Assembly (NCBI RefSeq): GCF_016862795.1
Contig: NZ_BONQ01000014.1
Coordinates: 124,001-188,000 of the forward strand
Direction: 5' to 3'
Origin: Dactylosporangium siamense
GTDB lineage: Bacteria > Actinomycetota > Actinomycetes > Mycobacteriales > Micromonosporaceae
DNA length: 64,000 nt
Shown here: positions 1 through 64,000 of the stretch, piece by piece
How the letters are laid out: each line of letters begins with the position of its first letter
Position numbering within the stretch: the stretch's first letter is position 1
Made by a program: the position numbers and the translations under genes
The notes under the pieces: model-generated
Told to the model about the DNA's origin: nothing
Databases searched by the model: none
Seen by the model: the letters and a program-made list of their open reading frames with translations, nothing else

Positions 1-774
1 GAACAGCCGCAGGTCCAGCATCGGGTGGTCGGTGGCCCGTTCGACGAGCACGAACACCAGCAGCGCGGCGGCGGAGACCGCGAACGCGGTCAGGGTCGAC
101 GCCGCGGTCCAGCCGGCCTCGCCGCCGCGGATGAGGCCGTAGGTGACCGCGGCCGCGCTGATCGTGAACGCGACGGTGCCCGGCAGGTCGAAGCGCGCGT
201 CGGCGCGTCCCCGGGACTCGGTGACCCCGCGGACCGTGAACCACACCGCGAGGAGGCTGACCGGCAGGTTCACCAGGAAGATCCAGCGCCAGCCGAGGTG
301 CTCGGTGAGCAGCCCGCCGACGATCGGCCCGGCGGCCGCGGCGGCGCCGTTGACCGCGCCCCAGACGCCGAACGCGACGCCGCGGTCCTTGCCGTGGTAC
401 GTGACGTTGAGCAGCGCCACCGTCGTGGCGAACATCGCCGCCCCGCCGATCCCCTGCAGGAAGCGTGCCGCGACCAGGACGCCGGCGTCGTTCGCGACCG
501 CGCACAGCAGCGACGCCGCGGCGAACACCACCGTCCCGGCCAGGTACATCCGGCGCCGGCCGTGCCGGTCGGCCAGGGCCCCGGCGCCGAGGAGCAGCGC
601 CGCGAGGGCCAGGGCGTAACCGTCGAGGACCCACTGCAGCCCGTCCAGCGAGGCGTGCAGGTCACCGGCGATCGCCGGCAGCGCCACCGTCACGATCGTG
701 ACGTCGACGAGGAGCATGAAGGTGCCGATCGACACGGCGATCAGCGGAGACCATTTGCGCATGCCGGCGAGCAT
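1..774 (-). CDS. MFS drug exporter, DHA2-like (3' end beyond window)
   Basis: The minus strand from the ATG at 774 reads without a stop to base 1, giving 258 codons of a major facilitator protein. The first helix carries MLLVDVTIVTVALPAI, followed by QWVLDGYALALAALLL and the loop 2-3 motif GALADRHGRRRMYLAG. The stretch around GAAAAAGPIVGGLL resembles motif C of proton-linked drug antiporters. Helix spacing fits the 14-TM DHA2 (EmrB/QacA) group, so export of a drug or metabolite is likely but the substrate is unknown. An alternative in-frame ATG lies at 762. The gene diverges from the Lrp-family regulator starting at 849, which is the obvious candidate regulator. The C-terminal part is outside the window. 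Confidence 0.9.
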   Translation of the reverse strand, partial: MLAGMRKWSPLIAVSIGTFMLLVDVTIVTVALPAIAGDLHASLDGLQWVLDGYALALAALLLGAGALADRHGRRRMYLAGTVVFAAASLLCAVANDAGVLVAARFLQGIGGAAMFATTVALLNVTYHGKDRGVAFGVWGAVNGAAAAAGPIVGGLLTEHLGWRWIFLVNLPVSLLAVWFTVRGVTESRGRADARFDLPGTVAFTISAAAVTYGLIRGGEAGWTAASTLTAFAVSAAALLVFVLVERATDHPMLDLRLF

Positions 775-836
775 GGGACACCGCTGACCGCCTGACGAAG
801 CCATCCGCGATGAGGTGGCGTATTCCGACGTTGCGT

Positions 837-848
837 TACGCTTCGCTG
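837..848 (+). promoter_or_regulatory. Leaderless -10 box for the Lrp gene
   Basis: TACGCT at 837-842 is followed by exactly six bases and the GTG at 849. This geometry puts the transcript start at or next to the start codon, and it supports GTG 849 over the upstream ATG at 810. The GCGTA...TACGC inverted repeat over 818-841 overlaps it and could be an operator in the divergent gap shared with the MFS gene. Confidence 0.45.
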
Positions 849-1796
849 GTGGAAATCGACACGCTGGACCGGCAGATCGTGGACGCGTTGCGAGTCGACG
901 GCCGGGCCGGGTTCAGCCGGATCGCCGAGCTCCTCGGCGTCTCCGACCAGACGGTCGCCCGCCGGTTCCGCCGGCTGCGCACCGAGGCGGGCGTCCGGGT
1001 CGTCGGCCTGCCCAACGGCATCCGCCTCGGCTACGACAAGTGGATGATCCGCGTGCAGAGCACCCCCGGCGGTGCGTCGGCCATCGCGGAGGCCCTCGCC
1101 CGCCGCCCCGACACGACGTGGGTGACCATCGCCTCCGGCGGCGCCGAGGTGACCTGCATCGTGCAGAACCCCGGCACCGCCGACCGCGACGCGCTGCTGC
1201 TGCGGAAGCTGCCGAACACCCCGCGGCTGGTGTCGGTGCGGGCGCACTGCCTCATCCACTACTTCGCCGGCGGCGCCGTGGACGCCGCCGGCCCGAACGC
1301 GCTCACCCCGGAGCAGGCCGCCGCGGTGCGGCCGCCGGCCGCCGAGGGGCCGGCCGTGCTGCTCGACTCCGACCAGCCGCTCGTTGCCGCCCTCGCCCGC
1401 GACGGCCGCACCGGGCTGCCCGAGCTCGCGGCCGCCACCGGCTGGTCGGAGTCGACCGTCCGCCGCCGCCTCGAGCACCTGCTGCACACCGGCGCGATCT
1501 TCTTCGACGTCGAGGTGAACCCGGTCCTGTTCGGCTACAACGCCCGCATCCTGCTGTGGATGTCCGTCGCCCCCGCGCACCTGGAGACGGTCGGCCGGGC
1601 CCTGTGCACCCACCCGGAGGTCGTGTTCGCGGCGGCGACGACCGGCGCGACCAACCTCGTCGCCACGATCATCTGCCCCGACATGGCCGGCCTGTACGAC
1701 TACCTCACCCACCGCATCGGCCCGCTCCCGGGCGTCGAGCGCGTCGAGACCGCCCCCGCCCTGCGCCACGTCAAGCAGGTCGGCGCCGTCCACTAG
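849..1796 (+). CDS. Lrp/AsnC-family transcriptional regulator (two-HTH form)
   Basis: The protein is 315 aa when read from GTG 849. The N-terminus (IDTLDRQIVDALRVDGRAG, then ELLGVSDQTVARRFRRL) is a classic AsnC winged helix. A second HTH (LPELAAATGWSESTVRRRLEHL) begins near residue 180 and is followed by a RAM-like ligand-binding domain. About 315-330 aa with two HTH/RAM halves is the usual long actinobacterial form; Lrp itself is about 160 aa. The start is chosen because the -10-like TACGCT lies six bases upstream and because residues before it do not match the family. It diverges from the MFS exporter and probably controls it in response to an amino acid or similar small ligand. That control is inferred from position only. 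Confidence 0.9.
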   Translation: MEIDTLDRQIVDALRVDGRAGFSRIAELLGVSDQTVARRFRRLRTEAGVRVVGLPNGIRLGYDKWMIRVQSTPGGASAIAEALARRPDTTWVTIASGGAEVTCIVQNPGTADRDALLLRKLPNTPRLVSVRAHCLIHYFAGGAVDAAGPNALTPEQAAAVRPPAAEGPAVLLDSDQPLVAALARDGRTGLPELAAATGWSESTVRRRLEHLLHTGAIFFDVEVNPVLFGYNARILLWMSVAPAHLETVGRALCTHPEVVFAAATTGATNLVATIICPDMAGLYDYLTHRIGPLPGVERVETAPALRHVKQVGAVH

Positions 1797-1844
1797 CCGA
1801 AGATCGCGGCCGTGGCCGCTGTCACGACAACTGCCAACGCCCGA

Positions 1845-1880
1845 TCCGACTCACCTGGATGGTCGCAGAGCGGCACCACC
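1845..1880 (+). repeat. 36-bp repeat, copy 1
   Basis: These 36 bases (beginning TCCGACTCACCTGGATGG) match 3422-3457 at 34 of 36 positions. Both copies end shortly upstream of a leaderless TAGGCT box, for the SDR gene and for the 105-aa gene respectively, and both lie in non-coding DNA. Confidence 0.8.
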
Positions 1881-1887
1881 ACGGACG

Positions 1888-1899
1888 TAGGCTCGGCGG
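1888..1899 (+). promoter_or_regulatory. Leaderless -10 box for the SDR gene
   Basis: TAGGCT at 1888-1893 is six bases before the ATG at 1900. No Shine-Dalgarno sequence is present, so leaderless initiation is the simplest reading. Confidence 0.5.
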
Positions 1900-2616
1900 A
1901 TGCGGAAGGTGGCGTTGGTGACCGGGTCGGCGTCCGGGATCGGGGCGGCGACGGCGCGGCGGCTGGCGGCCGACGGGATGACCGTGGTGGTCCACTCGCG
2001 GGCGAGCCGGGCGGCCGGCACCGCTCTTGCCGCCGAGCTCCGCGGGACCTACCTGCAGGCCGATCTCGCCGACGACGACGCGGCGGCGGCGCTGGTCCCC
2101 CGGGTGCTGGCCGAGCACGGGCGGCTCGACGTGCTGGTGAACAACGCCGGGATCAGTTGGCCCGTGCCGCACACGGACCTGGGCGCGCTCACCGCCGCCG
2201 ACTGGCGCCGGCTGCTGGACGTGAACCTGATCGCGCCGTGGCTGTTGTGCACCGCGGCCCTCCCGGCGCTGCGGGAGTCGACCGGCTGCGTCGTGAACGT
2301 GACCAGCCACGCCGGGGTGCGCCCGAAGGGCAGCTCGATCGCGTACGCCGCGAGCAAGGCCGCCCTGAACCACGTCACCAGACTGCTGGCCGCGGCGCTC
2401 GGGCCGGACGTGCGGGTCAACGCCGTCGCCCCGGGGCTCGTCGACACCCCGCTGACCGCCGACTGGGCCGACGCGCACACCTTGTGGAACACGGCCAGCC
2501 CGATGCGCCGCCCGGCGCAGCCGTCGGACGTGGCCGACCTCATCGCCGCCGTCATCGGCAACACCTACCTGACCGGCGAGGTGATCCTCCTGGACGGCGG
2601 CCTCAACCTGCGCTGA
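1900..2616 (+). CDS. SDR-family oxidoreductase
   Basis: This 238-aa classical short-chain dehydrogenase/reductase has the nucleotide-binding glycine motif TGSASGIG at residues 9-16, the structural NNAGIS near residue 80, a catalytic Ser in VTSHAG near residue 132, and the YxxxK pair in YAASKAALN (about residues 148-152). The end, ITYLTGEVILLDGGL in general form, is typical of FabG-like members. It is expected to be a soluble NAD(P)H-dependent alcohol/ketone oxidoreductase; the substrate cannot be read from the sequence. It is a single-gene unit with its own leaderless start and a convergent neighbour 10 bp downstream. It lies about 20 kb from the biosynthetic cluster, so a role there is not supported. 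Confidence 0.93.
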   Translation: MRKVALVTGSASGIGAATARRLAADGMTVVVHSRASRAAGTALAAELRGTYLQADLADDDAAAALVPRVLAEHGRLDVLVNNAGISWPVPHTDLGALTAADWRRLLDVNLIAPWLLCTAALPALRESTGCVVNVTSHAGVRPKGSSIAYAASKAALNHVTRLLAAALGPDVRVNAVAPGLVDTPLTADWADAHTLWNTASPMRRPAQPSDVADLIAAVIGNTYLTGEVILLDGGLNLR

Positions 2617-2625
2617 CGCAGACGG

Positions 2626-3429
2626 CTAGCTGTCGGCACCTGCCGGCGTCGCCGCTGATCCGGCGCTGGTCAGCAGCAACGCCCGCTCGTCGGCGCCGAG
2701 CGCGGCGGTGGCCGGATGCGGCGGCAGCCCGACGCAGTGCTCCCGGACCACGTCCGGGTAGTGGGGGTAGCCGGCGAGGCCGTAGAGGCCGTAGGCGAGG
2801 ATCATGAAGATCGCCGCGGTGAGGTACGTCAGCCCGAAAAGCGCGACTTCGAAGACCCCACCGAGGAACTGAGCGGTCAGGCCGGGCTCACCAGGGGACA
2901 CCATCAGGGTGGCGTAGAAGAGGCCGAGCGCCGGTGCGACCAGGTAGAGGACCCAGATGAAGGAGTCTGACGGCGGACTGGTCGGAGGGTCCAGCAGCGC
3001 GTCCTGCTCCTGCACGAACGCCTCGCACCGCTGCCGCAGCTCGGGGTCGTCACGCAGTTGCGACACGGTTGCCGGTCCCTCGGCGCGACGCAGACACTCG
3101 AGCCATGCGGCCACGACGCCGTGCTCGGGCGCGTACGTCGGATCGCCGCCGCGAGCCGTCGGCGTCAGCTTGCCCTCGGTGTCGATCACGACGAGCTCGT
3201 CGATCAGCAGCGTGGCGACCGCGGCGTCTTCCATCGCGGCGTGGTTCACCACCTTGCTGGACCACCCCGTCTTGGCGAGCGCGTGGAACGGTTCGATCTC
3301 GATGTCGCGCAGGTATCCGGCCCCCGCCCTCCGGTGCCTCCTGCACCGCCGCAGCCACACCGCCAGCAGCCCGGCGTAGAACGCGGCCGCGCCGGCCGTC
3401 ACCACACCAGCCAACACCAGCTCCGACAC
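2626..3429 (-). CDS. TIGR04222-like membrane protein, function unknown
   Basis: Read from GTG 3429 this is a 267-aa membrane protein. It has one N-terminal TM helix (about residues 3-22), a basic stretch (RRCRRHRRAG), a central soluble domain and two C-terminal TM helices (around FIWVLYLVAPALGLFYATL and ALFGLTYLTAAIFMILAYG). The order TM - ATLLIDELVVIDTEGKLTP - TM resembles TIGR04222 proteins of actinomycetes, which have a winged-helix-like middle part; I am not certain of the family. The downstream face is convergent with the SDR gene. Longer readings upstream are open but lack the hydrophobic start. No function can be assigned. Confidence 0.7.
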   Translation of the reverse strand: MSELVLAGVVTAGAAAFYAGLLAVWLRRCRRHRRAGAGYLRDIEIEPFHALAKTGWSSKVVNHAAMEDAAVATLLIDELVVIDTEGKLTPTARGGDPTYAPEHGVVAAWLECLRRAEGPATVSQLRDDPELRQRCEAFVQEQDALLDPPTSPPSDSFIWVLYLVAPALGLFYATLMVSPGEPGLTAQFLGGVFEVALFGLTYLTAAIFMILAYGLYGLAGYPHYPDVVREHCVGLPPHPATAALGADERALLLTSAGSAATPAGADS

Positions 3430-3457
3430 ACCTGGATGGTCGCAGACCGGCACCACC
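3422..3457 (+). repeat. 36-bp repeat, copy 2
   Basis: Matches 1845-1880 with two mismatches. It overlaps the start codon region of the minus-strand membrane gene (GTG 3429) and precedes the leaderless start at 3487, so it lies in a divergent promoter region. Confidence 0.8.
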
Positions 3458-3474
3458 GGGCCAACGCAGCTGGA

Positions 3475-3486
3475 TAGGCTCGCCCG
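3475..3486 (+). promoter_or_regulatory. Leaderless -10 box for the 105-aa gene
   Basis: TAGGCT at 3475-3480 is six bases before GTG 3487, the same geometry as at 1888 and 17589. Confidence 0.5.
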
Positions 3487-3804
3487 GTGGACGGAGACCC
3501 GGGGCAGGCGCCGCTGCTGCGGGAGCGGTGGCCGGTGCTCGCCGGTGAGCTCGACGCCGCGCTGGCAGCGGTCGGCGAGAAGTCGCTGCGGCGCCGGGCC
3601 TCGCGGCTGCGGGTCGTGCAGATGTGCTCGTGCGAGGACGACTTCTGCCAGAGCTTCCGGACCGCGCCGGCGACCGGCAAGGCCTACGGGCCAGGGCACC
3701 GCAACGTGTGGCTCGACCCGCCCTGGCCGGGGTACCTCGTCCTCGACGTGGTGCGGGGCATCATCGTCCACATCGAGGTGCTGTACCGGCCGCCGCTGGA
3801 CTGA
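3487..3804 (+). CDS. Hypothetical protein with Cys-rich CSCEDDFC motif
   Basis: This 105-aa soluble protein starts at GTG 3487. It has a helical N-terminal half (LLRERWPVLAGELDAALAAV), then VVQMCSCEDDFCQSFRTAP, then a beta-rich end with WLDPPWPGYLVLDVVRGIIVHIEVLY. I recall similar short proteins with a C-x-C-x4-C motif as conserved hypotheticals in actinomycetes, but I cannot name a family. The three cysteines could bind metal, though this is only suggested by their spacing. It diverges from the membrane gene starting at 3429 and is convergent with the DUF1772 gene ending at 3884. Confidence 0.7.
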   Translation: MDGDPGQAPLLRERWPVLAGELDAALAAVGEKSLRRRASRLRVVQMCSCEDDFCQSFRTAPATGKAYGPGHRNVWLDPPWPGYLVLDVVRGIIVHIEVLYRPPLD

Positions 3805-3883
3805 TCCCGGTCGGCCGCCCGCAGCCGCCGGCACACCTCGAACCCGTCGACATGCTTCGACGATCGCAGGGCGAAGCGACCGG

Positions 3884-4363
3884 TCAGGGCGCCGGCGCCC
3901 GACGGGTGGTCGCCGCGATCAGGCAGCCGAACGCGAGCCCGGCCGCGCCGGTCCGCACGGCATGGGCGAGCTGCCAGCGGTCGCGGACGTCCGCCCAGTC
4001 CGACGGGGGTGCCTGCACGTTCCAGGTCAGCTGATCGGTGTTGATCGGGACGTTGAACACGAGCGTCGTCGCCACGACGCTCAGCAGCAGGACGAGGGCC
4101 ACCGCCGGCCAGAGCACGCGCCGGCGGCCGCGGACCGCGGACGCGACGAGAATCGCCGTGGCGACCAGGGCCGGGATGAGGGTGGCGGAGGCGAGGCTGT
4201 CCAACCGGTCCAACTCGACCTGGCGGACCTGGGTGTACACCGGGCCGCCTGCGCTTCGCAGCGTCGACTCGAGGACGAGGACCGTGAGGAGGAACCCGGT
4301 GAAGAGCCCGCCGAAGAGCAGGCCCGCGGCGCGCGCGATGGTGCCGGTCAGGCTGTCGGTCAT
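3884..4363 (-). CDS. DUF1772 family membrane protein
   Basis: This 159-aa protein has four predicted TM helices (near residues 12-30, 58-76, 85-103 and 137-154). It shows the DUF1772 pattern with a conserved W(N) region in the third loop (FNVPINTDQLTWNVQAPPSDW). The family is related to anthrone-oxygenase-like proteins, but most members have no proven function. It starts at ATG 4363, 15 bases after the stop of the NAD(P)H-binding gene, with GGGAA as a plausible ribosome site, so the two genes form a two-gene operon. Pairing of DUF1772 with an NmrA-like reductase is frequent in bacteria and may indicate a detoxification or redox unit. That role is inferred. Confidence 0.82.
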   Translation of the reverse strand: MTDSLTGTIARAAGLLFGGLFTGFLLTVLVLESTLRSAGGPVYTQVRQVELDRLDSLASATLIPALVATAILVASAVRGRRRVLWPAVALVLLLSVVATTLVFNVPINTDQLTWNVQAPPSDWADVRDRWQLAHAVRTGAAGLAFGCLIAATTRRAPAP

Positions 4364-4378
4364 GGTGGTTCCCGTCCG

Positions 4379-5047
4379 TCAGTGGGCGATGCCGACGACC
4401 TGCTTGACCGTCCCGGGTTGATCGAGCATGCGGAGCATGTGGTGGGCGACGTCGGCGCGCGGGACGGAGAAGCCGCCGCGGATGTTCTGCCCGAATGCCG
4501 TCCGGTACACGCCGGTCAGGGGCTTGTCGGTCAGTTTCGGCGGTCGTGAGACGGTCCAGTCCAGGCCGCTGCCGGCGAGGATGTCCTCCATCAGCGCGAG
4601 GTCGGCGTAGTGCGCGCGGAACAGGGTGTTGGCGATCCGGGCGCCCAGGTGCCGCATGAAGAACCCGTCGCCGGGATCGTGTTTCGGCGGGTTCGGGCGG
4701 CCGGGTGACGGCACGGTGCCGACCGGCGCGGCGCTGACCACGATGATGCGCCGGACGTGGCCCGCCTGCATCGCCGCCACGATGGCGCGGGTGCCGCGCG
4801 AGGTGATGCCCGCGTCGGACCTCGGGTTGCGCGGGCCGAGGCCGGACAGGACCGCGTCGGCACCGTCGACCGCGGCCGCGAGCGCCGCCGGGTCCGGATC
4901 GGCGAGGTCGGCGGCGACGGTCCGCACCCCGGCCGGCAGGCTCCTCGGGTTCCGGGCCACGGCGGTGACGTCGTGACCCGCGGCGAGGGCCTGTTCGAGC
5001 AGATGCCGGCCGATGCCCCCGGTCGCGGCGAAGATGACGAGTCTCAT
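4379..5047 (-). CDS. NAD(P)H-binding (NmrA/SDR-a type) protein
   Basis: The 222-aa protein read from ATG 5047 begins MRLVIFAATGGIGRHLLEQAL, an atypical-SDR Rossmann fold with the TGGIG dinucleotide loop. AVLSGLGPRN and IIVVSAAPVG follow in the expected beta-strand positions. Such proteins are quinone, flavin or biliverdin reductases, or redox sensors. The start is set by GGAG seven bases upstream; an earlier in-frame ATG at 5068 lacks this. It is the first gene of the operon with the DUF1772 gene, and is preceded by an AT-rich region with repeated ATGAGTT that looks like an operator. Confidence 0.87.
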   Translation of the reverse strand: MRLVIFAATGGIGRHLLEQALAAGHDVTAVARNPRSLPAGVRTVAADLADPDPAALAAAVDGADAVLSGLGPRNPRSDAGITSRGTRAIVAAMQAGHVRRIIVVSAAPVGTVPSPGRPNPPKHDPGDGFFMRHLGARIANTLFRAHYADLALMEDILAGSGLDWTVSRPPKLTDKPLTGVYRTAFGQNIRGGFSVPRADVAHHMLRMLDQPGTVKQVVGIAH

Positions 5048-5074
5048 GCTCAGCTCCTGCCAGTTCACATCCCG

Positions 5075-5137
5075 TACGATACGAGTTCCATATTAAATGA
5101 GTTCGCGACTCAGACAATATGAGTTACGTAACATATG
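5075..5137 (-). promoter_or_regulatory. AT-rich promoter/operator region with ATGAGTT repeats
   Basis: This short AT-rich island in otherwise about 72% GC DNA contains ACGAGTT at 5081, ATGAGTT at 5097 and ATGAGTT at 5119, and a palindrome GAGT-N5-ACTC at 5099-5111. It lies directly upstream of the NAD(P)H-binding gene and probably holds its promoter and the site of an unlinked repressor. Confidence 0.5.
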
Positions 5138-5193
5138 GGCAGCCGGAAGGGCGGGCGGATGCGATCCGCCCGTGGGTGTCGAGCTGAAAGCGG

Positions 5194-5227
5194 GCGCCGC
5201 TGTCCTGATCGATCAGGACAGCGGCGC
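5194..5227. terminator. Perfect 34-bp palindrome after ileS
   Basis: Two 17-base arms (left arm GCGCCGCTGTCCTGATC) pair perfectly with no loop, 12 bases beyond the ileS stop. There is no T-tract, as is common for actinomycete terminators. Confidence 0.8.
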
Positions 5228-5238
5228 GGCGGGACGGG

Positions 5239-8200
5239 TCAGGCCTTGCGGAGCCAGAAGGTGAGGCCGAGCGACTCGTCGGTGAACGCGGTGGCGTCCG
5301 GCCAGGTCGGCTCGCCCTCGGCGTAGGCGGTGGCGAGGACGTCGTCGGTGACCAGGTCCCGGTGCTCCGTCAGGGCGAGCGCGGTGTCGTCGCGGGTGGT
5401 GGTGTACCGCAGCTCGATGCGGTCCACGACGTCCAGGCCACTGGACTTGCGCGCCTCCTGGATCTGCCGGACGGCGTCACGGGCCAGGCCGGCCCGCTCC
5501 AGCTCCGGGGTGAGCCGCAGGTCCAGGGCGAGGGTCGCGCCCGAGTCGGCGGCGACCGTCCAGCCCTCCCGCGGGGTCTCGGTGATGAAGACCTCGTCCG
5601 GGGTCAGCTCGACCGGCTCGCCGGCCACGAGGACCGTCGCCGTGCCGGTGTCACGCAACGCGTCCCGCAGTACCAGGGCATCCGCGGCGGCGATGACCTT
5701 CGCGACGTCCTGGACGCCCTTGCCGAACCGCTTGCCGAGCGCCCGGAAGTTGGCCTTGGCGGTCGCGTCGACCAGCGACGACCCGGCGGCGTCGACGGGG
5801 ACGACCGAGCCGACGTTGAGCTCCGACGCGATCTCGGCGAGGAGTTCCGCGGAGAGCTTGTCGAAGCCGTTCGCCGACGCGAGGGCCCGCGACAGCGGCT
5901 GCCGCACGCGGATGCCGGAGTCGGCGCGGGCGGCCCGGCCGAGCTCCACGAGGCGGCGGGCGACGGCCATCTGCGCCGACAGGGCCGGGTCGACCAGCGC
6001 GGCGTCGACGGCCGGGTAGGTCGCCAGGTGCACCGACGCCGGCGCGCCCGGCGAAACGGGCACGACGACGTCCTGCCAGACCCGTTCGGTGATGAACGGG
6101 ACGATCGGGGCGAGCAGCAGCGTCACCGTCGACACGACCTCGTGCAGGGTGGCGAGGGCGGCCGGGTCGCCGCGCCAGAAGCGGCGGCGGCTGCGGCGCA
6201 CGTACCAGTTGGACAGGTCGTCGACGAACGCGGCGAGGAGCTTGCCGGTCTCGTGGGTGTCGAACGCGTCCATCGCGGCGTCGACCTTGCCGACCAGCGT
6301 GTGCAGCTCCGACAGCACCCAGCGGTCCATGACGGGCCGGTCGGCCGGCGACGGGTCCGACGGGGACGGGGTCCAGCCGGCGGTGCGGCCGTACAGGGCC
6401 TGGAACGCGACCGTGTTCCAGTAGGTCAGGAGGGTCTTGCGGACGACCTCCTGCAGCGTGGTGTGCCCGACCCGGCGCGCCGACCAGGGCGAGCCGACGG
6501 CGGCCATGAACCACCGGACGGCGTCGGCGCCGTGCAGGTCGAGCAGCGGGATCGGTTCGAGGATGTTGCCGAGGTGCTTGGACATCTTGCGGCCGTCCTC
6601 GGCGAGGATGTGGCCGAGGCAGACCACGTTCTCGTACGAGTTGCGGCCGAAGACGAGGGTGCTGACGGCCATCAGCGTGTAGAACCAGCCGCGGGTCTGG
6701 TCGATCGCCTCGGAGATGAACTGCGCCGGGAAGCGCTTCTCGAACAGGTCGGCGTTGCGGTAGGGGTACCCGAACTGCGCGAACGGCATCGCCCCCGAGT
6801 CGTACCAGGCGTCGATGACGTCCGGGACGCGGGTCGCGGTCGCGCCGCAGTGGCAGGCGAAGGTGATCTCGTCGATGAACGGCCGGTGCGGGTCGAGGTC
6901 CGCCAGGTCCCGTCCGGCCCGCTCACCGAGCTCGGCGAGGGAGCCGACGCAGGTGAGGTGCCCTTCGGGGCAGCGCCAGATCGGCAGCGGGGTGCCCCAG
7001 TAGCGTTGCCGGGACAGCGCCCAGTCGACGTTGTTGACCAGCCAGTCACCGTAGCGGCCGTGCTTGACGCTCTCCGGCTGCCAGTTGGTGCGCTCGTTCT
7101 CGCGCAGCAGGTCGTCCCGGATCGCGGTGGTCCGCACGTACCACGACGGCTGCGCGTAGTAGATCAGCGCGGTGTGGCAGCGCCAGCAGTGCGGGTAGCT
7201 GTGCTCGTAGGGCACGTGCCGGAACAGCAGGCCACGCTCCCGGAGGTCATCGACGAGCGGCGTGTTCGCGGTGCGGAAGAACAGCCCGCCGACCAGCGCG
7301 ATCTCCGCCTCGAAGGTGCCGTCGCGGCGCACCGGGTTGATCATCGGCAGGCCGTAGGCCCGGCAGCTGGCGAGGTCGTCGGCGCCGAACGCCGGCGACT
7401 GGTGGACCAGGCCGGTGCCGCTGTCGGTGGTGACGTAGGAGGCGAGGATGACGATGTGCGCGTCGGGGACGTCGACCAGGTCGAACGGCGGCCGGTACGT
7501 CCAGCGCTCCAGCTCCTTGCCGGTGAACGACTCGCCGGTGAGCGTCCACCCCTCCCCCAGCACCGACGCGACCAGCGGCTCGGCGAGCAGCAGCTGCTCG
7601 GTGCCGTCGGTGGCGACCACGTAGGTGACGTCGGGGTTCACGGCGACCGCCGTGTTGGACACCAGGGTCCACGGCGTGGTCGTCCACACCAGCAGCGCGA
7701 CCCGGCCGGCCAGGGGGCCGGAGGTGAGCGGGAACCGGACGAACACCGACGGGTCCACGTCGGTCTCGTAGCCCTGGGCGAGCTCGTGGTCGGACAGCGC
7801 GGTCTGGTCCCGCGGGCACCACGGCGCGACCCGGAAGTCCTCGACCAGCAGGCCCTTGTCGAAGATCTGCTTGAGCGACCACCAGACGGACTCGATGTAG
7901 GGCGCGTCCATCGTGCGGTACGCGTCGTCCATGTCGACCCAGTAGCCCATGCGGTGGGTGAGCTCGGCGAACGCGTCGGTGTGCCGGGTCACCGACTCGC
8001 GGCACTTCGCGTTGAACGCGGCGATGCCGTAGTCCTCGATGTCCTGTTTACCGGCGAAGCCGAGCTCCTTCTCCACCGCCAGCTCCACCGGCAGGCCGTG
8101 GCAGTCCCAGCCGGCCTTGCGCTCGACGTGGAAGCCCTTCATCGTCCGGTACCGCGGGAACACGTCCTTGAACACCCGCGCCTCGATGTGGTGCGCGCCG

Positions 8201-8361
8201 GGCATGCCGTTGGCGGTCGGCGGCCCCTCGTAGAAGACCCACTCCGGCCGGCCACGGGACTGCTCGAGGCTGCGGGTGAAGACGTCGCCGCTCTCCCAGA
8301 AGCGCAGCACGTCATGGTCGAGGGCGGCCAGGTCCACCTGGGCGGGCACGGGGCGGTACAT
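5239..8361 (-). CDS. ileS: Isoleucine--tRNA ligase
   Basis: This 1040-aa class I aminoacyl-tRNA synthetase charges tRNA-Ile. Near residue 55 it has GPPTANGMPGAHHIEARVFK, the actinobacterial form of the HIGH region. The KMSKH signature (DGRKMSKHLGN) lies near residue 590 and an anticodon-binding domain follows. Length and motifs match the eukaryote-like (type 2) IleRS found in mycobacteria (about 1040 aa), a group often less sensitive to mupirocin. The start at ATG 8361 matches the family N-terminus; a TAGCAT box lies eight bases upstream, with no ribosome site and no T-box. The open frame runs far upstream only because GC is high. Divergent from the GGDEF-EAL gene. Confidence 0.97.
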   Translation of the reverse strand: MYRPVPAQVDLAALDHDVLRFWESGDVFTRSLEQSRGRPEWVFYEGPPTANGMPGAHHIEARVFKDVFPRYRTMKGFHVERKAGWDCHGLPVELAVEKELGFAGKQDIEDYGIAAFNAKCRESVTRHTDAFAELTHRMGYWVDMDDAYRTMDAPYIESVWWSLKQIFDKGLLVEDFRVAPWCPRDQTALSDHELAQGYETDVDPSVFVRFPLTSGPLAGRVALLVWTTTPWTLVSNTAVAVNPDVTYVVATDGTEQLLLAEPLVASVLGEGWTLTGESFTGKELERWTYRPPFDLVDVPDAHIVILASYVTTDSGTGLVHQSPAFGADDLASCRAYGLPMINPVRRDGTFEAEIALVGGLFFRTANTPLVDDLRERGLLFRHVPYEHSYPHCWRCHTALIYYAQPSWYVRTTAIRDDLLRENERTNWQPESVKHGRYGDWLVNNVDWALSRQRYWGTPLPIWRCPEGHLTCVGSLAELGERAGRDLADLDPHRPFIDEITFACHCGATATRVPDVIDAWYDSGAMPFAQFGYPYRNADLFEKRFPAQFISEAIDQTRGWFYTLMAVSTLVFGRNSYENVVCLGHILAEDGRKMSKHLGNILEPIPLLDLHGADAVRWFMAAVGSPWSARRVGHTTLQEVVRKTLLTYWNTVAFQALYGRTAGWTPSPSDPSPADRPVMDRWVLSELHTLVGKVDAAMDAFDTHETGKLLAAFVDDLSNWYVRRSRRRFWRGDPAALATLHEVVSTVTLLLAPIVPFITERVWQDVVVPVSPGAPASVHLATYPAVDAALVDPALSAQMAVARRLVELGRAARADSGIRVRQPLSRALASANGFDKLSAELLAEIASELNVGSVVPVDAAGSSLVDATAKANFRALGKRFGKGVQDVAKVIAAADALVLRDALRDTGTATVLVAGEPVELTPDEVFITETPREGWTVAADSGATLALDLRLTPELERAGLARDAVRQIQEARKSSGLDVVDRIELRYTTTRDDTALALTEHRDLVTDDVLATAYAEGEPTWPDATAFTDESLGLTFWLRKA

Positions 8362-8446
8362 GTCCGGCAATGCTACCCGGCACCTCCGCTCACCTCCGGG
8401 CGGGCGTTGCCGATGAGCTACCGGAAGATCACAGGAGGAGGTACGG

Positions 8447-10753
8447 GTGCCGGCTGCGTTGCGCCTGCCGTCGTCGCGGCGGCTCGTCGGTGCGGTCGCC
8501 GGGTGCCTGCTCGCCGAGGCCGCCTGGACGACCGCGTACGCGGCGGGGCTGCCGGTGCCGAAGGTGCTGGCGTTGCTGCTGGTGCCGGCGGCGATGGGGC
8601 TGGCCGGGCTGACCGCGCTGGTCGCGGCCCGCACGCCGGGACTGGCCCCGGGCGGGCCCCGGTTCTGGCGGCAGCTGACCGTGTGCATCCTGCTGACCGG
8701 GGTCGGCGCGACGATCATGGGCCAGGCGAGGCTCAACCCGGACATGCCGAACGCCCTGCGGATCATCCAGCTGTCGGCGCCGGCGCTCGTGCTGGGCATC
8801 GGGCTGGCGATGTACGCGCTGCTGCGGCTGCCCGTGCGGGCCCAGTCCCGGGGAGAGTGGGTCCGGCTCGGGCTGGACGGGCTGACCGTGCTCATCACCA
8901 CCGCCCTGTTCCTGTGGCACCTGGCGCTCCGGCCGATGGTCGAGCGGCACACCGACGTGCGGCTCGCGCTGGGCCTGCTGATGCTGGCCACGACCTGCCT
9001 GGTCGCGCTGGTGGCGGTGATGAAGGTCGTCCTGCTCGGCAGCGGCCCGGTCAGCCCCCGCTCGATGCGGCTGCTCGCCTCGGCGATCCTCGCCGGCGGG
9101 CTCGGCTCGGCCGTGTCGCCGCTGATCGCCTCGCCACGCCTGGTGGGCATCCAGCCGATGATCACCCTGTTCGAGGCGCTGCTGGTGGCGTGGGCCGCGC
9201 ACGCGCAGACCCGGCCGGTTTCGGAGCCGGTCGCCGCCGCGCGCACCCGCACCTACAGCAAGCTGCCGTACTTCGCCGTCGCCGCCACGTCACTGCTGCT
9301 CGCCGCCGTCGCCTATGGTGACCACGCCGGCGTCGGCCCCGTCGCCACCGGCGCGATCGCGGTCAGCGCCGTCGTCGGGCTGCGCCAGCTGGTCGCGCTG
9401 CGCGACAACGCGCAGCTGCTCACCTCGGTCCGCCGGCACGAGCAGCGGCTGCGCTACCAGGCCAGCCACGACGCGCTCACCACGCTGGTGAACCGGGCGC
9501 ACTTCACCGAGCTGCTCGACGCGGCCCTCAGCACCGCCACCCGGCCGGTCGCGGTGCTGCTCATCGACCTCGACGACTTCAAACTCATCAACGACACGCT
9601 CGGCCACGCCGTCGGCGACGAGGTCCTGGTCACCGTCGCCGAGCGGCTGCGGCGGGCGGTGCGCCACGACGACGTGGTCGCCAGGCTCGGCGGCGACGAG
9701 TTCGCGATGCTGCTGCACGACGTCGACGGTGCGCACGCCGTCGACGTGGCCGGGCGCATCCGCGACACCCTCGGCACCCCCATCCACACCGCGGGCCACG
9801 ACCTGCTCGTGCACGCCTCCGTCGGCGTCGCCGCCTCCGCCCCCGGCGACCGCCTCGACACCCTGCTGCGCAACGCCGACCTCGCCATGTACGCCGCGAA
9901 GGAACACGGCAAGGGCGGCCATTTCGTCTACGTGCCGGGCATGACCACCCGGATCGTCGCGCACGCCGAGCTCGGCGCCCAGCTGCGCGACGCGATCGAA
10001 CTGGGTCAGCTGTTCCTGCTGTACCAGCCGATCGTGCGCCTCGACGACGGGCGGACCACCGCCACCGAGGCCCTCGTGCGGTGGCGGCACCCGGAGCGCG
10101 GGGTCGTGCCGCCGTGCGACTTCATCCCCGCCGCGGAGCAGACCGGCCTGATCGTGGCGCTCGGCCGCTGGGTGCTGCGGGAGGCGTGCCGGCAGCAGGC
10201 GCGGTGGCTGCGCGACCTCGGCGACGAAGCGCCGCAGTCCGTCAGCGTCAACGTCGCCGGCCGGCAGCTGACCGACCCGCAGTTCGTCGCCGACGTCGTC
10301 GCCGCCCTCGACGACGCCGGCCTCGACGCCGGGCGGCTCACCCTGGAGGTGACCGAGACCGCCGTCCTGGACCGGGCCGAGGCGATCGCGGCCCTCCACG
10401 CGCTGCGCGGGCTGCGGGTCAAGCTCGCCCTGGACGACTTCGGCACCGCCGCGTCGTCGCTGGGGCTGCTGCTCACGTGCCCGGTGACGTCGCTGAAGCT
10501 GGACCGCACGTTCGTCGACGGGATCACCACCGTCGCCCGGCAGGAGGCCGTCGCCACCGCCGTCATCCGCATGGCGCAGGCCCTGGAGCTGTCCGCGGTC
10601 GCCGAGGGCATCGAGACCGAGGCACAGGCGCGGATGCTGCGCAGCCTCGGATACCGCTTCGGGCAGGGCTACCTGTACGCACGACCTTTGGCGCCACACG
10701 ACGTCGCGGCACTGTCCGCACCGGCACTCATAGGCCGCCGTTCGTCGATATGA
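8447..10753 (+). CDS. Membrane GGDEF-EAL protein (c-di-GMP turnover)
   Basis: The protein is 768 aa, with about eight hydrophobic helices in residues 10-315. A GGDEF domain follows, with an intact RLGGDEF signature near residue 415 and LIDLDDFKLINDTLGH upstream of it. The EAL domain begins TEALVRWRHPERG near residue 538 and retains VNVAGRQL, VTETAV, LALDDFGTAASSL and LKLDRTFV. Both active sites look complete, so the protein may make and degrade cyclic di-GMP, with the membrane part sensing an unknown signal. The start GTG 8447 has a strong AGGAGG site. Actinomycete homologues often affect development. It ends 62 bp before the first condensation-like gene. Confidence 0.95.
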   Translation: MPAALRLPSSRRLVGAVAGCLLAEAAWTTAYAAGLPVPKVLALLLVPAAMGLAGLTALVAARTPGLAPGGPRFWRQLTVCILLTGVGATIMGQARLNPDMPNALRIIQLSAPALVLGIGLAMYALLRLPVRAQSRGEWVRLGLDGLTVLITTALFLWHLALRPMVERHTDVRLALGLLMLATTCLVALVAVMKVVLLGSGPVSPRSMRLLASAILAGGLGSAVSPLIASPRLVGIQPMITLFEALLVAWAAHAQTRPVSEPVAAARTRTYSKLPYFAVAATSLLLAAVAYGDHAGVGPVATGAIAVSAVVGLRQLVALRDNAQLLTSVRRHEQRLRYQASHDALTTLVNRAHFTELLDAALSTATRPVAVLLIDLDDFKLINDTLGHAVGDEVLVTVAERLRRAVRHDDVVARLGGDEFAMLLHDVDGAHAVDVAGRIRDTLGTPIHTAGHDLLVHASVGVAASAPGDRLDTLLRNADLAMYAAKEHGKGGHFVYVPGMTTRIVAHAELGAQLRDAIELGQLFLLYQPIVRLDDGRTTATEALVRWRHPERGVVPPCDFIPAAEQTGLIVALGRWVLREACRQQARWLRDLGDEAPQSVSVNVAGRQLTDPQFVADVVAALDDAGLDAGRLTLEVTETAVLDRAEAIAALHALRGLRVKLALDDFGTAASSLGLLLTCPVTSLKLDRTFVDGITTVARQEAVATAVIRMAQALELSAVAEGIETEAQARMLRSLGYRFGQGYLYARPLAPHDVAALSAPALIGRRSSI

Positions 10754-10814
10754 TCGCCGTCGATCCCTGTGCGACGATCCACGCGTCCTGGCGCGCGGCG
10801 TGTGGAGGTCGGTC

Positions 10815-12320
10815 ATGGTGGAGCGGATCGTGCAGCGGATCGTCGTCCCGTTCGAAGGCGACGGCGCCGGAGTCGGCGGCCTCACCTGGGGCCAGCAGCA
10901 GGTCTGGCGGGCGATGGTCGAGATCGACACCTCCATGAGCATGGGCGGGGTCGTGCCCGTCACCGACGGCCGCACCGTGGCGGACTTCGTCGACGAGCTG
11001 AGGTTCCTGATGAGCCGCTACGCGGCGCTGCGCTCCCGCCTGGTGTTCGACGAGCCGTGGCACGCCACCTCGCTCGACGTGTGCCACCTGGTGCGGCAGG
11101 AGATCGTCGCCCGCGGCGAGACGGTCCTGGAGGTCCACGACGCCGGCCCCGGGGAGGACCCGGCCGCCGTCGCCGACGCCCTCCACGTGGCGTGGAAGGC
11201 CCGCAAGTTCGACTACACCACCGAATGGCCGATCCGCGAGGCCGTCGTCCGGCAGGACGGCACGATCACCCACGTCGTCGTGGTCATCTGCCACGTCGCC
11301 ACCGACGGCAGCGGCCTCGGCACGATGATCCGCGAGCTGGGCGAACGGGACACGCCGCTCCGGCCGTACACGGCGATGCAGCCGCTCGAACTCGTCGCCG
11401 CGCAGCGCACCACCCAGCGGCAGACCGACACCGCGATGCGCTACTGGGAGGCGCAACTGCGCTCGATCCGGCCGCGCCGCTTCCCGTCTCGCGCTTCGCG
11501 TGACCCGTTCCCGTCTCGCGCTTCGCATGACCCGTTCCCGCCTCGCGCTTCGCATGACCCGTTCCCGCCTCGCGCTTCGCATGACCCGTTCCCGCCGGGC
11601 GCCGTCGCCGACCAGGACGGCCCCCGGTGGTGGCGGGTGACGTGGCGTTCCACGGCGCTCATGCTGGCCGCGGAGCGGGTCGCGGCCGCGCTCGGCATCG
11701 ACACCGCGCCGGTGCTGCTCGCTGCGTACGGTGCCGCGTTCAACACCGTGACCGGCCAGACGGCACCGTTCGCCACGCAGGTCATCGTCGGCAACCGGTT
11801 CCGGCCCGGCCTCGCCGACATCGTCAGCCCCATGGCGCAGAACGGCATCGTCGTCTTCGACGTGAGCGGTGACGGTGTCACCGCCCAGGAGGCCATCGGC
11901 CGGGCCCGCCGGGCGTCGATGAACGCGTCCAAGCACGCCTACTACGAGCCGGAAGCCCGGCTCGCCCTGATCGACCGGATCGGCCGCGAGCACGACGAGC
12001 CGTTCGACCTCTCCGTGTTCTACAACGACCGGCGGGTCGGCGTGATCCAGACCCAGGACCCCCTGGAGACGATGCCGAGCATGGACGAGATCCGCTCAGC
12101 GATGCCGCTGACCGGGATGGTCTCCGAGACGCCGGTGGTCTTCTTCAACGAGAAGCTGATGGTGAACATCGACGACGCCGTCGGCACCGCCCAGATCACC
12201 GTCGACTTCGACGCGCACCACATGCCGCTGGCGGAGGTACGCCGGCTGCTTCCGGCGATGGAGACCTTCACGGTCTCCGCCGCCGCTGCGGTGTCAGATC
12301 AGGCCGTTGCCTCGATGTAG
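10815..12320 (+). CDS. Stand-alone condensation-domain-like protein C1
   Basis: This 501-aa protein belongs to the C-domain acyltransferase fold. The HHxxxDG site appears as CHVATDG (His160, Asp164). Family features shared with the other condensation-like proteins in this window are the N-terminal PFEGDGAGVGGLTWGQ, the core VIVGNRFRPGLAD and the late YNDRR. The inter-lobe linker carries four 9-residue repeats (FPPRASHDP type) that the paralogues lack, which explains its extra length. The start ATG 10815 follows GGAGGT at six bases. Such free-standing C proteins join a carrier-bound acyl group to an amine or alcohol. The 3' end overlaps the convergent methyltransferase gene by 22 bases. Confidence 0.87.
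   Translation: MVERIVQRIVVPFEGDGAGVGGLTWGQQQVWRAMVEIDTSMSMGGVVPVTDGRTVADFVDELRFLMSRYAALRSRLVFDEPWHATSLDVCHLVRQEIVARGETVLEVHDAGPGEDPAAVADALHVAWKARKFDYTTEWPIREAVVRQDGTITHVVVVICHVATDGSGLGTMIRELGERDTPLRPYTAMQPLELVAAQRTTQRQTDTAMRYWEAQLRSIRPRRFPSRASRDPFPSRASHDPFPPRASHDPFPPRASHDPFPPGAVADQDGPRWWRVTWRSTALMLAAERVAAALGIDTAPVLLAAYGAAFNTVTGQTAPFATQVIVGNRFRPGLADIVSPMAQNGIVVFDVSGDGVTAQEAIGRARRASMNASKHAYYEPEARLALIDRIGREHDEPFDLSVFYNDRRVGVIQTQDPLETMPSMDEIRSAMPLTGMVSETPVVFFNEKLMVNIDDAVGTAQITVDFDAHHMPLAEVRRLLPAMETFTVSAAAAVSDQAVASM
11481..11600 (+). repeat. 27-bp in-frame tandem repeat inside C1
   Basis: Four full copies start at 11481, 11508, 11535 and 11562, with a partial fifth at 11589. Each begins TTCCCGCCTCGCGCTTCGC (or one variant) and encodes nine residues. 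Copies 3 and 4 are identical, pointing to recent expansion by slippage. Confidence 0.95.
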
Positions 12321-13078
12321 ATGCTCTCGTCGTTGCGCAGGACCTGGTCGAGGTCGGCCACGTCCTGCCGGGCGCCGTCGCGGTACGCGCGCACCGTGAT
12401 CCCCTCCGGGTCGAACCCGGCCGCGGTCAGGACGTGCCGCAACTCTTCGAGGTCGTAGATCCAGCGGTGCCCGTACACGTAGAACAGCTGGTTGAACATG
12501 AACGCGCCGCGCGGCGGCATCTTCGGTGCCACCCCCGTCAACGCACGGTCGACCCGGCGGCGGTGCTTGCCGAAGAAGCCGTCGCCGTTCACATAGCTCT
12601 GCGCGTAGATCTTCAGGTCGGGCGTGGTGATCCGGACGAACCCGCCCGGCTTGAGCACCCGCTTGACCTCCTTCAGCCACCCGATGCCGATCTTCATCGA
12701 CACGTGCTCGATGAGATGCTCCGCGTAGACCCAGTCCACGGCGTCGTCGACGACCGGCAGCGGCTGCGAGATGTCCATTTCGGCGAAGAACGCCGACCCG
12801 TCGACCCGGTAGATGTTGCCCCGCTCAGTGGTGAGCTCCGGGCTGCTGACGGACACCAGGTCGGTGCCGAGCGCCTGCGGGTGGTCGGTCTTGAACGCCG
12901 CGAACTCGATGCCGGTGATGCCCAGCTGTTCGAGCTGCTCACGGGTGATGAGATCCGTGCTGACCAGGAGCTCGAGCTTCTCGCACTTGCCGAGGTCAGC
13001 GGTGAACGAATCGACCACCGCCTCGATCCCCTGCGGGTCTTCCCAGTCCCAGGCTAAGCCCGCTGCATCGGTGGACAT
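12299..13078 (-). CDS. SAM-dependent methyltransferase-like protein
   Basis: This 259-aa protein shows the second half of a class I methyltransferase fold clearly: WVYAEHLIEHVSMKIG, then LKEVKRVLKPGGFVRITTPD, as in methyltransferase type 11 proteins. The usual glycine-rich motif I (DxGxGxG) is not evident; the corresponding region reads LGTDLVSVSSPEL. Cofactor binding is therefore less certain than for the methyltransferase at 31050-31958. The start ATG 13078 has GGAAGGAA upstream. It is convergent with C1 and divergent from the MBL-fold gene. Its position beside a condensation-like gene suggests a link to the biosynthetic cluster, but it could equally be unrelated. Confidence 0.75.
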   Translation of the reverse strand: MSTDAAGLAWDWEDPQGIEAVVDSFTADLGKCEKLELLVSTDLITREQLEQLGITGIEFAAFKTDHPQALGTDLVSVSSPELTTERGNIYRVDGSAFFAEMDISQPLPVVDDAVDWVYAEHLIEHVSMKIGIGWLKEVKRVLKPGGFVRITTPDLKIYAQSYVNGDGFFGKHRRRVDRALTGVAPKMPPRGAFMFNQLFYVYGHRWIYDLEELRHVLTAAGFDPEGITVRAYRDGARQDVADLDQVLRNDESIYIEATA

Positions 13079-13166
13079 CGTTGGGGATTCCTTCCACGCA
13101 AAAGTTGATTGATCTAAACATGTCGTGCAGTGGCCCACAAGCAGCGGAGCGTGACAGCCGGTCGGG

Positions 13167-13178
13167 CAGTATGGGTGC
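13167..13178 (+). promoter_or_regulatory. Leaderless -10 box for the MBL-fold gene
   Basis: CAGTAT at 13167-13172 stands six bases before ATG 13179, as at 20022. Confidence 0.4.
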
Positions 13179-13952
13179 ATGAACATCACCTGGTGGGGCC
13201 ACGCCACGGTGGCGGTCGCCGACCGCGGCACCACGATCCTCACCGACCCGGTGCTGCGCAACCGGCTGGCGCACCTGCACCGCCGCCGCGGCCCCCGCCC
13301 GGCCCTGGCCGCGGCGCCGGACGCGGTCGTCATCTCCCACCTGCACGGCGACCACTGCGACCTGCCGTCGCTGCGGTCCCTGCCACCCTCGACCCGGCTG
13401 GTGGTGCCGCGCGGCGCCGGCGCGTTCCTGCGCTCCCGGCTCGGCCCGGGCCCCTCCCGGCTCGGGCCGGGCCGGGACATCGTCGAGGTCTCCGCCGGCG
13501 AGTCCGTCGACGTCGGTGAACTCCGCGTCCGCGCGGTGCCCGCAAACCACTCCGGCGAACGCACCCCGAAATCCCGCATCCGCGCCGAGGCACTCGGCTA
13601 CGTGATCGAGGGCAGCCGCTCCGCGTGGTTCGGCGGCGACACCGGGCTCTTCGACGAGATGAGCACCCTCGGCCCGCTGGACCTGGCGCTGGTCCCGGTG
13701 TGGGGCTGGGGCTGGACCCTCGGCGCCGGACACCTCGACCCGGCCGGCGCCGCCGAGGCGATGCGCATCATCAACCCCGCCCAGGCCGTCCCGATCCACT
13801 GGGGCACCCTGTGGCCCGTCGGCTGCAAACGGGTCCGGCCGGACCGCTTCCACCGCCCCGGCGACGAGTTCGCGGAGCTGAGCGCCGCCGCCGCCCCGAA
13901 GACCGACGTGCGGGTCCTCGCACCCGGCGAGTCGCTCACGGTGGCTGCGTGA
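13179..13952 (+). CDS. Metallo-beta-lactamase-fold hydrolase (UlaG/NAPE-PLD type)
   Basis: The 257-aa protein begins MNITWWGHATVAV, the start typical of UlaG-like MBL-fold proteins. It carries the metal-binding motif SHLHGDHCD (His54, His56, Asp58, His59), a later GGDTG aspartate and a C-terminal IHWGT histidine, so a two-metal site is expected. Relatives include L-ascorbate-6-phosphate lactonase and N-acyl-phosphatidylethanolamine phospholipase D; the WGWGWTLGAGHLDP region is closer to the latter. The substrate is not known. The stop overlaps the start of the DedA gene, so the two are translationally coupled, which would suit a membrane-lipid related job (inference). Confidence 0.9.
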   Translation: MNITWWGHATVAVADRGTTILTDPVLRNRLAHLHRRRGPRPALAAAPDAVVISHLHGDHCDLPSLRSLPPSTRLVVPRGAGAFLRSRLGPGPSRLGPGRDIVEVSAGESVDVGELRVRAVPANHSGERTPKSRIRAEALGYVIEGSRSAWFGGDTGLFDEMSTLGPLDLALVPVWGWGWTLGAGHLDPAGAAEAMRIINPAQAVPIHWGTLWPVGCKRVRPDRFHRPGDEFAELSAAAAPKTDVRVLAPGESLTVAA

Positions 13953-14578
13953 CGACCTTCGCCGGCCTGCTCGCGGCGCTCGGCGGCCTCTTCGCGGTCG
14001 TCGCCGTCGGCTCCACCGTGCCGATCCTGCCGACCGGCGCCGCGGTCAGCGCGACCGCGGTCGTAGCCGCACACCGCAGCCCGTTCGCCCTGCTCGCCGT
14101 CGTGCTGGCCGGCGCCGTCGGGGCGTACTGCGGCGACGCCGCCACCTACGCCATCTGCCGGGCCGGTGGCGAGGCCCTCACCCGCCGCCTGCGCATCCTG
14201 CGCCAGCCGGTCCGGCTCGAACTCGCCGAGGCGGTGAAGCGACGGCTGACGGCGAACCCGGTGAGCGCGCTGCTCGTGTCCCGCCTGGTCCCCGGCGGCC
14301 GAATCCCGGTGCTGCTGACCGCCGCGATCGTCGGCCTGTCGTGGCGCCGGTTCGCGGCGGCGAACGTGGCCGCGTGCCTGCTGTGGTCCTCGACGTACGC
14401 GGCGATCGGCCTGCTCGGCCGGTCGGTCTTCCCACAGCCGTGGCAGGGCGTGGTGGCGGCGCTCGTCATCGCCCTGGGCGCCACGCAACTGGCAAGCTGG
14501 CTCCGCCACCGCCGCGAACGCCGCGCAGCGGTTCCAGCACCAGCAGAGACCGACAGGCAGTCACGTCCAGCAGGGTAA
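13949..14578 (+). CDS. DedA-family membrane protein
   Basis: This 209-aa protein starts at GTG 13949, four bases inside the end of the MBL gene. It shows the DedA/VTT pattern: an N-terminal re-entrant segment (GSTVPILPTGAAVSATAVVA), GAVGAYCGDAATYAICRAGG, the SRLVPGGRIPVLLTAAIVGL segment with the conserved R-x3-G/P, and three further TM helices. DedA proteins act as lipid scramblases or flippases, including for undecaprenyl phosphate. The C-terminus is a basic cytoplasmic tail. Operon with the MBL-fold hydrolase. Confidence 0.9.
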   Translation: MTTFAGLLAALGGLFAVVAVGSTVPILPTGAAVSATAVVAAHRSPFALLAVVLAGAVGAYCGDAATYAICRAGGEALTRRLRILRQPVRLELAEAVKRRLTANPVSALLVSRLVPGGRIPVLLTAAIVGLSWRRFAAANVAACLLWSSTYAAIGLLGRSVFPQPWQGVVAALVIALGATQLASWLRHRRERRAAVPAPAETDRQSRPAG

Positions 14579-14690
14579 ACTACGGACAGCGACGAGACTG
14601 GAGATCGATTAGGACGGTGGGGGTAGCGTGATGAAAGACGGCCACTCAGCACCGCCCGGCGCGATCCGTCCGGGCCGTGACGTGAGCTGT

Positions 14691-14746
14691 TCCTGAGCGG
14701 GGCCTGGTGTCCTGAGCGGGGCCTGGTGTCCTGAGCGGGGCCTGGT
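14691..14746 (+). repeat. 19-bp tandem repeat
   Basis: Three direct copies of TCCTGAGCGGGGCCTGGTG run back to back. Further diverged copies of the TCCTGAGCGGG core occur near 14775 and 14822 in a longer, looser repeat. Confidence 0.85.
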
Positions 14747-14885
14747 CAGTGCTGACGGCCGGCGGGTTGCCGCGGTCCTGAGCGGGTCCGGGCCTGTGCC
14801 GGTGGCCGGCAGGTTGCCACGGTCCTGAGCGGGGCCCGGCCTGTGCTGGCGGCCCGCAGGTTGCAGCGGGAGGTCAGGCCCGTGG

Positions 14886-14991
14886 GGCTCGGGGAGCAAC
14901 TGCGCGGGCTCGGGGAGCAGCTGCGCGGGCTCGGGGAGCAGCTGCGCGGGCTCGGGGAGCAGCTGCGCGGGGCTCGGGGAGCAGCTGCGCG
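14886..14991 (+). repeat. 21-bp tandem repeat
   Basis: Five copies of about GGCTCGGGGAGCAGCTGCGC repeat with a 21-base period; one extra G before the last copy breaks the frame. The core contains the palindrome GCAGCTGC, so each unit can form a small hairpin. Confidence 0.9.
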
Positions 14992-15089
14992 GAACCGCCG
15001 AACCCCAAGGACGACACCAGCTTGGCGCCACGCGGATTGCCCTCACCAGGAACCTCGACCGGCAGCCGTCACCGGCGCTTGGGGAGCCG

Positions 15090-17204
15090 TCACAGGCTCT
15101 TGGGAGAAGAAGCGGCCTCAGCGGACTGCAACGCCCCGCGGGGCTCGGGCAGCGCTCGCGCGGCGTCCGGGTCGGTGGTGTCCGTGTCGTCGGCGCGGAG
15201 GCCGAGGTCGTCCAGCCACTGGACCAGCTGCCGGTGCACCGCGGCGGGGCCGACCGGCGCGCGGTTCAGGCAGGACCAGGCCGCCGGGTACACCAGGATC
15301 GCCTCGGTCTGCCAGCCGCCGATGCCGCCGTGCGAGCCGACCAGTTCCTCGAACGCGGCGACCTCCTCGGTGCCCTGGTCGACGCGGCTGACCAGGACCA
15401 GGTCGCCGACGTTTGCCATCGCCTGGTGGGCGAGCAGGTCGCGGACGGCGTGCGGGCCGTAGGGCAGCAGGGGGTCTTCGCCGTCGACGTGGCCGTCGCG
15501 CAGGCGGTGCCGGCCGGCCGGGCCGAACACGACGGGGCCGTCGACGGCGGACAGGCCGACGACGAGGCCGATTCCCGGGTGTTCGGCGAGACCCTGGATG
15601 AGGGAGGGCCGGGCGGCGCCGATCTCTTCGACGGTGGCGCGGCCGGGGTGTTCGGTGAGGTACAGCATCGCGAGGTTGCCCGAGGCGACGGTGACCACGG
15701 GTGCGGGCGGGGCGGGCGGGGTCGAGCGGTCCGGGCGGCCCGCCACGGCCAGCAGCAGGTTGTGGGCGCGGGCGCGCTCGTCGTCGTTCGGGTCCGGGAT
15801 CGCGGCGGCGACCTGCCCGGCCATCGAGGCGACGACCTCCTCGAGGGTCTGGCCGTAGCGCTGGGAGAACGTGGCGCCCTGGCTCTGGCCGTGGTCGGAC
15901 AGCACGACGATCTCGTAGCGGCGGTGGGCGACCTGCGCGAGGCGGTGCAGGGCGCCGAGGACCCGGTCGAGGCCTTCGAGGGTCTGCATGGCCTCCGGGC
16001 GCAGCGGACCGGCGTGGTGGGCGACCTCGTCGTAGTCGACGAAGTCGCAGAAGATGGCCGGCGCGCCGCGGGTCATCTGCTCCGCGATGAGCGAGACGTT
16101 GAGGTCGCGCAGGAGCACGTTGGTGACGGCTCGCAGGGCCACGTACGCGCCGGTGCGGGGCACCCGCGGGTACACGTTGCGAAACCGCTGCCGGCGCGCC
16201 TGCTGGATCTCCTTGAGCATCTCGCCGACCGACAGCACGATGGCCCGCGCGAAGCCGTAGGGGCTGGCGACGAACGCCAGGTAGCCGCGGGCGGTGCGGC
16301 CCGGCAGGCCGGCATTGCTGAAGGTGAGCAGGCTGGTGGGGGCGTCGCCGGAGAAGACGTTGCTGATGCTGGCGCCGCCGTCGGCGAGCAGCCCGCGCCC
16401 CGTGGAGATCCGGGCCTCGACCTCGGCGGCATCCCTGGGGCGGTTGGTGACGACGAGCCTGCCGGTGGCTTTCTCGTACCAGCGGAACGCCGGCACCTCG
16501 GACTCGCTGCCGTGCAGGATCCCGGCCTGGCTCGCCGGGGTCGTCGCGGGCAGGCCGGTGTGCCACGGCACCAGCGAGTGCGTGCCGGTGCGCAGCCACT
16601 TGCCGAGGTTGGGCAGGTTGCCGGCCTTGACCGCCCACGACAGCAGCGGCGCGGACAGCCCGTCGAGCTGCACGAACAGCACGCCGGGATCGGTGGCGGG
16701 CCGGTCGTGGTTGCGCCGCACCATCTGCCGCAGCGTCTGGCCGAGGAACACATCGTCGCTGCCGGCGTCGGCGAGCCAGTTGACCAGCGCGGTGAGGACG
16801 GCCGCGGTCCAGCTGGCCACCCAGGCGTCCAGCACGCTGCCGACCGAGACACCCTCGGCGACCCGCAGGGCGGTGAACATGACGCCGGTCTGCAGCAGGA
16901 CCCCGACGAGCAGGACCCCGAGCCCGCCGACGACGACGGCGACGCCGAACAGGACGAGCCGCATGAGGGTGCCGATGAGCGCGAGCAGGACGGCCAGCTC
17001 CACCAGTGCGGCCGGTCCCCCGGTCGCGGTGACGCCGGGCAGGAGCCAGAACGTGGCCGCGAGGACCACGACGGAGGTGATGCCGCTGCGCAGCAGCGAC
17101 TTGCCCCAGGCGATGGTGAGCCGCCAGTCCCGAAGCATGCGCACGGCGAAGCGGACCCGCTGCCCGATCACGGACGACGTCAGGACACGCATCAGCCAGC
17201 TCAC
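15090..17204 (-). CDS. Membrane-anchored alkaline-phosphatase-superfamily protein
   Basis: This 704-aa protein has a hydrophobic N-terminal third (about four TM helices, residues 38-135, phage-holin-like) and a phosphodiesterase/nucleotide-pyrophosphatase domain. That domain opens with VLFVQLDGLSAPLLSWAVK (metal Asp), continues with HTGLPATTPASQAGILHG (likely nucleophile Thr) and FCDFVDYDEVAHHAGP, and closes with VVLSDHGQSQGATF (Asp-His metal pair). Homologues are common single genes in actinomycetes and may act on a lipid- or nucleotide-linked substrate at the membrane. The start is GTG 17204, with TAACCT seven bases upstream (leaderless); ATG 17192 is an alternative. Confidence 0.88.
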   Translation of the reverse strand: MSWLMRVLTSSVIGQRVRFAVRMLRDWRLTIAWGKSLLRSGITSVVVLAATFWLLPGVTATGGPAALVELAVLLALIGTLMRLVLFGVAVVVGGLGVLLVGVLLQTGVMFTALRVAEGVSVGSVLDAWVASWTAAVLTALVNWLADAGSDDVFLGQTLRQMVRRNHDRPATDPGVLFVQLDGLSAPLLSWAVKAGNLPNLGKWLRTGTHSLVPWHTGLPATTPASQAGILHGSESEVPAFRWYEKATGRLVVTNRPRDAAEVEARISTGRGLLADGGASISNVFSGDAPTSLLTFSNAGLPGRTARGYLAFVASPYGFARAIVLSVGEMLKEIQQARRQRFRNVYPRVPRTGAYVALRAVTNVLLRDLNVSLIAEQMTRGAPAIFCDFVDYDEVAHHAGPLRPEAMQTLEGLDRVLGALHRLAQVAHRRYEIVVLSDHGQSQGATFSQRYGQTLEEVVASMAGQVAAAIPDPNDDERARAHNLLLAVAGRPDRSTPPAPPAPVVTVASGNLAMLYLTEHPGRATVEEIGAARPSLIQGLAEHPGIGLVVGLSAVDGPVVFGPAGRHRLRDGHVDGEDPLLPYGPHAVRDLLAHQAMANVGDLVLVSRVDQGTEEVAAFEELVGSHGGIGGWQTEAILVYPAAWSCLNRAPVGPAAVHRQLVQWLDDLGLRADDTDTTDPDAARALPEPRGALQSAEAASSPKSL

Positions 17205-17217
17205 CCGACCAAGGTTA
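17205..17217 (-). promoter_or_regulatory. Leaderless -10 box for the phosphodiesterase
   Basis: TAACCT on the minus strand (17217-17212) is seven bases from GTG 17204. There is no ribosome site. Confidence 0.4.
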
Positions 17218-17325
17218 CGTCTCGCTGATCACGCGCATTTCCGAACGAAACACCCTGGAAACAGTACGCTCATCCGAGCGGGTGACCGCGGTCCGGACCG
17301 GGCCGACCGGGCCCGAACGCACTGA

Positions 17326-17355
17326 CGCCCCCGCACCGATGACGGAGCGGGGGCG
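17326..17355 (-). terminator. Hairpin after the Lys-rich micropeptide gene
   Basis: The arms CGCCCCCGC and GCGGGGGCG form nine perfect pairs around a 12-base loop, starting 18 bases after the micropeptide stop at 17373. Confidence 0.7.
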
Positions 17356-17372
17356 GCACAGGGCGGGCGGAA

Positions 17373-17426
17373 CTACTTCTTCTTGCCCTTCTTGCCCTTC
17401 TTGTCCTTCTTCGACTTCTTCGCCAT
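17373..17426 (-). CDS. Lys-rich micropeptide
   Basis: An ATG at 17426 encodes MAKKSKKDKKGKKGKKK and a TAG stop. A GGAGAGGAG ribosome site lies upstream and a terminator-like hairpin downstream, so the unit has all the parts of a gene despite its 17 residues. Eleven of 17 residues are Lys, all AAG. Very short Lys-rich proteins of this kind occur in actinomycete genomes, possibly as nucleic-acid-binding peptides, but I know of no established function. It sits alone between the phosphodiesterase and the CYTH-CHAD gene. Confidence 0.6.
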   Translation of the reverse strand: MAKKSKKDKKGKKGKKK

Positions 17427-17588
17427 GACGCTCTCCTCTCCCCAGTGAACATGCGCCGTCCGGGGCCTCGATCGGCCTCAAATCCTTGCGCTGTCAACAC
17501 CGTAGCGGCAGTTGACGGAAATCGACAGGGTCTCGGTCACCTTTTCTTGGTCTCCTGTTTACCTTTTCGCGACGAGGTGTTCGCTCGG

Positions 17589-17600
17589 TAGGCTGTCGAT
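17589..17600 (+). promoter_or_regulatory. Leaderless -10 box for the CYTH-CHAD gene
   Basis: TAGGCT at 17589-17594 is six bases before ATG 17601. Confidence 0.5.
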
Positions 17601-19100
17601 ATGGCCGAAAAGCTTGAGGTAGAACGGAAGTACGAGCTGCCCGAGGACTTCGCGATGCCCTCGATGATCGGAATCGCTGGTGTGGCCAGGGTTACAGCTC
17701 CTGATGACCAACGTCTGGACGCGACCTACTACGACACAGTGGGACTGCGCCTCACCTCCGGCAGGGTGACGTTGCGCCGTCGCACTGGCGGAAACGACGC
17801 GGGCTGGCACCTCAAACGGCCGTCCGGCGGGGAGCGCAGCGAGTTGCAGGTGCCCGCGAAGGCCAGGCAGCGCACCGCGCCACCCGAGATCACCACGCAG
17901 GTGCGGGCGCTCACCCGCGGCGAGCCGCTGCAGCCGATCGCGCGCGTGCGCACCCACCGCATCGAGCGGGGCCTGCAGAACGCCGCCGGCGCGACGATCG
18001 CGCTCGTCGCCGACGATACCGTCGACACCGAGTCGCTGATCGGCGCCGGTGTCGTGCAGCACTGGCGGGAGCTGGAGGTCGAGCTGGTCGACGGCTCCCC
18101 CGCCGATCTCACCCGCATCGACAAGGCACTACGCGCCGCGGGCGCCCGGCCGTCGGCGTCGCCGTCGAAGCTGTCCCTGGCGCTCGGCCCCGACCACCCG
18201 CGCCCGGCCACCGCCGCCGCGCCGCGCTCCGCGGGCCGGCGCGCCCTCGCCGACTACGTGGCGGCAGCTCGCGACGCCGTCGTCGGCCACGACCCCGAGG
18301 TGCGCGCGGGCGACGCCGAGGCGGTGCACAGGATGCGGGTCGCGACCCGGCGGCTGCGCTCCACCCTGCGCACGTTCGCGCCGCTGCTGGACGTGTCCGA
18401 GGGCGACCTGGACCGGCTGCACGACGAGGTCAAGTGGCTCACCGGGCTGCTCGGCGAGGTGCGCGACGGCGACGTCATGGCCCAGCGCCTCGCGGACCTG
18501 CTCGCCGCCGAGCCGGTGGAGCTCGTGATCGGCCCGGTGCCGGCCCGCATCGCGCAGCGGCTCGCCGCGAGCACCGAGGACGCCCGGCGGCGACTCATCG
18601 CGGAGCTGGACGGCCAGCGGTACATCACCCTGCTCAACGACCTCGACGCGCTGGTCGCGGCGGTCGGCGGGGCCGGCCGGGTCGGCAAGCGCGAGGTGCG
18701 CCACCTCGCCCGCCGGGCGGTCCGCCGCGCCGACCGGCGCCTCGCCGCCGCGGCGGGCGCAGGCGCGCAGACCGACGAGCGGTTGCACGAGGCGCGCAAG
18801 GCCTACAAGCGCGCGCGGTACGCCGCCGAGCTGGCCACCCCGATCGCCGGGACGCCCGCGGCGAAGCTCGCCGACCGGTTCACCGACCTGCAGGACGTGC
18901 TGGGCTCGCACCAGGACGCGATCGTCACCGCCGAACTGCTGCGGACCTACGGGCTGCGGGCGTTCGCCGAGGGGGAGAACGCGTTCACCTACGGGCTGCT
19001 GCACGCCCGCCAGGCCGAGCACGGGCGGGCCGCCCTGGCGGCGCTGCCACGGGCCCGGCGCCGCGCCGGCCGCGCGAAGGTCCGCCGCTGGCTGTCCTGA
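17601..19100 (+). CDS. CYTH and CHAD domain protein
   Basis: This 499-aa protein has an N-terminal CYTH triphosphate-tunnel domain (about residues 1-200) beginning with the EVERKY form of the ExExK signature. YYDTVGLRL and VTLRRRTGG follow in the expected places. The C-terminal CHAD helical domain (about 215-490) is rich in conserved His and Arg (VHRMRVATRRLRSTLRTF, LHEARKAYKRARY). CYTH enzymes hydrolyse tripolyphosphate or act on nucleotides, and CHAD domains bind polyphosphate, so a role in polyphosphate metabolism is likely. It has a leaderless start. A degenerate copy of its last 45 bases lies just downstream. Confidence 0.95.
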   Translation: MAEKLEVERKYELPEDFAMPSMIGIAGVARVTAPDDQRLDATYYDTVGLRLTSGRVTLRRRTGGNDAGWHLKRPSGGERSELQVPAKARQRTAPPEITTQVRALTRGEPLQPIARVRTHRIERGLQNAAGATIALVADDTVDTESLIGAGVVQHWRELEVELVDGSPADLTRIDKALRAAGARPSASPSKLSLALGPDHPRPATAAAPRSAGRRALADYVAAARDAVVGHDPEVRAGDAEAVHRMRVATRRLRSTLRTFAPLLDVSEGDLDRLHDEVKWLTGLLGEVRDGDVMAQRLADLLAAEPVELVIGPVPARIAQRLAASTEDARRRLIAELDGQRYITLLNDLDALVAAVGGAGRVGKREVRHLARRAVRRADRRLAAAAGAGAQTDERLHEARKAYKRARYAAELATPIAGTPAAKLADRFTDLQDVLGSHQDAIVTAELLRTYGLRAFAEGENAFTYGLLHARQAEHGRAALAALPRARRRAGRAKVRRWLS

Positions 19101-19117
19101 GACGCGACCGGCACAAC

Positions 19118-19160
19118 GCCGCGCCGGCGGGGCGAAGGTCCCGCCGCCGGCTGTCCTGAG
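19118..19160 (+). repeat. Partial duplicate of the CYTH-CHAD 3' end
   Basis: The segment from AACGCCGCGCCGGC through CCGGCTGTCCTGA repeats, with a few changes, the last part of the CYTH-CHAD gene (about 19054-19100) including its TGA. It is a short tandem duplication that lies outside the reading frame. Confidence 0.7.
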
Positions 19161-19179
19161 GCGTCATATGCTCAGGTAC

Positions 19180-19899
19180 ATGATCGGGAAGCTGGACGTG
19201 GTCGTCCTCGACGCCGCCGACTACCAGGGCCTGGCCGCGTTCTACGGCGAGCTGACCGGCTGGGAGCAGACCTACGCCGACGACGACTGGGTCACATTGC
19301 GCGCCAACGACGGTTGGAAGGTCGGCTTCCAGCTGTCCCCCGACCACCGCCCGCCGCACTGGCCCGGCCAGGAGCACCCGCAGCAGGCGCACCTGGACCT
19401 CCGGGTCCCCGACCTGGAGCCGGCCCTGGAGCGGGTCCTGGCCCTGGGCGGCACCCTGCTGCGCCGCAACGAGCGCTGGCTCACCGTCGCCGACCCGGCC
19501 GGGCACCCCTTCGACCTGGCCTGGCAGCCTGGGGGCGCCGGGTTCGAGCTGCTCGCCCCGGTTCTGGACTGCCCGGACGCACTGACGCTGAGCTTCTTCT
19601 ACACCGCCCTGCTGGGCAAGCCGCTGACCCACAACGACGACGACGGGTTCACCATGATCGGGGAGGTGGGTGCGCAGCCGATGATGTTCCAGCAGGTCGA
19701 CGACTACCACCCGCCCCGCTGGCCCGACCCGGCCCACCCGCAGCAGCTCCACCTCGACGTCCTGGTCGACGACCTCGACGCGGCCGAGGCGGCGACCCTG
19801 GCGCTGGGCGCCACCAGGGTCCCGAGCACCGGCACGACCTTCCGCGTCTTCCTGGACCCGGTGGGCAAGCCGTTCTGCCTGTGCTCCGAGCCCGGCTGA
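19180..19899 (+). CDS. VOC-family (glyoxalase-like) two-domain protein
   Basis: This 239-aa protein consists of two vicinal-oxygen-chelate modules. Both halves show FYGELTGW / FYTALLGK, then paired strands ending in QLSPDHRPPHWP / QQVDDYHPPRWP and HLDLRVPDLEPAL / HLDVLVDDLDAAE. This is the pattern of glyoxalase/bleomycin-resistance-like proteins common in actinomycetes. Metal ligands are not complete enough to name a reaction. TATGCT at 19167-19172 is seven bases upstream of ATG 19180, which favours that start over ATG 19168. It is a single-gene unit followed by a hairpin. Confidence 0.88.
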   Translation: MIGKLDVVVLDAADYQGLAAFYGELTGWEQTYADDDWVTLRANDGWKVGFQLSPDHRPPHWPGQEHPQQAHLDLRVPDLEPALERVLALGGTLLRRNERWLTVADPAGHPFDLAWQPGGAGFELLAPVLDCPDALTLSFFYTALLGKPLTHNDDDGFTMIGEVGAQPMMFQQVDDYHPPRWPDPAHPQQLHLDVLVDDLDAAEAATLALGATRVPSTGTTFRVFLDPVGKPFCLCSEPG

Positions 19900-19926
19900 A
19901 CTGCCAGGTGGCCGGTTGCCACCGTA

Positions 19927-19946
19927 ACGCCCGGGCCTCCGGGCGT
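19927..19946 (+). terminator. Hairpin after the VOC gene
   Basis: ACGCCCGG and CCGGGCGT pair around GCCT, 28 bases after the stop. A second inverted repeat (GGTGGC...GCCACC) lies just before it. Confidence 0.5.
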
Positions 19947-20021
19947 CCTATGTGGACCGGCACCCGGGAGCGGTCCGGGGCGGCGGTCCTGGAGCTGCTT
20001 GCCGACGCATCGGGTCGATGA

Positions 20022-20033
20022 CAGTATCTGCGG
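20022..20033 (+). promoter_or_regulatory. Leaderless -10 box for the FAD oxidoreductase
   Basis: CAGTAT at 20022-20027 is six bases before GTG 20034. Confidence 0.4.
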
Positions 20034-21434
20034 GTGCGGCTCGATCTTGCAGAACTTCGCGACACGTTCCACGGCACCCTGGTGACCCCCTACGACCCCG
20101 GTTACGAGGCGGCTCGGGTGCTGTTCAACACCCGGGTGCGGACCCGGCCGGCGCTGATCGCGCAGTGCGCGGACGCCGCCGACGTCGCCGCCGCGATCGG
20201 GTTCGCCCGGGAGGCGGGGCTGCCCCTGGCCGTCCGCGGTGGCGGGCACCACGCGGCCGGGCTGTCGCTGGTCGAGGGTGGCGTCGTCGTCGACGTCGGC
20301 GGCCTGCGATCGGTCAGCCTGGACGCCGGGGCGCGCACGGTGACGGTCGGGCCCGGCGTCGGGTGGCGCGACATCGACAAGGTCACCTACGTGGAGCACT
20401 CGTTCACCGGCGACGACGGCCTGGAGTACGGTCTCGCCGGTCCCGGCGGTGAGTGCCCGACGGTGAGCAACGCCGGCTACAGCCTCGGCGGCGGCTACGG
20501 CCCGCTCGGCCGCACGTTCGGGCTGGGCTGCGATCACATCGTCGCCGCGGAGGTCGTCGACGCGACCGGGACCGTGCTACGGGTCACGGCGGACGAGCAC
20601 CCGGACCTGTTCTGGGCGCTGCGCGGCGCCGGTGGGGCCGGGTTCGGGGTGGTGACGTCGCTGACGTACCGGCTGAACCCGCTGCCGAAGACCGTCGTCG
20701 GCGGGGTCGTGGCGTGGCCGCTGTCGAAGGCCGAGGAGGTCTTCGCCGCCTACCGCGACCTGTACGAGGGGCGCACCGACGAACGGCTCGCGTTCTGCCT
20801 GCTGCTGACCACCGAGCCGTATCCGGACGGCGAGCCGGTCGTCGTCATGTACGGCCTGTACGTCGGCCCGCCCGGCGAGGCGGCGGAGGCGCTCACACCG
20901 ATCGAGGCGCTCGGGGAGCCGCTGTTCAGCTCGATCGGGGAGACGTCGTACTTCGACCTCATGCAGGGCATGGGCGAGGAGATCATGTACGGGCTGCAGT
21001 CGAAGTGGCTCGGCGGCTACTTCGGCCCGGCCGGGTTCGACGAGCCCGCGTTCGCCACGATCCTGGACAACTTCCGGCGGCTGCCGTCGGGCTACTCCAT
21101 GGTCCGGTTCGACCTGCTCGGCGGCGGCGCGATCGGCCGGGTCGCTCCCGACGCGACCGCGTTCGTGCACCGGGCGCCGGTGCACTACATCTCGGTCATC
21201 GCGCAGTGGCAGGGCGACGAGGAGACCGACGCCAACGTGACGTGGATCGACGACTTCGTCGAGCAGCTCGCCCCGCACCTGACCGGCGAGGTGTACCAGA
21301 ACTACGCCAGCCGCGACCTGACCGACTGGGCGGGCGCCTACTACGGCGCGAACTACCCCCGCCTGCAGCAGGTGAAGCTGCGCTACGACCCGGACGACGT
21401 GTTCTCGACCCCGCAGTCGATCCGGCTGCCGTAG
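20034..21434 (+). CDS. FAD-binding oxidoreductase, berberine-bridge type
   Basis: This 466-aa protein has the PCMH-type FAD domain: AVRGGGHHAAGLSLVEGGVVVD, with a likely covalent flavin His in RGGGH. GECPTVSNAGYSLGGGYGPL supplies a Cys at the site used for the second (6-S-cysteinyl) flavin link, and GLGCDHIVAAEVVDATG and GAGGAGFGVVTSL follow. The C-terminal YYGANYPRLQQVKLRYDPDDVF is the BBE domain. Such enzymes oxidise alcohols, sugars or amine/aryl substrates with oxygen. The substrate is unknown. It starts at GTG 20034 and its last 52 bases overlap the convergent WYL regulator gene. About 1.4 kb from the biosynthetic cluster, so a tailoring role is possible but unproven. Confidence 0.92.
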   Translation: MRLDLAELRDTFHGTLVTPYDPGYEAARVLFNTRVRTRPALIAQCADAADVAAAIGFAREAGLPLAVRGGGHHAAGLSLVEGGVVVDVGGLRSVSLDAGARTVTVGPGVGWRDIDKVTYVEHSFTGDDGLEYGLAGPGGECPTVSNAGYSLGGGYGPLGRTFGLGCDHIVAAEVVDATGTVLRVTADEHPDLFWALRGAGGAGFGVVTSLTYRLNPLPKTVVGGVVAWPLSKAEEVFAAYRDLYEGRTDERLAFCLLLTTEPYPDGEPVVVMYGLYVGPPGEAAEALTPIEALGEPLFSSIGETSYFDLMQGMGEEIMYGLQSKWLGGYFGPAGFDEPAFATILDNFRRLPSGYSMVRFDLLGGGAIGRVAPDATAFVHRAPVHYISVIAQWQGDEETDANVTWIDDFVEQLAPHLTGEVYQNYASRDLTDWAGAYYGANYPRLQQVKLRYDPDDVFSTPQSIRLP

Positions 21435-22411
21435 CGGGCGGCGAGCCCGGCGGCGGTCGCCGCCAGCCGGGCCCGCAGCTCCGGCGGGGCGAGGACCTCC
21501 AGGTCGGTGCCGAAGCGGAGCAGCTCGCCGTGCGCGTGGTCGACCGACTCGATCGGCAGCGTCAGCTCGACCCGGCCGCCGGCGTCCGGCGGGCCGGCCG
21601 AGCTGAGCGCCGCCCGCGTGACCGCCGGCGCGCACAGGTCCGGCAGCCGTCGCAGGCCCTCCGCGGACAGCCGGACCGTGGCGGTGCCGGTGTGCCGCCG
21701 CTCGGCGAAGTCATCGAGATAGCGCCGCCAGTGCGCGGCGAGGTCGAACCCGTCCGGCCGCTCGAACCGCTCCCCGGTCGCGACGGCGCTGAGCAGGTTC
21801 GCGACCTTGTAGGTGCGCATCTGCCCGTCGACGCGGGCCACCACATACCAGCGGCCGCCCTTGAGCACCAGGCCGAACGGTTCCAGGACGCGGGTGACCT
21901 CCTGGGGTGCCTCCCAGCGGCGGTACCCGACCCGCAGCCGCCGCTGCCGCCACAGGGCGTCGGCGACCGGGGCGAGCAGCGGGTGGTCGTGCTGTTCGTC
22001 GTACCAGTTGGGCAGGTCGATGTGCAGCCGGTGCTGGACGTGGTCGGCGCGGGCCCTCAGGTCGTCGGTGAGGGCGGCGCGCAGCTTCGTCGCCGCGCCG
22101 GCGGCGGCCGGGCCGAGGCCGAGATCTGCGGCGGCGGCTGGGAGCATGCTCAGGGCGAGCGCGGCGGCCTCGTCGCCGGTGAGGCCGGTCAGCTGGGTGC
22201 GGTAGCCGGGCAGCAGCCGGTAGCCGCCGTCGTGGCCGGGCTCCCCGTGCAGCGGGACGCCGGCGCCGTGCAGGGCCTCGATGTCGCGGTACACCGTGCG
22301 CACCGACACCTCGAGCTCCGCGGCCAGGGCGTCGGCGGTCATCCGGCCGCGCGCCTGCAGCAGCAGGATCAGGGAGACCAGTCGACCGGCGCGCACCTGA
22401 TCATTTTCCAC
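21383..22411 (-). CDS. WYL-domain transcriptional regulator
   Basis: This 342-aa protein has an N-terminal DeoR-like winged helix (MTADALAAELEVSVRTVYRDIEAL) and a WYL domain (PFGLVLKGGRWYVVARVDGQMRTYKVANLL) followed by a WCX extension, the YafY-type arrangement. WYL domains bind nucleic acid or small ligands and tune repression. It starts at GTG 22411 or an in-frame GTG five codons later. A perfect 17-bp palindrome at 22411-22427 overlaps its start and precedes the divergent gene at 22452, so it likely represses both. The 3' end overlaps the FAD oxidoreductase gene by 52 bases on the other strand. Confidence 0.93.
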   Translation of the reverse strand: MENDQVRAGRLVSLILLLQARGRMTADALAAELEVSVRTVYRDIEALHGAGVPLHGEPGHDGGYRLLPGYRTQLTGLTGDEAAALALSMLPAAAADLGLGPAAAGAATKLRAALTDDLRARADHVQHRLHIDLPNWYDEQHDHPLLAPVADALWRQRRLRVGYRRWEAPQEVTRVLEPFGLVLKGGRWYVVARVDGQMRTYKVANLLSAVATGERFERPDGFDLAAHWRRYLDDFAERRHTGTATVRLSAEGLRRLPDLCAPAVTRAALSSAGPPDAGGRVELTLPIESVDHAHGELLRFGTDLEVLAPPELRARLAATAAGLAARYGSRIDCGVENTSSGS

Positions 22412-22427
22412 TGACAGCAGGTGTCAG
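22411..22427. promoter_or_regulatory. Palindromic operator, probably of the WYL regulator
   Basis: CTGACA-GCAGG-TGTCAG is a perfect inverted repeat with a five-base spacer, centred between the divergent WYL gene and the gene at 22452. TGTCA-type inverted repeats are the usual targets of YafY-like regulators. It lies 12 bases upstream of the TAGCGT box at 22439. Confidence 0.7.
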
Positions 22428-22438
22428 GGGACCCTGGA

Positions 22439-22451
22439 TAGCGTCGCCGCC
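22439..22451 (+). promoter_or_regulatory. Leaderless -10 box for the gene at 22452
   Basis: TAGCGT at 22439-22444 is seven bases before ATG 22452. The palindrome at 22411-22427 would cover its -35 region. Confidence 0.4.
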
Positions 22452-22907
22452 ATGAACAACTTCGACTTTTTCGTCGGCACGTGGACCTCGACGCAACGGC
22501 GGCTGCGCAAGATCCTCGCCGGAAGTGACGACTGGTACGAGTTTCCCGGCAACGTCCGCTGCTGGAACGTCATGGGTGGGGCTGCCAACGTCGACGAGAT
22601 CGAGTTCCCCGACCAGGGCACCAGCGGCATGACGCTGCGGCTGTACGACCCTGCGACGGAGCTGTGGTCGCTGTACTGGGCCACCACCCGCACCGGGCTG
22701 GTACTGCCGCCGATGGTGGGCCGGTTCGGCGATGACGGGCGCGGCGTGTTCAGCGGCGACGACGTGCACGACGGCACGCCGATCCGCTGCAACTACATCT
22801 GGTCGGCGATCACGCCGGAGTCGGCCCGGTGGGAGCAGGAGTTCTCCGCCGACGGCGGGCGGACGTGGGAGACGAACTGGGTCATGGACTTCACCCGGGC
22901 GGGTTGA
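22452..22907 (+). CDS. DUF1579-like small beta-barrel protein
   Basis: This 151-aa soluble protein opens NNFDFFVGTWTSTQRRLRK and continues with alternating beta strands and tryptophans (WNVMGG, LYDPATELWSLYWAT, RWEQEFSADGGRTWETNW). The pattern matches DUF1579/lipocalin-like proteins found under WYL or TetR control in actinomycetes; no enzymatic role is established. It diverges from the WYL regulator with the palindrome between them, so it is the likely regulated target and may sense or bind a small hydrophobic ligand (inference). Its last 17 bases overlap the convergent condensation-like gene C3. Confidence 0.75.
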   Translation: MNNFDFFVGTWTSTQRRLRKILAGSDDWYEFPGNVRCWNVMGGAANVDEIEFPDQGTSGMTLRLYDPATELWSLYWATTRTGLVLPPMVGRFGDDGRGVFSGDDVHDGTPIRCNYIWSAITPESARWEQEFSADGGRTWETNWVMDFTRAG

Positions 22908-24261
22908 GCGCGGCGTCGACGGCGGCGGACTCGATGCCGCGGGCGCACGCCTCGACCTGCGCCGGGGACAGCCGGTGCGTGTCCGCCCAGATGGCCAGGT
23001 CGACGGCCGCGTCGGCGGCGTCGACCTGCAGGTAGAAGGTGCCGTCGTAGGTCGGCAGGGTCCGGTCCCAGCGCAGCGTGGTGCCCGGCAGCGCGGCGCG
23101 GACCTGGTCGGCGGTGGGCGGCACCGCGGGCAGTGCCGCCGCCGGGCCGCGCCGGTCGTTGACGAAGCACGAGATGTCGATCGGCTCGCCGCGGTCGGCG
23201 GCGAGGCGGTCCAGCATCGCCCGGTGGTCGGCGGGGTCGTAGTAGCCGTGCAGGTAGGCACTCGTCGCGGCCCGCCACACCCGTTTCGCGACGGCGTCCA
23301 GGTAGCCGCCGCCGTCTCCACCGCCGCCGTCGCCGGCGCCGATGGAGACGTCGCCGATGGAGACGTCGATGACGCAGATGCCGGGCTGGGTCAGGTGGCA
23401 CACCGCGTCGGCGAAGCCGGGGCGGAACCGGTTGCTCACCAGGACCTGCGCGACGCTCGGGGTGCGTCCGGTGACCCGGGACAGGGCGACCCCGTAGGCG
23501 GCCAGCAGCACGTGCCCGGTCTCCACGCCGGCCCGCGCGGCGACGACCTGCAGGGCCAGGTGCAGCGCCGGCGAGTGGCAGACGACCTCCCAGAAGCGCG
23601 GGGTGCGCGGGTCGTCGGAGGTGCCGAACCGGGCCGCCGGCAGGTCCCGCAGCGCCGCCTCCCAGTGCCGCAGCGACTTCGCGCTGTGCCGGCGCTCGGC
23701 GGGCAGCGCCTGGCGGTGGGCGAGGTCCAGGGGACGGACACCGCCGGCCGGTGCGTCGTCGGCGAGGTGCGGGAGATCCCGCACGAGGGCCTCGATGCCG
23801 AAGCCGTCGACGGCGAGGTGGGAGTACTGCACGACGAGGTGGCTCGGCGTGCCGTCGACGGTGACCACGCCCCACCGGACCGGAAACTCGGTGGCCAGGT
23901 CGAACGGGGTGAACTCGTATCGGCTGCGCAGCGCCTCGGCCGCCGCCGCGGCACCGTCCGATGTGGACGCGATGACGTCGAGGTCGACGGCGCCGGACGC
24001 GGACAGGATCTGTCGCGGTGGTTCCCCGGCGAGGCTGAAGCGGGTGCGCAGCGCCTGGTGCCGGCTCACCAGCCGGCCGAGCGTGCCGGCGAGCTCGGCG
24101 ACGGACGCGTCCGGGCCGAGGGCCACGGTGCCGCCGATGTTCAGGGTCCGGCCGGTGCGCCGCATCGTCTGCCAGATCTCCCACTGGCCCCAGGTGAGCG
24201 GCGCGGTGCCGGCGCCGTCGCCGTGGAACGGCACGGCCAGGCGGGACGTGGCAACGTGCAT
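22891..24261 (-). CDS. Stand-alone condensation-domain-like protein C3
   Basis: This 456-aa C-domain-fold protein has the active-site motif YSHLAVDG (His148, Asp152). Signatures shared with the other members here are VPFHGDGAGTAPLTWGQ at the N-terminus, VLVSNRFRPGFADAV in the second lobe and CFVNDRR near residue 365. A low-complexity Gly/Asp loop (SIGDVSIGAGDGGGGDGGG) sits in the second lobe. It starts at ATG 24261, three bases after C2 ends, so C2 and C3 are one operon led by the 18-aa repeat peptide. Expected to catalyse amide or ester formation with a carrier-bound substrate; the acceptor could be the peptide encoded upstream, but nothing in the sequence proves that. Confidence 0.87.
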   Translation of the reverse strand: MHVATSRLAVPFHGDGAGTAPLTWGQWEIWQTMRRTGRTLNIGGTVALGPDASVAELAGTLGRLVSRHQALRTRFSLAGEPPRQILSASGAVDLDVIASTSDGAAAAAEALRSRYEFTPFDLATEFPVRWGVVTVDGTPSHLVVQYSHLAVDGFGIEALVRDLPHLADDAPAGGVRPLDLAHRQALPAERRHSAKSLRHWEAALRDLPAARFGTSDDPRTPRFWEVVCHSPALHLALQVVAARAGVETGHVLLAAYGVALSRVTGRTPSVAQVLVSNRFRPGFADAVCHLTQPGICVIDVSIGDVSIGAGDGGGGDGGGYLDAVAKRVWRAATSAYLHGYYDPADHRAMLDRLAADRGEPIDISCFVNDRRGPAAALPAVPPTADQVRAALPGTTLRWDRTLPTYDGTFYLQVDAADAAVDLAIWADTHRLSPAQVEACARGIESAAVDAALNPPG

Positions 24262-24264
24262 CGG

Positions 24265-25611
24265 CTACTCCTGCAGCGCGGCGACGACCACCAGTTCCTC
24301 GATTCCACGAAGAATCGCCACCAGATCGTCCGGTGCCACCCGCTGGGTGTCAACGCGCAGGCTGATGTCGACCGTGTCCGGCACCGGATTGATCAGGAAG
24401 AACACCGTGGCGTACGGGTCGTCGGAGTTCGTGCCCCACCGCAGCCGGCTCTCCGGCAACGCGTCGGTGATGTCGCTCGCGCTCGCGTGCGGCAGGACCT
24501 CCGCCGTCGCCATGGTCCGGCGCCGGTCGTTGAAGTAGGACTGCAGGTCGAGGGCGGCGCCGCGCTCCTCGCCCACCCGGGCGATCATGTCCCACAGGTC
24601 GCGAGGGTCGTAGTAGGCGTGCATGCCGGCGGTCAGCTGGGTCTTCCAGACGCGGGCGACGACCTCGTCGAAACTCACGTCCGCGGTGTCCACCACGCAC
24701 AGGGCGCTCTGCGCCAGACCCGCGACCGATTCCTTGAAGCCGGGCCGGAAGCGGTTGCTCACCAGCATCCGCACCACCGTGGTGGGGTCGCCGGAGATCC
24801 GCGCCAGCATCAGCACGTAGGCGGCGAGCAGGATCGTGCTGCTGTGCGCCTTGGTCCGCTCGGCGATCCGGCCGAGGGCGAGGTAGGCGGCGGGTGAGGA
24901 GTAGCTCGCCTCCCAGTACCGCGGCGACGGCGGGTCCGGCACCGGCGGGAAGCGCTCCGGCGCGATCTCGCGCAGCTGCTTCTCCCAGTGCCGCAGCGAC
25001 GTGTTGTGCTGCCGCCGCCCCGCGCCCCCGCGCTGCCGGCGGGCCAGGTCGGCGGGCTGGACGCCGGCGACCGGGGCGAGGTGCTCGCCGGTGGCCCGGT
25101 CCAGGTTGGCCATGTCGGCGATGAGCGCCTCGATGCCGTAGGCGTCGATCGCCATGTGGGAGTACAGCACGACGAACCACGCCGGGGTCCCGTCGCGGCA
25201 CACGACCGCGGCGCGCACCGGCCAGTCCTCGGCGTTGTCGAACGGCGCGTCCTGGAGCGCGGCGTCGAGGGCCGCGGCGACCTCGGCCGGGTCGTCCTCG
25301 CCCGCCTCGACGATCTCGATGAGGATCTCGCCTTCGCCGGACAGGACCTGCCGGGGCAGGCCGTCCTCGCCGAGCCGGTAGCGGGTCCGCAGTGATTGGT
25401 GCCGGCCGATGAGAAACGCGAGCTCCATGACGATCTGGTCGATCGTCTGGCCGTCGAGCAGCGGCATCGTGCCGCCGGCCCAGTCGACCCGGCCACCGCC
25501 GAGCTCCATGGATCTCCATGCCGCCCATTGGCCCCACGTCAATTCCTCGACACCCGATCCCTCACCCTTGAATCGGACCGGGATGCGCTGCGCCGTTGCA
25601 GTCTCCGCCAT
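24265..25611 (-). CDS. Stand-alone condensation-domain-like protein C2
   Basis: This 448-aa protein is the closest relative of C3 by eye. The active-site motif reads YSHMAIDAYG (His152, Asp156), with Ala in place of the usual last Gly. VRFKGEGSGVEELTWGQ, MLVSNRFRPGFKES and SYFNDRR are the family signatures. The start ATG 25611 lies about 100 bases downstream of the 18-aa peptide gene, with a perfect GC-rich hairpin between them. Free-standing C domains work with separate carrier proteins, of which this cluster encodes four (30781, 34175, 34456, 46564). The specific donor and acceptor are unknown. Confidence 0.87.
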   Translation of the reverse strand: MAETATAQRIPVRFKGEGSGVEELTWGQWAAWRSMELGGGRVDWAGGTMPLLDGQTIDQIVMELAFLIGRHQSLRTRYRLGEDGLPRQVLSGEGEILIEIVEAGEDDPAEVAAALDAALQDAPFDNAEDWPVRAAVVCRDGTPAWFVVLYSHMAIDAYGIEALIADMANLDRATGEHLAPVAGVQPADLARRQRGGAGRRQHNTSLRHWEKQLREIAPERFPPVPDPPSPRYWEASYSSPAAYLALGRIAERTKAHSSTILLAAYVLMLARISGDPTTVVRMLVSNRFRPGFKESVAGLAQSALCVVDTADVSFDEVVARVWKTQLTAGMHAYYDPRDLWDMIARVGEERGAALDLQSYFNDRRRTMATAEVLPHASASDITDALPESRLRWGTNSDDPYATVFFLINPVPDTVDISLRVDTQRVAPDDLVAILRGIEELVVVAALQE

Positions 25612-25662
25612 GACCTCTCGCCTCGTAATCGTCGGTGCAAACGCCGGCCGAAGGGACTGCGG

Positions 25663-25704
25663 GGCGGCCGGCCGGCGCCGCCTGCGCCGTGCCGGCCGGC
25701 CGCC
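25663..25704 (-). terminator. Perfect 14-bp hairpin between the 18-aa peptide and C2
   Basis: The arms GGCGGCCGGCCGGC and GCCGGCCGGCCGCC pair perfectly around a 14-base loop, starting nine bases after the peptide stop. Placed inside the operon, it would act as a partial terminator, giving more peptide transcript than C2-C3 transcript, as is common behind RiPP precursor genes. Confidence 0.65.
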
Positions 25705-25713
25705 ACGACAGGG

Positions 25714-25770
25714 TTAGAGCCGGGCGTTACGGAGCTGAGCGTTGCTACCACGCAGCTGAGCAGCCTTCAT
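25714..25770 (-). CDS. 18-aa repeat peptide (AQLR repeats)
   Basis: ATG 25770 encodes MKAAQLRGSNAQLRNARL, then TAA. GGGAGGTGCGAA directly upstream is a strong ribosome site with correct spacing. The sequence is two AQLR units plus a shortened ARL, close to the A(N/D)Lxx pentapeptide-repeat pattern. It is the first gene of the C2-C3 operon and is separated from C2 by a strong hairpin. It stands divergently, about 450 bases from the AISGR-repeat peptide gene, which has the same layout. It could be a substrate or scaffold peptide, a signal, or a regulatory leader. No cleavage site or recognised leader is visible. Confidence 0.65.
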   Translation of the reverse strand: MKAAQLRGSNAQLRNARL

Positions 25771-26217
25771 TTCGCACCTCCCTTGCCTGGTCACTGGAAA
25801 GTGCTCGAAAGGGACCACTGGCGTGTTGTCCGGTTCCAGACCTGTTCGGACCCGGACGATCGCGCGGGCCCACCCTGCAAGCACTGCACCGGAGCCTATC
25901 GGCTGTCTTCTACCTGACGAAAGAGGTGAGTATTGATCTCATCCAATCAATGCCCGAAGGTCCGAATTTTAACGATCGTTATGTCCGATTTCCGTGGAAG
26001 CGTCGGGGAAATGCGAAAGGCATTGAAAGTTTACGAAGTGGGAACACCGGCGGTTGACACGCTGCAAACCCCGGGCGATGCTTCTGTCGGTCATAGACTT
26101 CGGTCGTTCAAAATGACCGCAGGGGCTTCTGCAGATTCGTCGTGAAGTCGACGGATGAGGTGTGCCCTGCCATTCCATATCGCACTGTGATGTGCCAAAC
26201 GATATGAGGAGGTGAAC
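25771..26217. promoter_or_regulatory. Divergent promoter region of the two repeat-peptide genes
   Basis: This 447-bp gap has visibly lower GC than its surroundings. On the plus strand TTGACA at 26054-26059, a 17-base spacer and GATGCT at 26077-26082 form a near-ideal promoter, about 130 bases before the AISGR peptide. On the minus strand TAGGCT (25896-25891) is a possible -10 for the AQLR peptide, giving a leader of about 115 bases. Short open frames inside (for example 25933-26145) lack a good ribosome site. Confidence 0.55.
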
Positions 26218-26364
26218 ATGTCGAACGCCATCTCGGGCCGGGCCATCTCGGGCCGCGCCATCTCGGGTCGGGCCATCTCCGGCCGCGCTATCTCGGGTCG
26301 GGCGATCTCCGGCCGGGCCATTTCGGGTCGCGCCATCTCGGGCCGCCGCGCCATCTCGGGCTGA
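26218..26364 (+). CDS. 48-aa AISGR-repeat peptide
   Basis: ATG 26218, seven bases after AGGAGG, encodes MSN, eight consecutive AISGR units, an extra R and a final AISG before TGA. Nothing else is present: there is no leader region, Cys, acidic residue or aromatic residue. The 15-base DNA units vary at synonymous positions (TCG/TCC, GGC/GGT, CGG/CGC), so the peptide rather than the DNA repeat has probably been kept under selection. With about 10 positive charges it is strongly cationic. It is divergent from the 18-aa AQLR peptide and upstream of C4. Its nature (RiPP-like precursor, scaffold, signal or coding minisatellite) is open. I know of no described family with this sequence. Confidence 0.7.
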   Translation: MSNAISGRAISGRAISGRAISGRAISGRAISGRAISGRAISGRRAISG

Positions 26365-26520
26365 CCTGACGGCACCACCGAACCGAGCACCACCGCACAG
26401 GTGGGGAGCCCGCACCGGCACCCCCGGACGGCACCCGACGGGCATGGGTGTCACCAGGGTCCGGCCGGGTTCCCCTCCTCCGCACGACCACCGCAGCGAG
26501 CAGCACCCTGGAGGCACAGC

Positions 26521-27777
26521 GTGTCCGGCGATGAGACGTATCCGGCGACCGTCGGACAGCTGTCCGTCTGGCGCGAGATCGAGCGGCTGCCGGCCGACCG
26601 GCTGTGGGAGGCGAACCTCTCCTCCGTCTGGGACCTACCCGAGGGCGACTGGGGCGAGGAGCGGATCTGGTCGGCGCTCGGCGCCGCCGCCATGCGGCAC
26701 GCCTCGATGCGCACCACCTACGTGCTCGACGAGGGCGGATTCCCCCGGCAGCGCGTCGCCGCGCACTCCGTGCAGGAGGTCCTCGCCCAGGTCAGGCAGG
26801 GCACCGCCGACGTCGCCGAGCGCGAGGCCAAGGACACGGCCGAGCTGCAGCGGGCGATCGACACCACCGCGGAGCTGCCCTGGCGCGCCTGGATCCTGCT
26901 CGACGGCGGGACCCCGAAGCAGGTCCTCGTCGTGTTCAACCACATGGCCGCGGACGGGGTCGGCGGGCTCGTCCTGCGCGAGGACTTCGAGACCATCCTC
27001 GGCGGCACCGAGCTGCCGCCGGCGCCGGGGCCGATCGAGCTCGCCCTCGACCAGCAGGGCGAGGGCAGCGGGCGGCTGCGCAACGCCGAGCGCTACTGGC
27101 GGCGGACCATCAGCGCCGCACCCCACCGGCCCCCGGGCGGCGACGCGGAGCCGCTCGGCGCGGTGCTGCACACCGGCATCCCGATGCCGCTGGCCAACGA
27201 GGCCATCGGCAAGTTCGAGGTGACCCTGGCCAGCCTCATCCTCGCCGCCTACTACCGCGGCATCCAGGCGGCTACCGGGCAGGACGCGGTGCTGCTGCTG
27301 CTCATGTCGTCCAACCGCTTCGACGAGACGCACGCGCGGGTCGTCACCAGCCTCAACCAGTGGACTCCGCTGCTGCTGCAGTTCGAGCCGGACGAGCCGT
27401 TCGAGGAGATCCTGCCCAAGGTGCACTGGAAGGCGTTCAACGCGCTGAAGAACGGCGTCTGCTCACCGGACGCGATGTGGGTGATCCGTGACGAGCACGA
27501 GCGCCTCGACCCGCCCGTCGACCCCGGCTTCTCCTACAACCCGATGCTCGCGCCGCCCGGCTTCCCGTCCGAGGACCGCCTGGTCGCGCCGCGGATCGAG
27601 CGCTTCGAGCCGGCCCGCGCGACCGGTCCCGGCTTCTACCTGATCGTGCGCGGCCTGACGTCGCTGGACCTGGTCTTCCGCACCAGGCGGCACGGCTTCG
27701 ACGACGCCGCGATGACGACGATGCTGCACACGATCCAGGACCACCTCGCCGGCACGATCGGCGGCGAACGGCTCTGA
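26521..27777 (+). CDS. Stand-alone condensation-domain-like protein C4 (divergent)
   Basis: This 418-aa protein starts at GTG 26521, with TGGAGG upstream. The active site is FNHMAADGVGG (His141, Asp145). It lacks the FxGEGxG N-terminal segment of C1-C3 and C5, beginning directly at YPATVGQLSVWREI. It also has LMSSNRFDETHARVV and SYNPM where the others have NRFRPG and NDRR, so it is the most distant of the five. SSNR and QLSVW resemble ordinary NRPS C domains more closely. It lies about 160 bases after the AISGR-repeat peptide on the same strand, probably co-transcribed with it. A bidirectional terminator follows. Confidence 0.85.
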   Translation: MSGDETYPATVGQLSVWREIERLPADRLWEANLSSVWDLPEGDWGEERIWSALGAAAMRHASMRTTYVLDEGGFPRQRVAAHSVQEVLAQVRQGTADVAEREAKDTAELQRAIDTTAELPWRAWILLDGGTPKQVLVVFNHMAADGVGGLVLREDFETILGGTELPPAPGPIELALDQQGEGSGRLRNAERYWRRTISAAPHRPPGGDAEPLGAVLHTGIPMPLANEAIGKFEVTLASLILAAYYRGIQAATGQDAVLLLLMSSNRFDETHARVVTSLNQWTPLLLQFEPDEPFEEILPKVHWKAFNALKNGVCSPDAMWVIRDEHERLDPPVDPGFSYNPMLAPPGFPSEDRLVAPRIERFEPARATGPGFYLIVRGLTSLDLVFRTRRHGFDDAAMTTMLHTIQDHLAGTIGGERL

Positions 27778-27786
27778 GCAGGCGAC

Positions 27787-27817
27787 AAGGGCGCGACCCG
27801 CTCCGGGTCGCGCCCTT
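27787..27817. terminator. Bidirectional terminator between C4 and drrA-like gene
   Basis: AAGGGCGCGACCCG and CGGGTCGCGCCCTT form a perfect 14-bp stem with loop CTC, midway between two convergent genes. Confidence 0.9.
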
Positions 27818-27834
27818 CGTCGTGCCCGGGCGGA

Positions 27835-28788
27835 TCAGTCGCGCAGCGACCGTCCGGTCTTGGTGAGGAAGACGTCGTCCAGCGTCGGACGGTGCAGCTC
27901 GATCGTCTCCAGCTTGATCCCGGCGCCCTCGAGGGTGCGCATGATCTGCGGGATCGCCGAGTCCCCGGCGTCGACGTTGAGCCGCAGCTCGTTGTCCTCG
28001 CGGACCTCGACGCCGTTGGAGTAGGACTCCTTGCCCAGCAGCTCACCGGCCCGCTCGGCCTCCTCGGCGACCACGACGGTGACGACGTCGCCGGAGATCT
28101 CCCGCTTCAGGTCGGCCGGGGTGCCCTCGGCGACGATCTCGCCGTGGTCGATGATCGCGATCCGGTCGCAGAGCGCGTCGGCCTCGTCGAGGTAGTGCGT
28201 GGTGATGAAGACCGTCATGCCCTCGGCGCGCAGCCGGCGGATCTCGTCCCACATGTGGGCGCGGCTCTGCGGGTCCAGGCCGGAGGTCGGCTCGTCCAGG
28301 AACAGCACCTGCGGCTGGTGGATGACGCCCATGGCGATGTCGACGCGGCGGCGCTGCCCACCGGAGTACGTCTTGCACTTGCGGTCGGCGTACTCGGTGA
28401 GGTCGAACGCCGCCAGGGCCGCCTCGGCGCGCTTCTCCGCCTCGGCCTTGCCGATGCCGTACATGCGCGCCTGCAGCACGATCTCCTCGCGGCCGGTCAC
28501 GTCGTCGGTGGTGCCGCCGCCCTGCGCCACGAAGCCGATGAGGCGCCGCACCGCCTCGGGCTCGGTGCGCAGGTTCGCCCCGGCGATCGTCGCCTCGCCG
28601 TCGGAGGCCGACAGCAGGGTGGCGAGGATGCGCAGTGTGGTGGTCTTGCCGGCGCCGTTCGGGCCGAGGAAGCCGAAGATCTCGCCCTGCGCGACGTCCA
28701 GGTCGATGCCCTTGACCGCCTCGACGCTGGTCGCCTTCTTGCCGCGGCCGGACTTGTAGACCTTCTTCAGGCCCTTGATCTTGATCAT
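27835..28788 (-). CDS. ABC transporter ATP-binding protein, DrrA type
   Basis: This 317-aa ATPase has Walker A GPNGAGKTT near residue 45, the Q-loop GFVAQGGG, the signature YSGGQRRR, Walker B VLFLDEPTSGLDP and an H-loop TTHYLDEAD. The C-terminal extension is typical of the daunorubicin-resistance DrrA family. It pairs with the permease directly upstream (24-base gap, SD AGGAG before ATG 28788) to form an exporter, and is the last gene of the methyltransferase-ACP-glycosyltransferase-permease operon. This suggests export of, and self-protection from, the cluster product. Confidence 0.95.
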   Translation of the reverse strand: MIKIKGLKKVYKSGRGKKATSVEAVKGIDLDVAQGEIFGFLGPNGAGKTTTLRILATLLSASDGEATIAGANLRTEPEAVRRLIGFVAQGGGTTDDVTGREEIVLQARMYGIGKAEAEKRAEAALAAFDLTEYADRKCKTYSGGQRRRVDIAMGVIHQPQVLFLDEPTSGLDPQSRAHMWDEIRRLRAEGMTVFITTHYLDEADALCDRIAIIDHGEIVAEGTPADLKREISGDVVTVVVAEEAERAGELLGKESYSNGVEVREDNELRLNVDAGDSAIPQIMRTLEGAGIKLETIELHRPTLDDVFLTKTGRSLRD

Positions 28789-28812
28789 GACAGTGCTCCT
28801 ATACCGACCGGA

Positions 28813-29577
28813 CTACCGGACCGAACGCGAGAATGTGCGGGCCGACCAGATCACGGCGACCACCATGAGGCCGGCGGCGATGACGATGCTCTGCCAGATC
28901 GCCGGGTTGCCGGTGTCCCCGATGAACAGCGCACGCAGGCCCTTGGCGGCCCAGTTGAACGGGTTGAAGTCGGCGACCGTGCGCAGCCACAGCGGCGCGA
29001 GGGCGAGCGGCAGCAGGGTGCCGGACAGCAGCATCAACGGCTGGGCGATGTTGTTGACGACCTGCCCGAGCACGCTGGGGTTGGCGACGCGGATCGCGAT
29101 GCCGTAGGAGATCGACGCCGACGACAGCGCGCACAGGGCCAGGATCGCGTAACCGAGCAGCAGGCTGCCGATGTTGACGAACACACCGAACGGCAGCGAC
29201 AGGACGGTGATGATGATGCACTGCACGATGACCGTGACGACGTCGCGCAGCGACCGGCCCAGCAGCAGCGCGACCCGGCTGACCGTGGTCACCCGGGACC
29301 GCTCGATGACGCCGTTGGCGAGGTCGCCGAGCAGGCCGAAGCCGACGTAGAGCCCGCCGGCGAGCGCCAGGGCGATGAGCATGCCGGGCACGTAGATCTT
29401 GTACGCGTCGCTCATCGTGTTCGCCCCGACCGAGGCGAGCGCCGGCTTGAGCAGCGGCGCGAAGAGGATCAGGTAGACCGCCGGCTGGGCCACGCCGAGG
29501 ACCACCCACAGCGGCGAGCGGAGCATCAGCAGCATGTGCCGCTGGAAGATCAACCAGGTGTCACGCAGGAGTTTCAC
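28813..29577 (-). CDS. ABC-2 transporter permease, DrrB type
   Basis: This 254-aa protein has six TM helices and the ABC-2 pattern of DrrB proteins: an N-terminal amphipathic DTWLIFQRHMLLMLRSPLW, the EAA-like segment before FGVFVNIG, and the conserved MLLSGTLLPLALAPLWLRTVADFNPF near residue 190. It starts at GTG 29577, overlapping the end of the glycosyltransferase gene by 17 bases, so translation is coupled. Forms the membrane half of the exporter with the downstream ATPase. Confidence 0.93.
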   Translation of the reverse strand: MKLLRDTWLIFQRHMLLMLRSPLWVVLGVAQPAVYLILFAPLLKPALASVGANTMSDAYKIYVPGMLIALALAGGLYVGFGLLGDLANGVIERSRVTTVSRVALLLGRSLRDVVTVIVQCIIITVLSLPFGVFVNIGSLLLGYAILALCALSSASISYGIAIRVANPSVLGQVVNNIAQPLMLLSGTLLPLALAPLWLRTVADFNPFNWAAKGLRALFIGDTGNPAIWQSIVIAAGLMVVAVIWSARTFSRSVR

Positions 29578-30784
29578 GCGCTTGCTCGCTTTCAGACGTC
29601 GTGCGTTCGGGGAGGATCGAGGAGCTGCCGGACCGGCGTGCCAGCTGGATCAGGGCCGTCGCGGCGGCGTCGGCGCCGCCGCCCGCGAGCAGTCGCTTGC
29701 CGGTCACCCGCGCCGCCTCGGCGTAGCGGGGGTCGTCGAGGAGGTCGAGCAGCGCGGCCCGCAGCGCCTCGGGCCGGCTGTGGTCGATCGACACCCGCAG
29801 CCCGGCGCCGGCCCGCGCCACCGCCGAGGCCATGAGCGCCTGGTCGCCCTTGATCGGGGCGACGAGCAGCGGCACGCCGTGCACCAGGGACTCGTTGACG
29901 GTGTTGGCGCCGCCGTGGCTGACCACCGCGTGCAGGTGCGGCAGCAGGTCGAGCACGGGCACGGGCCGGCGGACGAGCACGTGGCCCGGCTCGCCGGTGA
30001 TGGTGCCCTGCGGCGCGACCACGACCGCCTGCAGCTGCTCGCCGAGCGGTTCGAGGCCGGCCAGGACCCGCGGGTAGAAGTGCGCGGCCTGGTCCATGTT
30101 CAGCGTGCCCATGGTGACCAGGACGTGCTTGCGGGCCGGGTCCAGCCAGTCGAACGGGAAGTCCGGATCCGGTGCGCGCGGGGCGATCGACGGGCCGACG
30201 GTGACCGTGTTCGGCGGCAGCTGCGCCGGGTCGTCCAGCAGGTCCTCGCCGAGGAAGCTGATCACCAGGTCCGGCGAGAACCGCAGGTCCCACGGCGGTT
30301 CGCCGGGGTGCCCCGCGGTGGTCCACGCGGCCCGCATCTGCTGCTGGATCCACTCCTCCACGCGGGGCAGGCCACGGGCGAACGGCCTGGTCAGCTCCAT
30401 CGCGCTGGACGCGACGGTGGCCCACGGCAGCCCGAAGCGGTGCGCCACGATCGGGCCGGCGATCGCGTGCTGGTCGACGACGAGCAGGTCCGGCCGGAAC
30501 GCCTCGACCGCCGCCTCGACACCTTTGCGGGTGTACTTCGTGTGCGGCAGGATGTAGCCCTCCCACCGCGAGCGGGTCGCGTCGAGGCCGCGTTCGGCCT
30601 GGCCACGGTGGGCGCGCAGCGGGATCGGGTGGATCGCCGCGTCCGGGCCGGCGAGGGGCCGCAGGAACGACTCCGACCCGGCCCACAGCACCTCGTGGCC
30701 GCGCGCCAGGAGCACCTTGGCCACGGCCACCATCGGGTTGACGTGGCCCGTCAACGGCAAGGACAAGAACAAGAACCGGCTCAT
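29561..30784 (-). CDS. GT1-family glycosyltransferase (MGT/UGT type)
   Basis: This 407-aa protein has the GT-B fold of macrolide-type glycosyltransferases. It opens MSRFLFLSLPLTGHVNPMVAVA with the catalytic-region His in GHVNP. DQHAIAGP follows, and the C-terminal nucleotide-sugar site reads LDLLPHLHAVVSHGGANTVNES, with VAPIKGDQALMASAV where many relatives have a PxxxDQ motif. It transfers an activated sugar to a small acceptor in the cytoplasm. ATG 30784 overlaps the ACP gene by four bases. No NDP-deoxysugar genes are present in the window, so a common primary-metabolism sugar donor is more likely. Glycosylation could be part of the product or a protection step. Confidence 0.93.
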   Translation of the reverse strand: MSRFLFLSLPLTGHVNPMVAVAKVLLARGHEVLWAGSESFLRPLAGPDAAIHPIPLRAHRGQAERGLDATRSRWEGYILPHTKYTRKGVEAAVEAFRPDLLVVDQHAIAGPIVAHRFGLPWATVASSAMELTRPFARGLPRVEEWIQQQMRAAWTTAGHPGEPPWDLRFSPDLVISFLGEDLLDDPAQLPPNTVTVGPSIAPRAPDPDFPFDWLDPARKHVLVTMGTLNMDQAAHFYPRVLAGLEPLGEQLQAVVVAPQGTITGEPGHVLVRRPVPVLDLLPHLHAVVSHGGANTVNESLVHGVPLLVAPIKGDQALMASAVARAGAGLRVSIDHSRPEALRAALLDLLDDPRYAEAARVTGKRLLAGGGADAAATALIQLARRSGSSSILPERTTSESEQARETPA

Positions 30785-31044
30785 GTACGGGCTCCGGCAA
30801 GCTCCGCCAGGTCCCCGACGGTCAGGTCGATCAGCCCGGGCAGGTCCAGGCCGGTGAGGTGCGAGGCGAGGTCGACCCCGTACACCTCCCGCATCCTGAC
30901 GCTCAGGGCAACGATCTCGAGGCTGTCGATGAACAGGTCTGTGTCAACCCGGGTGGCGGGGGTGACCGCCGCCGCCCAGGCCTCGTCCTCGCCGGTGACC
31001 TGGCGCAGCAGCTCCACGATCTCCTGGTGGGGCGGCGCGGCCAT
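30781..31044 (-). CDS. Acyl/peptidyl carrier protein
   Basis: This 87-aa carrier protein has the phosphopantetheine site TDLFIDSLEIVAL (Ser in DSL, near residue 41) and a four-helix layout. It lies between a methyltransferase (five bases upstream) and a glycosyltransferase (four-base overlap) in the minus-strand operon. It differs from the three carrier proteins of the plus-strand operon, so it probably serves a different acyl or aminoacyl intermediate. Activation would be by the Sfp-type transferase at 48104-48757. Confidence 0.92.
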   Translation of the reverse strand: MAAPPHQEIVELLRQVTGEDEAWAAAVTPATRVDTDLFIDSLEIVALSVRMREVYGVDLASHLTGLDLPGLIDLTVGDLAELAGART

Positions 31045-31049
31045 GACGA

Positions 31050-31958
31050 TCAGTCCCCTGCCGCCGGCTTCGTGGCGCGCACGGCGCCGTAGGTCACCGC
31101 GCCGGTCTGGAAACCCTTGAGCATCAGCGGGCCGGCGTAGAAGAAGCCGAGCACGTCGACACCCCGGTCGCGGGCCAGGTCGCGCATCATCGACCGGCCG
31201 TTGTCGAGCTCCTTGACCTGGGCGAACCCGGGCTCCCAGGAGTTGGCGACGTTGGCGCTCCAGTCGACGAACGCGATCCCGGTGAACCCGGCCGCGGCGG
31301 CGAGCCGCTCGTGCTCCTCCAGGGAGGAGAAGCTGGGCATGACCTGGTGGCGCAGGATCTGGTCGACGGTGCGGGTCTCCTCCGCGGTGAGCTCGCCGTC
31401 ACGGACCGACCAGGTGGCGATCGCGACCAGGCCGCCCGGTCTGAGCACCCGCAGGACCTCGGCGAAGAACGCCTCCCGGTCCGCGATGTGCATGAGGCTC
31501 TCGACGGCCCAGACCACGTCGAACGATCCGTCCGGGTAGTCGTTGGCCATGAAGTCGCACTGGCGGAACCTCGTCCGCTCGCCGAGGCCGAGCTCCGCGG
31601 CCTTCTCGTTGGCCCGGGCGGCCTGCGCGGCGCTGAGGGTGACGCCCTCGACGGTGCAGCCGAGGGGTCCGGCGAGGTGCATCGCCGGTCCGCCGATGCC
31701 GCAGCCGACGTCGAGGACCCGGGCGCCGGCCGGGATGCCGGCGAAGTCGACCAGCTCGCGCACGAGCCGGTCGGTCGCGGTGTGCCGGTCGTCGTCGTTG
31801 CCCGGCCGCTCGCCGATGTCCCAGAAGCCGTGGTGCACGTGCTGGCCCCACAGGTCCTCGTACAGGTCCAGGGTCGTGTCGTAATACCGTTCGACGGCGG
31901 CGTTCAGCCCGGGCCCGGCCGGTGCGGACGGGTATGCGGAACCGGCATTTGCTTTCAC
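31050..31958 (-). CDS. SAM-dependent methyltransferase
   Basis: This 302-aa class I methyltransferase has motif I VLDVGCGIGGPAMHLA near residue 80, then GVTLSAAQAARANEKA, VWAVESLMHIADREAF and LRPGGLVAIATWS. The arrangement is like small-molecule O-, N- or C-methyltransferases of secondary metabolism (the UbiE/glycine-sarcosine methyltransferase group). It starts at GTG 31958 and is the first gene of a five-gene minus-strand operon (methyltransferase, ACP, glycosyltransferase, DrrB, DrrA). It likely tailors the cluster product; the position methylated cannot be read from sequence. Confidence 0.92.
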   Translation of the reverse strand: MKANAGSAYPSAPAGPGLNAAVERYYDTTLDLYEDLWGQHVHHGFWDIGERPGNDDDRHTATDRLVRELVDFAGIPAGARVLDVGCGIGGPAMHLAGPLGCTVEGVTLSAAQAARANEKAAELGLGERTRFRQCDFMANDYPDGSFDVVWAVESLMHIADREAFFAEVLRVLRPGGLVAIATWSVRDGELTAEETRTVDQILRHQVMPSFSSLEEHERLAAAAGFTGIAFVDWSANVANSWEPGFAQVKELDNGRSMMRDLARDRGVDVLGFFYAGPLMLKGFQTGAVTYGAVRATKPAAGD

Positions 31959-32657
31959 AGTCGCAAATCTCCGAATGGGATCACCAGCTTTGGGCGCGTT
32001 CCCGGTTTAGGGACGCACGGAGCCCGGCCATTGTATGGGCGACGCGCCGACGCTTGTCAATGCACGTTACCCGGCCGGCAACCGCCCCCGGCCTGCACTG
32101 TCGCTGATCGCGCAGGCGGACGCTCATCATGCCGCCATACATGGGGAAACGGTATATCAACCTGGGCGGACGTTCACGGGTGTCAATCGTGACGGTTGCG
32201 CACCGTACCGTATGAGCTTGGGCGTGAGGAGAGTGTTCTCAGGGTAGATACCGGTTCTATCCGGTGCGCCGGTTAGCGTCGCATATTGCCCCATTTGGCT
32301 GTCACAACAAGTTCCGGAACCGGGCTGACCTCGGGGTTTTGTAAAACGATCCCAGGACCGAAGACGGCGCAGAACGTATCGATGCAAACGATTTTTAGCG
32401 GGCGTAGGCGTGGCAGAACGGACATACGGCTGCACGGTCGGGTTGTGCACTCTTGTAAAACCGCTTTGATTGCGTAAGGTCTATGGCTAGTCGAGCCGAC
32501 TAATTCCTGCGCATTGTGTCCGGGCGTGATTCGCACCGGCGGCAGCAGGCTCGCTCGACGTTCGCAGTGTGTCATTCGGGGGTTGCACACGCTGATCGCC
32601 GGCCAACGTGGGCCGTCCGGTCAGCGGGGCAGCCGTGTGCGCAGAAAGGGGTTCCGG
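31959..32657. promoter_or_regulatory. 699-bp divergent regulatory region
   Basis: This is the only long gap inside the cluster and it separates the two main divergent operons. GC content is clearly lower than in flanking genes, especially around 32130-32480 (ATACATGGGGAAACGGTATA, GTAAAACG). I found no gene with a ribosome site and codon bias. It probably carries both operon promoters and binding sites for a regulator encoded elsewhere; I could not pin down a -10/-35 pair with confidence. Confidence 0.6.
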
Positions 32658-34175
32658 GTGACCGACGACGCCCAACCGACCCCGGGCATCGACCCCTCGT
32701 GGGTCGACGAGGTGCTGCTGGCCGGCCCCGCGGACCAGGTCGCCCTGGTCTTCGAGACCCCCGTCACCCGCGCCGACCTGCGCAGATTGATCTCCGCCAA
32801 GCAGTCCGTCCTCGCCGCCGCCGGGCTCGGCCGCGGCGGTTCCGTCGCGCTGTGCCTCGCCCCGTCGCTCGCGTTCGTCACCAACCTGCTCGCCGCCTGG
32901 CGCCTCGGCGCCCGCGCGGCGCTGCTCGACCACCGCCTCACCGCCTTCGAGGTCGACAACGCCCTGCAACGGCTGGCGCCGCAGGTCGTGGTCACCGCCA
33001 AGCACGTCACCGGCGGGCCGCTGCGCGGCTTCGTCGAGATCGAGGAGCGCGTCGCCACCTACCCGGGGCGGCCCGCCGACACCGCGCACGCGCTCATCCA
33101 GCTCAGTTCCGGCTCGACCGGCCCGTCGAAGGTCATCGCCCGCACCGCGGCGAACCTCGTCGAGGAGGTCGAGCGGTACGTGAAGATCGGCGCCGGGGTG
33201 CCGCAGGGCGGCGAGCGGATCGTCTCGCTCGCGTCGATGGTGCACGTGCTCGGTCTGGTCGGCGGCCTGCTCTACGGCCTGCACGCCGGCGTTCAGTTCG
33301 TGGTGCCGGCGCGGATGACCGCCGACGGCATCCTGTCCACGGTCGCCGCCGACCCGGCGCCGACCACGCTGCTCGGCGTCCCGTTCCACATCGAGCTGCT
33401 CTCGTCGGTGCAACACCCGATGAAACTTCCACAGCTGACCGGCATGACCACCGGCGGGGAACTGGTCCGCGCCGAGGTCTACGGAGGCTTCGTCGACCGC
33501 TACGGCATCCGGCTCGGCAACATGTACGGGATGACCGAGGTCGGCGTCATCGCCACCGACCTGTTCGGCGAACACCGCCCTTCCCTCACCCCCGCACCCG
33601 GCCTCACCGTCCGCGAGGAAGCCGGCGAGCTGCTCGTGTCGCTGCCCGCGTCGCCGTACCTCGGCCTCGTCGACCCGGCCCGCTGGGCCGACGGCTGGCT
33701 GCACACCAAGGACGCCGGCAGCGTCGATGCGGCCACCGGCCGCGTGCGCATCCACGGCCGGCGCGACTCGCAGGTCTCCGTCGGCGGCCTCAAGGTCGAC
33801 CTGACCGAGGTCGAGCACACCTTGGCCGCACTGCCCGGTGTCGCCAGCGCCGTCGTGACGTTCGACAAGGCCATCGAGGCGTACGTGATGCTGCGCGACG
33901 GCGCCACCTCGGCGCAGGTCCAGGAGCGGCTGGCCGAGCGCCTCGCCGGCTTCAAGCGCCCACGCGTGCTGAAGGTCGTGGAACAGCTGCCGCGCACCGC
34001 CACCGGCAAGCTCGTCCGGGACCGCGCCGCGCTGCTCGCAGCCGCCGCCGATGCCGCGCCCGCGATCCCGGCGGCGATCTCAGCCGTGATCCCAGGGCAG
34101 CGTGCGGGACAAGACGTGACCGATGGCGCGACCGACCCGGTCGCGCCGGCACCCGTGAAGGAAGGGAACCGTTGA
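32658..34175 (+). CDS. Acyl-adenylating ligase (ANL superfamily)
   Basis: This 505-aa enzyme activates a carboxylic acid as its adenylate. Visible ANL motifs are the P-loop LSSGSTGPSKV (A3), NMYGMTEVG (A5), WLHTKDAGSVD (A7), HGRRDSQVSVGGLKVDLTEVE hinge region (A8) and the catalytic Lys in PRTATGKLVRD (A10). An Ala/Pro-rich tail follows. It is the first gene of the plus-strand operon, directly before two carrier proteins and three ketosynthase-like genes, an order that recalls the starter-loading ligase of aryl-polyene clusters. It probably loads an aromatic or amino-acid starter. The start GTG 32658 follows AAAGGGG; the TGA overlaps the ACP start. Confidence 0.88.
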   Translation: MTDDAQPTPGIDPSWVDEVLLAGPADQVALVFETPVTRADLRRLISAKQSVLAAAGLGRGGSVALCLAPSLAFVTNLLAAWRLGARAALLDHRLTAFEVDNALQRLAPQVVVTAKHVTGGPLRGFVEIEERVATYPGRPADTAHALIQLSSGSTGPSKVIARTAANLVEEVERYVKIGAGVPQGGERIVSLASMVHVLGLVGGLLYGLHAGVQFVVPARMTADGILSTVAADPAPTTLLGVPFHIELLSSVQHPMKLPQLTGMTTGGELVRAEVYGGFVDRYGIRLGNMYGMTEVGVIATDLFGEHRPSLTPAPGLTVREEAGELLVSLPASPYLGLVDPARWADGWLHTKDAGSVDAATGRVRIHGRRDSQVSVGGLKVDLTEVEHTLAALPGVASAVVTFDKAIEAYVMLRDGATSAQVQERLAERLAGFKRPRVLKVVEQLPRTATGKLVRDRAALLAAAADAAPAIPAAISAVIPGQRAGQDVTDGATDPVAPAPVKEGNR

Positions 34176-34453
34176 TGAACGACACCACGAATCAGGAAAT
34201 TCGCCAGTTCCTGCTCGACTCGTTGACCGAGATGAACTACAGCGTCGAGGACGTCGACGACGACACCGCGCTCGGCCCGGCCGGCGCCGACCTCGAGTCG
34301 CTGTCGCTCGCCGAGCTCGCGGTGCGCGTCGAGGACCGCTTCGGCGTCCGCTTCGACGACGACGAGGCGGAGAAGCTGGCCGGGATGACCGTCGGCGAGT
34401 TCATCGCCGCCGTCGCCGAGCGCCGGTCCGCCGCTGCAACGGCGGGCAGCTGA
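34175..34453 (+). CDS. Acyl carrier protein 1 of the PKS core
   Basis: This 92-aa acidic carrier protein has the attachment site GADLESLSLAELAVRVEDRFG (Ser in ESL, near residue 40). Its start overlaps the ligase stop by one base. Together with the next gene it forms a pair of adjacent carriers, the same arrangement as ApeE/ApeF in aryl-polyene loci. Probably holds the starter or growing chain for the adjacent ketosynthases. Confidence 0.9.
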   Translation: MNDTTNQEIRQFLLDSLTEMNYSVEDVDDDTALGPAGADLESLSLAELAVRVEDRFGVRFDDDEAEKLAGMTVGEFIAAVAERRSAAATAGS

Positions 34454-34455
34454 GC

Positions 34456-34695
34456 GTGGCCACTGCACCAACCCGCGACGACGTCCTGGCCATGCTCGCC
34501 ACTTACGGCGACCGCTCGCCGGCTGACATCGCCGAGGGGATCGACTCCCTGGAACTCGCCTGGCTCGTCCACCAACTCGAACAGCACTACGGCGGGCCGC
34601 TCGACCTCGACGACGAAGCCCTCGCCCGGATGTCGACGGTGAGCGGCACGCTCGAAGTCCTCCAGGAACTGAAGGTCGAGACGGGTTCGCGATGA
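34456..34695 (+). CDS. Acyl carrier protein 2 of the PKS core
   Basis: A 79-aa carrier protein starts at GTG 34456, two bases after the previous stop. The phosphopantetheine site is EGIDSLELAWLVHQLEQHYG (Ser in DSL near residue 31). It is shorter than ACP1 and differs in sequence, so the two are unlikely to be simple duplicates. Its stop overlaps the ketosynthase start. Confidence 0.88.
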   Translation: MATAPTRDDVLAMLATYGDRSPADIAEGIDSLELAWLVHQLEQHYGGPLDLDDEALARMSTVSGTLEVLQELKVETGSR

Positions 34696-35861
34696 CCACC
34701 ACCATGACCGCTCGGCGCGGTCCGGGTGAGGTGGTGCTGACCGGAGCGGCCGTGCTGAGCGCGTTCGGCCGGGGCATGACCGCCCTGGCCGACGGCCTCG
34801 ACGCGGGGACGCCGGCGTTCCAGCCGGTCGACCGGTTCGACGTGACGGGACGGCGGGTCGGGGTGGCCGCGGCCGTGCCCGGCTCCCCCGCCCTCACCGA
34901 CGAGCTCGTGCGCGTGGTGGACGAGGCCTGTGACGAGGCCAAGCTCAGCACCGCCGAGCGGGCCGGCGCGCCACTCTTCCTCGCCCTGCACGGCGACCCC
35001 GCCCTGGCCCGGGTGGCCGAGGCCGACCGCCGCCGGCACAGCAGCACCGCGTTCACCGCCGCGATCGCCACCACGACCGGACTCGCCGATCTCCCGCTCG
35101 GCGCGGGCATCCGGGCGTACACCACGGCGTGCGTCGCGGCGAGCACCGCGGTCGCCGACGCGGCGGCGGCGATCGCCCGCGGCGAGCTCGACCGGGTCGT
35201 CGTGGCCGGCGGCTACCTGGTGGACGCTGATCAGTTCTCCCTCTTCGACGCGGGCCGTGCACTGTCCACTGACGGACAGGTCCGGCCGTTCAGCGAGGGA
35301 CGGCGCGGGCTGCTGCTCGGCGACGGTGCCGGCGCGGTCGTCGTGGAGTCCGCCGCGGCGGCCCGCGAGCGTGGCGTCCCGGCGCTGGCCCGGCTCGCCG
35401 GCTGGGGTCGCGCCGGCGACGCGTATCACCCGTGCCAGCCGCACCCGGAGGGGCACGGGCTCGCCCGCGCGATCACCGCCGCCCTGCAGCGCGCGGGCAT
35501 CGGCCCGGCGGACCTCGGCTACGTCAACGCGCACGGCTCCGGCACCGCGCAGAGCGACGTCGCGGAGTCCGCGGCGCTGCACACCGCGCTCGGCGAGCAC
35601 GCCGGCACCGTGCCGGTCTCCTCGACGAAGTCGTTGCACGGCCAGGCCCTCGAAGCGTCCGGGGTGCTGGAGCTGATCGTCACCCTGCACGCGCTGCGCT
35701 CGGGGCGGCTGCCGGTCAACGCCGGGTTCCTGGCCGCGGACGGGCACTGCCCGCTGAACCTGGTCCTGGACGGCTTCACCGCGGTGACGCCCACCTACGC
35801 CCTGTCGTTGAACGCGGCCTTCGGCGGCGCCAACACCGCCCTGCTGGTGGGATCAGCATGA
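34692..35861 (+). CDS. Beta-ketoacyl synthase 1 (KAS II fold)
   Basis: This 389-aa condensing enzyme has a complete Cys-His-His set: YTTACVAAS (Cys147), NAHGSGT (His281) and STKSLHGQAL (Lys313, His316). It should catalyse decarboxylative Claisen condensation on carrier-bound chains. It is coupled by overlaps to ACP2 upstream and to the half-size ketosynthase downstream. Sequence between the motifs is shorter than in FabF and resembles ketosynthases of aryl-polyene and other type II systems. Chain length and partner are unknown. Confidence 0.92.
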   Translation: MTTTMTARRGPGEVVLTGAAVLSAFGRGMTALADGLDAGTPAFQPVDRFDVTGRRVGVAAAVPGSPALTDELVRVVDEACDEAKLSTAERAGAPLFLALHGDPALARVAEADRRRHSSTAFTAAIATTTGLADLPLGAGIRAYTTACVAASTAVADAAAAIARGELDRVVVAGGYLVDADQFSLFDAGRALSTDGQVRPFSEGRRGLLLGDGAGAVVVESAAAARERGVPALARLAGWGRAGDAYHPCQPHPEGHGLARAITAALQRAGIGPADLGYVNAHGSGTAQSDVAESAALHTALGEHAGTVPVSSTKSLHGQALEASGVLELIVTLHALRSGRLPVNAGFLAADGHCPLNLVLDGFTAVTPTYALSLNAAFGGANTALLVGSA

Positions 35862-36472
35862 GCGGCTTACTGGTCGGCCCCGAAGAGCAGGAGCAGGGAC
35901 TCGGCACGGCGGAACTGTTCGTCGAGGACATCCCGCCGCTGACCGCGCTCGCCGCGCGGGCCGGCCTGGAGGTCCTCGCCGCCGCCGACTGGCCCGAGCC
36001 GGGCGACGAGGAGCTGCCGAAGCTCGCCGGTTTCGTGCACTCGACATTCAACCCGCTCGTCGCCGCCGCCGCCGGGCGCTGCCTCCAGCGCCGCCCTGAG
36101 AGCGCTCCACCCGCGGTCACCGCGATCGTGCTCGTCACCTCCCTCGGCGACGTGGCCAGCGCCGCGCACGTCGCCGAGGCCGTCGACACCGGCGGCCGGG
36201 TCGGGCCGCTGTTCTTCTTCCAGTCGGTGCCCAACGCCGTCGCCGGTCACGTCGCCTCCCGCTGGCGGCTGACCGGCCCGGTCGTGTGCGTCGACAGCAC
36301 CGACGCCGGGCTCACCGTGGCCCGGCTGTTGCTCGCCGACGGCGACGCCGGCGAGGTCCTCGTCGTCCTCCTCGAGCAGGCCGCCGCGCCCGAGGCCATC
36401 ACCGGAACCAGCCACGACACCGCGGCAGTGGTGCTCCTCGCTGAACGAACCGTCGAAAGAGGTGCGTCATGA
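35858..36472 (+). CDS. Half-size ketosynthase-like protein (Ketoacyl-synt_2, ApeC-like)
   Basis: This 204-aa protein covers only the N-terminal half of a thiolase fold: STFNPLVAAAAGRCL, FFFQSVPNAVAGHVASRWRLTGPVVCVDSTDAG, VLVVLLEQA. No catalytic Cys in a KS context and no C-terminal half is present. Proteins of this size annotated as beta-ketoacyl synthase chain length factor (PF13723) are hallmarks of aryl-polyene loci (ApeC), where they form heteromers with full ketosynthases. The start and stop overlap both neighbouring ketosynthase genes, which argues for a stoichiometric complex. It is intact by family standards, not truncated. Confidence 0.8.
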   Translation: MSGLLVGPEEQEQGLGTAELFVEDIPPLTALAARAGLEVLAAADWPEPGDEELPKLAGFVHSTFNPLVAAAAGRCLQRRPESAPPAVTAIVLVTSLGDVASAAHVAEAVDTGGRVGPLFFFQSVPNAVAGHVASRWRLTGPVVCVDSTDAGLTVARLLLADGDAGEVLVVLLEQAAAPEAITGTSHDTAAVVLLAERTVERGAS

Positions 36473-37743
36473 GCAGGTCCATAGCTGTCACGGGGATCGG
36501 GCTCGTCACCCCGGTCGGTAGCACCGGCGCCGAGGTCTTCGACGCGATGTGCGACGGGCGCTCCGGCCTGACCCGGCCCGCCGCCGACCATCCTCTCTTC
36601 GGATCGACCGACGTGGCCGCGTTCTCCCCGCCGATCGACCCGACGTCGGTGCTGCCGGCGCCGGAGACGCGGGTGGTCGACCGGTACATCATCATGGCGA
36701 TGGCCGCCGCCGAACGGGCCCTCGCCGACGCCGGCATCGAGGTCGGCCGCGACGTCGACCCCTACCGCATCGCCATCATCCTGTCCGGCACCGGCGGTCT
36801 CGCGACCCTCGACGCGCAGGCGGTGCTGCGTTCGCAGAAGGGCCGCCTCGGCGTCAGCCCCTACCTGCTGCCCGGCATGCTGCCGAACATGGGCGCGGCG
36901 CGGGTCGCGATGCGCCACGGGATCCAGGGGTACAGCTCCTCCATCGGCACCGCCTGCGCGGCCGGCGCCCAGTCGATCGGCGAGGCCGTGCGGCTGCTGC
37001 GGGCCGGCGAGGCGGACGTCGTCGTCGCCGGGTGCAGCGAGGCCCCGCTGTTCCCGACGCTCGCCGACACGTTCGGCAACGCCCGGGCGCTCGCCCGCGG
37101 CTGGGACGACCCGACCGCGGCGAGCCGCCCCTTCGACCGCCGCCGCAACGGGCTCGTCCTCGGCGAGGGCGCCGGGGTGTTCGTCGTCGAACGCGCCGAG
37201 CACGCCGAGGCCCGCCGGGCCCGCCGCTACGCCGACCTCGTCGGCTGGGGCGCCACCAACGACGCCCACCACCCGACCACCCCGCGCCCCGACGGGTCGG
37301 CCGCCGCCGCCTGCATGAGCCGGGCCATCGCCGACGCGGGCATCACACCCGGCGACGTCGGTTACGTCAACGCGCACGGCACCAGCACCAAACTCGGCGA
37401 CGTGGCCGAGTCCACCGCGATCCGTGCGGTGTTCGGTGCCGGTACCCCGCCGGTCAGCTCGACGAAGGGCGTGACCGGCCACATGCTCGGCGCCTCCGGG
37501 GTGGTGGAAGCCGCGGTGTCGGTGCACGCCATGCTCCGCGGGCTGCTCCCGCCGACACACAACCTGGACGAGCCCGACCCCGCCTGCGACGTGGACCACC
37601 TCATCAAGCCCCGCCCCGCCGAGGTGACCCACGTGCTGTCCAACTCCTTCGGCTTCGGCGGCCACAACGTGAGCCTGATCTTCGGCCGGCCGGAGTCCGC
37701 CTGGACACGCTCAGACACAGGCCCAGAGACACGCACGGCGTGA
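36469..37743 (+). CDS. Beta-ketoacyl synthase 2 (FabF-like)
   Basis: This 424-aa KAS II-type enzyme has SSIGTACAAGAQSI (Cys163), NAHGTSTKLGD (His303) and STKGVTGHMLGASG (Lys333, His338), all intact. Overall it is closer to FabF than KS1 is. It is the third of three overlapping ketosynthase-fold genes. Two active synthases plus a half-size partner suggest either successive condensations with different specificity or a heterodimeric elongation pair. No dedicated KR or DH gene accompanies them in this window. Confidence 0.93.
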   Translation: MSRSIAVTGIGLVTPVGSTGAEVFDAMCDGRSGLTRPAADHPLFGSTDVAAFSPPIDPTSVLPAPETRVVDRYIIMAMAAAERALADAGIEVGRDVDPYRIAIILSGTGGLATLDAQAVLRSQKGRLGVSPYLLPGMLPNMGAARVAMRHGIQGYSSSIGTACAAGAQSIGEAVRLLRAGEADVVVAGCSEAPLFPTLADTFGNARALARGWDDPTAASRPFDRRRNGLVLGEGAGVFVVERAEHAEARRARRYADLVGWGATNDAHHPTTPRPDGSAAAACMSRAIADAGITPGDVGYVNAHGTSTKLGDVAESTAIRAVFGAGTPPVSSTKGVTGHMLGASGVVEAAVSVHAMLRGLLPPTHNLDEPDPACDVDHLIKPRPAEVTHVLSNSFGFGGHNVSLIFGRPESAWTRSDTGPETRTA

Positions 37744-37802
37744 CGCCCGCTCGTCGCAGCCACCTGGGAACGACCGATCAGAACCCGAAAGGGAAGCAGG
37801 CC

Positions 37803-38888
37803 ATGCAGATCCTCGACACCGACCACATCGAAATGTTCGTCGGCGACGCGCGCCAGGCGGCGCACCAGCTGTGCGCCACATACGGCTTCCACGTCTACGG
37901 GCACGGCGGCCCGGAGACCGGCCTCACGGGTCAGCGCAGCGTGCTGCTCGGCCAGCGCGACATCCGGATCCTGCTCACCTCGGGGCTCAACGGCGACCAC
38001 CGCGCGAGCCGCTACGTCGCGCAGCACGGCGACGGCGTGTCCGTCATCGCCTTCGGCTGCACCGACGTGCAGGCCGCCTTCGACGAGGCCGTCGCCGCCG
38101 GCGCCACCCCGATCGAGGCACCACGGCGCCTCGAACACGACGGCTCGGTGGTGGTGACGGCGGAGGTGTCCGGCTTCGGCGACGTGACCCACCGCCTCGT
38201 CCAGCGCGTCAGCGGTGAGCAGTTCCTGCCCGGGGCGATCGCCGAGACGCCGGTGCCGACCACGGACGCGGACCTGCTGCACACCATCGACCACGCCGCG
38301 ATCTGCCTGCAGGCCGGCGAGCTCGACCCGACGGTGCAGTACTACGAGCGGGTCTTCGGCTTCACCATGATCTTCCAGGAGTACATCGAGGTCGGCGAGC
38401 AGGGCATGCAGTCCAAGGTGGTGCAGAGCCCGTCGGGTGGCGTGACGTTCACGCTGATCCAGCCGGACCTGAGCCGCCGCGCCGGCCAGATCGACGACTT
38501 CCTGTCCTGGCACGAGGGCGCCGGCGTGCAGCACATCGCCTACAGCACCCACGACATCGTGACCGCGGTGCGCGCCTACAGCGCCAGGGGCGTCGAGTTC
38601 GCGCAGACCCCGGCCAGCTACTACGACATGCTCGAGGCGCGGCTCGGCGCGGTGGACGTGCCCGTGGAGCAGCTGCGGCCGCTGGGCATCCTCGTCGACC
38701 GGGACCACTGGGGCCAGATGTACCAGATCTTCGCCAAGTCGACACACATCCGCCGGACGTACTTCCTCGAGCTCATCGACCGGCACGGCGCCCGGACCTT
38801 CGGCACCAGCAACATCCCGGCGCTGTACGCGGCGAAGGAGCGCGAGCTCGCCGCGGTGCGCGACACCACAGACGGCCTGCGCAGCTGA
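37803..38888 (+). CDS. hmaS: 4-hydroxymandelate synthase-like dioxygenase
   Basis: This 361-aa two-domain VOC dioxygenase belongs to the HPPD/HmaS family. Iron ligands are His164 (TIDHAAIC), His244 (GVQHIAY) and Glu323 (YFLELIDRHG). HPPD (to homogentisate) and HmaS (to 4-hydroxymandelate) share substrate and fold. Here the active-site strand reads VTFTLIQP, like HmaS (TLIEP), not the PxNEP form of HPPD, so HmaS is favoured. Hmo- and HpgT-like genes at 48.7-51.1 kb complete the route from 4-hydroxyphenylpyruvate to 4-hydroxyphenylglycine. ATG 37803 is preceded by GGGAAGCAGG. HPPD activity cannot be excluded without assay. Confidence 0.85.
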   Translation: MQILDTDHIEMFVGDARQAAHQLCATYGFHVYGHGGPETGLTGQRSVLLGQRDIRILLTSGLNGDHRASRYVAQHGDGVSVIAFGCTDVQAAFDEAVAAGATPIEAPRRLEHDGSVVVTAEVSGFGDVTHRLVQRVSGEQFLPGAIAETPVPTTDADLLHTIDHAAICLQAGELDPTVQYYERVFGFTMIFQEYIEVGEQGMQSKVVQSPSGGVTFTLIQPDLSRRAGQIDDFLSWHEGAGVQHIAYSTHDIVTAVRAYSARGVEFAQTPASYYDMLEARLGAVDVPVEQLRPLGILVDRDHWGQMYQIFAKSTHIRRTYFLELIDRHGARTFGTSNIPALYAAKERELAAVRDTTDGLRS

Positions 38889-38913
38889 TCCTTGCCACGA
38901 CTTTCGAAAGGAC

Positions 38914-39837
38914 ATGACCTTGACCATCTCAGTGAGCCAGGCATTCTCGTTGTCCGACGACGAGCTGGCGCTGCTGCCGTCGGACGATGACGTCGAGCAC
39001 TATGCCCGGCACGGCTGGTACCTGACGAAGAAGCTCTTCACCGACGACGAGGTCGACGAGCTCGTCGCGGCAAGCGAACGCTTCTACGCCGGCGAGCGCA
39101 GCCGCACGCTGCCGATCCGCCCGCCGCGGCTGGCGTACTGGGATCCGTCGCACGGTGACGTGCAACGCCACCACGACTACGTGCACTACGAGAGCGACCC
39201 GATCGCGCGGATCCTGCGCAAACCGCTCATCGGCGCGGTAGCGGCACGGCTGGCGAAGGCCGACGAGATCCGGGTCTTCCAGTCGACGCTGATCTACAAG
39301 CCGCCGATCGTCGGCGAGCCCAGCAACGTGGTCCCGTGGCACTTCGACCGGCACTACTGGTCGCCGTGCACGTCGGAGAACATGCTCACGGCGTTCATCC
39401 CCTTCCACGACTGCGGTGAGGAGATGGGCACGATCACGATGGTCGACGGGTCGCACCGGTGGGAGGAGATCCTCCGCGACGACACCACGACGAAGCACTT
39501 CGCCGAGCGGGACCGCAACGACCTGGAGGTCATGCTCGCGGAGAACGCCGCGTACAACCACGTCGAGGTCGTCAAGGTCCCGATGGTCATTCCCAAGGGG
39601 CACATGAGCTTCCACCACTGCCGCACGTATCACGGCAGCGGACCCAACCGCAGCGACAAACCCCGCCGCGCGGTCTCCTTCCACCTGCAGGACGGTGCGA
39701 ACGAGTACCGCCGGTTCGAGCTCAGCACGGGCGACGTCGTGACCTACAACCACGACGTGCTGGTGCGGCGCACCGAAGACGGCCGTCCCGACTACTCCGA
39801 TCCCGAGTACTGCCCCGTGTTGTGGCGTACGCCCTAA
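38914..39837 (+). CDS. PhyH-family Fe(II)/2-oxoglutarate oxygenase
   Basis: This 307-aa protein has the phytanoyl-CoA dioxygenase-like double-stranded beta helix. The metal triad is WHFD (His143, Asp145) and His240 in YHGSGPN, with Arg252 ([10 protein letters not shown]) as the likely 2-oxoglutarate anchor. Retention of the Asp argues for hydroxylation or another oxidation, not halogenation. [17 protein letters not shown] is the standard PhyH strand pair. ATG 38914 follows GAAAGGAC. It sits between the HmaS-like and DUF3050 genes, so it may oxidise an amino-acid- or carrier-bound intermediate. Confidence 0.9.
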
Positions 39838-39856
39838 CCCTTTCAGGAGGCTCATC

Positions 39857-40657
39857 ATGTCCCGTTATGACTGGGGTCAGCGACACCCGGGCATCGACCG
39901 GCTGGAGGCGCTGATCGCCGATGCCCGCAACGACGTCGTGTCCCACCCGATCTACGCCCGCCTGGACAGCCTGCCGGCGATCCAGACGTTCCTGGAGCAC
40001 CACGTCTTCGCGGTGTGGGACTTCATGTCGCTCCTGAAGTCGTTGCAGCGCAACCTGACCTGCGTCGAGGTGCCGTGGATCCCGACCGGGCCGACCGGCA
40101 GCCGGCGGCTCATCAACGACATCGTGCTGGTCGAGGAGAGCGACGAGCTGCGCGGCGGCTTCATCAGCCACTTCGAGCTGTACCTGCTCGGCATGCGGGA
40201 GGCCGGCGCCGACACGACCGTCATCGACACCTTCATCGGTCTGCTGCGCGACAAGACCCCGGTGCCGGCCGCGATGGCCGCCGCGGGCGTCCCCGAGGCG
40301 TCCGCGGAGTTCGTCGGGCTGACCTGGCACCTCATCGACACCGCGCCGATCCACTGCCAGGCGGCGGCGTTCGCGTTCGGCCGGGAGGACCTGATCCCGG
40401 ACATGTTCACCCAGGTCGTGAAGGTCAACGAGCAGGGCGGGCAGCTCGACACGTTCGTCGACTACCTGGAGCGGCACATCGAGGTCGACGGCGAGTTCCA
40501 CACGCCGATGGCCATGCAGATGGTCACCGACCTGTGCGGCGACGACGAGAACAAGTGGAACGAGTGCGTGGAGACCATCAACCTCGCGCTCGTCGCCCGC
40601 GCCAAGCTCTGGAGCGGCATCCTCGCCAAGATCGACGAGAAGGTCCTCGCGGCGTAA
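39857..40657 (+). CDS. DUF3050 protein, heme-oxygenase-like fold
   Basis: This 266-aa, largely helical protein belongs to DUF3050. [44 protein letters not shown] and [23 protein letters not shown] are the conserved segments, rich in His, Glu and Asp at spacings used for a dinuclear metal site. Members of the heme-oxygenase-like superfamily include diiron oxidases of natural product pathways (N-oxygenation, C-C cleavage), so an oxidative role is plausible. Members lacking metal are also known. AGGAGG precedes ATG 39857. It follows the PhyH gene by 19 bases. Confidence 0.8.
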
Positions 40658-40682
40658 TTCCGCCTCTTACAAGGAGTGGCAA

Positions 40683-41648
40683 GTGACTGACGCCGCCGGG
40701 CTGTACCGCACGGTCCGCCTGATCCGACGGTTCGAGGAGCGTGCGATCGAACTGGTCAAGGACGGCACGATCGTCGGCGGGATCCACCCGTACCTGGGAC
40801 AGGAGGCGATCGCGGCCGGGACCTGCGGCGCGCTGCGCCCCGGCGACGTCATCACCAGCACCCACCGCGGTCACGGTCACGTCCTCGCGAAGGGTGCCGA
40901 CCCGGCCCGCATGCTCGCCGAGCTGGCGGGCCGGGCCACCGGGCTCAACGGCGGCCGCGGCGGCTCGATGCACGCCGCGGACTTCAGCCTCGGCATCCTC
41001 GGCGCCAACGCGATCGTGGGCGCCGCGGTGCCGATCGCGACGGGTGCCGCCTGGGCGGCGCGGCGGGCCGGCAAGGACCTCGTCGCCGTCACCTACTTCG
41101 GCGACGGCGCGGTCAGCCAGGGGGTCGTCCTGGAGACGATGAACCTCGCGTCGCTGTGGAAGGTGCCGGTCGTGCTCGTCTGCGAGAACAACGGCTTCGC
41201 CACCACGACCCGGGTCGCCGACGCGGTGGCCGGGTCCATCACCGGCCGGGCCGAGGCGTTCGGCATCCCGGCGTCCACAGTGGATGGCAGTGACCCGGAG
41301 GCGGTCCTCGGCGCGGCGCGGGAGGCCGTCGACCGGGCCCGGTCCGGCGGCGGCCCGTCGTTCATCGAATGCGTCGCCTACCGCTTCGACGCCCACCACA
41401 CGTGGGAGCACAGCGCCCGGCCGCGGTACCGCACCGACGACGAGGTCGCCGTCGGGATGCGGCGCGATCCGGTGGCCCTGCAGGGCTCGCGCATCCCGGC
41501 CGCGGACCGGGAGCGCATCGACGCGGAGATCGAGGCGCTGCTCGACGAGGCGGTCCGCTTCGCCGTCGACAGCCCGCTGCCCGACCCGGCCGGCGCGCTG
41601 GACCATCTGTACGCGGACGGCCTGCGGGCCAGGGCGGGGGTCTCCTGA
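40683..41648 (+). CDS. TPP-dependent dehydrogenase E1 component, alpha subunit
   Basis: This 321-aa protein is of the pyruvate/acetoin/branched-chain 2-oxoacid dehydrogenase E1-alpha family. The thiamine diphosphate motif runs from FGDGAVSQG to CENNGF (residues 139-171), with THRGHGHVLAKG and GGRGGSMHAAD upstream. It decarboxylates a 2-oxo acid with the beta subunit encoded next. The start GTG 40683 follows AAGGAG. The length (about 320 aa) is nearest to acetoin-dehydrogenase-type E1-alpha. No lipoyl E2 or E3 lies nearby, which is unusual for this enzyme class. Confidence 0.93.
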   Translation: MTDAAGLYRTVRLIRRFEERAIELVKDGTIVGGIHPYLGQEAIAAGTCGALRPGDVITSTHRGHGHVLAKGADPARMLAELAGRATGLNGGRGGSMHAADFSLGILGANAIVGAAVPIATGAAWAARRAGKDLVAVTYFGDGAVSQGVVLETMNLASLWKVPVVLVCENNGFATTTRVADAVAGSITGRAEAFGIPASTVDGSDPEAVLGAAREAVDRARSGGGPSFIECVAYRFDAHHTWEHSARPRYRTDDEVAVGMRRDPVALQGSRIPAADRERIDAEIEALLDEAVRFAVDSPLPDPAGALDHLYADGLRARAGVS

Positions 41649-42640
41649 TGCCGATCCTGTCGTATCTCAAGGCACTGAACCGGGCGCTGAGCACCGAGAT
41701 GGAGGCCGACCCGAGCGTCGTGGTGTTCGGCGAGGACGTCGGCGTCGCGGTCAGCAACGTCACCACCGGCCTGCTCAAGAAGTTCGGCCCCGAACGGGTC
41801 GTCGACATGCCGATCTCGGAGCAGGCGTTCACCAGCTTCGCGACCGGCGCCGCGATGGCCGGGCAGCGCCCCGTGATCGAGTTCCAGATCCCGGCGCTGC
41901 TGTTCCTGGCGTTCGAGCAGATCGTCAACCAGGCCCACAAGTTCTCCCTGATGACCGGCGGGCAGGTCAACGTCCCGGTCACCTACCTGCTGCCCAGCTC
42001 CGGCTCCCGCGGCGGCTGGGCCGGGCAGCACTCCGACCACCCGTACAGCCTCTTCGCCCACGTCGGCGTGAAGACGGTCGTGCCCGCGACCCCCGCCGAC
42101 GCCTACGGGCTGCTGCTGACCGCGATCCGCGACGACGACCCGGTCATCGTCTTCGCCCCGGCCGGCGCGATCGGGGTCCGCGACAACGTCGACTTCGCCG
42201 CCCTCGCCCCGGTGCCCCTCGGCGTTGGCCGCATCCACCGACCCGGCGACGACGTGACGGTCGTCGCCGTGGGCCACCTCGTCCACGACGCTCTCGCCGT
42301 CGCCGAGGAGCTCGAAGGCACCGTGTCGGTGGAGGTGTTCGACCCGCGGACGCTGCACCCCTTCGACTGGAACGGGCTGGCCGAGTCGCTGGAGCGCACC
42401 GGCCGGCTCGTCGTCGTCGACGACTCCAACCGCTCCTGCGGCATCGGCGGGGAGATCCTGGCGACCGCCGCGGAACAGCTGCGTCTCGTCGCGCCACCGA
42501 AACGGATCACCCGGCCGGACGGGGCGGTGCTGCCCTTCGCCCGCGAGCTGGACCTGGCGCTGCAGCCGACCCGCGCGCAGATCCGCACCGCGATCGAACA
42601 GGTCGCGAAGACCTCATATTCAACGCAGACCGAGGAGTAG
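41648..42640 (+). CDS. TPP-dependent dehydrogenase E1 component, beta subunit
   Basis: This 330-aa transketolase-like pyrimidine-binding plus C-terminal domain protein is of the E1-beta family. VVVFGEDVGV, RVVDMPISEQAFTSFATGAAM, QHSDHPYSLFAHVGVKTVVPATP and VEVFDPRTLHPFDW are characteristic. Its start overlaps the E1-alpha stop by one base, so a 1:1 complex is expected. In this cluster it may supply an acyl unit from a 2-oxo acid to a carrier protein or synthase. A two-carbon hydroxyacyl transfer, as known from transketolase-like E1 pairs in some antibiotic pathways, is another option. Confidence 0.93.
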   Translation: MPILSYLKALNRALSTEMEADPSVVVFGEDVGVAVSNVTTGLLKKFGPERVVDMPISEQAFTSFATGAAMAGQRPVIEFQIPALLFLAFEQIVNQAHKFSLMTGGQVNVPVTYLLPSSGSRGGWAGQHSDHPYSLFAHVGVKTVVPATPADAYGLLLTAIRDDDPVIVFAPAGAIGVRDNVDFAALAPVPLGVGRIHRPGDDVTVVAVGHLVHDALAVAEELEGTVSVEVFDPRTLHPFDWNGLAESLERTGRLVVVDDSNRSCGIGGEILATAAEQLRLVAPPKRITRPDGAVLPFARELDLALQPTRAQIRTAIEQVAKTSYSTQTEE

Positions 42641-42644
42641 ACCC

Positions 42645-44270
42645 ATGGCGTCCACGAGCATCCGGGCGGCGCTCGCCGCCGACCCCGACGTCGGTGCCGG
42701 CAACGTGCTGCACAAGCTCATCGAGCACGGCGCGGCACTGGACGGGCCGGGCATCGCCTTCGACGTCGACGTCGACGGCTTCCCCGCCTGGCAGGGCCTC
42801 ACCCTCGGCGAGCTGCGGGAGCGGGCCGCGGCCCGGGCGGCGTGGCTGCACGCCTACGGCATCACCCGCCGCGACCCGGTCGCGATCTACGTGACCAGCT
42901 CCGCGGACTGCTTCCTCAACTGGATGGGCCTGGTCTGGCTCGGCGCGATCCCGGCGCTGATGAACCCGAACATCCCCGGCGACATCGCCGCCGCGTACAT
43001 CGGCAAGCTCCGGGCGACGGCGCTCATCACCGACGCCGCGCACATCGCCCGCCTGGACGGCCACGACGTCGGCATCCCCGTGCTGGACGCGGCCGACACC
43101 GGCACCGGCGACCCGGCGCAGGCGCCCGCGCCGTTCCGGCACCACGCCGACGACCCGATCGCGATCACCCATTCCTCCGGCACCACCCGCATGCCGACCG
43201 CCGTCGTGCACTCGCACGCCAGCCTGTTCCACGCCACCCGCAAGATCCGGCTGAGCGGCCCGAGGGCCCAGGGCACCGAGCGGATCCTCAGTGCCCTGCC
43301 AGCCCCGCACGCGGCCGGCATCATGACCATCAACCACGCCCTGAGCAACCGGTCCGAGCTGCTGTTCCTGTCGCAGCAGAGCGACGGCGGCGCGGTGCTC
43401 GACGCGATCGAGAAGTGGAAGCCGACCGGCGTGTTCGGCTTCGCCGTCACCTGGTCCGAGCTGGCCCGCTTCGACCTGTCGCAGCACGAGATGGACTCGG
43501 TGGCGCTGTGGTTCAACACCGGCGACTGCGCGCACGAGCCGCACATCCGCAACCTGGTCAACGTCGGTAGCCGCAACACCGTCACGCGAGCCGGCGTCTC
43601 CCGGGTGAAGGGCTCGATGTTCGTCGACGGGCTCGGCTCGACCGAGATGGGGCACTCCGCCTTCCACATCACCCACCGGCCCGACACCGAACGCTACGGC
43701 CGCTGCGTCGGCGTCCCGCACGTCTTCGCCGACGTGGCGCTGCTGGACACCGTGACGGGCGAGGAGGTCCCCGTCGGGCAGGTCGGCCACTTCGGCCTGA
43801 AGTCGCCCACGCTCGCGCCGGGGTACTGGAACGACCACGTCAACACGTACAAGAACCGCCTCAACGGCTACTACCTCACCGGCGACCTGATGTTCCGCGA
43901 CGAGGAGGGCTACTACTACCACGTCGACCGGGCCGTCGACTCCGTCGACCTCGGCGGCGGCAACTGGCTCTACACCGCCATGTCGGAGGAGCAGATCCTG
44001 CGGGCCGTGCCCGACGTGCGGGACTGCACCATCGTGTCGTTCAAGACCGACGCCGGCGTCGTCTCCGACGTGCTGCTGTCGCTGCACGAGAGCGCCGACC
44101 CGACCGTCGACCACACCTCCGCCGTCACGGCGGCGTTGACCCCGGCGGCCGCGGCGACGCTGCGCAAGGTCGTCGTGTTCCCCGACGAGAACATCGTCAC
44201 CGGCCCCACCGGCAAGGTCCGCAAGTTCCTGATGCGGCAACGGCACCTCGCCGAGATGGCGAATGCCTGA
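42645..44270 (+). CDS. AMP-binding ligase 2 with altered P-loop
   Basis: This 541-aa ANL-superfamily enzyme has DGLGSTEMGHS (A5), GYYLTGDLMFRD (A7), HVDRAVDSVDLGG (A8 region) and PTGKVRKFLM (A10 Lys). The A3 P-loop reads THSSGTTRMPTAVVHSH: the usual Lys after Pro is Thr, so phosphate handling may differ, although A10 Lys, the residue essential for adenylation, is present. Overall it looks closer to acyl-CoA synthetases or fatty-acyl-AMP ligases than to NRPS adenylation domains. It lies between the E1 genes and C5, overlapping the latter by eight bases. Confidence 0.85.
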   Translation: MASTSIRAALAADPDVGAGNVLHKLIEHGAALDGPGIAFDVDVDGFPAWQGLTLGELRERAAARAAWLHAYGITRRDPVAIYVTSSADCFLNWMGLVWLGAIPALMNPNIPGDIAAAYIGKLRATALITDAAHIARLDGHDVGIPVLDAADTGTGDPAQAPAPFRHHADDPIAITHSSGTTRMPTAVVHSHASLFHATRKIRLSGPRAQGTERILSALPAPHAAGIMTINHALSNRSELLFLSQQSDGGAVLDAIEKWKPTGVFGFAVTWSELARFDLSQHEMDSVALWFNTGDCAHEPHIRNLVNVGSRNTVTRAGVSRVKGSMFVDGLGSTEMGHSAFHITHRPDTERYGRCVGVPHVFADVALLDTVTGEEVPVGQVGHFGLKSPTLAPGYWNDHVNTYKNRLNGYYLTGDLMFRDEEGYYYHVDRAVDSVDLGGGNWLYTAMSEEQILRAVPDVRDCTIVSFKTDAGVVSDVLLSLHESADPTVDHTSAVTAALTPAAAATLRKVVVFPDENIVTGPTGKVRKFLMRQRHLAEMANA

Positions 44271-45615
44271 CACGATCCTGCCGGCCCTCGAGCTCGTCGC
44301 CACCACCCGGATCCCGGTGCGGTTCGACGGCGAGGGGGCCGGGATCGGCCCGCTGTCGTGGGGACAGCGATCCATCTGGCAGGACATGGTCCGCCAGCGT
44401 TCCTGGCTGCCCATCGGCGGATGGGCGGCGGTCCCGGACGGGACCACGCTCGAGGACGTCGCGGCCGATCTGCGGTGGGCGATGCGGCGGTACCCCACGT
44501 TCCGGACCCGGCTGCGCTTCGACGTTGACGGCTTCGACGGCGTGCCGGCGCAGTCCGTCGCCGCGTCGGGCACGATCTGGCTCGACGTGTTCGACGTGCC
44601 GCCCGGTGCCGACCCCGCGTCGTTCACGGCCGCGGTCGACGCCCACTACCGGGCCGAGCCCTACGACTTCGCGTCGCAGTGGCCGGTGCGGATGGGGGTC
44701 GTCCGGGTCGACGGTGTGCCCGCCTACCTGTCGACCGTCACCTGCCACCTCGTCACCGACGGCGTCGGCGGGCTGCTGATGCTCCGCGAGGTCGCCGCGC
44801 GGCACGAGTGCGGCCCGACCCTCGGCATGCAACCACTGGAGCAGGTGCGCTGGCAGGCCTCCCCCGACGGGCAGAAGCAGCGCGAGAAGGCGCTGCGGCA
44901 CTGGGACAAGATGCTGCGGCAGCTGCCTCCCGTCGCGCCGCTGGTGCCGGCCGGCGGGCCGCGGTATCACCGGGGCGAGTTCACGTCGGCTGCGCTCTAC
45001 ACCGCCACCCATGCCACCTCGGTCGTCTTCGACATCGACACCTCGCAGGTGCTGATGACCTGCCTGGCGCTCGCCCTCGCCGGCGAAGGACGGCCCGCGA
45101 TCATCCGGCCCATGGTGGACAACCGGTTCCGCCGGGGGCTCGGCGACGTCGTCGCGATGGTGGCGCAGCACGGGATCTGCGTGGCGGACGTGGCCGGTCT
45201 GTCCTTCGAGGACGCGATGCGCAAGACCGGGATCGCGGCGATGCTGGCCTACAAGTGGGCGTATCACGACCCGGAGACGGTGTCGTCGTTGTCGGCCACG
45301 CTCGACGTCGACCTCGAGGCCGGGATCTGGCTCAACGACCGGCGGACCATCAGCCGGCAGATGTTCCCCGGGTCCCGTCCGGACGCGGATCAGGTCCGCG
45401 CCGCCGGGCCGGGCGAGTTCCGCTGGACCGTCGCGCAGGACGACCCGTACGACCCGCTGAACGTCGACGTCGACGACGAACCGGGCCGGTTCCGGCTGAC
45501 CTGGTTCACGGACACGTGGCGGACCCCTCCGGCCCGGGTGGAGGCCCTGGCACGGGAGGTGGAGGCGCTGGCCGTACACCATGCGCTCGAGGCTCTTGAA
45601 AGGCAGACGCCGTGA
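44263..45615 (+). CDS. Stand-alone condensation-domain-like protein C5
   Basis: This 450-aa protein has the active-site motif TCHLVTDGVGG (His162, Asp166). It shares VRFDGEGAGIGPLSWGQ, PMVDNRFRRGLGDVV (Gly/Arg instead of Pro) and WLNDRR with C1-C3. It is the only member embedded in the main PKS operon, between ligase 2 and a KAS III-like gene with overlaps on both sides. It probably makes an amide or ester bond between a carrier-bound acyl group and an acceptor such as 4-hydroxyphenylglycine. Donor and acceptor are inference only. Confidence 0.87.
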   Translation: MPDTILPALELVATTRIPVRFDGEGAGIGPLSWGQRSIWQDMVRQRSWLPIGGWAAVPDGTTLEDVAADLRWAMRRYPTFRTRLRFDVDGFDGVPAQSVAASGTIWLDVFDVPPGADPASFTAAVDAHYRAEPYDFASQWPVRMGVVRVDGVPAYLSTVTCHLVTDGVGGLLMLREVAARHECGPTLGMQPLEQVRWQASPDGQKQREKALRHWDKMLRQLPPVAPLVPAGGPRYHRGEFTSAALYTATHATSVVFDIDTSQVLMTCLALALAGEGRPAIIRPMVDNRFRRGLGDVVAMVAQHGICVADVAGLSFEDAMRKTGIAAMLAYKWAYHDPETVSSLSATLDVDLEAGIWLNDRRTISRQMFPGSRPDADQVRAAGPGEFRWTVAQDDPYDPLNVDVDDEPGRFRLTWFTDTWRTPPARVEALAREVEALAVHHALEALERQTP

Positions 45616-46538
45616 CCGCACTCGTCGCCATCGGCACCTACGTGCCCCCGGACCGCGTCCCGATCGAGTCGCTCGCGGACGAGTTCGAGCTGACGCCCAT
45701 GCAACTACGGGTGTTCCGGCGCTACCACAAGCTCGGCTCCGCCGCGCACGCCCCGTCATTGTCGCTCACCGAGCTGCTCGGCCTGGCGGTCGCCGACCTG
45801 CGGCTGACTGTTGAACAGGCGGCGCGGATCCGGTACGTGCTCTACGCGCGGACGTTCCCCGGCGTGGTGCCCTACCCGCTGAACCCGCTGCACGAGGTGT
45901 GCCGGTCGTTCGGGTTACAACATGCTTCCGCGTTCGCGGTCGGGCATCACGCGTGCGCGTCCGGGCTGCTCGCCGTCGACCTCGCCGGCCGGCTCCTCGC
46001 CTCCGCGCCGCCCGACGCCCTCGCCCTGGTCCTCACCGGGGAGAAGGCGTTCACCGGCGAGGCCCGCTTCGTGCCGGAGACGTCGATGTTCGGCGAGGGG
46101 GCCGCCGCGTGCCTCGTCGCCGCGTCGGGCCCGCGGGACCGCCAACTGTCCTATGTGGCCTCGCTGCGCGGCGAGTTCGACGGGGAGCTGGAGGAGGTCG
46201 CCGGGGAGTTCCAGCGCATCTACCACGACGCGCTCGGCGCCGCCGTCACGTCCGCCGTCTCCTCGGCTGGTCTTTCGCTGTCGGACATCGCGCTGATCCT
46301 GCCGCACAACGTCAACGTGGTGGCGTGGCAGCGGGTGTGCAAGCGGATCGGCTATCCCCTCGACCGGGTCCTGCTGGACCACGTCGCCGACTACGGCCAC
46401 GTCTTCTGCGCCGACGCGTTCCTCAACCACCGCACCGCCGTCGCGCGGGGGTTGCTGCAACCCGGGGACCACTATGTCATCGCCGCCGCGGGCGCGGGTC
46501 GCGGCGCGACGTTCTCCGCCATGGTCTTCTCGCATTAG
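45612..46538 (+). CDS. KAS III-like synthase
   Basis: This 308-aa thiolase-fold protein of the FabH group has the catalytic Cys115 in GHHACASGLLAVDLA and His232 in LILPHNVNVVAWQ. The third position, normally Asn, is occupied in YGHVFCADAF by His263. Loss of that Asn is seen in KAS III relatives that catalyse acyl transfer (ester or amide formation) instead of decarboxylative condensation, so either activity is possible. GTG 45612 overlaps the C5 stop by four bases. It is followed by an ACP and by a Cys-less relative at 46851. Confidence 0.87.
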   Translation: MTALVAIGTYVPPDRVPIESLADEFELTPMQLRVFRRYHKLGSAAHAPSLSLTELLGLAVADLRLTVEQAARIRYVLYARTFPGVVPYPLNPLHEVCRSFGLQHASAFAVGHHACASGLLAVDLAGRLLASAPPDALALVLTGEKAFTGEARFVPETSMFGEGAAACLVAASGPRDRQLSYVASLRGEFDGELEEVAGEFQRIYHDALGAAVTSAVSSAGLSLSDIALILPHNVNVVAWQRVCKRIGYPLDRVLLDHVADYGHVFCADAFLNHRTAVARGLLQPGDHYVIAAAGAGRGATFSAMVFSH

Positions 46539-46563
46539 GTTCTCTTGAAAGGGTTTGCTGACG

Positions 46564-46848
46564 ATGAGCGACACCACGACGATCGACCCGGACCTGCGCC
46601 AGCAGGTCGTCGACACGATCTGCGAGCTGCTGCCGCGCGTGCTGAAGCGGGAGGTGTCCGGCGCCTCGGAGACCACCACGCTCATGGACGACCTGGGGAT
46701 GAGCTCCACCACCGGCCTGGAGCTGGTCCTCGAGCTGGAGGACAAGCTGGAGCGGGAGATCAGCGTCGAGGACATGGGCCGCGACAACTTCGAGACGGTC
46801 GGCAGCCTCGCCGACTACGTCGCCGGAAACCTGCTCCCGGAGGAGTGA
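46564..46848 (+). CDS. Acyl carrier protein 3
   Basis: This 94-aa carrier protein has the attachment site MDDLGMSSTTGLELVLELEDK (Ser in GMSS, near residue 45). It is more FAS/PKS-ACP-like than the other carriers here. ATG 46564 is chosen over ATG 46555 because the family N-terminus is short; GAAAGGG lies upstream. It is sandwiched between two KAS III-like genes and is the probable carrier for their substrate, perhaps also for the acyl group made by the E1 pair. Confidence 0.9.
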   Translation: MSDTTTIDPDLRQQVVDTICELLPRVLKREVSGASETTTLMDDLGMSSTTGLELVLELEDKLEREISVEDMGRDNFETVGSLADYVAGNLLPEE

Positions 46849-46850
46849 CG

Positions 46851-47618
46851 GTGTTCGCCCTTGGTCTCCGGCGCGCGGTGTCGCGCCGGTACCCCACCCC
46901 GGCGCTGCTTGCCGCCGACGCCGGGCACGCCGCCCGGCTGTCGACGTATCTCACCGACCTGCTCGCACCACAGGGGTTGACGCTCGCACCGGACGCGCTC
47001 ACCCCGGTCCGGGGCCAGTCCTACGGTGAGATGGCGGTTCCGCTGCTGCCCGCGGATCCGGTCGACCTGCTGGTGCTCGCCTACGACGTGCCGGACATCT
47101 CACCGGGGCGGGCGGTCAGCACGTACCTGACGCACGTCTGCCCGGGGTCGCCGATGTCGTTCGCGGTGTCCGACCAGGGCCGGGCGGCGGCGTTCACGGC
47201 GCTGTCCCTGATGCAGACCTACGCCGCGACGCACCCGCGGGCGGTCCTCATCGCCGTCGAACAGGCCGACCTGCCCTACGACCCGGGCGTGCCCGTGACG
47301 CTGCCGGCCGCCCACGCCGGCATCGCCCTGCACCTGGCCGCGGACGCGCCGCCGGCGTCGGTCACCGTCACCCCGGACTCCGACGCGGTCCTCGACAGCC
47401 TCGACGGTCTCGACGCTGCCACGGTCGTGCTCGGCGGCGGCCTGGCCGGGCTCGCCGATGACGTGAAGGCCGACCGGGTCGTCCTGGCGGATCCGGCGCA
47501 GCCGATGACCGGCGTGTGGGAGGCCCTGGCCGCGCTCGACCTGGACACCGCGGGGCGGATCGTGGTCGCCGACTACGACCCGGCACTGCGCTACCTCTGC
47601 GTGGCCACCTTCGGCTGA
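46851..47618 (+). CDS. KAS III-like protein lacking the catalytic Cys
   Basis: A 255-aa protein starts at GTG 46851, two bases after ACP3. Strand and helix order resemble the gene at 45612: DLLVLAYDVPD corresponds to IRYVLYARTFP, and SPMSFAVSDQGRAAAFTALSL aligns with ASAFAVGHHACASGLLAVDL, placing Arg111 where Cys115 stands. The His and Asn sites are also missing and the C-terminal half is short. It is best read as an inactive, chain-length-factor-like partner of the active synthase. The family assignment is by eye and needs structural comparison. Last gene of the plus-strand operon. Confidence 0.65.
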   Translation: MFALGLRRAVSRRYPTPALLAADAGHAARLSTYLTDLLAPQGLTLAPDALTPVRGQSYGEMAVPLLPADPVDLLVLAYDVPDISPGRAVSTYLTHVCPGSPMSFAVSDQGRAAAFTALSLMQTYAATHPRAVLIAVEQADLPYDPGVPVTLPAAHAGIALHLAADAPPASVTVTPDSDAVLDSLDGLDAATVVLGGGLAGLADDVKADRVVLADPAQPMTGVWEALAALDLDTAGRIVVADYDPALRYLCVATFG

Positions 47619-48103
47619 CCGCCTTCCTCCCACGACGGCCCGTCTGCTCACGGGGGTGGACAGTTCGGTGCCCTTGCACCAGCGCCGACACGTCGTCGCG
47701 GTCGTCCCGCGGCCGCCCGGGAGGCCGTTGCACATTGACGTCGCCGGTGATTGGCGGTGGTCCGGGACGCAGGTCGTCGTCAGCTTCCAGAAATTCGACC
47801 AAATTTCCCGAATCGGGGCGCCAGCAGGACCCGCGCCGAGGTCTGACGATCTTGGCGGCTTGATCGAAGTCTTCGGATGGCCGTGTGGACGACCACGACG
47901 CTCCTTCGATCGAGGCCGAGGACGAGAGATCGCCGTTTCGACGCCGGCGCGCACCGGCTCGCCGATGGATAGTCGCCGTCCGGGCGTGATCGGTCACAGC
48001 GGATTGATCGAAGTCGCACCCCGGCCGTCATCACAGCCGGCATACGCCTTCGATCACGGCGGCAGGATCCGTGACGGGCGAAGAGCACCCACGTCACCGA
48101 GGT
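47619..48103. other. Gene-less gap between convergent operons
   Basis: No gene is visible between the end of the PKS operon and the PPTase. The second half contains two copies of an inverted-repeat unit (47862-47911 and 48006-48055). Confidence 0.6.
47862..48055. repeat. Duplicated inverted-repeat unit GATCGAAG...CTTCGATC
   Basis: GATCGAAG at 47862 and CTTCGATC at 47904 are repeated at 48006 and 48048. Arm-to-arm distance is 42 bases in both units, and the units are 144 bases apart. Each unit is an 8-bp stem with a 34-base interior. The preceding bases (GCGG-C/A-TT) are also shared. Confidence 0.8.
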
Positions 48104-48757
48104 TCAACATCCGTGCCGGGTGACGGTGAACGGGGCGTCGCCCGCCAGGGCCACCGCGGCCCGGAACCCCTCCGGCGCGTCGAGGTCCTCGATGCGGAAC
48201 GGGCCGTCGTGCTCGACCACCACGGGCGCGGGGCCGGCGACCGGGGTGGCCAGGCCGCGGGTGAGCCGGGCACCGGCCGCCTTCACCAGGGACTCCTTGC
48301 GTGCCCACAGCTCGGCGAAGCGTTCGTGCCCGCCGCCGGCGGCGATCTCGGCGGCCTCGGCGGGTGGGTAGAAGCGGCGGGCCATCGCCGCGCAGTCCAG
48401 GGTCGGCACGACCCGTTGCAGGTCCACGCCGACGGGGCGGTGGGGCGAGACGGCCACCATGATGAGGTCGCCCGAGTGGGACAGGTTCACCTCGACGCCG
48501 GTGTGCGCGCCGGCCAGGGACGGTTTGCCGTTCGGGTTGTACGCCCAGCTCAGCGACTGCGGCGGCGCGTCGAGGGCGGCGCCGGCGATGCGGCGGGTGA
48601 CCGCGTGCGCCACCACGAACCGCCGCCGGTCGATCGGGTGGACGATCGACGCGTGCCGGCGCCGCTCCTCGTCGTCCAGCAGGGTGAACATGGCCGGCAG
48701 CGCGGTCTGCGGCACCCGCGCGTCGGCGAGCCAGACCTGGACGACGTCGGTGCTCAT
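48104..48757 (-). CDS. Sfp-type 4'-phosphopantetheinyl transferase
   Basis: This 217-aa enzyme transfers phosphopantetheine from CoA to carrier proteins. The motifs are NPNGKPSLAG, NLSHSGDLIMVAVS, the metal-site PVGVDLQR (Asp112; the second acidic residue is Gln114) and FAELWARKESLVKAAG (Trp151, Lys154, Glu155). This is the broad-specificity Sfp type used in secondary metabolism. ATG 48757 overlaps the aminotransferase stop by four bases. It is expected to activate the four carrier proteins of this cluster. Confidence 0.94.
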   Translation of the reverse strand: MSTDVVQVWLADARVPQTALPAMFTLLDDEERRRHASIVHPIDRRRFVVAHAVTRRIAGAALDAPPQSLSWAYNPNGKPSLAGAHTGVEVNLSHSGDLIMVAVSPHRPVGVDLQRVVPTLDCAAMARRFYPPAEAAEIAAGGGHERFAELWARKESLVKAAGARLTRGLATPVAGPAPVVVEHDGPFRIEDLDAPEGFRAAVALAGDAPFTVTRHGC

Positions 48758-50028
48758 GCGGCCGCGATGAGACGCGCGAAGCGGCGGACGCCCTCCTCGA
48801 TCTGGGCCGGCTCCAGGGCGCTGCACGACAGCCGGATCTGGTGGCTGCCGCCGCCACCGAGATAGAAGAACCGCATCGGGGTCCACAGCACCCCGTGCTC
48901 CTGGGCGGAGACCTCGAGGAGCTCCTCGGACGCGTCGACCGGCACGTCCACGACGACGAAGAACCCGCCGCTGGGGCTGTTCCAGCGCACCGGCGTGCCG
49001 CTGAAGTGCTGCGAAAGCGCGGCCAGGAGGGTCTGCAGGTTCTGCCGGTAGAAGCGGATCTTCGCCTGGTTGGCGCCGCGCAGGCTGAACCCGCTGTCCA
49101 GCAGCATCCCGCCGACCACCGCCTGCGACAGCGCGGAGGTGTTGACAGTGATCATGCTCTTGACCGTCGACAGCTCCTCGGCCAGCACCGTCCGGCGGCC
49201 GGCCGCGTCGACGACGGTCTGGTCGGCGACGAGGAACCCGACCCGCACGCCCGGGAAGTAGGACTTGGCGAACGAACCGAGGTAGATGACGCGCTGGTCC
49301 GTGTCGAGGGACTTCAGCGTCGGCCGTGGCTCGTCGTCGAGGCCGAACAGTCCATACGGGTCGTCCTCCAGGATCAGCAGGTCCGCCTCGGCGGCGACGT
49401 CGAGCAGCTCGCGACGGGTCTCCACCGGCAGCGAGACACCGGACGGGTTGGCGAAGTTGGGCACCAGGTAGAGCGCCTTCGGGGTGCGGCCGCCGGCCCG
49501 GACCGCGGCCGCCACCGAGGCGACCGTCGACGGGCGCAGCCCGTCCTCCGACTCCGGCACCGGCACCACGTCGATGCCGAGGATCCGCGCGGCGCCGGTG
49601 AACCCGACGTAGCACGGCTCGGCGGCGAGCACGACGTCGCCGGGGCCGGCGCACAGGCCGCGCAGCGCGATGACCATCGCCTCCTGGCAGCCGGTGGTCA
49701 CCATGACCGCCTCGTCGGGCACGCGGATGTCCTCGTCGACGTCCAGCATCCTGGCGATGAGCCCGCCGACGTGACCGTTCGTCCGCCCGTACATCGTCAG
49801 CAGCGACCGGCTCTGCGCGGCGCTGAGGCCGCGCTCGCGCAGGTGCGTCAGGTAGGTCTGGATGTGTTTGTCGATGTCGGTGACGGAGTGGAACTCGTCG
49901 AACGGGCGCCCCGCGGCGAGCGAGATCGCGTCGGGGTACCGGCCGGCGACCTCGTTGAGGAAGTTCATCGAGGCGGACACCGGGTCGGACACCGACACGT
50001 GCAACGCTTCCCTGCGCAGCTCCACCAT
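48754..50028 (-). CDS. hpgT: PLP aminotransferase, HpgT-like
   Basis: This 424-aa fold-type I aminotransferase has the PLP Lys255 in GSFAKSYFPGVRVG, the Asn and Asp/Tyr of VPNFANPSG and LILEDDPYG, and a YGRTNGHVGG turn. The N-terminal SDPVSASMNFLNEVAGRYPDAISLAAGRPF matches the class used for hydroxyphenylglycine and dihydroxyphenylglycine. HpgT transaminates 4-hydroxyphenylglyoxylate to 4-hydroxyphenylglycine, commonly with tyrosine as donor. It starts at ATG 50028, sharing a base with the Hmo-like stop (GTG 50031 is possible), so the two are coupled. The context with HmaS- and Hmo-like genes makes this role likely. Confidence 0.87.
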   Translation of the reverse strand: MVELRREALHVSVSDPVSASMNFLNEVAGRYPDAISLAAGRPFDEFHSVTDIDKHIQTYLTHLRERGLSAAQSRSLLTMYGRTNGHVGGLIARMLDVDEDIRVPDEAVMVTTGCQEAMVIALRGLCAGPGDVVLAAEPCYVGFTGAARILGIDVVPVPESEDGLRPSTVASVAAAVRAGGRTPKALYLVPNFANPSGVSLPVETRRELLDVAAEADLLILEDDPYGLFGLDDEPRPTLKSLDTDQRVIYLGSFAKSYFPGVRVGFLVADQTVVDAAGRRTVLAEELSTVKSMITVNTSALSQAVVGGMLLDSGFSLRGANQAKIRFYRQNLQTLLAALSQHFSGTPVRWNSPSGGFFVVVDVPVDASEELLEVSAQEHGVLWTPMRFFYLGGGGSHQIRLSCSALEPAQIEEGVRRFARLIAAA

Positions 50029-51140
50029 CACCGCTCGCCTCCCACTCGATACGACAGCACGGTCCGGTCCAGGTCGGCGAGGCGGGGCCGGCCGGTCAGC
50101 GCCATCGCGTGCGCCAGCTCCCCGGTCGCCGTCTGCAGCAACCCGGCCACCCCGTCGGCGCCCCCGGCGGCGAGGGCCCACAACGGCGGCCGGCCGAGCA
50201 GCACCATGCGGGCGCCGAGCGCGAGGGCGACGAGCGCGTCCGTGCCGCGCCGGACCCCGCCGTCGAACAGCACCGGCATCGCCCCGGCGACCGCGTCGAC
50301 GACCTCGGGCAGCGCGTCGAGGGCGGCGACGGCGCCGTCGAGCTGGCGGCCGCCGTGGTTGGACACCACGATCCCGTCGACGCCGTGCTCGACCGCCAGG
50401 GCCGCGTCCTCGGCGGTCAGGATGCCCTTGAGCACGATCGGCAGGCTCGTCTGCGACCGGAGCCAGGCCAGGTCCGCCCAGGTGACGGTCTGGTCGAAGG
50501 ACTGGGCGGCGTGCTCGGCGATCGCGGAGCGGCCCGTGCCGCCGCGGTGGGTCACGGCCATGACCGCCTCGTCGACGTTGACGGCGGTGACGTCGCCGGG
50601 GATCGCGAAGCCGTTGCGCATGTCGCGCCAGCGCCGGCCGATCCGGGGCGCGTCGACGGTGAGCAGCAGCGCCTGGTATCCGGCGTCGGCGGCCCGCCGG
50701 ATCAGGTCGGCCAGCACGTCGCGGCGGCTGAGCCAGTACAGGTGCAGCCAGAGCCCACCGGTGGACGCCTTCGCGATGTCCTCGACGGTGCGGCTGGCGA
50801 AGACGCTGACCACGAACAGGGCCCCCGCGGCGCCCGCGCCCTGCGCGGTGGCGACCTCGCCCTCGGCGTCGACGAGGCGGTGATACGCGGTGGGTGCCAC
50901 CCCGATCGGGGTCGCGAAGTCCGCGCCGAACAGCGACACGGTGGTGTCGACTGTGGACACGTCGGTCAGCACCCGGGGCCGCAGCCGCACCCGGTCGAAC
51001 GCGGCGACGTTGGCGGCCAGGGTGCGCTCGGACTCCGCACCGCCCTCGATGAAGTCCCACACGTCGGGATCGACGAGGTCGCGGGCGAGGTGCTGATAGT
51101 CGGAGGCGGTCAACACCGGCCCCGTCCGAGGTCGTGTCAC
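50028..51140 (-). CDS. hmo: 4-hydroxymandelate oxidase-like FMN enzyme
   Basis: This 370-aa FMN-dependent alpha-hydroxy acid oxidase has the active-site VSNHGGRQLDG (His262, Arg265), Lys238 in LKGI and Tyr135 in LYW. APTAYHRL and RRWRDMRNGFAIPGDVTAVN are very close to Hmo enzymes of glycopeptide clusters. It oxidises 4-hydroxymandelate to 4-hydroxyphenylglyoxylate. The start is GTG 51140, with a divergent SGNH gene upstream. TAGGCT on the minus strand near 51165 is a candidate -10. It leads the Hmo-HpgT-PPTase operon, so the aromatic amino acid and carrier activation are made from one transcript. Confidence 0.9.
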   Translation of the reverse strand: MTRPRTGPVLTASDYQHLARDLVDPDVWDFIEGGAESERTLAANVAAFDRVRLRPRVLTDVSTVDTTVSLFGADFATPIGVAPTAYHRLVDAEGEVATAQGAGAAGALFVVSVFASRTVEDIAKASTGGLWLHLYWLSRRDVLADLIRRAADAGYQALLLTVDAPRIGRRWRDMRNGFAIPGDVTAVNVDEAVMAVTHRGGTGRSAIAEHAAQSFDQTVTWADLAWLRSQTSLPIVLKGILTAEDAALAVEHGVDGIVVSNHGGRQLDGAVAALDALPEVVDAVAGAMPVLFDGGVRRGTDALVALALGARMVLLGRPPLWALAAGGADGVAGLLQTATGELAHAMALTGRPRLADLDRTVLSYRVGGER

Positions 51141-51186
51141 CGGCGCTCCATAGGCGGTAGCCTATCGGTGCCACGCCAGGATCGAC

Positions 51187-51903
51187 ATGAGCCGAAAGTC
51201 TTACATGGCCATCGATAGCATGCTGATCGCCGAGCTGTCCGACCCGTTCTGCCTCACCGCCGGGGAGGCCGACACCCTCCTCGACGGCCACCCCTGGCAC
51301 CGGTTCGCGATCCTCGGCGACAGCGTCGCCGAAGGCCTCACCGACCCGGTCGACGGCTACCACCCTCTCGCGTTCCCGGACCGGGTGCGGGTGGAGCTGG
51401 CCCGGCACCGGCCCGGCCTCGCGCACCGCAACCTCGGCGTGCGCAACCTGCGCGCCGCCGAGGTCCTGGCGACCCAGCTGGGTCCGGCGCTGGCGTTCCG
51501 CCCCGACCTGGCGCTGGTGATCTGCGGCGCCAACGACGCGATGCGCCCCGGCTACGAGGCCCGCGCCGACGCCGTCGACGCGACGCTGGCCGCGCTGATC
51601 CGCCCGTTGCAGGCGGCCGGCGCCCGGGTCGTCACCGTGTCGCTGTTCGTCATGCCGGCCTACCCGTCGATGCCGGCCTGGCTCGGCCCGGCGTTCTCCC
51701 GCAGAATGAGCATGCTCGGCCGGCGCACCACCGCACTCGCCGAGACCCTCGGCACGATCCACGTCGACCTCGCCACGCACCCGGCGATCGGCACCGGTGA
51801 CGCCCTCACCGGCGCCGACGGCCTGCACGGCAACGGTCGCAGCCACGCCATCGCCGCGGCGGAGATGATCCGCCGCCTGTCCCGTGAGATCCAGGGAGCC
51901 TAG
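51187..51903 (+). CDS. SGNH/GDSL hydrolase
   Basis: This 238-aa esterase/lipase-like protein has FAILGDSVAEGL (Ser nucleophile, block I), the Gly block in NLGVRNLRAAE, VICGANDAM (Asn, block III) and a terminal DGLHGNGRSH (Asp-His, block V). It has no signal peptide, so it is cytoplasmic. It could release or edit an ester-linked intermediate. It is divergent from the Hmo-like gene and just outside the clearly biosynthetic genes, with an alpha/beta hydrolase two bases downstream. Participation in the pathway is possible but not shown. Confidence 0.9.
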   Translation: MSRKSYMAIDSMLIAELSDPFCLTAGEADTLLDGHPWHRFAILGDSVAEGLTDPVDGYHPLAFPDRVRVELARHRPGLAHRNLGVRNLRAAEVLATQLGPALAFRPDLALVICGANDAMRPGYEARADAVDATLAALIRPLQAAGARVVTVSLFVMPAYPSMPAWLGPAFSRRMSMLGRRTTALAETLGTIHVDLATHPAIGTGDALTGADGLHGNGRSHAIAAAEMIRRLSREIQGA

Positions 51904-51905
51904 AG

Positions 51906-52841
51906 ATGCCACTCGACCCGCAGCTGCAGGCGATGCGCAACCAGCGCGAACGCGACGGCGTCGCCCCGCTGTACTCGATGACCCTCGAGGCCGCCCGGGC
52001 CGCCGACCTCGCCTCCATCAAGGCCGCCGGCGGCACGCCCGAGCCGGTCGAGGACGTCACCGACCACTGGATCGCCGGACCCGACGGTCAGCTGCAGGTC
52101 CGGGTGTACCGCCCGAGCGGTGACCGCCCGTTGCCGGTGCTGGTCTACTTCTTCGGCGGCGGCTGGGTCCTGGGTACCATCGACACCGCCGACGGCATCG
52201 CCCGCACGCTCGCCAACAGCGCCGGCTGCCTGGTCGTCGTCCCCGGCTACCGGCTCGCGCCCGAGCATCCGTTCCCCGCGTCGATCGAGGACTGCTACGC
52301 CGCGGTCCGCTGGGTCGCCGACAGCGCCGCCGAGCTCGGCGCGGACCCGGCCCGCATCGCGGTCGGCGGTGACAGCGCCGGCGGCAACCTCGCCGCCGGG
52401 GTGACGCTGATCGCGCAGGAGGCCGGCGACCTCGCGCTCGCCGGGCAGCTGCTCGTCTACCCCAACACCGACCAGCTCGCCGACGACGAGTCCATGCGCG
52501 CCAACGACGACCCGTTCCAGTTCAACCACCACTCCGTCGCCTGGTACCGCCGGCACTACCTGATCGACCCCGACGACGCCGAGAACCCCCTGGCGTCGCC
52601 GCTGCGCGCGGAGACCCTCAAGGGCCTGCCCCCGGCGCTGATCATCACCGCCGAATACGACCCGCTGCGCGACCAGGGCGAACGCTACGCGAAGCGGCTC
52701 GCCGACGACGCCGTCCCGGTCACCCTCGCCCGCTACGACGGCATGTCCCACGGCTTCTTCGCGATGGCCGGGAGCGTCGACGAGAGCCGCGTCGCCCTGG
52801 CCCAGGCGGCCGCGCAGCTGCGAGCGTGGTTCGCATCCTGA
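51906..52841 (+). CDS. Alpha/beta hydrolase, hormone-sensitive-lipase family
   Basis: This 311-aa esterase has the oxyanion YFFGGGWVLG (HGGG variant), the nucleophile GGDSAGGNLA (Ser near 158), EYDPLRDQG (Asp) and YDGMSHGFF (His), a full catalytic set. The HGG-to-FGG change at the oxyanion motif is uncommon. It starts two bases after the SGNH stop and overlaps the downstream kinase by 16 bases, so the three genes form an operon. The substrate is likely a small acyl ester. Confidence 0.92.
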   Translation: MPLDPQLQAMRNQRERDGVAPLYSMTLEAARAADLASIKAAGGTPEPVEDVTDHWIAGPDGQLQVRVYRPSGDRPLPVLVYFFGGGWVLGTIDTADGIARTLANSAGCLVVVPGYRLAPEHPFPASIEDCYAAVRWVADSAAELGADPARIAVGGDSAGGNLAAGVTLIAQEAGDLALAGQLLVYPNTDQLADDESMRANDDPFQFNHHSVAWYRRHYLIDPDDAENPLASPLRAETLKGLPPALIITAEYDPLRDQGERYAKRLADDAVPVTLARYDGMSHGFFAMAGSVDESRVALAQAAAQLRAWFAS

Positions 52842-53695
52842 CGGCGCTGCGGCGCAACGTCGCCGGCGCGTGGGGCGCGGCCGGTGAACGCTGGCTCGCC
52901 GACCTGCCCGACCTGCTCGCCGGCCTCGCCGCGGACTGGGACCTCGTCCTCGGCCCGCCGTATGACCTGACGTTCCACTACGTCGCGGCCGTGCGGTGCG
53001 CCGACGGCACCCGGGCGGTGCTGAAGGTCGGCTTCGAGCTGTCGGTCGAGGCCGCCGCCCTCGCCGCGTTCGACGGCCGCGGCGCCGCCCGCCTGCTGCG
53101 CGCCGACCCCGACCGCGGCGCCCTGCTCCTGGAGCAGGTGTCCCCCGGCGACCGGCTCCGCGACCTCGTCCCGGACCGCGATCCCGAGGCGACCGAGGTC
53201 CTGGCGGGCCTGATGCGCCGCCTGCACGTGCCGCCGGTCGCTGGGCTGCCGACGGTGCTGTCGCAGGTCTCGGCCCTGGACGGGCACCGCGGCGCCGTCC
53301 CCGCCGACCTGGTCGGCCCGGCGGCGGCCGCCATGCGGTTCCTGTGCGCGACGGCGACCCGCGAGGCGGTCCTGCACGGCGACCTGCACCACGACAACGT
53401 GCTGCGCGGCACCCGCGACCCGTGGCTGGTGATCGACCCGCACGGCCTGGTCGGCGACCCCGGCTACGAGATCGGCTCGATCCTGTTCAACCCCGACCCC
53501 GGCGACCGCGACCCGGCGCTCACCGCCCTCGTCCCGGCCCGGCTGCGGCAGCTGTCGGCGGCGCTGGGCGAGCCGGTGGACCGCCTCGCCGCCTGGGGCT
53601 TCGTCAAGGCCGTCCTGTCCGAGGTGTGGACCGCCGACTCCGGCGGCACCCCGTCCCGCGCCCGCGACGTCGCCGAGCTGCTCCGCCCTTCGTGA
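52826..53695 (+). CDS. Aminoglycoside phosphotransferase-like kinase, APH(6) type
   Basis: This 289-aa protein kinase-like-fold phosphotransferase has ATP-binding Lys in RAVLKVGFELSVEAAAL, ALLLEQVSPGDRL, catalytic AVLHGDLHHDNVLRG and metal-binding LVIDPHGLVGDPGYE. It matches streptomycin 6-phosphotransferase-like (APH(6)) proteins, frequent and mostly uncharacterised in actinomycetes. It may phosphorylate a sugar or aminocyclitol; true drug resistance cannot be claimed. GTG 52826 lies within the end of the hydrolase gene. Confidence 0.9.
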   Translation: MVRILTALRRNVAGAWGAAGERWLADLPDLLAGLAADWDLVLGPPYDLTFHYVAAVRCADGTRAVLKVGFELSVEAAALAAFDGRGAARLLRADPDRGALLLEQVSPGDRLRDLVPDRDPEATEVLAGLMRRLHVPPVAGLPTVLSQVSALDGHRGAVPADLVGPAAAAMRFLCATATREAVLHGDLHHDNVLRGTRDPWLVIDPHGLVGDPGYEIGSILFNPDPGDRDPALTALVPARLRQLSAALGEPVDRLAAWGFVKAVLSEVWTADSGGTPSRARDVAELLRPS

Positions 53696-53756
53696 GCGCC
53701 GGCAGAAATTCCATCGGGGATGCAATGTCCGGTGGGGGAGCCCGCATCTGGAGAAG

Positions 53757-54266
53757 GTGACGTTCGAGGCCTACCTCGCGCTGCGGCTGCCGGCGCTGCT
53801 GCGCTATGCGCTCATGCTCACCGGCGACCCGCACCTGGCCGAGGACGTGGTGCAGGAGACGATGGTCCGCGCCCACCTGCACTGGCGGCGGGTGCAGCGC
53901 GCCGACCTGCCCGACCGGTACGTCAAGCGCATGGTCACCAACACCTACCTCGGCTGGCGGCGCGGCGGCTGGTTCCGGCGGGCGGTGCCGGTCGCGGACG
54001 TGCCGGAGCGCGAGAGCGTGCCCGATCCGGCGGAGTCGTCGGCGGTACGCCACGAGCTGTGGCAACGCCTGACCGCGCTGCCGCCCAGGCAACGGGCCGC
54101 GGTGGTGCTGCGGTTCTACGAGGACCTCGACGACGCCGCGATCGCCGACGTGCTGGGCTGCTCGGTCAGCACCGTGCGGTCCCAGATCTCCCGGGCGCTC
54201 GCCACCCTGCGCGACGGGGCGGAGCGGGGCGTCCCGCTGACCCACCGGACAGGTGATGCACGATGA
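53757..54266 (+). CDS. SigE-family RNA polymerase sigma factor
   Basis: This 169-aa ECF sigma factor has region 2 (LLRYALMLTGDPHLAEDVVQETMVRAHLHWRRV) and region 4 (LPPRQRAAVVLRFYEDLDDAAIADVLGCSVSTVRSQISRAL). This SigE-like group without a classical ZAS anti-sigma is abundant in Micromonosporaceae and Streptomyces. The start GTG 53757 follows GGAGAAGG. Its stop overlaps the next gene, a membrane protein that is the likely regulator of the sigma factor. Confidence 0.93.
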   Translation: MTFEAYLALRLPALLRYALMLTGDPHLAEDVVQETMVRAHLHWRRVQRADLPDRYVKRMVTNTYLGWRRGGWFRRAVPVADVPERESVPDPAESSAVRHELWQRLTALPPRQRAAVVLRFYEDLDDAAIADVLGCSVSTVRSQISRALATLRDGAERGVPLTHRTGDAR

Positions 54267-55243
54267 TCGACGACGAGCTGCGGGAGATGTTCACGGAGCG
54301 GGAGCCGTTCGCGCCCGACGCGGACCGGACCACCGGCCGGATCCTGCGCGGCATCCCGGTGCACCGGCGGCGGACCCGGCAGCGATGGGCCGCGGCGGCC
54401 CTCGCCGTGATCGCCGCCGCCGTGGCCGTGCCGGTGCTCGCCGGCGGGGCCGACGGGCCGCGCCGGGACGCGCTCGTCGCGGCCGGCGACACCCACGTGA
54501 CGCTGCCGGTCACCCCGACGTGGCTGCCGGAGGCGGTGGTCACCAGGACATACGTGGACGCCAACCTCGCCGAGGGGGTGTGGGTGGTCGACTACGACTT
54601 CGGTGGCGGCGCCGGCGGCGTCCTCGCCGTGGAGCTGCGCACCAGCACCAAGCCGCCGGTCATCGACCCGTCCTCGGCGGTGGTGCCGCCGACCGGGCCG
54701 CCGGTCGACGTGCTCGGGCACAGCGCCGCCGAGTATGAGCGCGTCGACGAGCAGCAGGGCGAGCAGTCGTGCCAGCTGCTGTGGCAGGACGGCCGGCTGC
54801 GGCTCAGCGTGCGCGCCCGGGCGAAGGGCGTCACGCCCGGCGTCGCCTGCGCCACCGCCCGGCAGGTGGCGCGCGGGCTCGTCGAGCGGCCGATGGAGCT
54901 GGACCGGCCGATCCGGTTCGGGCTGATGCCCCGCGACTACGTCCTGGTGCAGGCGGGCACGAACATCGAGGCGTGGTGCCCGCGGACCGGGGACAACCAG
55001 CACACGCCGCGGTGCGTGCAGGCGCGGGACGCGGCGAGCACCCCGACCGCGAACGGGCGCCGGGTCACGGTCCGCGGGCAGATCGGCTGGCTGGACCGGA
55101 CCGAGACCGAGGTGATCCTGGTCGTGCCCGGCTACGTCGAGGTGCGCACCCCGACCCCGGCGGTCGACCCGGCGATCGCCGCGCTCACCGACGACGACCT
55201 GATCCGCCTCGCCGAGTCCGTCTCCCTCCGCCGGGGTTGGTGA
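54263..55243 (+). CDS. Membrane protein, putative anti-sigma partner
   Basis: This 326-aa protein has a cytoplasmic N-terminus (IDDELREMFTEREPFAPDA, then RRRTRQR) and one TM helix at about residues 43-62. A large extracytoplasmic domain of beta-type sequence follows, with several Cys (EQSCQLLW, VACATARQ, EAWCPRTG, PRCVQA) that could form disulfides. It has no recognised domain. The overlap with the sigma factor and the topology fit a membrane anti-sigma or sensor. The last codons enter the first copy of the tandem repeat at 55234. Confidence 0.75.
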   Translation: MIDDELREMFTEREPFAPDADRTTGRILRGIPVHRRRTRQRWAAAALAVIAAAVAVPVLAGGADGPRRDALVAAGDTHVTLPVTPTWLPEAVVTRTYVDANLAEGVWVVDYDFGGGAGGVLAVELRTSTKPPVIDPSSAVVPPTGPPVDVLGHSAAEYERVDEQQGEQSCQLLWQDGRLRLSVRARAKGVTPGVACATARQVARGLVERPMELDRPIRFGLMPRDYVLVQAGTNIEAWCPRTGDNQHTPRCVQARDAASTPTANGRRVTVRGQIGWLDRTETEVILVVPGYVEVRTPTPAVDPAIAALTDDDLIRLAESVSLRRGW

Positions 55244-55440
55244 CCCGGCACCGGAACGACGCTCGGGTCGGCGACGCGGCACCGGAACGACGCTCGGGTC
55301 GGCGACGCGGCACCGGAACGACGCCCTGGGTTGGTGACACGGCACCGGACCTCCGCCGGGGTTGGTGACCCGGTACCGGAACGGCTCGGGGCTCGGTGAC
55401 GCGGCACCGGAACGACGCCGGGTTGGTGACCCGGCGCCGG
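55234..55440 (+). repeat. Tandem repeat of about 31 bp, seven copies
   Basis: The units share GGTTGGTGACCCGG followed by CACCGGAACGACG, with variants GTCGGCGACGCGG and CTCGGTGACGCGG. The first copy contains the stop codon of the upstream gene, and the array ends just before the STAND gene. Confidence 0.9.
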
Positions 55441-55458
55441 ATCGGCGAAGATCGCTGC

Positions 55459-57774
55459 ATGCGGACGAGGTTGGGCGTGCTGCTGGCGGTCGTGTCCGGC
55501 CTCTTCTCGGTGCTGCTGGCGGTCGCCGTCAACGTCGCCACCGGCGGGACGCTGCCGGCCCCGCTGGACGAGGTGTCGTGGCTGGCCTGGCCGGCCGTCG
55601 GGGTCCTCGGCGTGGCCGGTGCCGCGCTGGCGTTCTGGCAGCAGTCGACGCCGCCGGCGCTGCCACCGCCGCCCGGGCCGCCGCCGGGGCAGGACCCACC
55701 GCCGCACCCCGTGCCCGCGGAGCTGCCCGCGGCGACCCCGCTCTTCGGCCGGGACGCCGAGGTCGCCGAGATCGTCCGGGTGCTGAGCGGCGGGTCCCCG
55801 GTCGTCACCCTCGCCGCCGCGCCCGGCACCGGCAAGACGTCCCTCGCGCTCGGCGCCGCGCACGCGGTGCGGGCCCGGTTCCCCGACGGGCAGCTGTTCG
55901 CGACCCTGCGCGGCGCGTCCACGGAGCCGGTCGCGCCCGAGGCGGTCCTGGTCCGGTTCCTGACCGCGCTCGGCGTGCCCGAGGACGAGCGGCGGGGCGG
56001 CACCGAGGAGCTCGCCGCCCGGTTCCGGTCCGCCGTCGCCGACCGCGCGGTGCTGGTCCTGCTCGACGACGCCCGCGACGCCGCGCACGTGGCCGCGCTC
56101 CTGCCGGGCGGGTCCCGGTGCGCCACGATCGTCACCAGCCGGCGGCAGCTGACCGGTGTCGCCAATGCGCATGGTGTACCCGTGGCAGCGCTCCCGGAAG
56201 CAGCGGCCGTCGAGCTCATCGCCCGCGTCGCGGGTGACGAGACCGTCCGCCGCGACCCGGCGGGCGCGCGGGCGCTGGTCGCCGCCTGTGCCGGGCTGCC
56301 GCTCGCGGTCCTCATCGTCGCCGGCCGGCTCCGCGCTCGTCCACAGTGGACGCCGTCGGCCCTCGCGGAGCGGCTCGCCGGTGAGCACCGGCGCCTGGAC
56401 GAGCTGCGGCAGGGCGACCTGGCGGTCCGCTCGACGTTCCAGGCCGCGTACGCCGAGCTGTCCGAAGTGGACCGTCTGGTGTTCCGCCGGGCCGGCTCGC
56501 ACCCCGGCCAGGTGTTCACACTTGCCGCCGCGGCGATCCGGGCCGGCGTCGACCTGCCGCGAGCCGAGGCGGCCATGGACCGGCTCGTCGACGCGTTCCT
56601 GATCGAGTCGCCCGGACCGGACCGGTTCCACCTGCATGACCTGCTGCGCCTGTTCGCGACCGAGACCCTGACCGCCCAGGAGCACGCGGACGCGTCGGAG
56701 CGCCTGCTCACCTGGCTGCGCACGCACCGGACCGAGGACGTCGTGGGGTTGCCCGCCGTGCTCGCCGAGGGCGTCTCGGCGGGCCGGCACGCCGCGGTGC
56801 TGGCGCTGGTCGACGTCGTGCACCCGGACGTCACCGACCCGTTCGACCGTTACGCCATGTGGTCCGCCGCGGCCGAGGCCGCCGGCGACGACCGGATCCG
56901 CCGGATCCGTTCGGTCCGCTGGATGTCGCACTCGCTGATGATCGCGGGGGAGGTCCAGCGCGCGATGGCGCCCGCGGACGAGGCCCTCGCGCTCGCCGAG
57001 GCCACCGGCGACCAGTGGGAGATCGCCCAGTCCGTCCGCCGCCGCGGCGAGGTCCTGCGGGACCTGCACCGGTTCGCCGAGTCGGAGGCGGCGCTGCTGC
57101 GGGCGCTGGAGCTGTTCGTCGAGCTCGGCCGGGTCGAGGAGGAGGTCGAGGTACGCACCGCGCTCGGCACCCTGTACAACAACTTCCACCGCCACGAGCT
57201 CAGCCTCCCGATGATGGAACGCGCCCGCGAGCTGCTGCCCGCCGCCGAGACCGTGCAGGCCGGCTGGGTGCTCCTGGCGCTGGGCCTGGCATACCGTTTC
57301 GCCGGCCGCCGCGAGGAGTCCGACGCGGTCATCGCCGAGGTCCCCGGCATCGCCACCCGCGCCGGCGACGACTACCTCCTCGCGTACTACCACCAGGAGC
57401 TCGCCTGGACCGCCGAGGGCGACGGCCGCTGGGACGACGCCGAACGCGGCTTCACCCAGATGCGCATCCTCGCCGAGCGCGTCGGCACCGGCGCCGGGGT
57501 CGGTAGTGCGCTGCTGGGGCTCGGCCAGATCGCCGAACGCCGCGGCGACCTCGACGCCGCGCTCACCCACTACCGCGACGCCACCGCCCGCTACGCCCGC
57601 CTCGGCGACCGCATCCGCGAGGGCGAGGCCAGGCTTCGCGCCGCCGCGGTCCTCAACACCCAGGGCCGGGTCGAGGACGCCGCCGCGGAACGCACCGCGG
57701 CGGACGCCCTGATCGGCGACACTGACTTCCCCTGGGGCGAGAACCTCCTGTCCCGCCTCCCCGACCGGCGGTAA
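55459..57774 (+). CDS. Membrane-anchored STAND (NB-ARC-like) NTPase with TPR-like repeats
   Basis: This 771-aa protein has two TM helices (residues 5-27 and 41-60), a Pro-rich linker, and an NB-ARC/STAND NTPase with Walker A LAAAPGTGKTSLA (119-130), Walker B VLVLLDDARD, sensor-like IVTSRRQL and GLPLAVLIVAGRL. A winged-helix and TPR-like helical repeats run from about 460 to the end. Unlike the related AfsR/SARP regulators it has no DNA-binding domain, and the membrane anchor is unusual. It may be a signalling or defence-type switch. ATG 55459 is chosen because hydrophobic sequence follows; upstream in-frame codons fall within the repeat array. Confidence 0.87.
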   Translation: MRTRLGVLLAVVSGLFSVLLAVAVNVATGGTLPAPLDEVSWLAWPAVGVLGVAGAALAFWQQSTPPALPPPPGPPPGQDPPPHPVPAELPAATPLFGRDAEVAEIVRVLSGGSPVVTLAAAPGTGKTSLALGAAHAVRARFPDGQLFATLRGASTEPVAPEAVLVRFLTALGVPEDERRGGTEELAARFRSAVADRAVLVLLDDARDAAHVAALLPGGSRCATIVTSRRQLTGVANAHGVPVAALPEAAAVELIARVAGDETVRRDPAGARALVAACAGLPLAVLIVAGRLRARPQWTPSALAERLAGEHRRLDELRQGDLAVRSTFQAAYAELSEVDRLVFRRAGSHPGQVFTLAAAAIRAGVDLPRAEAAMDRLVDAFLIESPGPDRFHLHDLLRLFATETLTAQEHADASERLLTWLRTHRTEDVVGLPAVLAEGVSAGRHAAVLALVDVVHPDVTDPFDRYAMWSAAAEAAGDDRIRRIRSVRWMSHSLMIAGEVQRAMAPADEALALAEATGDQWEIAQSVRRRGEVLRDLHRFAESEAALLRALELFVELGRVEEEVEVRTALGTLYNNFHRHELSLPMMERARELLPAAETVQAGWVLLALGLAYRFAGRREESDAVIAEVPGIATRAGDDYLLAYYHQELAWTAEGDGRWDDAERGFTQMRILAERVGTGAGVGSALLGLGQIAERRGDLDAALTHYRDATARYARLGDRIREGEARLRAAAVLNTQGRVEDAAAERTAADALIGDTDFPWGENLLSRLPDRR

Positions 57775-57794
57775 CCTCGGCGCGGGAGGCCGCC

Positions 57795-58225
57795 GTGGCG
57801 AGGTACAACTCCGGGCCGTTCGACAGTGACACCGCGCAGGACCTGCTCGAACTCTCTGCGGAGCTGACGCGGGAGGAGCGCCTCGACAACCTTCGCGCGG
57901 TGTTCCTGGGTGGCCCCCGGCATCCCGACGGCCCGTTCGAGCCGGTCGATAACACCGAGGTCGTCGCCGGGGCCGCGCTGGTCGCCCGGGCGGGGCACGG
58001 ATCGACGGGATCCCGCAGATGGACTTCGACGAGGAGGTCGCCGCCGCGGCGGTCACGGCACCGGGCGATGACCTGATCCAGCTGGCGCTCGAGGCGATCC
58101 GGGCGGTGGCGGCGGACGACGCATGGTTCACGACCCGGCTCGGACCGGGCGACAGCGCGAGGTCCCGGCAGGCGGTCGCGGTCATCGCGGGCGTCCTCGC
58201 CGATCACCGCGCGATATCCGGGTAG
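57795..58225 (+). pseudogene. DUF4259 protein gene interrupted by a frameshift
   Basis: GTG 57795 opens a protein beginning MARYNSGPFDSDTAQDLLEL, the DUF4259 signature (GPFDNDTA). The matching remainder (ARIDGIPQMDFDEEVAAAAV ... HRAISG, TAG at 58223) lies in the -1 frame. The join falls near 57985-58000, within GGGCGGGGCACGG, where loss of one G would explain the shift. In the original frame translation runs on into an Arg/Ser-rich tail to 58076. It may be a true pseudogene, a sequencing error in a G run, or a programmed -1 shift. The function of the family is unknown. Confidence 0.7.
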
Positions 58226-58321
58226 GTCCTGGCCCGTCGTCCCGTCTCTGGACGCTGCCGGAACATCCCGGGGCGATCTGGGTTCGGGTGGACGCGGGCC
58301 ATCGGCGGCACGGCAGGGGCG

Positions 58322-58435
58322 GGCCGCCGCACACGGCAACGCAGGGAGCCGGCCGCCGCACACGGCAACGCAGGAGCCGGGCGCCGCACACCGGCAACGC
58401 AGAAGCCGGCCGCCGCACACCGGCGCCGCGATGCT
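58322..58435 (+). repeat. Tandem repeat of about 29 bp, four copies
   Basis: The units of the form GCCGGCCGCCGCACACGGC followed by AACGCAG lie between the DUF4259 gene and the convergent permease gene. No gene is present between 58226 and 58459. Confidence 0.85.
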
Positions 58436-58459
58436 CGCCGGAGCGATGTGGGCGGCGGG

Positions 58460-61400
58460 TCAGGCGCGCGGGGCCGCGGCCGCCGGGGTGGGTGGGGTGG
58501 CGGCGCGGGGGCGGCCCGTGGCGAGCGCGACCGCCATCAGCGACAGGACCGCCAGGAGCCAGGTCGCCGGCACGAGCAGCGGGCCCGGCCAGTGCGGCAA
58601 CGGCAGGGCCGGCAGGTCCTCGCCGAACACCGGCAGCGCCCAGCCCGTCAACCGCCACGCGATCAGCGCCGTGGCCAGGCCCAGCACCCCGGACGTGGCG
58701 ACCAGCACCGGATACGTCCACAGCAGCGTCCGCGCCGCGGCCCGGCGGCCCAGGCCCTGGGCCCGCAGCGCGGCGAGGTCGGCGAGGCGTTCCCGGCGGT
58801 CGACGGCGATGACGAGGGCGAGGCCGCCGGCGCCGAGGACGAGGGCGAGGACCCCGGACAGGATGTGGAACCAGACGGCGAGTGCCGGGCCCTGGACGGC
58901 GAGCCGGGCCGCGAGGTCCGCCACGCCGGTGTCGCCGGTGACGATGAGGCCCTGCGCGGTCAGCCGGTCCAGGACGTCCGGGGGTGCGCCGGGGCCGAGC
59001 CACACCTGTGGGTGCCGGGCCTCGCCGGCGTCGGTGGCGGCGCGGTCGGCGTACTCGAGGTCGACCAGCGTCCCGTGGGTGCCGAGGCGGGGCACGGCGG
59101 TGAGGCGGCCGACGGGGTGCACCTCGACCGGTGCGCCGTCCAGGCCGGCGAGCGTCCCGGGCAGCGCGGCGGTGCTCACCACGGGCAGCGGGGTGGGGGC
59201 GTCGGCGGCCTGGACCCAGGCGCCGTGCGGCAGGCCGTCGGGGGCGTCGAGGGTGATCCGGAGCCCGTCGGGCGCGGCGGTGAGGGTCGCGCCGGTGGAG
59301 CGCCAGCGGGCCGGTTCGGCGAGGTCGGCGCCGCCCGCGGCGACCGCTGGCGGGTTGATGCTGCCGATGCCGCGCAGCACGACGGTGAGCTTGACGCCGG
59401 TGGCGGTGGTGTCCGGGGTGAAGTGCACGCCGGCGAGCCGGCAGCCGTCGGCGCAGACGGCCGAGCGTTGCTGGAAGGTGTACGGGCCGTCGTGGAGCAC
59501 GCCGAAGCCGACGGTGGCCGTGCCGCGGCCGCTGACGGACGACAGCACGACGCTGAAACCGATCGGCTTGTCGGCGACGGCGCCCTTGACGGTGACGTCG
59601 ACGGACACGTCCCGGCCGGCGATGACGACGGGTTGCGGGGCGGTCGGGCGCAGCCGCCGGCCGACGGTGCCCGCGTCGAGGTCGCCGTACTCGTCGAGCC
59701 AGGTGGCGGCGGTCGCGAGGCGGGTCGCGTCGACGGCGAGCTTCGGTGCCTCGCCCGGCCCGCCGGCGGGCAGCGAGGCGACGGCCATCGCGTAGGCGCC
59801 GTCGGGGTCGGCCGCCCGCACCGCGTGTAGCAGCTGCGAACGGGTGAGCGGGGCGACGTCGAGCACCCGCGGCGCGCCGGTGCCGATCCGGGCGGCGAGG
59901 TCCCGGTCGCGGGCGGCGACGTCGGCGGCGGTCACCGCGTAGCCGAGCACCCCGACGGCGGCGACGAGAAGCAGCAGCAGCCGCTGCGCGCCGGGGCGGC
60001 GGGCCAGCTGGAACGCGGCGAGCGCGGCCCCGAGCCGCCCCCGCCGCAGCGCCCGGTCCCCGGCCAGGCGGGCGAGTGGGACGACGGCGCGTGCGGCGGC
60101 CACGGCGAGGGCGATGATGACGAGCGCCGGCGCGAGGAGGGCGACCCCGGACAGGGTGCCGCCGGTGAGGAACAGCTGGGCGGTGGCGGTGACGGCGAGG
60201 AGCCCGACCACGATCTCGGCGGTGATCAGGCGCCAGCCGGTCAGCTGGGCCCGGACCCGCCGCATCAGGTCCACGACGCTGCTGACCAGGTGCCGCCGCT
60301 GGGCGAGCAGCATGGCCGCGACGGCGCCGAGCAGCGCCCACGGCGCCCACCGCAGCGCGTCGAGGCTGAGCACGGGCGCGTCGACGCCGGGGAGGCGCCA
60401 GGCGACGACGGCGGCGACGAGCAGCTGGCCGGCGACGCAGCCGGCGAGGCCACCGGCGAGCAGCGCGACGAGGCTCTCGCCGATGGTGAGCCACCAGCGG
60501 GTCCACCAGCGGGCGCCGCGCAGCGCGACGACCGCGAGCTCGGGTCGCCGGCCCTCGGTGCCGTAGTCGGCGGCGATGAAGATGACGGCGTACGCGAGCA
60601 GCAGCAGCGGCGCGGCCCCGACGGGGATGCTGCGCCGGGCGAGGTCACGGCTGCGGTCGATGCGGTCGAGCAGCTGCGGGATGGCGGAGCTGAGCGTGAT
60701 CGCACGGCCGAGGCGCTCACCGCGGGTGTCGAGGCCGGCGAGGTCGCGGCGCACGGCGTCGACGGTCGACGCGGTGATGGTGCCGGGGCCGGCGGTCGCG
60801 TCGATGGACACGTCGCTCGGGCCGTGTGACATGGTGCGGACCGTCTCGGCGGCGGTGAAGACCGGCTCGCCGGGCTGTCCGGTGTGGTCGAGGCGGAAGT
60901 ACTCGTGCTCGCCCCAGTACGGTCCGTCGGGGTCCGGGGTGCGGTACGTGCCGGCGACGGTCAGCGGGGTGGCGTCGCCGTCGGCGACGTAGAACGGCCG
61001 GGTCGGGTCGGTGCTGATGTAGGCGAACGTCAGGGTGATGAGGTCGCCGGCGGCGAGGTGGAGCCGGGCCGCGGTCCGCTCCCCCACGACGACCTCACCG
61101 GCGGCGGCGAGGCACCGGCCGGTGACGATGGTGAGGTGGGCGCAGGCGCCCTGCCGGAACAGCAGCCGCGACGCCACCGCCGGGTCGGGTTCGATGCCGA
61201 TGGCGGGGAACTCCTCGGCGTACACCTGCGTGAACCCGGGCAGCGCGACGAGCGCGCCGCCGACGTCGGCGAACGAGACCCCGCCGGGCTCCCGCTGCTC
61301 GTTGACGGCGGCGCGGACGGTCAGGGACCGCTCGGCTGGGGTGGCGGTGGCTACCAGCCCGGCGACGGCGGCCCGGTCGACGGCCTGCAGGTAGGCGGGC

Positions 61401-61498
61401 GCGGCGACCGCGGCGGCGACCGCGAACAGGGCGAGGAGCGCGAGGGTGACCGCCTGCCCGCGCCGGGCCCGCAGCATGCTCAACACCAACGACGTCAT
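58460..61498 (-). CDS. FtsX-like ABC transporter permease 1
   Basis: This 1012-aa membrane protein is of the MacB/FtsX permease type. It has an N-terminal TM helix (SMLRARRGQAVTLALLALFAVAAAVAAPAYL), a long extracytoplasmic domain, four TM helices around residues 300-470, a second extracytoplasmic domain and a final three-helix FtsX module (VWFHILSGVLALVLGAGGLALVIAV...). ATG 61498 overlaps the stop of permease 2 by four bases. Large two-permease units of this kind in actinomycetes usually work with a separate ATPase for envelope or lipoprotein-related export. The ATPase would lie beyond 64000. Confidence 0.88.
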   Translation of the reverse strand: MTSLVLSMLRARRGQAVTLALLALFAVAAAVAAPAYLQAVDRAAVAGLVATATPAERSLTVRAAVNEQREPGGVSFADVGGALVALPGFTQVYAEEFPAIGIEPDPAVASRLLFRQGACAHLTIVTGRCLAAAGEVVVGERTAARLHLAAGDLITLTFAYISTDPTRPFYVADGDATPLTVAGTYRTPDPDGPYWGEHEYFRLDHTGQPGEPVFTAAETVRTMSHGPSDVSIDATAGPGTITASTVDAVRRDLAGLDTRGERLGRAITLSSAIPQLLDRIDRSRDLARRSIPVGAAPLLLLAYAVIFIAADYGTEGRRPELAVVALRGARWWTRWWLTIGESLVALLAGGLAGCVAGQLLVAAVVAWRLPGVDAPVLSLDALRWAPWALLGAVAAMLLAQRRHLVSSVVDLMRRVRAQLTGWRLITAEIVVGLLAVTATAQLFLTGGTLSGVALLAPALVIIALAVAAARAVVPLARLAGDRALRRGRLGAALAAFQLARRPGAQRLLLLLVAAVGVLGYAVTAADVAARDRDLAARIGTGAPRVLDVAPLTRSQLLHAVRAADPDGAYAMAVASLPAGGPGEAPKLAVDATRLATAATWLDEYGDLDAGTVGRRLRPTAPQPVVIAGRDVSVDVTVKGAVADKPIGFSVVLSSVSGRGTATVGFGVLHDGPYTFQQRSAVCADGCRLAGVHFTPDTTATGVKLTVVLRGIGSINPPAVAAGGADLAEPARWRSTGATLTAAPDGLRITLDAPDGLPHGAWVQAADAPTPLPVVSTAALPGTLAGLDGAPVEVHPVGRLTAVPRLGTHGTLVDLEYADRAATDAGEARHPQVWLGPGAPPDVLDRLTAQGLIVTGDTGVADLAARLAVQGPALAVWFHILSGVLALVLGAGGLALVIAVDRRERLADLAALRAQGLGRRAAARTLLWTYPVLVATSGVLGLATALIAWRLTGWALPVFGEDLPALPLPHWPGPLLVPATWLLAVLSLMAVALATGRPRAATPPTPAAAAPRA

Positions 61499-64000
61499 CG
61501 CGCCGCCCTCCCACCCGTTTCCGAACCTGAACCGTCGCCCGCAAACACACTGGGTGCGGTGCCGGCGACCTGGCGGGCCAGCGGCAGTGCGGCCAGCCAC
61601 CAGGTCAGGCCGAGCACGCACACCGCGGCACCCACCGCCGCGCCGAGCGCCGCCGGTGGCAGCGCGGGCGGCGCCGGCAGCACCTGCCAGTCGTCGACGA
61701 ACGGCCGGCCCGGCGGCCCGCTCACCAGGCGCGCGACGACGGCGGCGAGGAGCCCGGCCGCGGCGCCGAGGACGACGACCGCGGCGTAGCCGGCCCGGCC
61801 GGCGGTGACCGCGGCCCGGGCCGGCAGCCCCTGCCGCCGCAGGGCGCGCAGCTCGGTGAGGCGCCGGCGGCGCTCCACGACGACCGCGACGGCGAGGGCG
61901 GCCGCCGCGGCGAGCAGGCCGAGCCCGGCGGTGATCAGCTGCAGCCGGGTCGCGACGGCGGGGCCCTGCCCGGCGAGCCGGTCGGCGCGGGCGCTGACCG
62001 TGTCGTCGCCGAGGACCACCAGCCCGGCGGCGGTGAGCCCGGCGACGACGGAGGCGGGCGCGCCGGGTGCCAGCCACACCTCGGTGCGACCGCCGCCGCC
62101 GGTGCCGAGCCGCTGGGCGGCGTCGAGGTCGAGCAGGATCCCCGAGGTCCCGACGCTGGGCAGCACAGCCGTGGTGCCGGCGATCCGGACCGGGACGGCG
62201 CCGCTGCCGAACACGTCCACGGACGGGTCGCCGAGGCGCCACCCGTCGGGCACGGCACCGGCGACGACGACGGGCAGCGGCAGGCCGGCCGCCATCGGGA
62301 ACGCGCTGCTGTCGCCGCGGTACGGCGGCGGCGCCTGCGCGAGCGTGAGCGTGCCCTGCCGGGCGACCACCGACATCGCCGGTCCCTTCGCCGAACCCCG
62401 CCACAGCCTGGGATCGCCGAGCGCGGCGCTGTCGAACACGGCCCGGTCCGCCTGCCGCAGCGCCTGCACGGTGAGCGAGTCACCGGCGCCGGCGCGGACC
62501 AGATCGAGCCGGGTGACCCGGCAGCCGCCGGCGCAGCCCTCGACCGCCGCGGTGACCTCGTGCTCACCGGCGGGGACCGGCCCGAACGCGACCGTCAGCA
62601 GCGACCCGTCCGCGATGTCCTGGAGGTGCACGGCCAGCGCCATCGGTCGCTCACCGGCATTGCGGGCCCGCAGGACGAGCTGCCCCGCGGAGACCGTGGC
62701 CGGCGGGGCATCCCCAGCGGTCAGCGACGGCAGCGGCCCGTACGCGGGCAGCCAGCGGCCGACGGCACCGAGCCGGGCCGCGTCCACGGCCAGGATCGCC
62801 GGGCGGGCGGTGTCGTCGACGACGGCGGCCATCGCGTAGCGGCCGCCGGGGTCGGCCTCGCGGACCGCGCGCAGCAGCGCCGTCGGGTTGGCGACCTGCA
62901 CGCTGAGCACCCGGGCCGCGCCGAGCTCCTGGCCGCTGCGGTCGGCGCGGGCGGTGTCGCCGGCGGCCTGGGCGGCGGTGGCGGCGGTGAGCCCGGCGAC
63001 CGCGACGGCGACGACGGCGAAGACCCGGTCGGCGCCCGGCCGGCGGGAGACCTGCACCGCGGTGAGCCCGAGCCGCAGCCGCCCGGCCCGGAGCGCGCCC
63101 GCGCCGGCCCGGTCCGCGGCGGCCCCGAGGAGCCGGGCGAGCGGGACGGCGAGGACGACCGCGACCAGGACCGGGACGGCGGCGGCGAAGCCGTTGCGGC
63201 CGAGCTGGAACGCGCCGACGGCGGCGAGGACCACGAGCACCGCGTCGACGGCGCCGCGCCGCCAGCCGCGCCGGCGGCCCGGCACCTCGCGCAGCAGCAG
63301 CGCGACCGGCGCCCGCAGCACCGGCAGCTCGGCGCCGATCAGGGCGGCGGCACCGCCGGCGAGTGCCACGGCGGCGGCGACGAGGCACGAGCGCCAGACG
63401 GCACCCGACTCCTCGGCCGGCACCACTCCGGCCAGGGTACGGGCGAGGAGGGGGCCTATTCCGTACCCAACCGGCAGCGCGAGGAACAACGGGACCAGAT
63501 GCTGTCCGGCGGCCAGGCGAAGCACCCGCCGCCTGGTGCTGCCGCGCAGTTTCAACAGGGCGATGTCACCGCGCCGGTCCCCGGCGGTGTGCCGGCCGGC
63601 GAGCCCGAGCGCGAACCAGCACAGGATCACCGCCTGCAGGGCACCGGTGAGCACGCCGCGGCGGATCGCGGCCCGGTCGGCGGCGATGCGGTCGAGCAGG
63701 TCCTGGGTCGGCGCGATGAGGTAGTACCCGGCGCCGCGCAGCGTGTAGTCGGCCCGGCGCAGCTGGTCGGCGAGGTCCGCTCCGGCGAGGGCCGCCGGGG
63801 GCACCGTCGTGGTGTAGTCGAACGTCGGGTCGACGAACCGCCCGCTGGAGAACGCGTCGGCGGCGAGGAAGAACGGGTCGATGTTGCCCGCCACCTCCCG
63901 GCGGAAGATCGGGTTGGCCCAGTAGGCGCCCGCCGGGTCGGCGAGCTCGTAGCGCCCGACGACCCGGGCCTGCTCCTGCGGGGCGCCCGGCTGCGAGCTG
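61495..64000 (-). CDS. FtsX-like ABC transporter permease 2 (5' end beyond window)
   Basis: The frame is open from the stop at 61495 to the window edge, giving at least 835 aa. Candidate internal starts such as the GTG near 63894 sit inside the domain (the upstream sequence ADPAGAYWANPIFRREV continues it), so the true start is beyond 64000. The architecture mirrors permease 1: an extracytoplasmic domain, TM helices starting at LTGALQAVILCWFALGLAG, a second extracytoplasmic domain and a final FtsX module. The two are paralogues made as a coupled pair. Confidence 0.87.
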   Translation of the reverse strand, partial: SSQPGAPQEQARVVGRYELADPAGAYWANPIFRREVAGNIDPFFLAADAFSSGRFVDPTFDYTTTVPPAALAGADLADQLRRADYTLRGAGYYLIAPTQDLLDRIAADRAAIRRGVLTGALQAVILCWFALGLAGRHTAGDRRGDIALLKLRGSTRRRVLRLAAGQHLVPLFLALPVGYGIGPLLARTLAGVVPAEESGAVWRSCLVAAAVALAGGAAALIGAELPVLRAPVALLLREVPGRRRGWRRGAVDAVLVVLAAVGAFQLGRNGFAAAVPVLVAVVLAVPLARLLGAAADRAGAGALRAGRLRLGLTAVQVSRRPGADRVFAVVAVAVAGLTAATAAQAAGDTARADRSGQELGAARVLSVQVANPTALLRAVREADPGGRYAMAAVVDDTARPAILAVDAARLGAVGRWLPAYGPLPSLTAGDAPPATVSAGQLVLRARNAGERPMALAVHLQDIADGSLLTVAFGPVPAGEHEVTAAVEGCAGGCRVTRLDLVRAGAGDSLTVQALRQADRAVFDSAALGDPRLWRGSAKGPAMSVVARQGTLTLAQAPPPYRGDSSAFPMAAGLPLPVVVAGAVPDGWRLGDPSVDVFGSGAVPVRIAGTTAVLPSVGTSGILLDLDAAQRLGTGGGGRTEVWLAPGAPASVVAGLTAAGLVVLGDDTVSARADRLAGQGPAVATRLQLITAGLGLLAAAAALAVAVVVERRRRLTELRALRRQGLPARAAVTAGRAGYAAVVVLGAAAGLLAAVVARLVSGPPGRPFVDDWQVLPAPPALPPAALGAAVGAAVCVLGLTWWLAALPLARQVAGTAPSVFAGDGSGSETGGRAAR

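Follow-up and report, generated by a model that had tools for sequence, protein, structure and literature searches.

A tiny gene built of five-residue repeats, located in a biosynthetic cluster of Dactylosporangium siamense, is real, is under selection in related organisms, and forms part of a wider set of genes for mini-peptides. Here we document the ORFs of this set, their linkage to enzyme genes, the selection acting on the repeat units, and the family of the enzymes concerned. The module of peptide and condensation enzyme occurs both within and outside the biosynthetic cluster, and the observations suggest that the mini-peptide is a substrate or a switch of the condensation enzyme encoded directly downstream.

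Two repeat-peptide genes in a divergent intergenic region

The features that define the locus lie in the window, the whole 64,000-nucleotide stretch of D. siamense DNA that was analysed:

26054-26082, + strand: proposed promoter of the D-peptide transcript (TTGACA at 26054-26059, GATGCT at 26077-26082, spacer 17)
26207-26212, + strand: AGGAGG ribosome-binding site of the D-peptide, whose ATG start is at 26218
26218-26364, + strand: D-peptide gene, 48 amino acids, MSN(AISGR)8RAISG by translation
26521-27777, + strand: gene D, free-standing condensation enzyme; GTG start at 26521, PF00668, HMAADG motif, condensation fold
25970-25981: palindrome TAACGATCGTTA in the divergent promoter region
25714-25770, - strand: C-peptide gene, a second repeat peptide, MKAAQLRGSNAQLRNARL; ribosome site GGGAGGTG
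25663-25704, - strand: hairpin after the C-peptide stop codon, a 14-bp perfect stem
24265-25611, - strand: gene C, free-standing condensation-like; PF00668, with HMAIDA replacing HxxxDG
22891-24261, - strand: gene B, condensation-like, directly after gene C
44263-45615, + strand: gene E, condensation-like

A preliminary description, made from this stretch, had reported the repeat peptide, an AGGAGG site before it, a condensation-like gene 3' of it and the lack of a leader. Exact translation agrees with the first of these, the site is present, the downstream gene matches the Pfam Condensation family (PF00668, E 8e-10), and the repeats start within the first few residues, with no leader region apart from a core. 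The promoter that it had proposed held up in part: both hexamers are kept in all five aligned Dactylosporangium upstream regions, with a spacer of 17 in four of them and of 18 in D. fulvum, whereas a scan for sigma-70 consensus promoters upstream of the D-peptide found none. Immediately 5' of the ribosome site is an inverted repeat, CATATCG...CGATATG (26176-26206), partly conserved in the aligned Dactylosporangium sequences.

The 15-base array at the D-peptide gene was reported by Tandem Repeats Finder, and its two-unit DNA motif, allowing up to two mismatches, occurs five times in the window vs none in 100 shuffles; the D-peptide is also the strongest period-5 peptide stretch in the window. 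Other tandem arrays reported by the same program lie at 55229-55441, 58306-58420, 14691-14992 and 11481-11596. Scanning six of the peptides against Pfam gave no model above cut-off (0/6), the best for the window D-peptide being a beta-solenoid model (E 0.022; 15.1 of 30 bits, below cut-off), and an NCBIfam search with the peptides gave nothing above cut-off. A pentapeptide-repeat fold was rejected. The sole match in an Rfam search of 24000-28000 was a trypanosome snoRNA model, again below cut-off.

The C-peptide precedes gene C and is oriented divergently from the D-peptide, and each is the ORF nearest to the shared intergenic region on its side. The palindrome in this region, present in three of five aligned species, is a possible operator. 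In the six gaps longer than 60 nt in the gene list (21383 to 51903), the scan returned only these two peptides and two GTG-started ORFs in other gaps, which were discounted; upstream of gene E no mini-ORF was found. Another very small ORF of repeat-like character, MAKKSKKDKKGKKGKKK, lies behind a strong ribosome site at 17373-17426(-), and has a relative, MAKKSKKGKKDKKDKKGKKK, in D. aurantiacum (L038, 992-1054(-)).

Condensation enzymes and the surrounding cluster

Gene D combines a PF00668 match, the HxxxDG motif and a condensation fold, the three marks by which a free-standing condensation enzyme was recognised. Among solved structures its sequence profile is nearest SgcC5 (4znm, E 7.5e-15), and its predicted fold (mean pLDDT 80, from 10 sequences) best matches the enacyloxin chain-release condensation domain 6cgo. 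The rest of the cluster comprises the following:

27835-52841: ABC ATPase, glycosyltransferase, ACPs, methyltransferase, two AMP-ligases, KSs and KSIII
27835-52841: HmaS-like dioxygenase, PhyH, DUF3050 and E1 alpha/beta
27835-52841: FMN dehydrogenase, GDSL and alpha/beta hydrolases
27835-52841: permease, PPTase-like and aminotransferase-like genes, named from sequence

The glyoxalase/HPPD-type (HmaS-like), FMN-dehydrogenase, E1 and aminotransferase-like genes suggest that this cluster may make a hydroxyphenylglycine or hydroxybenzoyl unit. A non-exhaustive scan of the window genes revealed no leader-recognition domain or classical RiPP enzyme, and the only peptidase signal among the genes scanned was a sub-threshold Peptidase_S9 match on an alpha/beta hydrolase. 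At the cluster edge, 52826-53695(+) matches the aminoglycoside/hydroxyurea phosphotransferase family (PF04655).

Conservation in Dactylosporangium and Catelliglobosispora

Homologues of gene D (E <= 1e-60) occur in 12 of 300 genomes of the family, own included; most of these come from Micromonospora species, from Catelliglobosispora koreensis, or from D. aurantiacum, D. fulvum, D. sp. AC04546, D. sucinum or D. vinaceum, and the gene is carried by six of the seven Dactylosporangium genomes examined, again counting the window's own. A class-wide search of 394 genomes at the same threshold matched only the window's own gene. As a test set beforehand, the preliminary description had asked for a repeat peptide beside orthologues of the downstream gene, and one was found in the window and in all six other orthologous clusters; a repeat peptide thus precedes gene D in 7/7 clusters of Dactylosporangium and Catelliglobosispora. 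A short gene conserved beside a candidate modifying enzyme, as expected of a RiPP precursor, is accordingly seen at all seven orthologous D loci, and also at 15 of 17 Micromonospora D-like loci.

Unit sequence and copy number vary among the relatives (VVSSR, VVSGR/AVSGR, AVSSR and xIISR), and nearly all units end in Arg. The D-peptide is MR(VVSSR)5 in D. aurantiacum, MPNTAKR followed by VVSGR/AVSGR units in D. fulvum, MSNAALR(VVSGR)5RVVSG in D. sp. AC04546, with six units instead in D. sucinum, MKAVSSRAVSSRGIKSRAVSSRAVSSRAIKSS in C. koreensis and MPSIISRKIISRVISN in D. vinaceum. The C-peptides of relatives are MKSAQLRGSNAQLRSVNAQLRNARL, MKGAALRGARL, MKNAALRNAALRNARL (in two species) and MKDAVSLRSASQLKLARLARRAEAQL. 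From a set of 29 window genes (ACP3 was left out), the fetched stretches contain homologues of 27 in D. aurantiacum, 26 in D. fulvum, and 25 each in D. vinaceum and C. koreensis. Local arrangement differs: in C. koreensis genes C and D are in tandem, not divergent, each immediately preceded by its own peptide; about 665 nt separate the D-peptide from gene D in D. fulvum; and in D. vinaceum gene C was not found within the 40 kb examined.

Selection on the repeat units

In five arrays (the window's own and those of four Dactylosporangium species), comparison of the units with their consensus shows synonymous change in 29 of 30 distinct substitution types, against an expected share of about 0.26-0.33; a binomial calculation at 0.27 gives 7e-16, with the reservation that types are not strictly independent events. 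Copy number changes while this pattern holds, and we therefore conclude that every unit is maintained as amino-acid sequence. The count left out the short D. vinaceum peptide and also C. koreensis, the latter because its units GIKSR and AIKSS differ; pairwise, the C. koreensis units have 19 synonymous and 26 non-synonymous codon differences. Selection is less clear in Catelliglobosispora, as it is in a 12-residue Micromonospora ORF described below. One antisense frame (ARPEM/I) is also a five-residue repeat, but has more amino-acid variation (M/I, D/E); because it shares the wobble positions, synonymous variation alone cannot fix the strand. The sense strand is fixed by the start codon, the ribosome site and the stop, together with the comparison across species. 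Synonymous variation as a sign of selection, another point of the preliminary description, is thus borne out by the five arrays as regards the units, but not as an argument for the strand.

Short relatives upstream of D-like and C-like genes

Among 160 Micromonospora genomes, 17 carry a D-like gene (E <= 1e-70), and in 15 of these a mini-ORF of 7-8 residues with a strong ribosome site lies upstream: MKNNSAG (3), MKGNSAG, MVKNDCAG (3), MRKDDCAG, MRKDDCAS, MRKGDCAS (2), MRKDDCTA, MRKDDCVK (2) and MRKNDCAT. No upstream mini-ORF was found at the remaining two genes, L157 and L158. Ser or Cys is second or third from the C-terminus in all 22 D-type peptides, as judged by eye in related, non-independent sequences. 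Eight Micromonospora loci have a further upstream ORF of 12 residues (MRSVGKRGVSWT or similar), in which changes are mostly non-synonymous; at these loci (L147, L149, L150, L151, L152, L154, L155 and L156) it is 5' of the MRK-DC mini-ORF, and a CCTCC stretch between the two could mask the second ribosome site. The surroundings of the Micromonospora D-like genes are unlike the window cluster, one locus having a second condensation gene, a carrier protein, a P450, an adenylating enzyme and an aminotransferase. In M. lupini (L045, 15311-16489(-)) a radical-SAM/SPASM protein adjoins a carrier protein and a D-like gene.

Upstream of C-like genes, mini-ORFs were sought by a rule demanding an ATG-started ORF of 5-30 residues, a ribosome-site energy of at most -6 kcal/mol and a hairpin of at least 8 bp no more than 75 nt from the stop. 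The rule picks nine of 54 condensation-like entries, among which one gene was entered twice (L117, L140) and the gene start is only estimated for eight among L129-L140. These nine are the six cluster genes C together with L106 (MKAVRSL), L107 (MPKAVRSL), which lies in the window's own genome, and L095 (MKSVRSL). None of seven further upstream stretches was picked, two of them (L170, L172) deriving from genes already entered; by inspection, C. koreensis L108 has MVVREL upstream with an imperfect hairpin. No Ser or Cys is conserved among the C-type peptides.

The HxxxDG motif is intact in the enzymes of L106, L107 and L095. Searching the 20-kb stretches around these three loci with 30 window genes by tblastn recovered a relative of gene C only, and with no other homologue of the window cluster there, no donor-making gene is evident around them. 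The nine rule-positives fall within one clade of 12 in a tree built from 30 gene-C relatives and do not form a clade of their own, the mini-ORF label requiring three changes, not one; within that clade L108 is positive by inspection, and L094 and L114 have no comparable ORF. Condensation-like genes that lack other window-cluster homologues nearby are placed in L163 (about 10303-11637), L164 (9266-10690) and L165 (10057-11343), and each has an upstream ORF of 7-8 residues and a hairpin.

Hairpins and RNA folding

Between the peptide stop and the enzyme gene, a perfect hairpin exceeds shuffled sequences (at most 5 of 100) at 22 of 28 loci, L156 being excluded from this count. No hairpin beyond shuffles was found for gene D of the window (5 bp), D. 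fulvum, C. koreensis and D. vinaceum (6 of 100), for gene C of D. sucinum, or at L147. Controls exceeded shuffles in 5 of 20 cases, or 3 of 17 after removal of the mini-ORF carriers L106, L107 and L108; the control segments were fixed at 120 nt, the target segments ranging from 61 to 665 nt. At gene D of D. vinaceum a stem is followed by TTTTT.

With the ORF modelled as ribosome-covered, accessibility of the downstream start region shifts by at least about 0.1 at 7 of 26 loci (an increase in five, a decrease in two), and a translation-dependent switch in accessibility thus has no consistent signature across the 26, some of whose gene starts are approximate. Pairing between the ORF and downstream sequence is extensive (about 12-40 expected pairs) at nine of 12 Dactylosporangium and Catelliglobosispora loci, window genes D and C being represented, a result with which a leader mechanism would be compatible; it is low (<8) at 12 of 14 Micromonospora loci, several of which have approximate gene starts.

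Substrate, switch or chance

The leading mechanism, which we put forward tentatively and with rather less than even confidence, is that the peptide is a ribosomal acceptor or precursor for its condensation enzyme. The two parts of the module would be a ribosomally made mini-peptide and its free-standing condensation enzyme; with the peptide gene first and provided with a strong ribosome site, the frequent stem-loop may let the peptide, if translated as its signals predict, exceed the enzyme in amount. Enzymes of this type take an acyl or aminoacyl chain off a carrier protein and transfer it to an acceptor; here the acceptor would be the peptide itself, or the peptide would be a precursor with several acceptor sites, the bond formed and the end product being inferred as well. 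An ancestral peptide of 7-8 residues may have been amplified into the Arg-ended five-residue repeats of the Dactylosporangium and Catelliglobosispora clusters, and by such amplification a single peptide would present multiple Ser acceptors, or multiple cores that cleavage after Arg might release. Repeat peptides before gene D in seven clusters of two genera, despite altered gene order, speak for this mechanism, as do the almost wholly synonymous variation in five arrays, the non-repeating relatives in other lineages (thiovarsolin precursors, too, range from no repeat to five), the precedent of five-residue precursors in the biarylitides, the Ser or Cys near the C-terminus of all 22 D-type peptides, and the likeness of gene D to SgcC5 and the enacyloxin domain, which take free acceptors. 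Against it stand the lack of any leader-recognition domain or classical RiPP enzyme among the window genes scanned, the three C-type modules around which no donor-making gene is evident, the C-type peptides without conserved Ser or Cys, the more variable units of C. koreensis and the mostly non-synonymous changes of the Micromonospora 12-residue ORF. That a peptide stays beside its own enzyme is, moreover, explained equally well by a leader acting in cis.

Such a leader, in which translation of the mini-ORF (for example through stalling by the product or by amino-acid shortage) controls the downstream condensation gene, ranks close behind as a quite plausible account. Speaking for it are a short ORF and strong ribosome site directly before the enzyme gene, in constant position even outside the cluster, a hairpin before the gene at 22 of 28 loci, and extensive pairing with downstream sequence in most Dactylosporangium and Catelliglobosispora loci. 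The start MVKND- of some Micromonospora peptides may recall the cat-86 leader MVKTD, and an antibiotic-sensing uORF is known in E. coli (PMC12121999). Leader control is harder to reconcile with accessibility shifts at so few of the 26 loci, with low pairing in Micromonospora, with the non-significant 5-bp hairpin at window gene D, and with Arg codons of the Dactylosporangium units that are CGC, CGG and CGT; nor are eight identical units obviously required for it. Two other functions appear improbable. One is a multi-copy precursor of a free Arg-ended pentapeptide (a signal or antimetabolite) on which the condensation enzyme does not act; Arg-ended units and variable copy number fit this, but no export signal is apparent by eye, the relatives of 6-8 residues have no repeats, and linkage to condensation genes goes unexplained. 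The other, to which we assign a similarly small probability, is a small partner whose binding would activate the condensation enzyme, much as MbtH proteins help adenylation domains. The pairing of one peptide with each enzyme, kept through rearrangement, favours such a partner, but 6-8 residues are very short for one, and copy number varies widely. Least probable is untranslated low-complexity DNA or a chance ORF. A D-peptide profile built from six peptides does match 95 of 397 genomes of the order, so similar repeats often arise in G+C-rich DNA, and at L059, for one, a perfect GCGGTGTCGGGGCGG array lacks an ATG. Among the 30 best profile loci, however, only the window's own has both a condensation gene and, at the array, an ATG with a ribosome site; the other 29, loci of about 2-3 kb without a match in tblastn with the five window condensation genes, were rejected as homologues. 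Conservation at the same site in seven clusters, synonymous variation, and the conserved ribosome site and promoter already contradict a chance origin on comparative sequence grounds, and it is conserved place and synonymous variation that distinguish the window peptide from chance repeats.

The interpretation in the preliminary description, founded on a conserved repeat peptide and its synonymous variation, stands to that extent; it had omitted a cis-acting leader, the second peptide and the relatives of 6-8 residues. The roles that it had offered for the D-peptide as an acylated scaffold or multi-copy precursor are possible, and its signal-peptide role has no direct support. Extending the acceptor mechanism, stand-alone condensation enzymes might take ribosomal mini-peptides of 6-48 residues as acceptors, with Ser or Cys near the C-terminus before gene D and ending in Leu before gene C, and so represent a new hybrid class of natural products, a generalization that we regard as conceivable but on balance doubtful. 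An acceptor of the kind that a carrier protein bears in ordinary nonribosomal synthesis would then be genome-encoded, and the cluster-free versions would be the smallest biosynthetic systems of the hybrid kind. If the peptide is a substrate, ribosomal and nonribosomal synthesis meet in a two-gene unit whose acceptor is open to alteration by mutation; as a leader, the peptide would be a translation sensor built of repeats and tied to one enzyme family. On either account, genes of 6-48 codons become searchable by a ribosome site, a short peptide, a frequent hairpin and a condensation gene.

Comparison with known systems

None of the matches listed in open-licence literature, as represented by titles and the starts of abstracts, describes these peptides or this cluster, and the repeat strings of the peptides do not occur in the open-licence literature searched; closed journals were outside its scope. 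The closest likeness of the enzyme, in sequence profile and predicted fold, is to SgcC5 and the enacyloxin chain-release condensation domain, both of which take free acceptors; we know of no genetically encoded peptide beside either. The gene arrangement resembles that of microcin C, where the heptapeptide gene for MccA is followed by a hairpin and then by the modifying enzyme, but MccB is an E1-like adenylating enzyme, in place of which a condensation enzyme is found here. Regulatory leaders such as those of cat and erm likewise place a short ORF before the regulated gene; to our knowledge, repeat amplification has no precedent in regulatory uORFs of this sort, toiL included. The regulatory uORF toiL of E. 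coli has the same arrangement (PMC12121999), and the present loci differ from it, and from the cat and erm leaders, in that no consistent alternative structure was found.

Ribosomal precursors offer further parallels. In the biarylitides, a five-residue precursor is encoded by an 18-bp gene and a cytochrome P450 makes the biaryl bridges (PMC13417212), whereas the D and C peptides have no aromatic residue. Thiovarsolin precursors (VarA), also from actinomycetes, vary in repeat number from none to five between species (PMC6511847), and in this they are like the repeat peptides; they differ in using YcaO and TfuA and in having a predicted leader before the repeats, where the present system has a condensation enzyme and no leader. 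In pheganomycin biosynthesis a ligase joins a small core peptide to the nonproteinogenic phenyl-guanidinoacetic acid (PMC8939145), and the window cluster has HmaS-like and FMN-dehydrogenase genes; that ligase, PGM1, is of the ATP-grasp type, which was not encountered among the genes scanned here.
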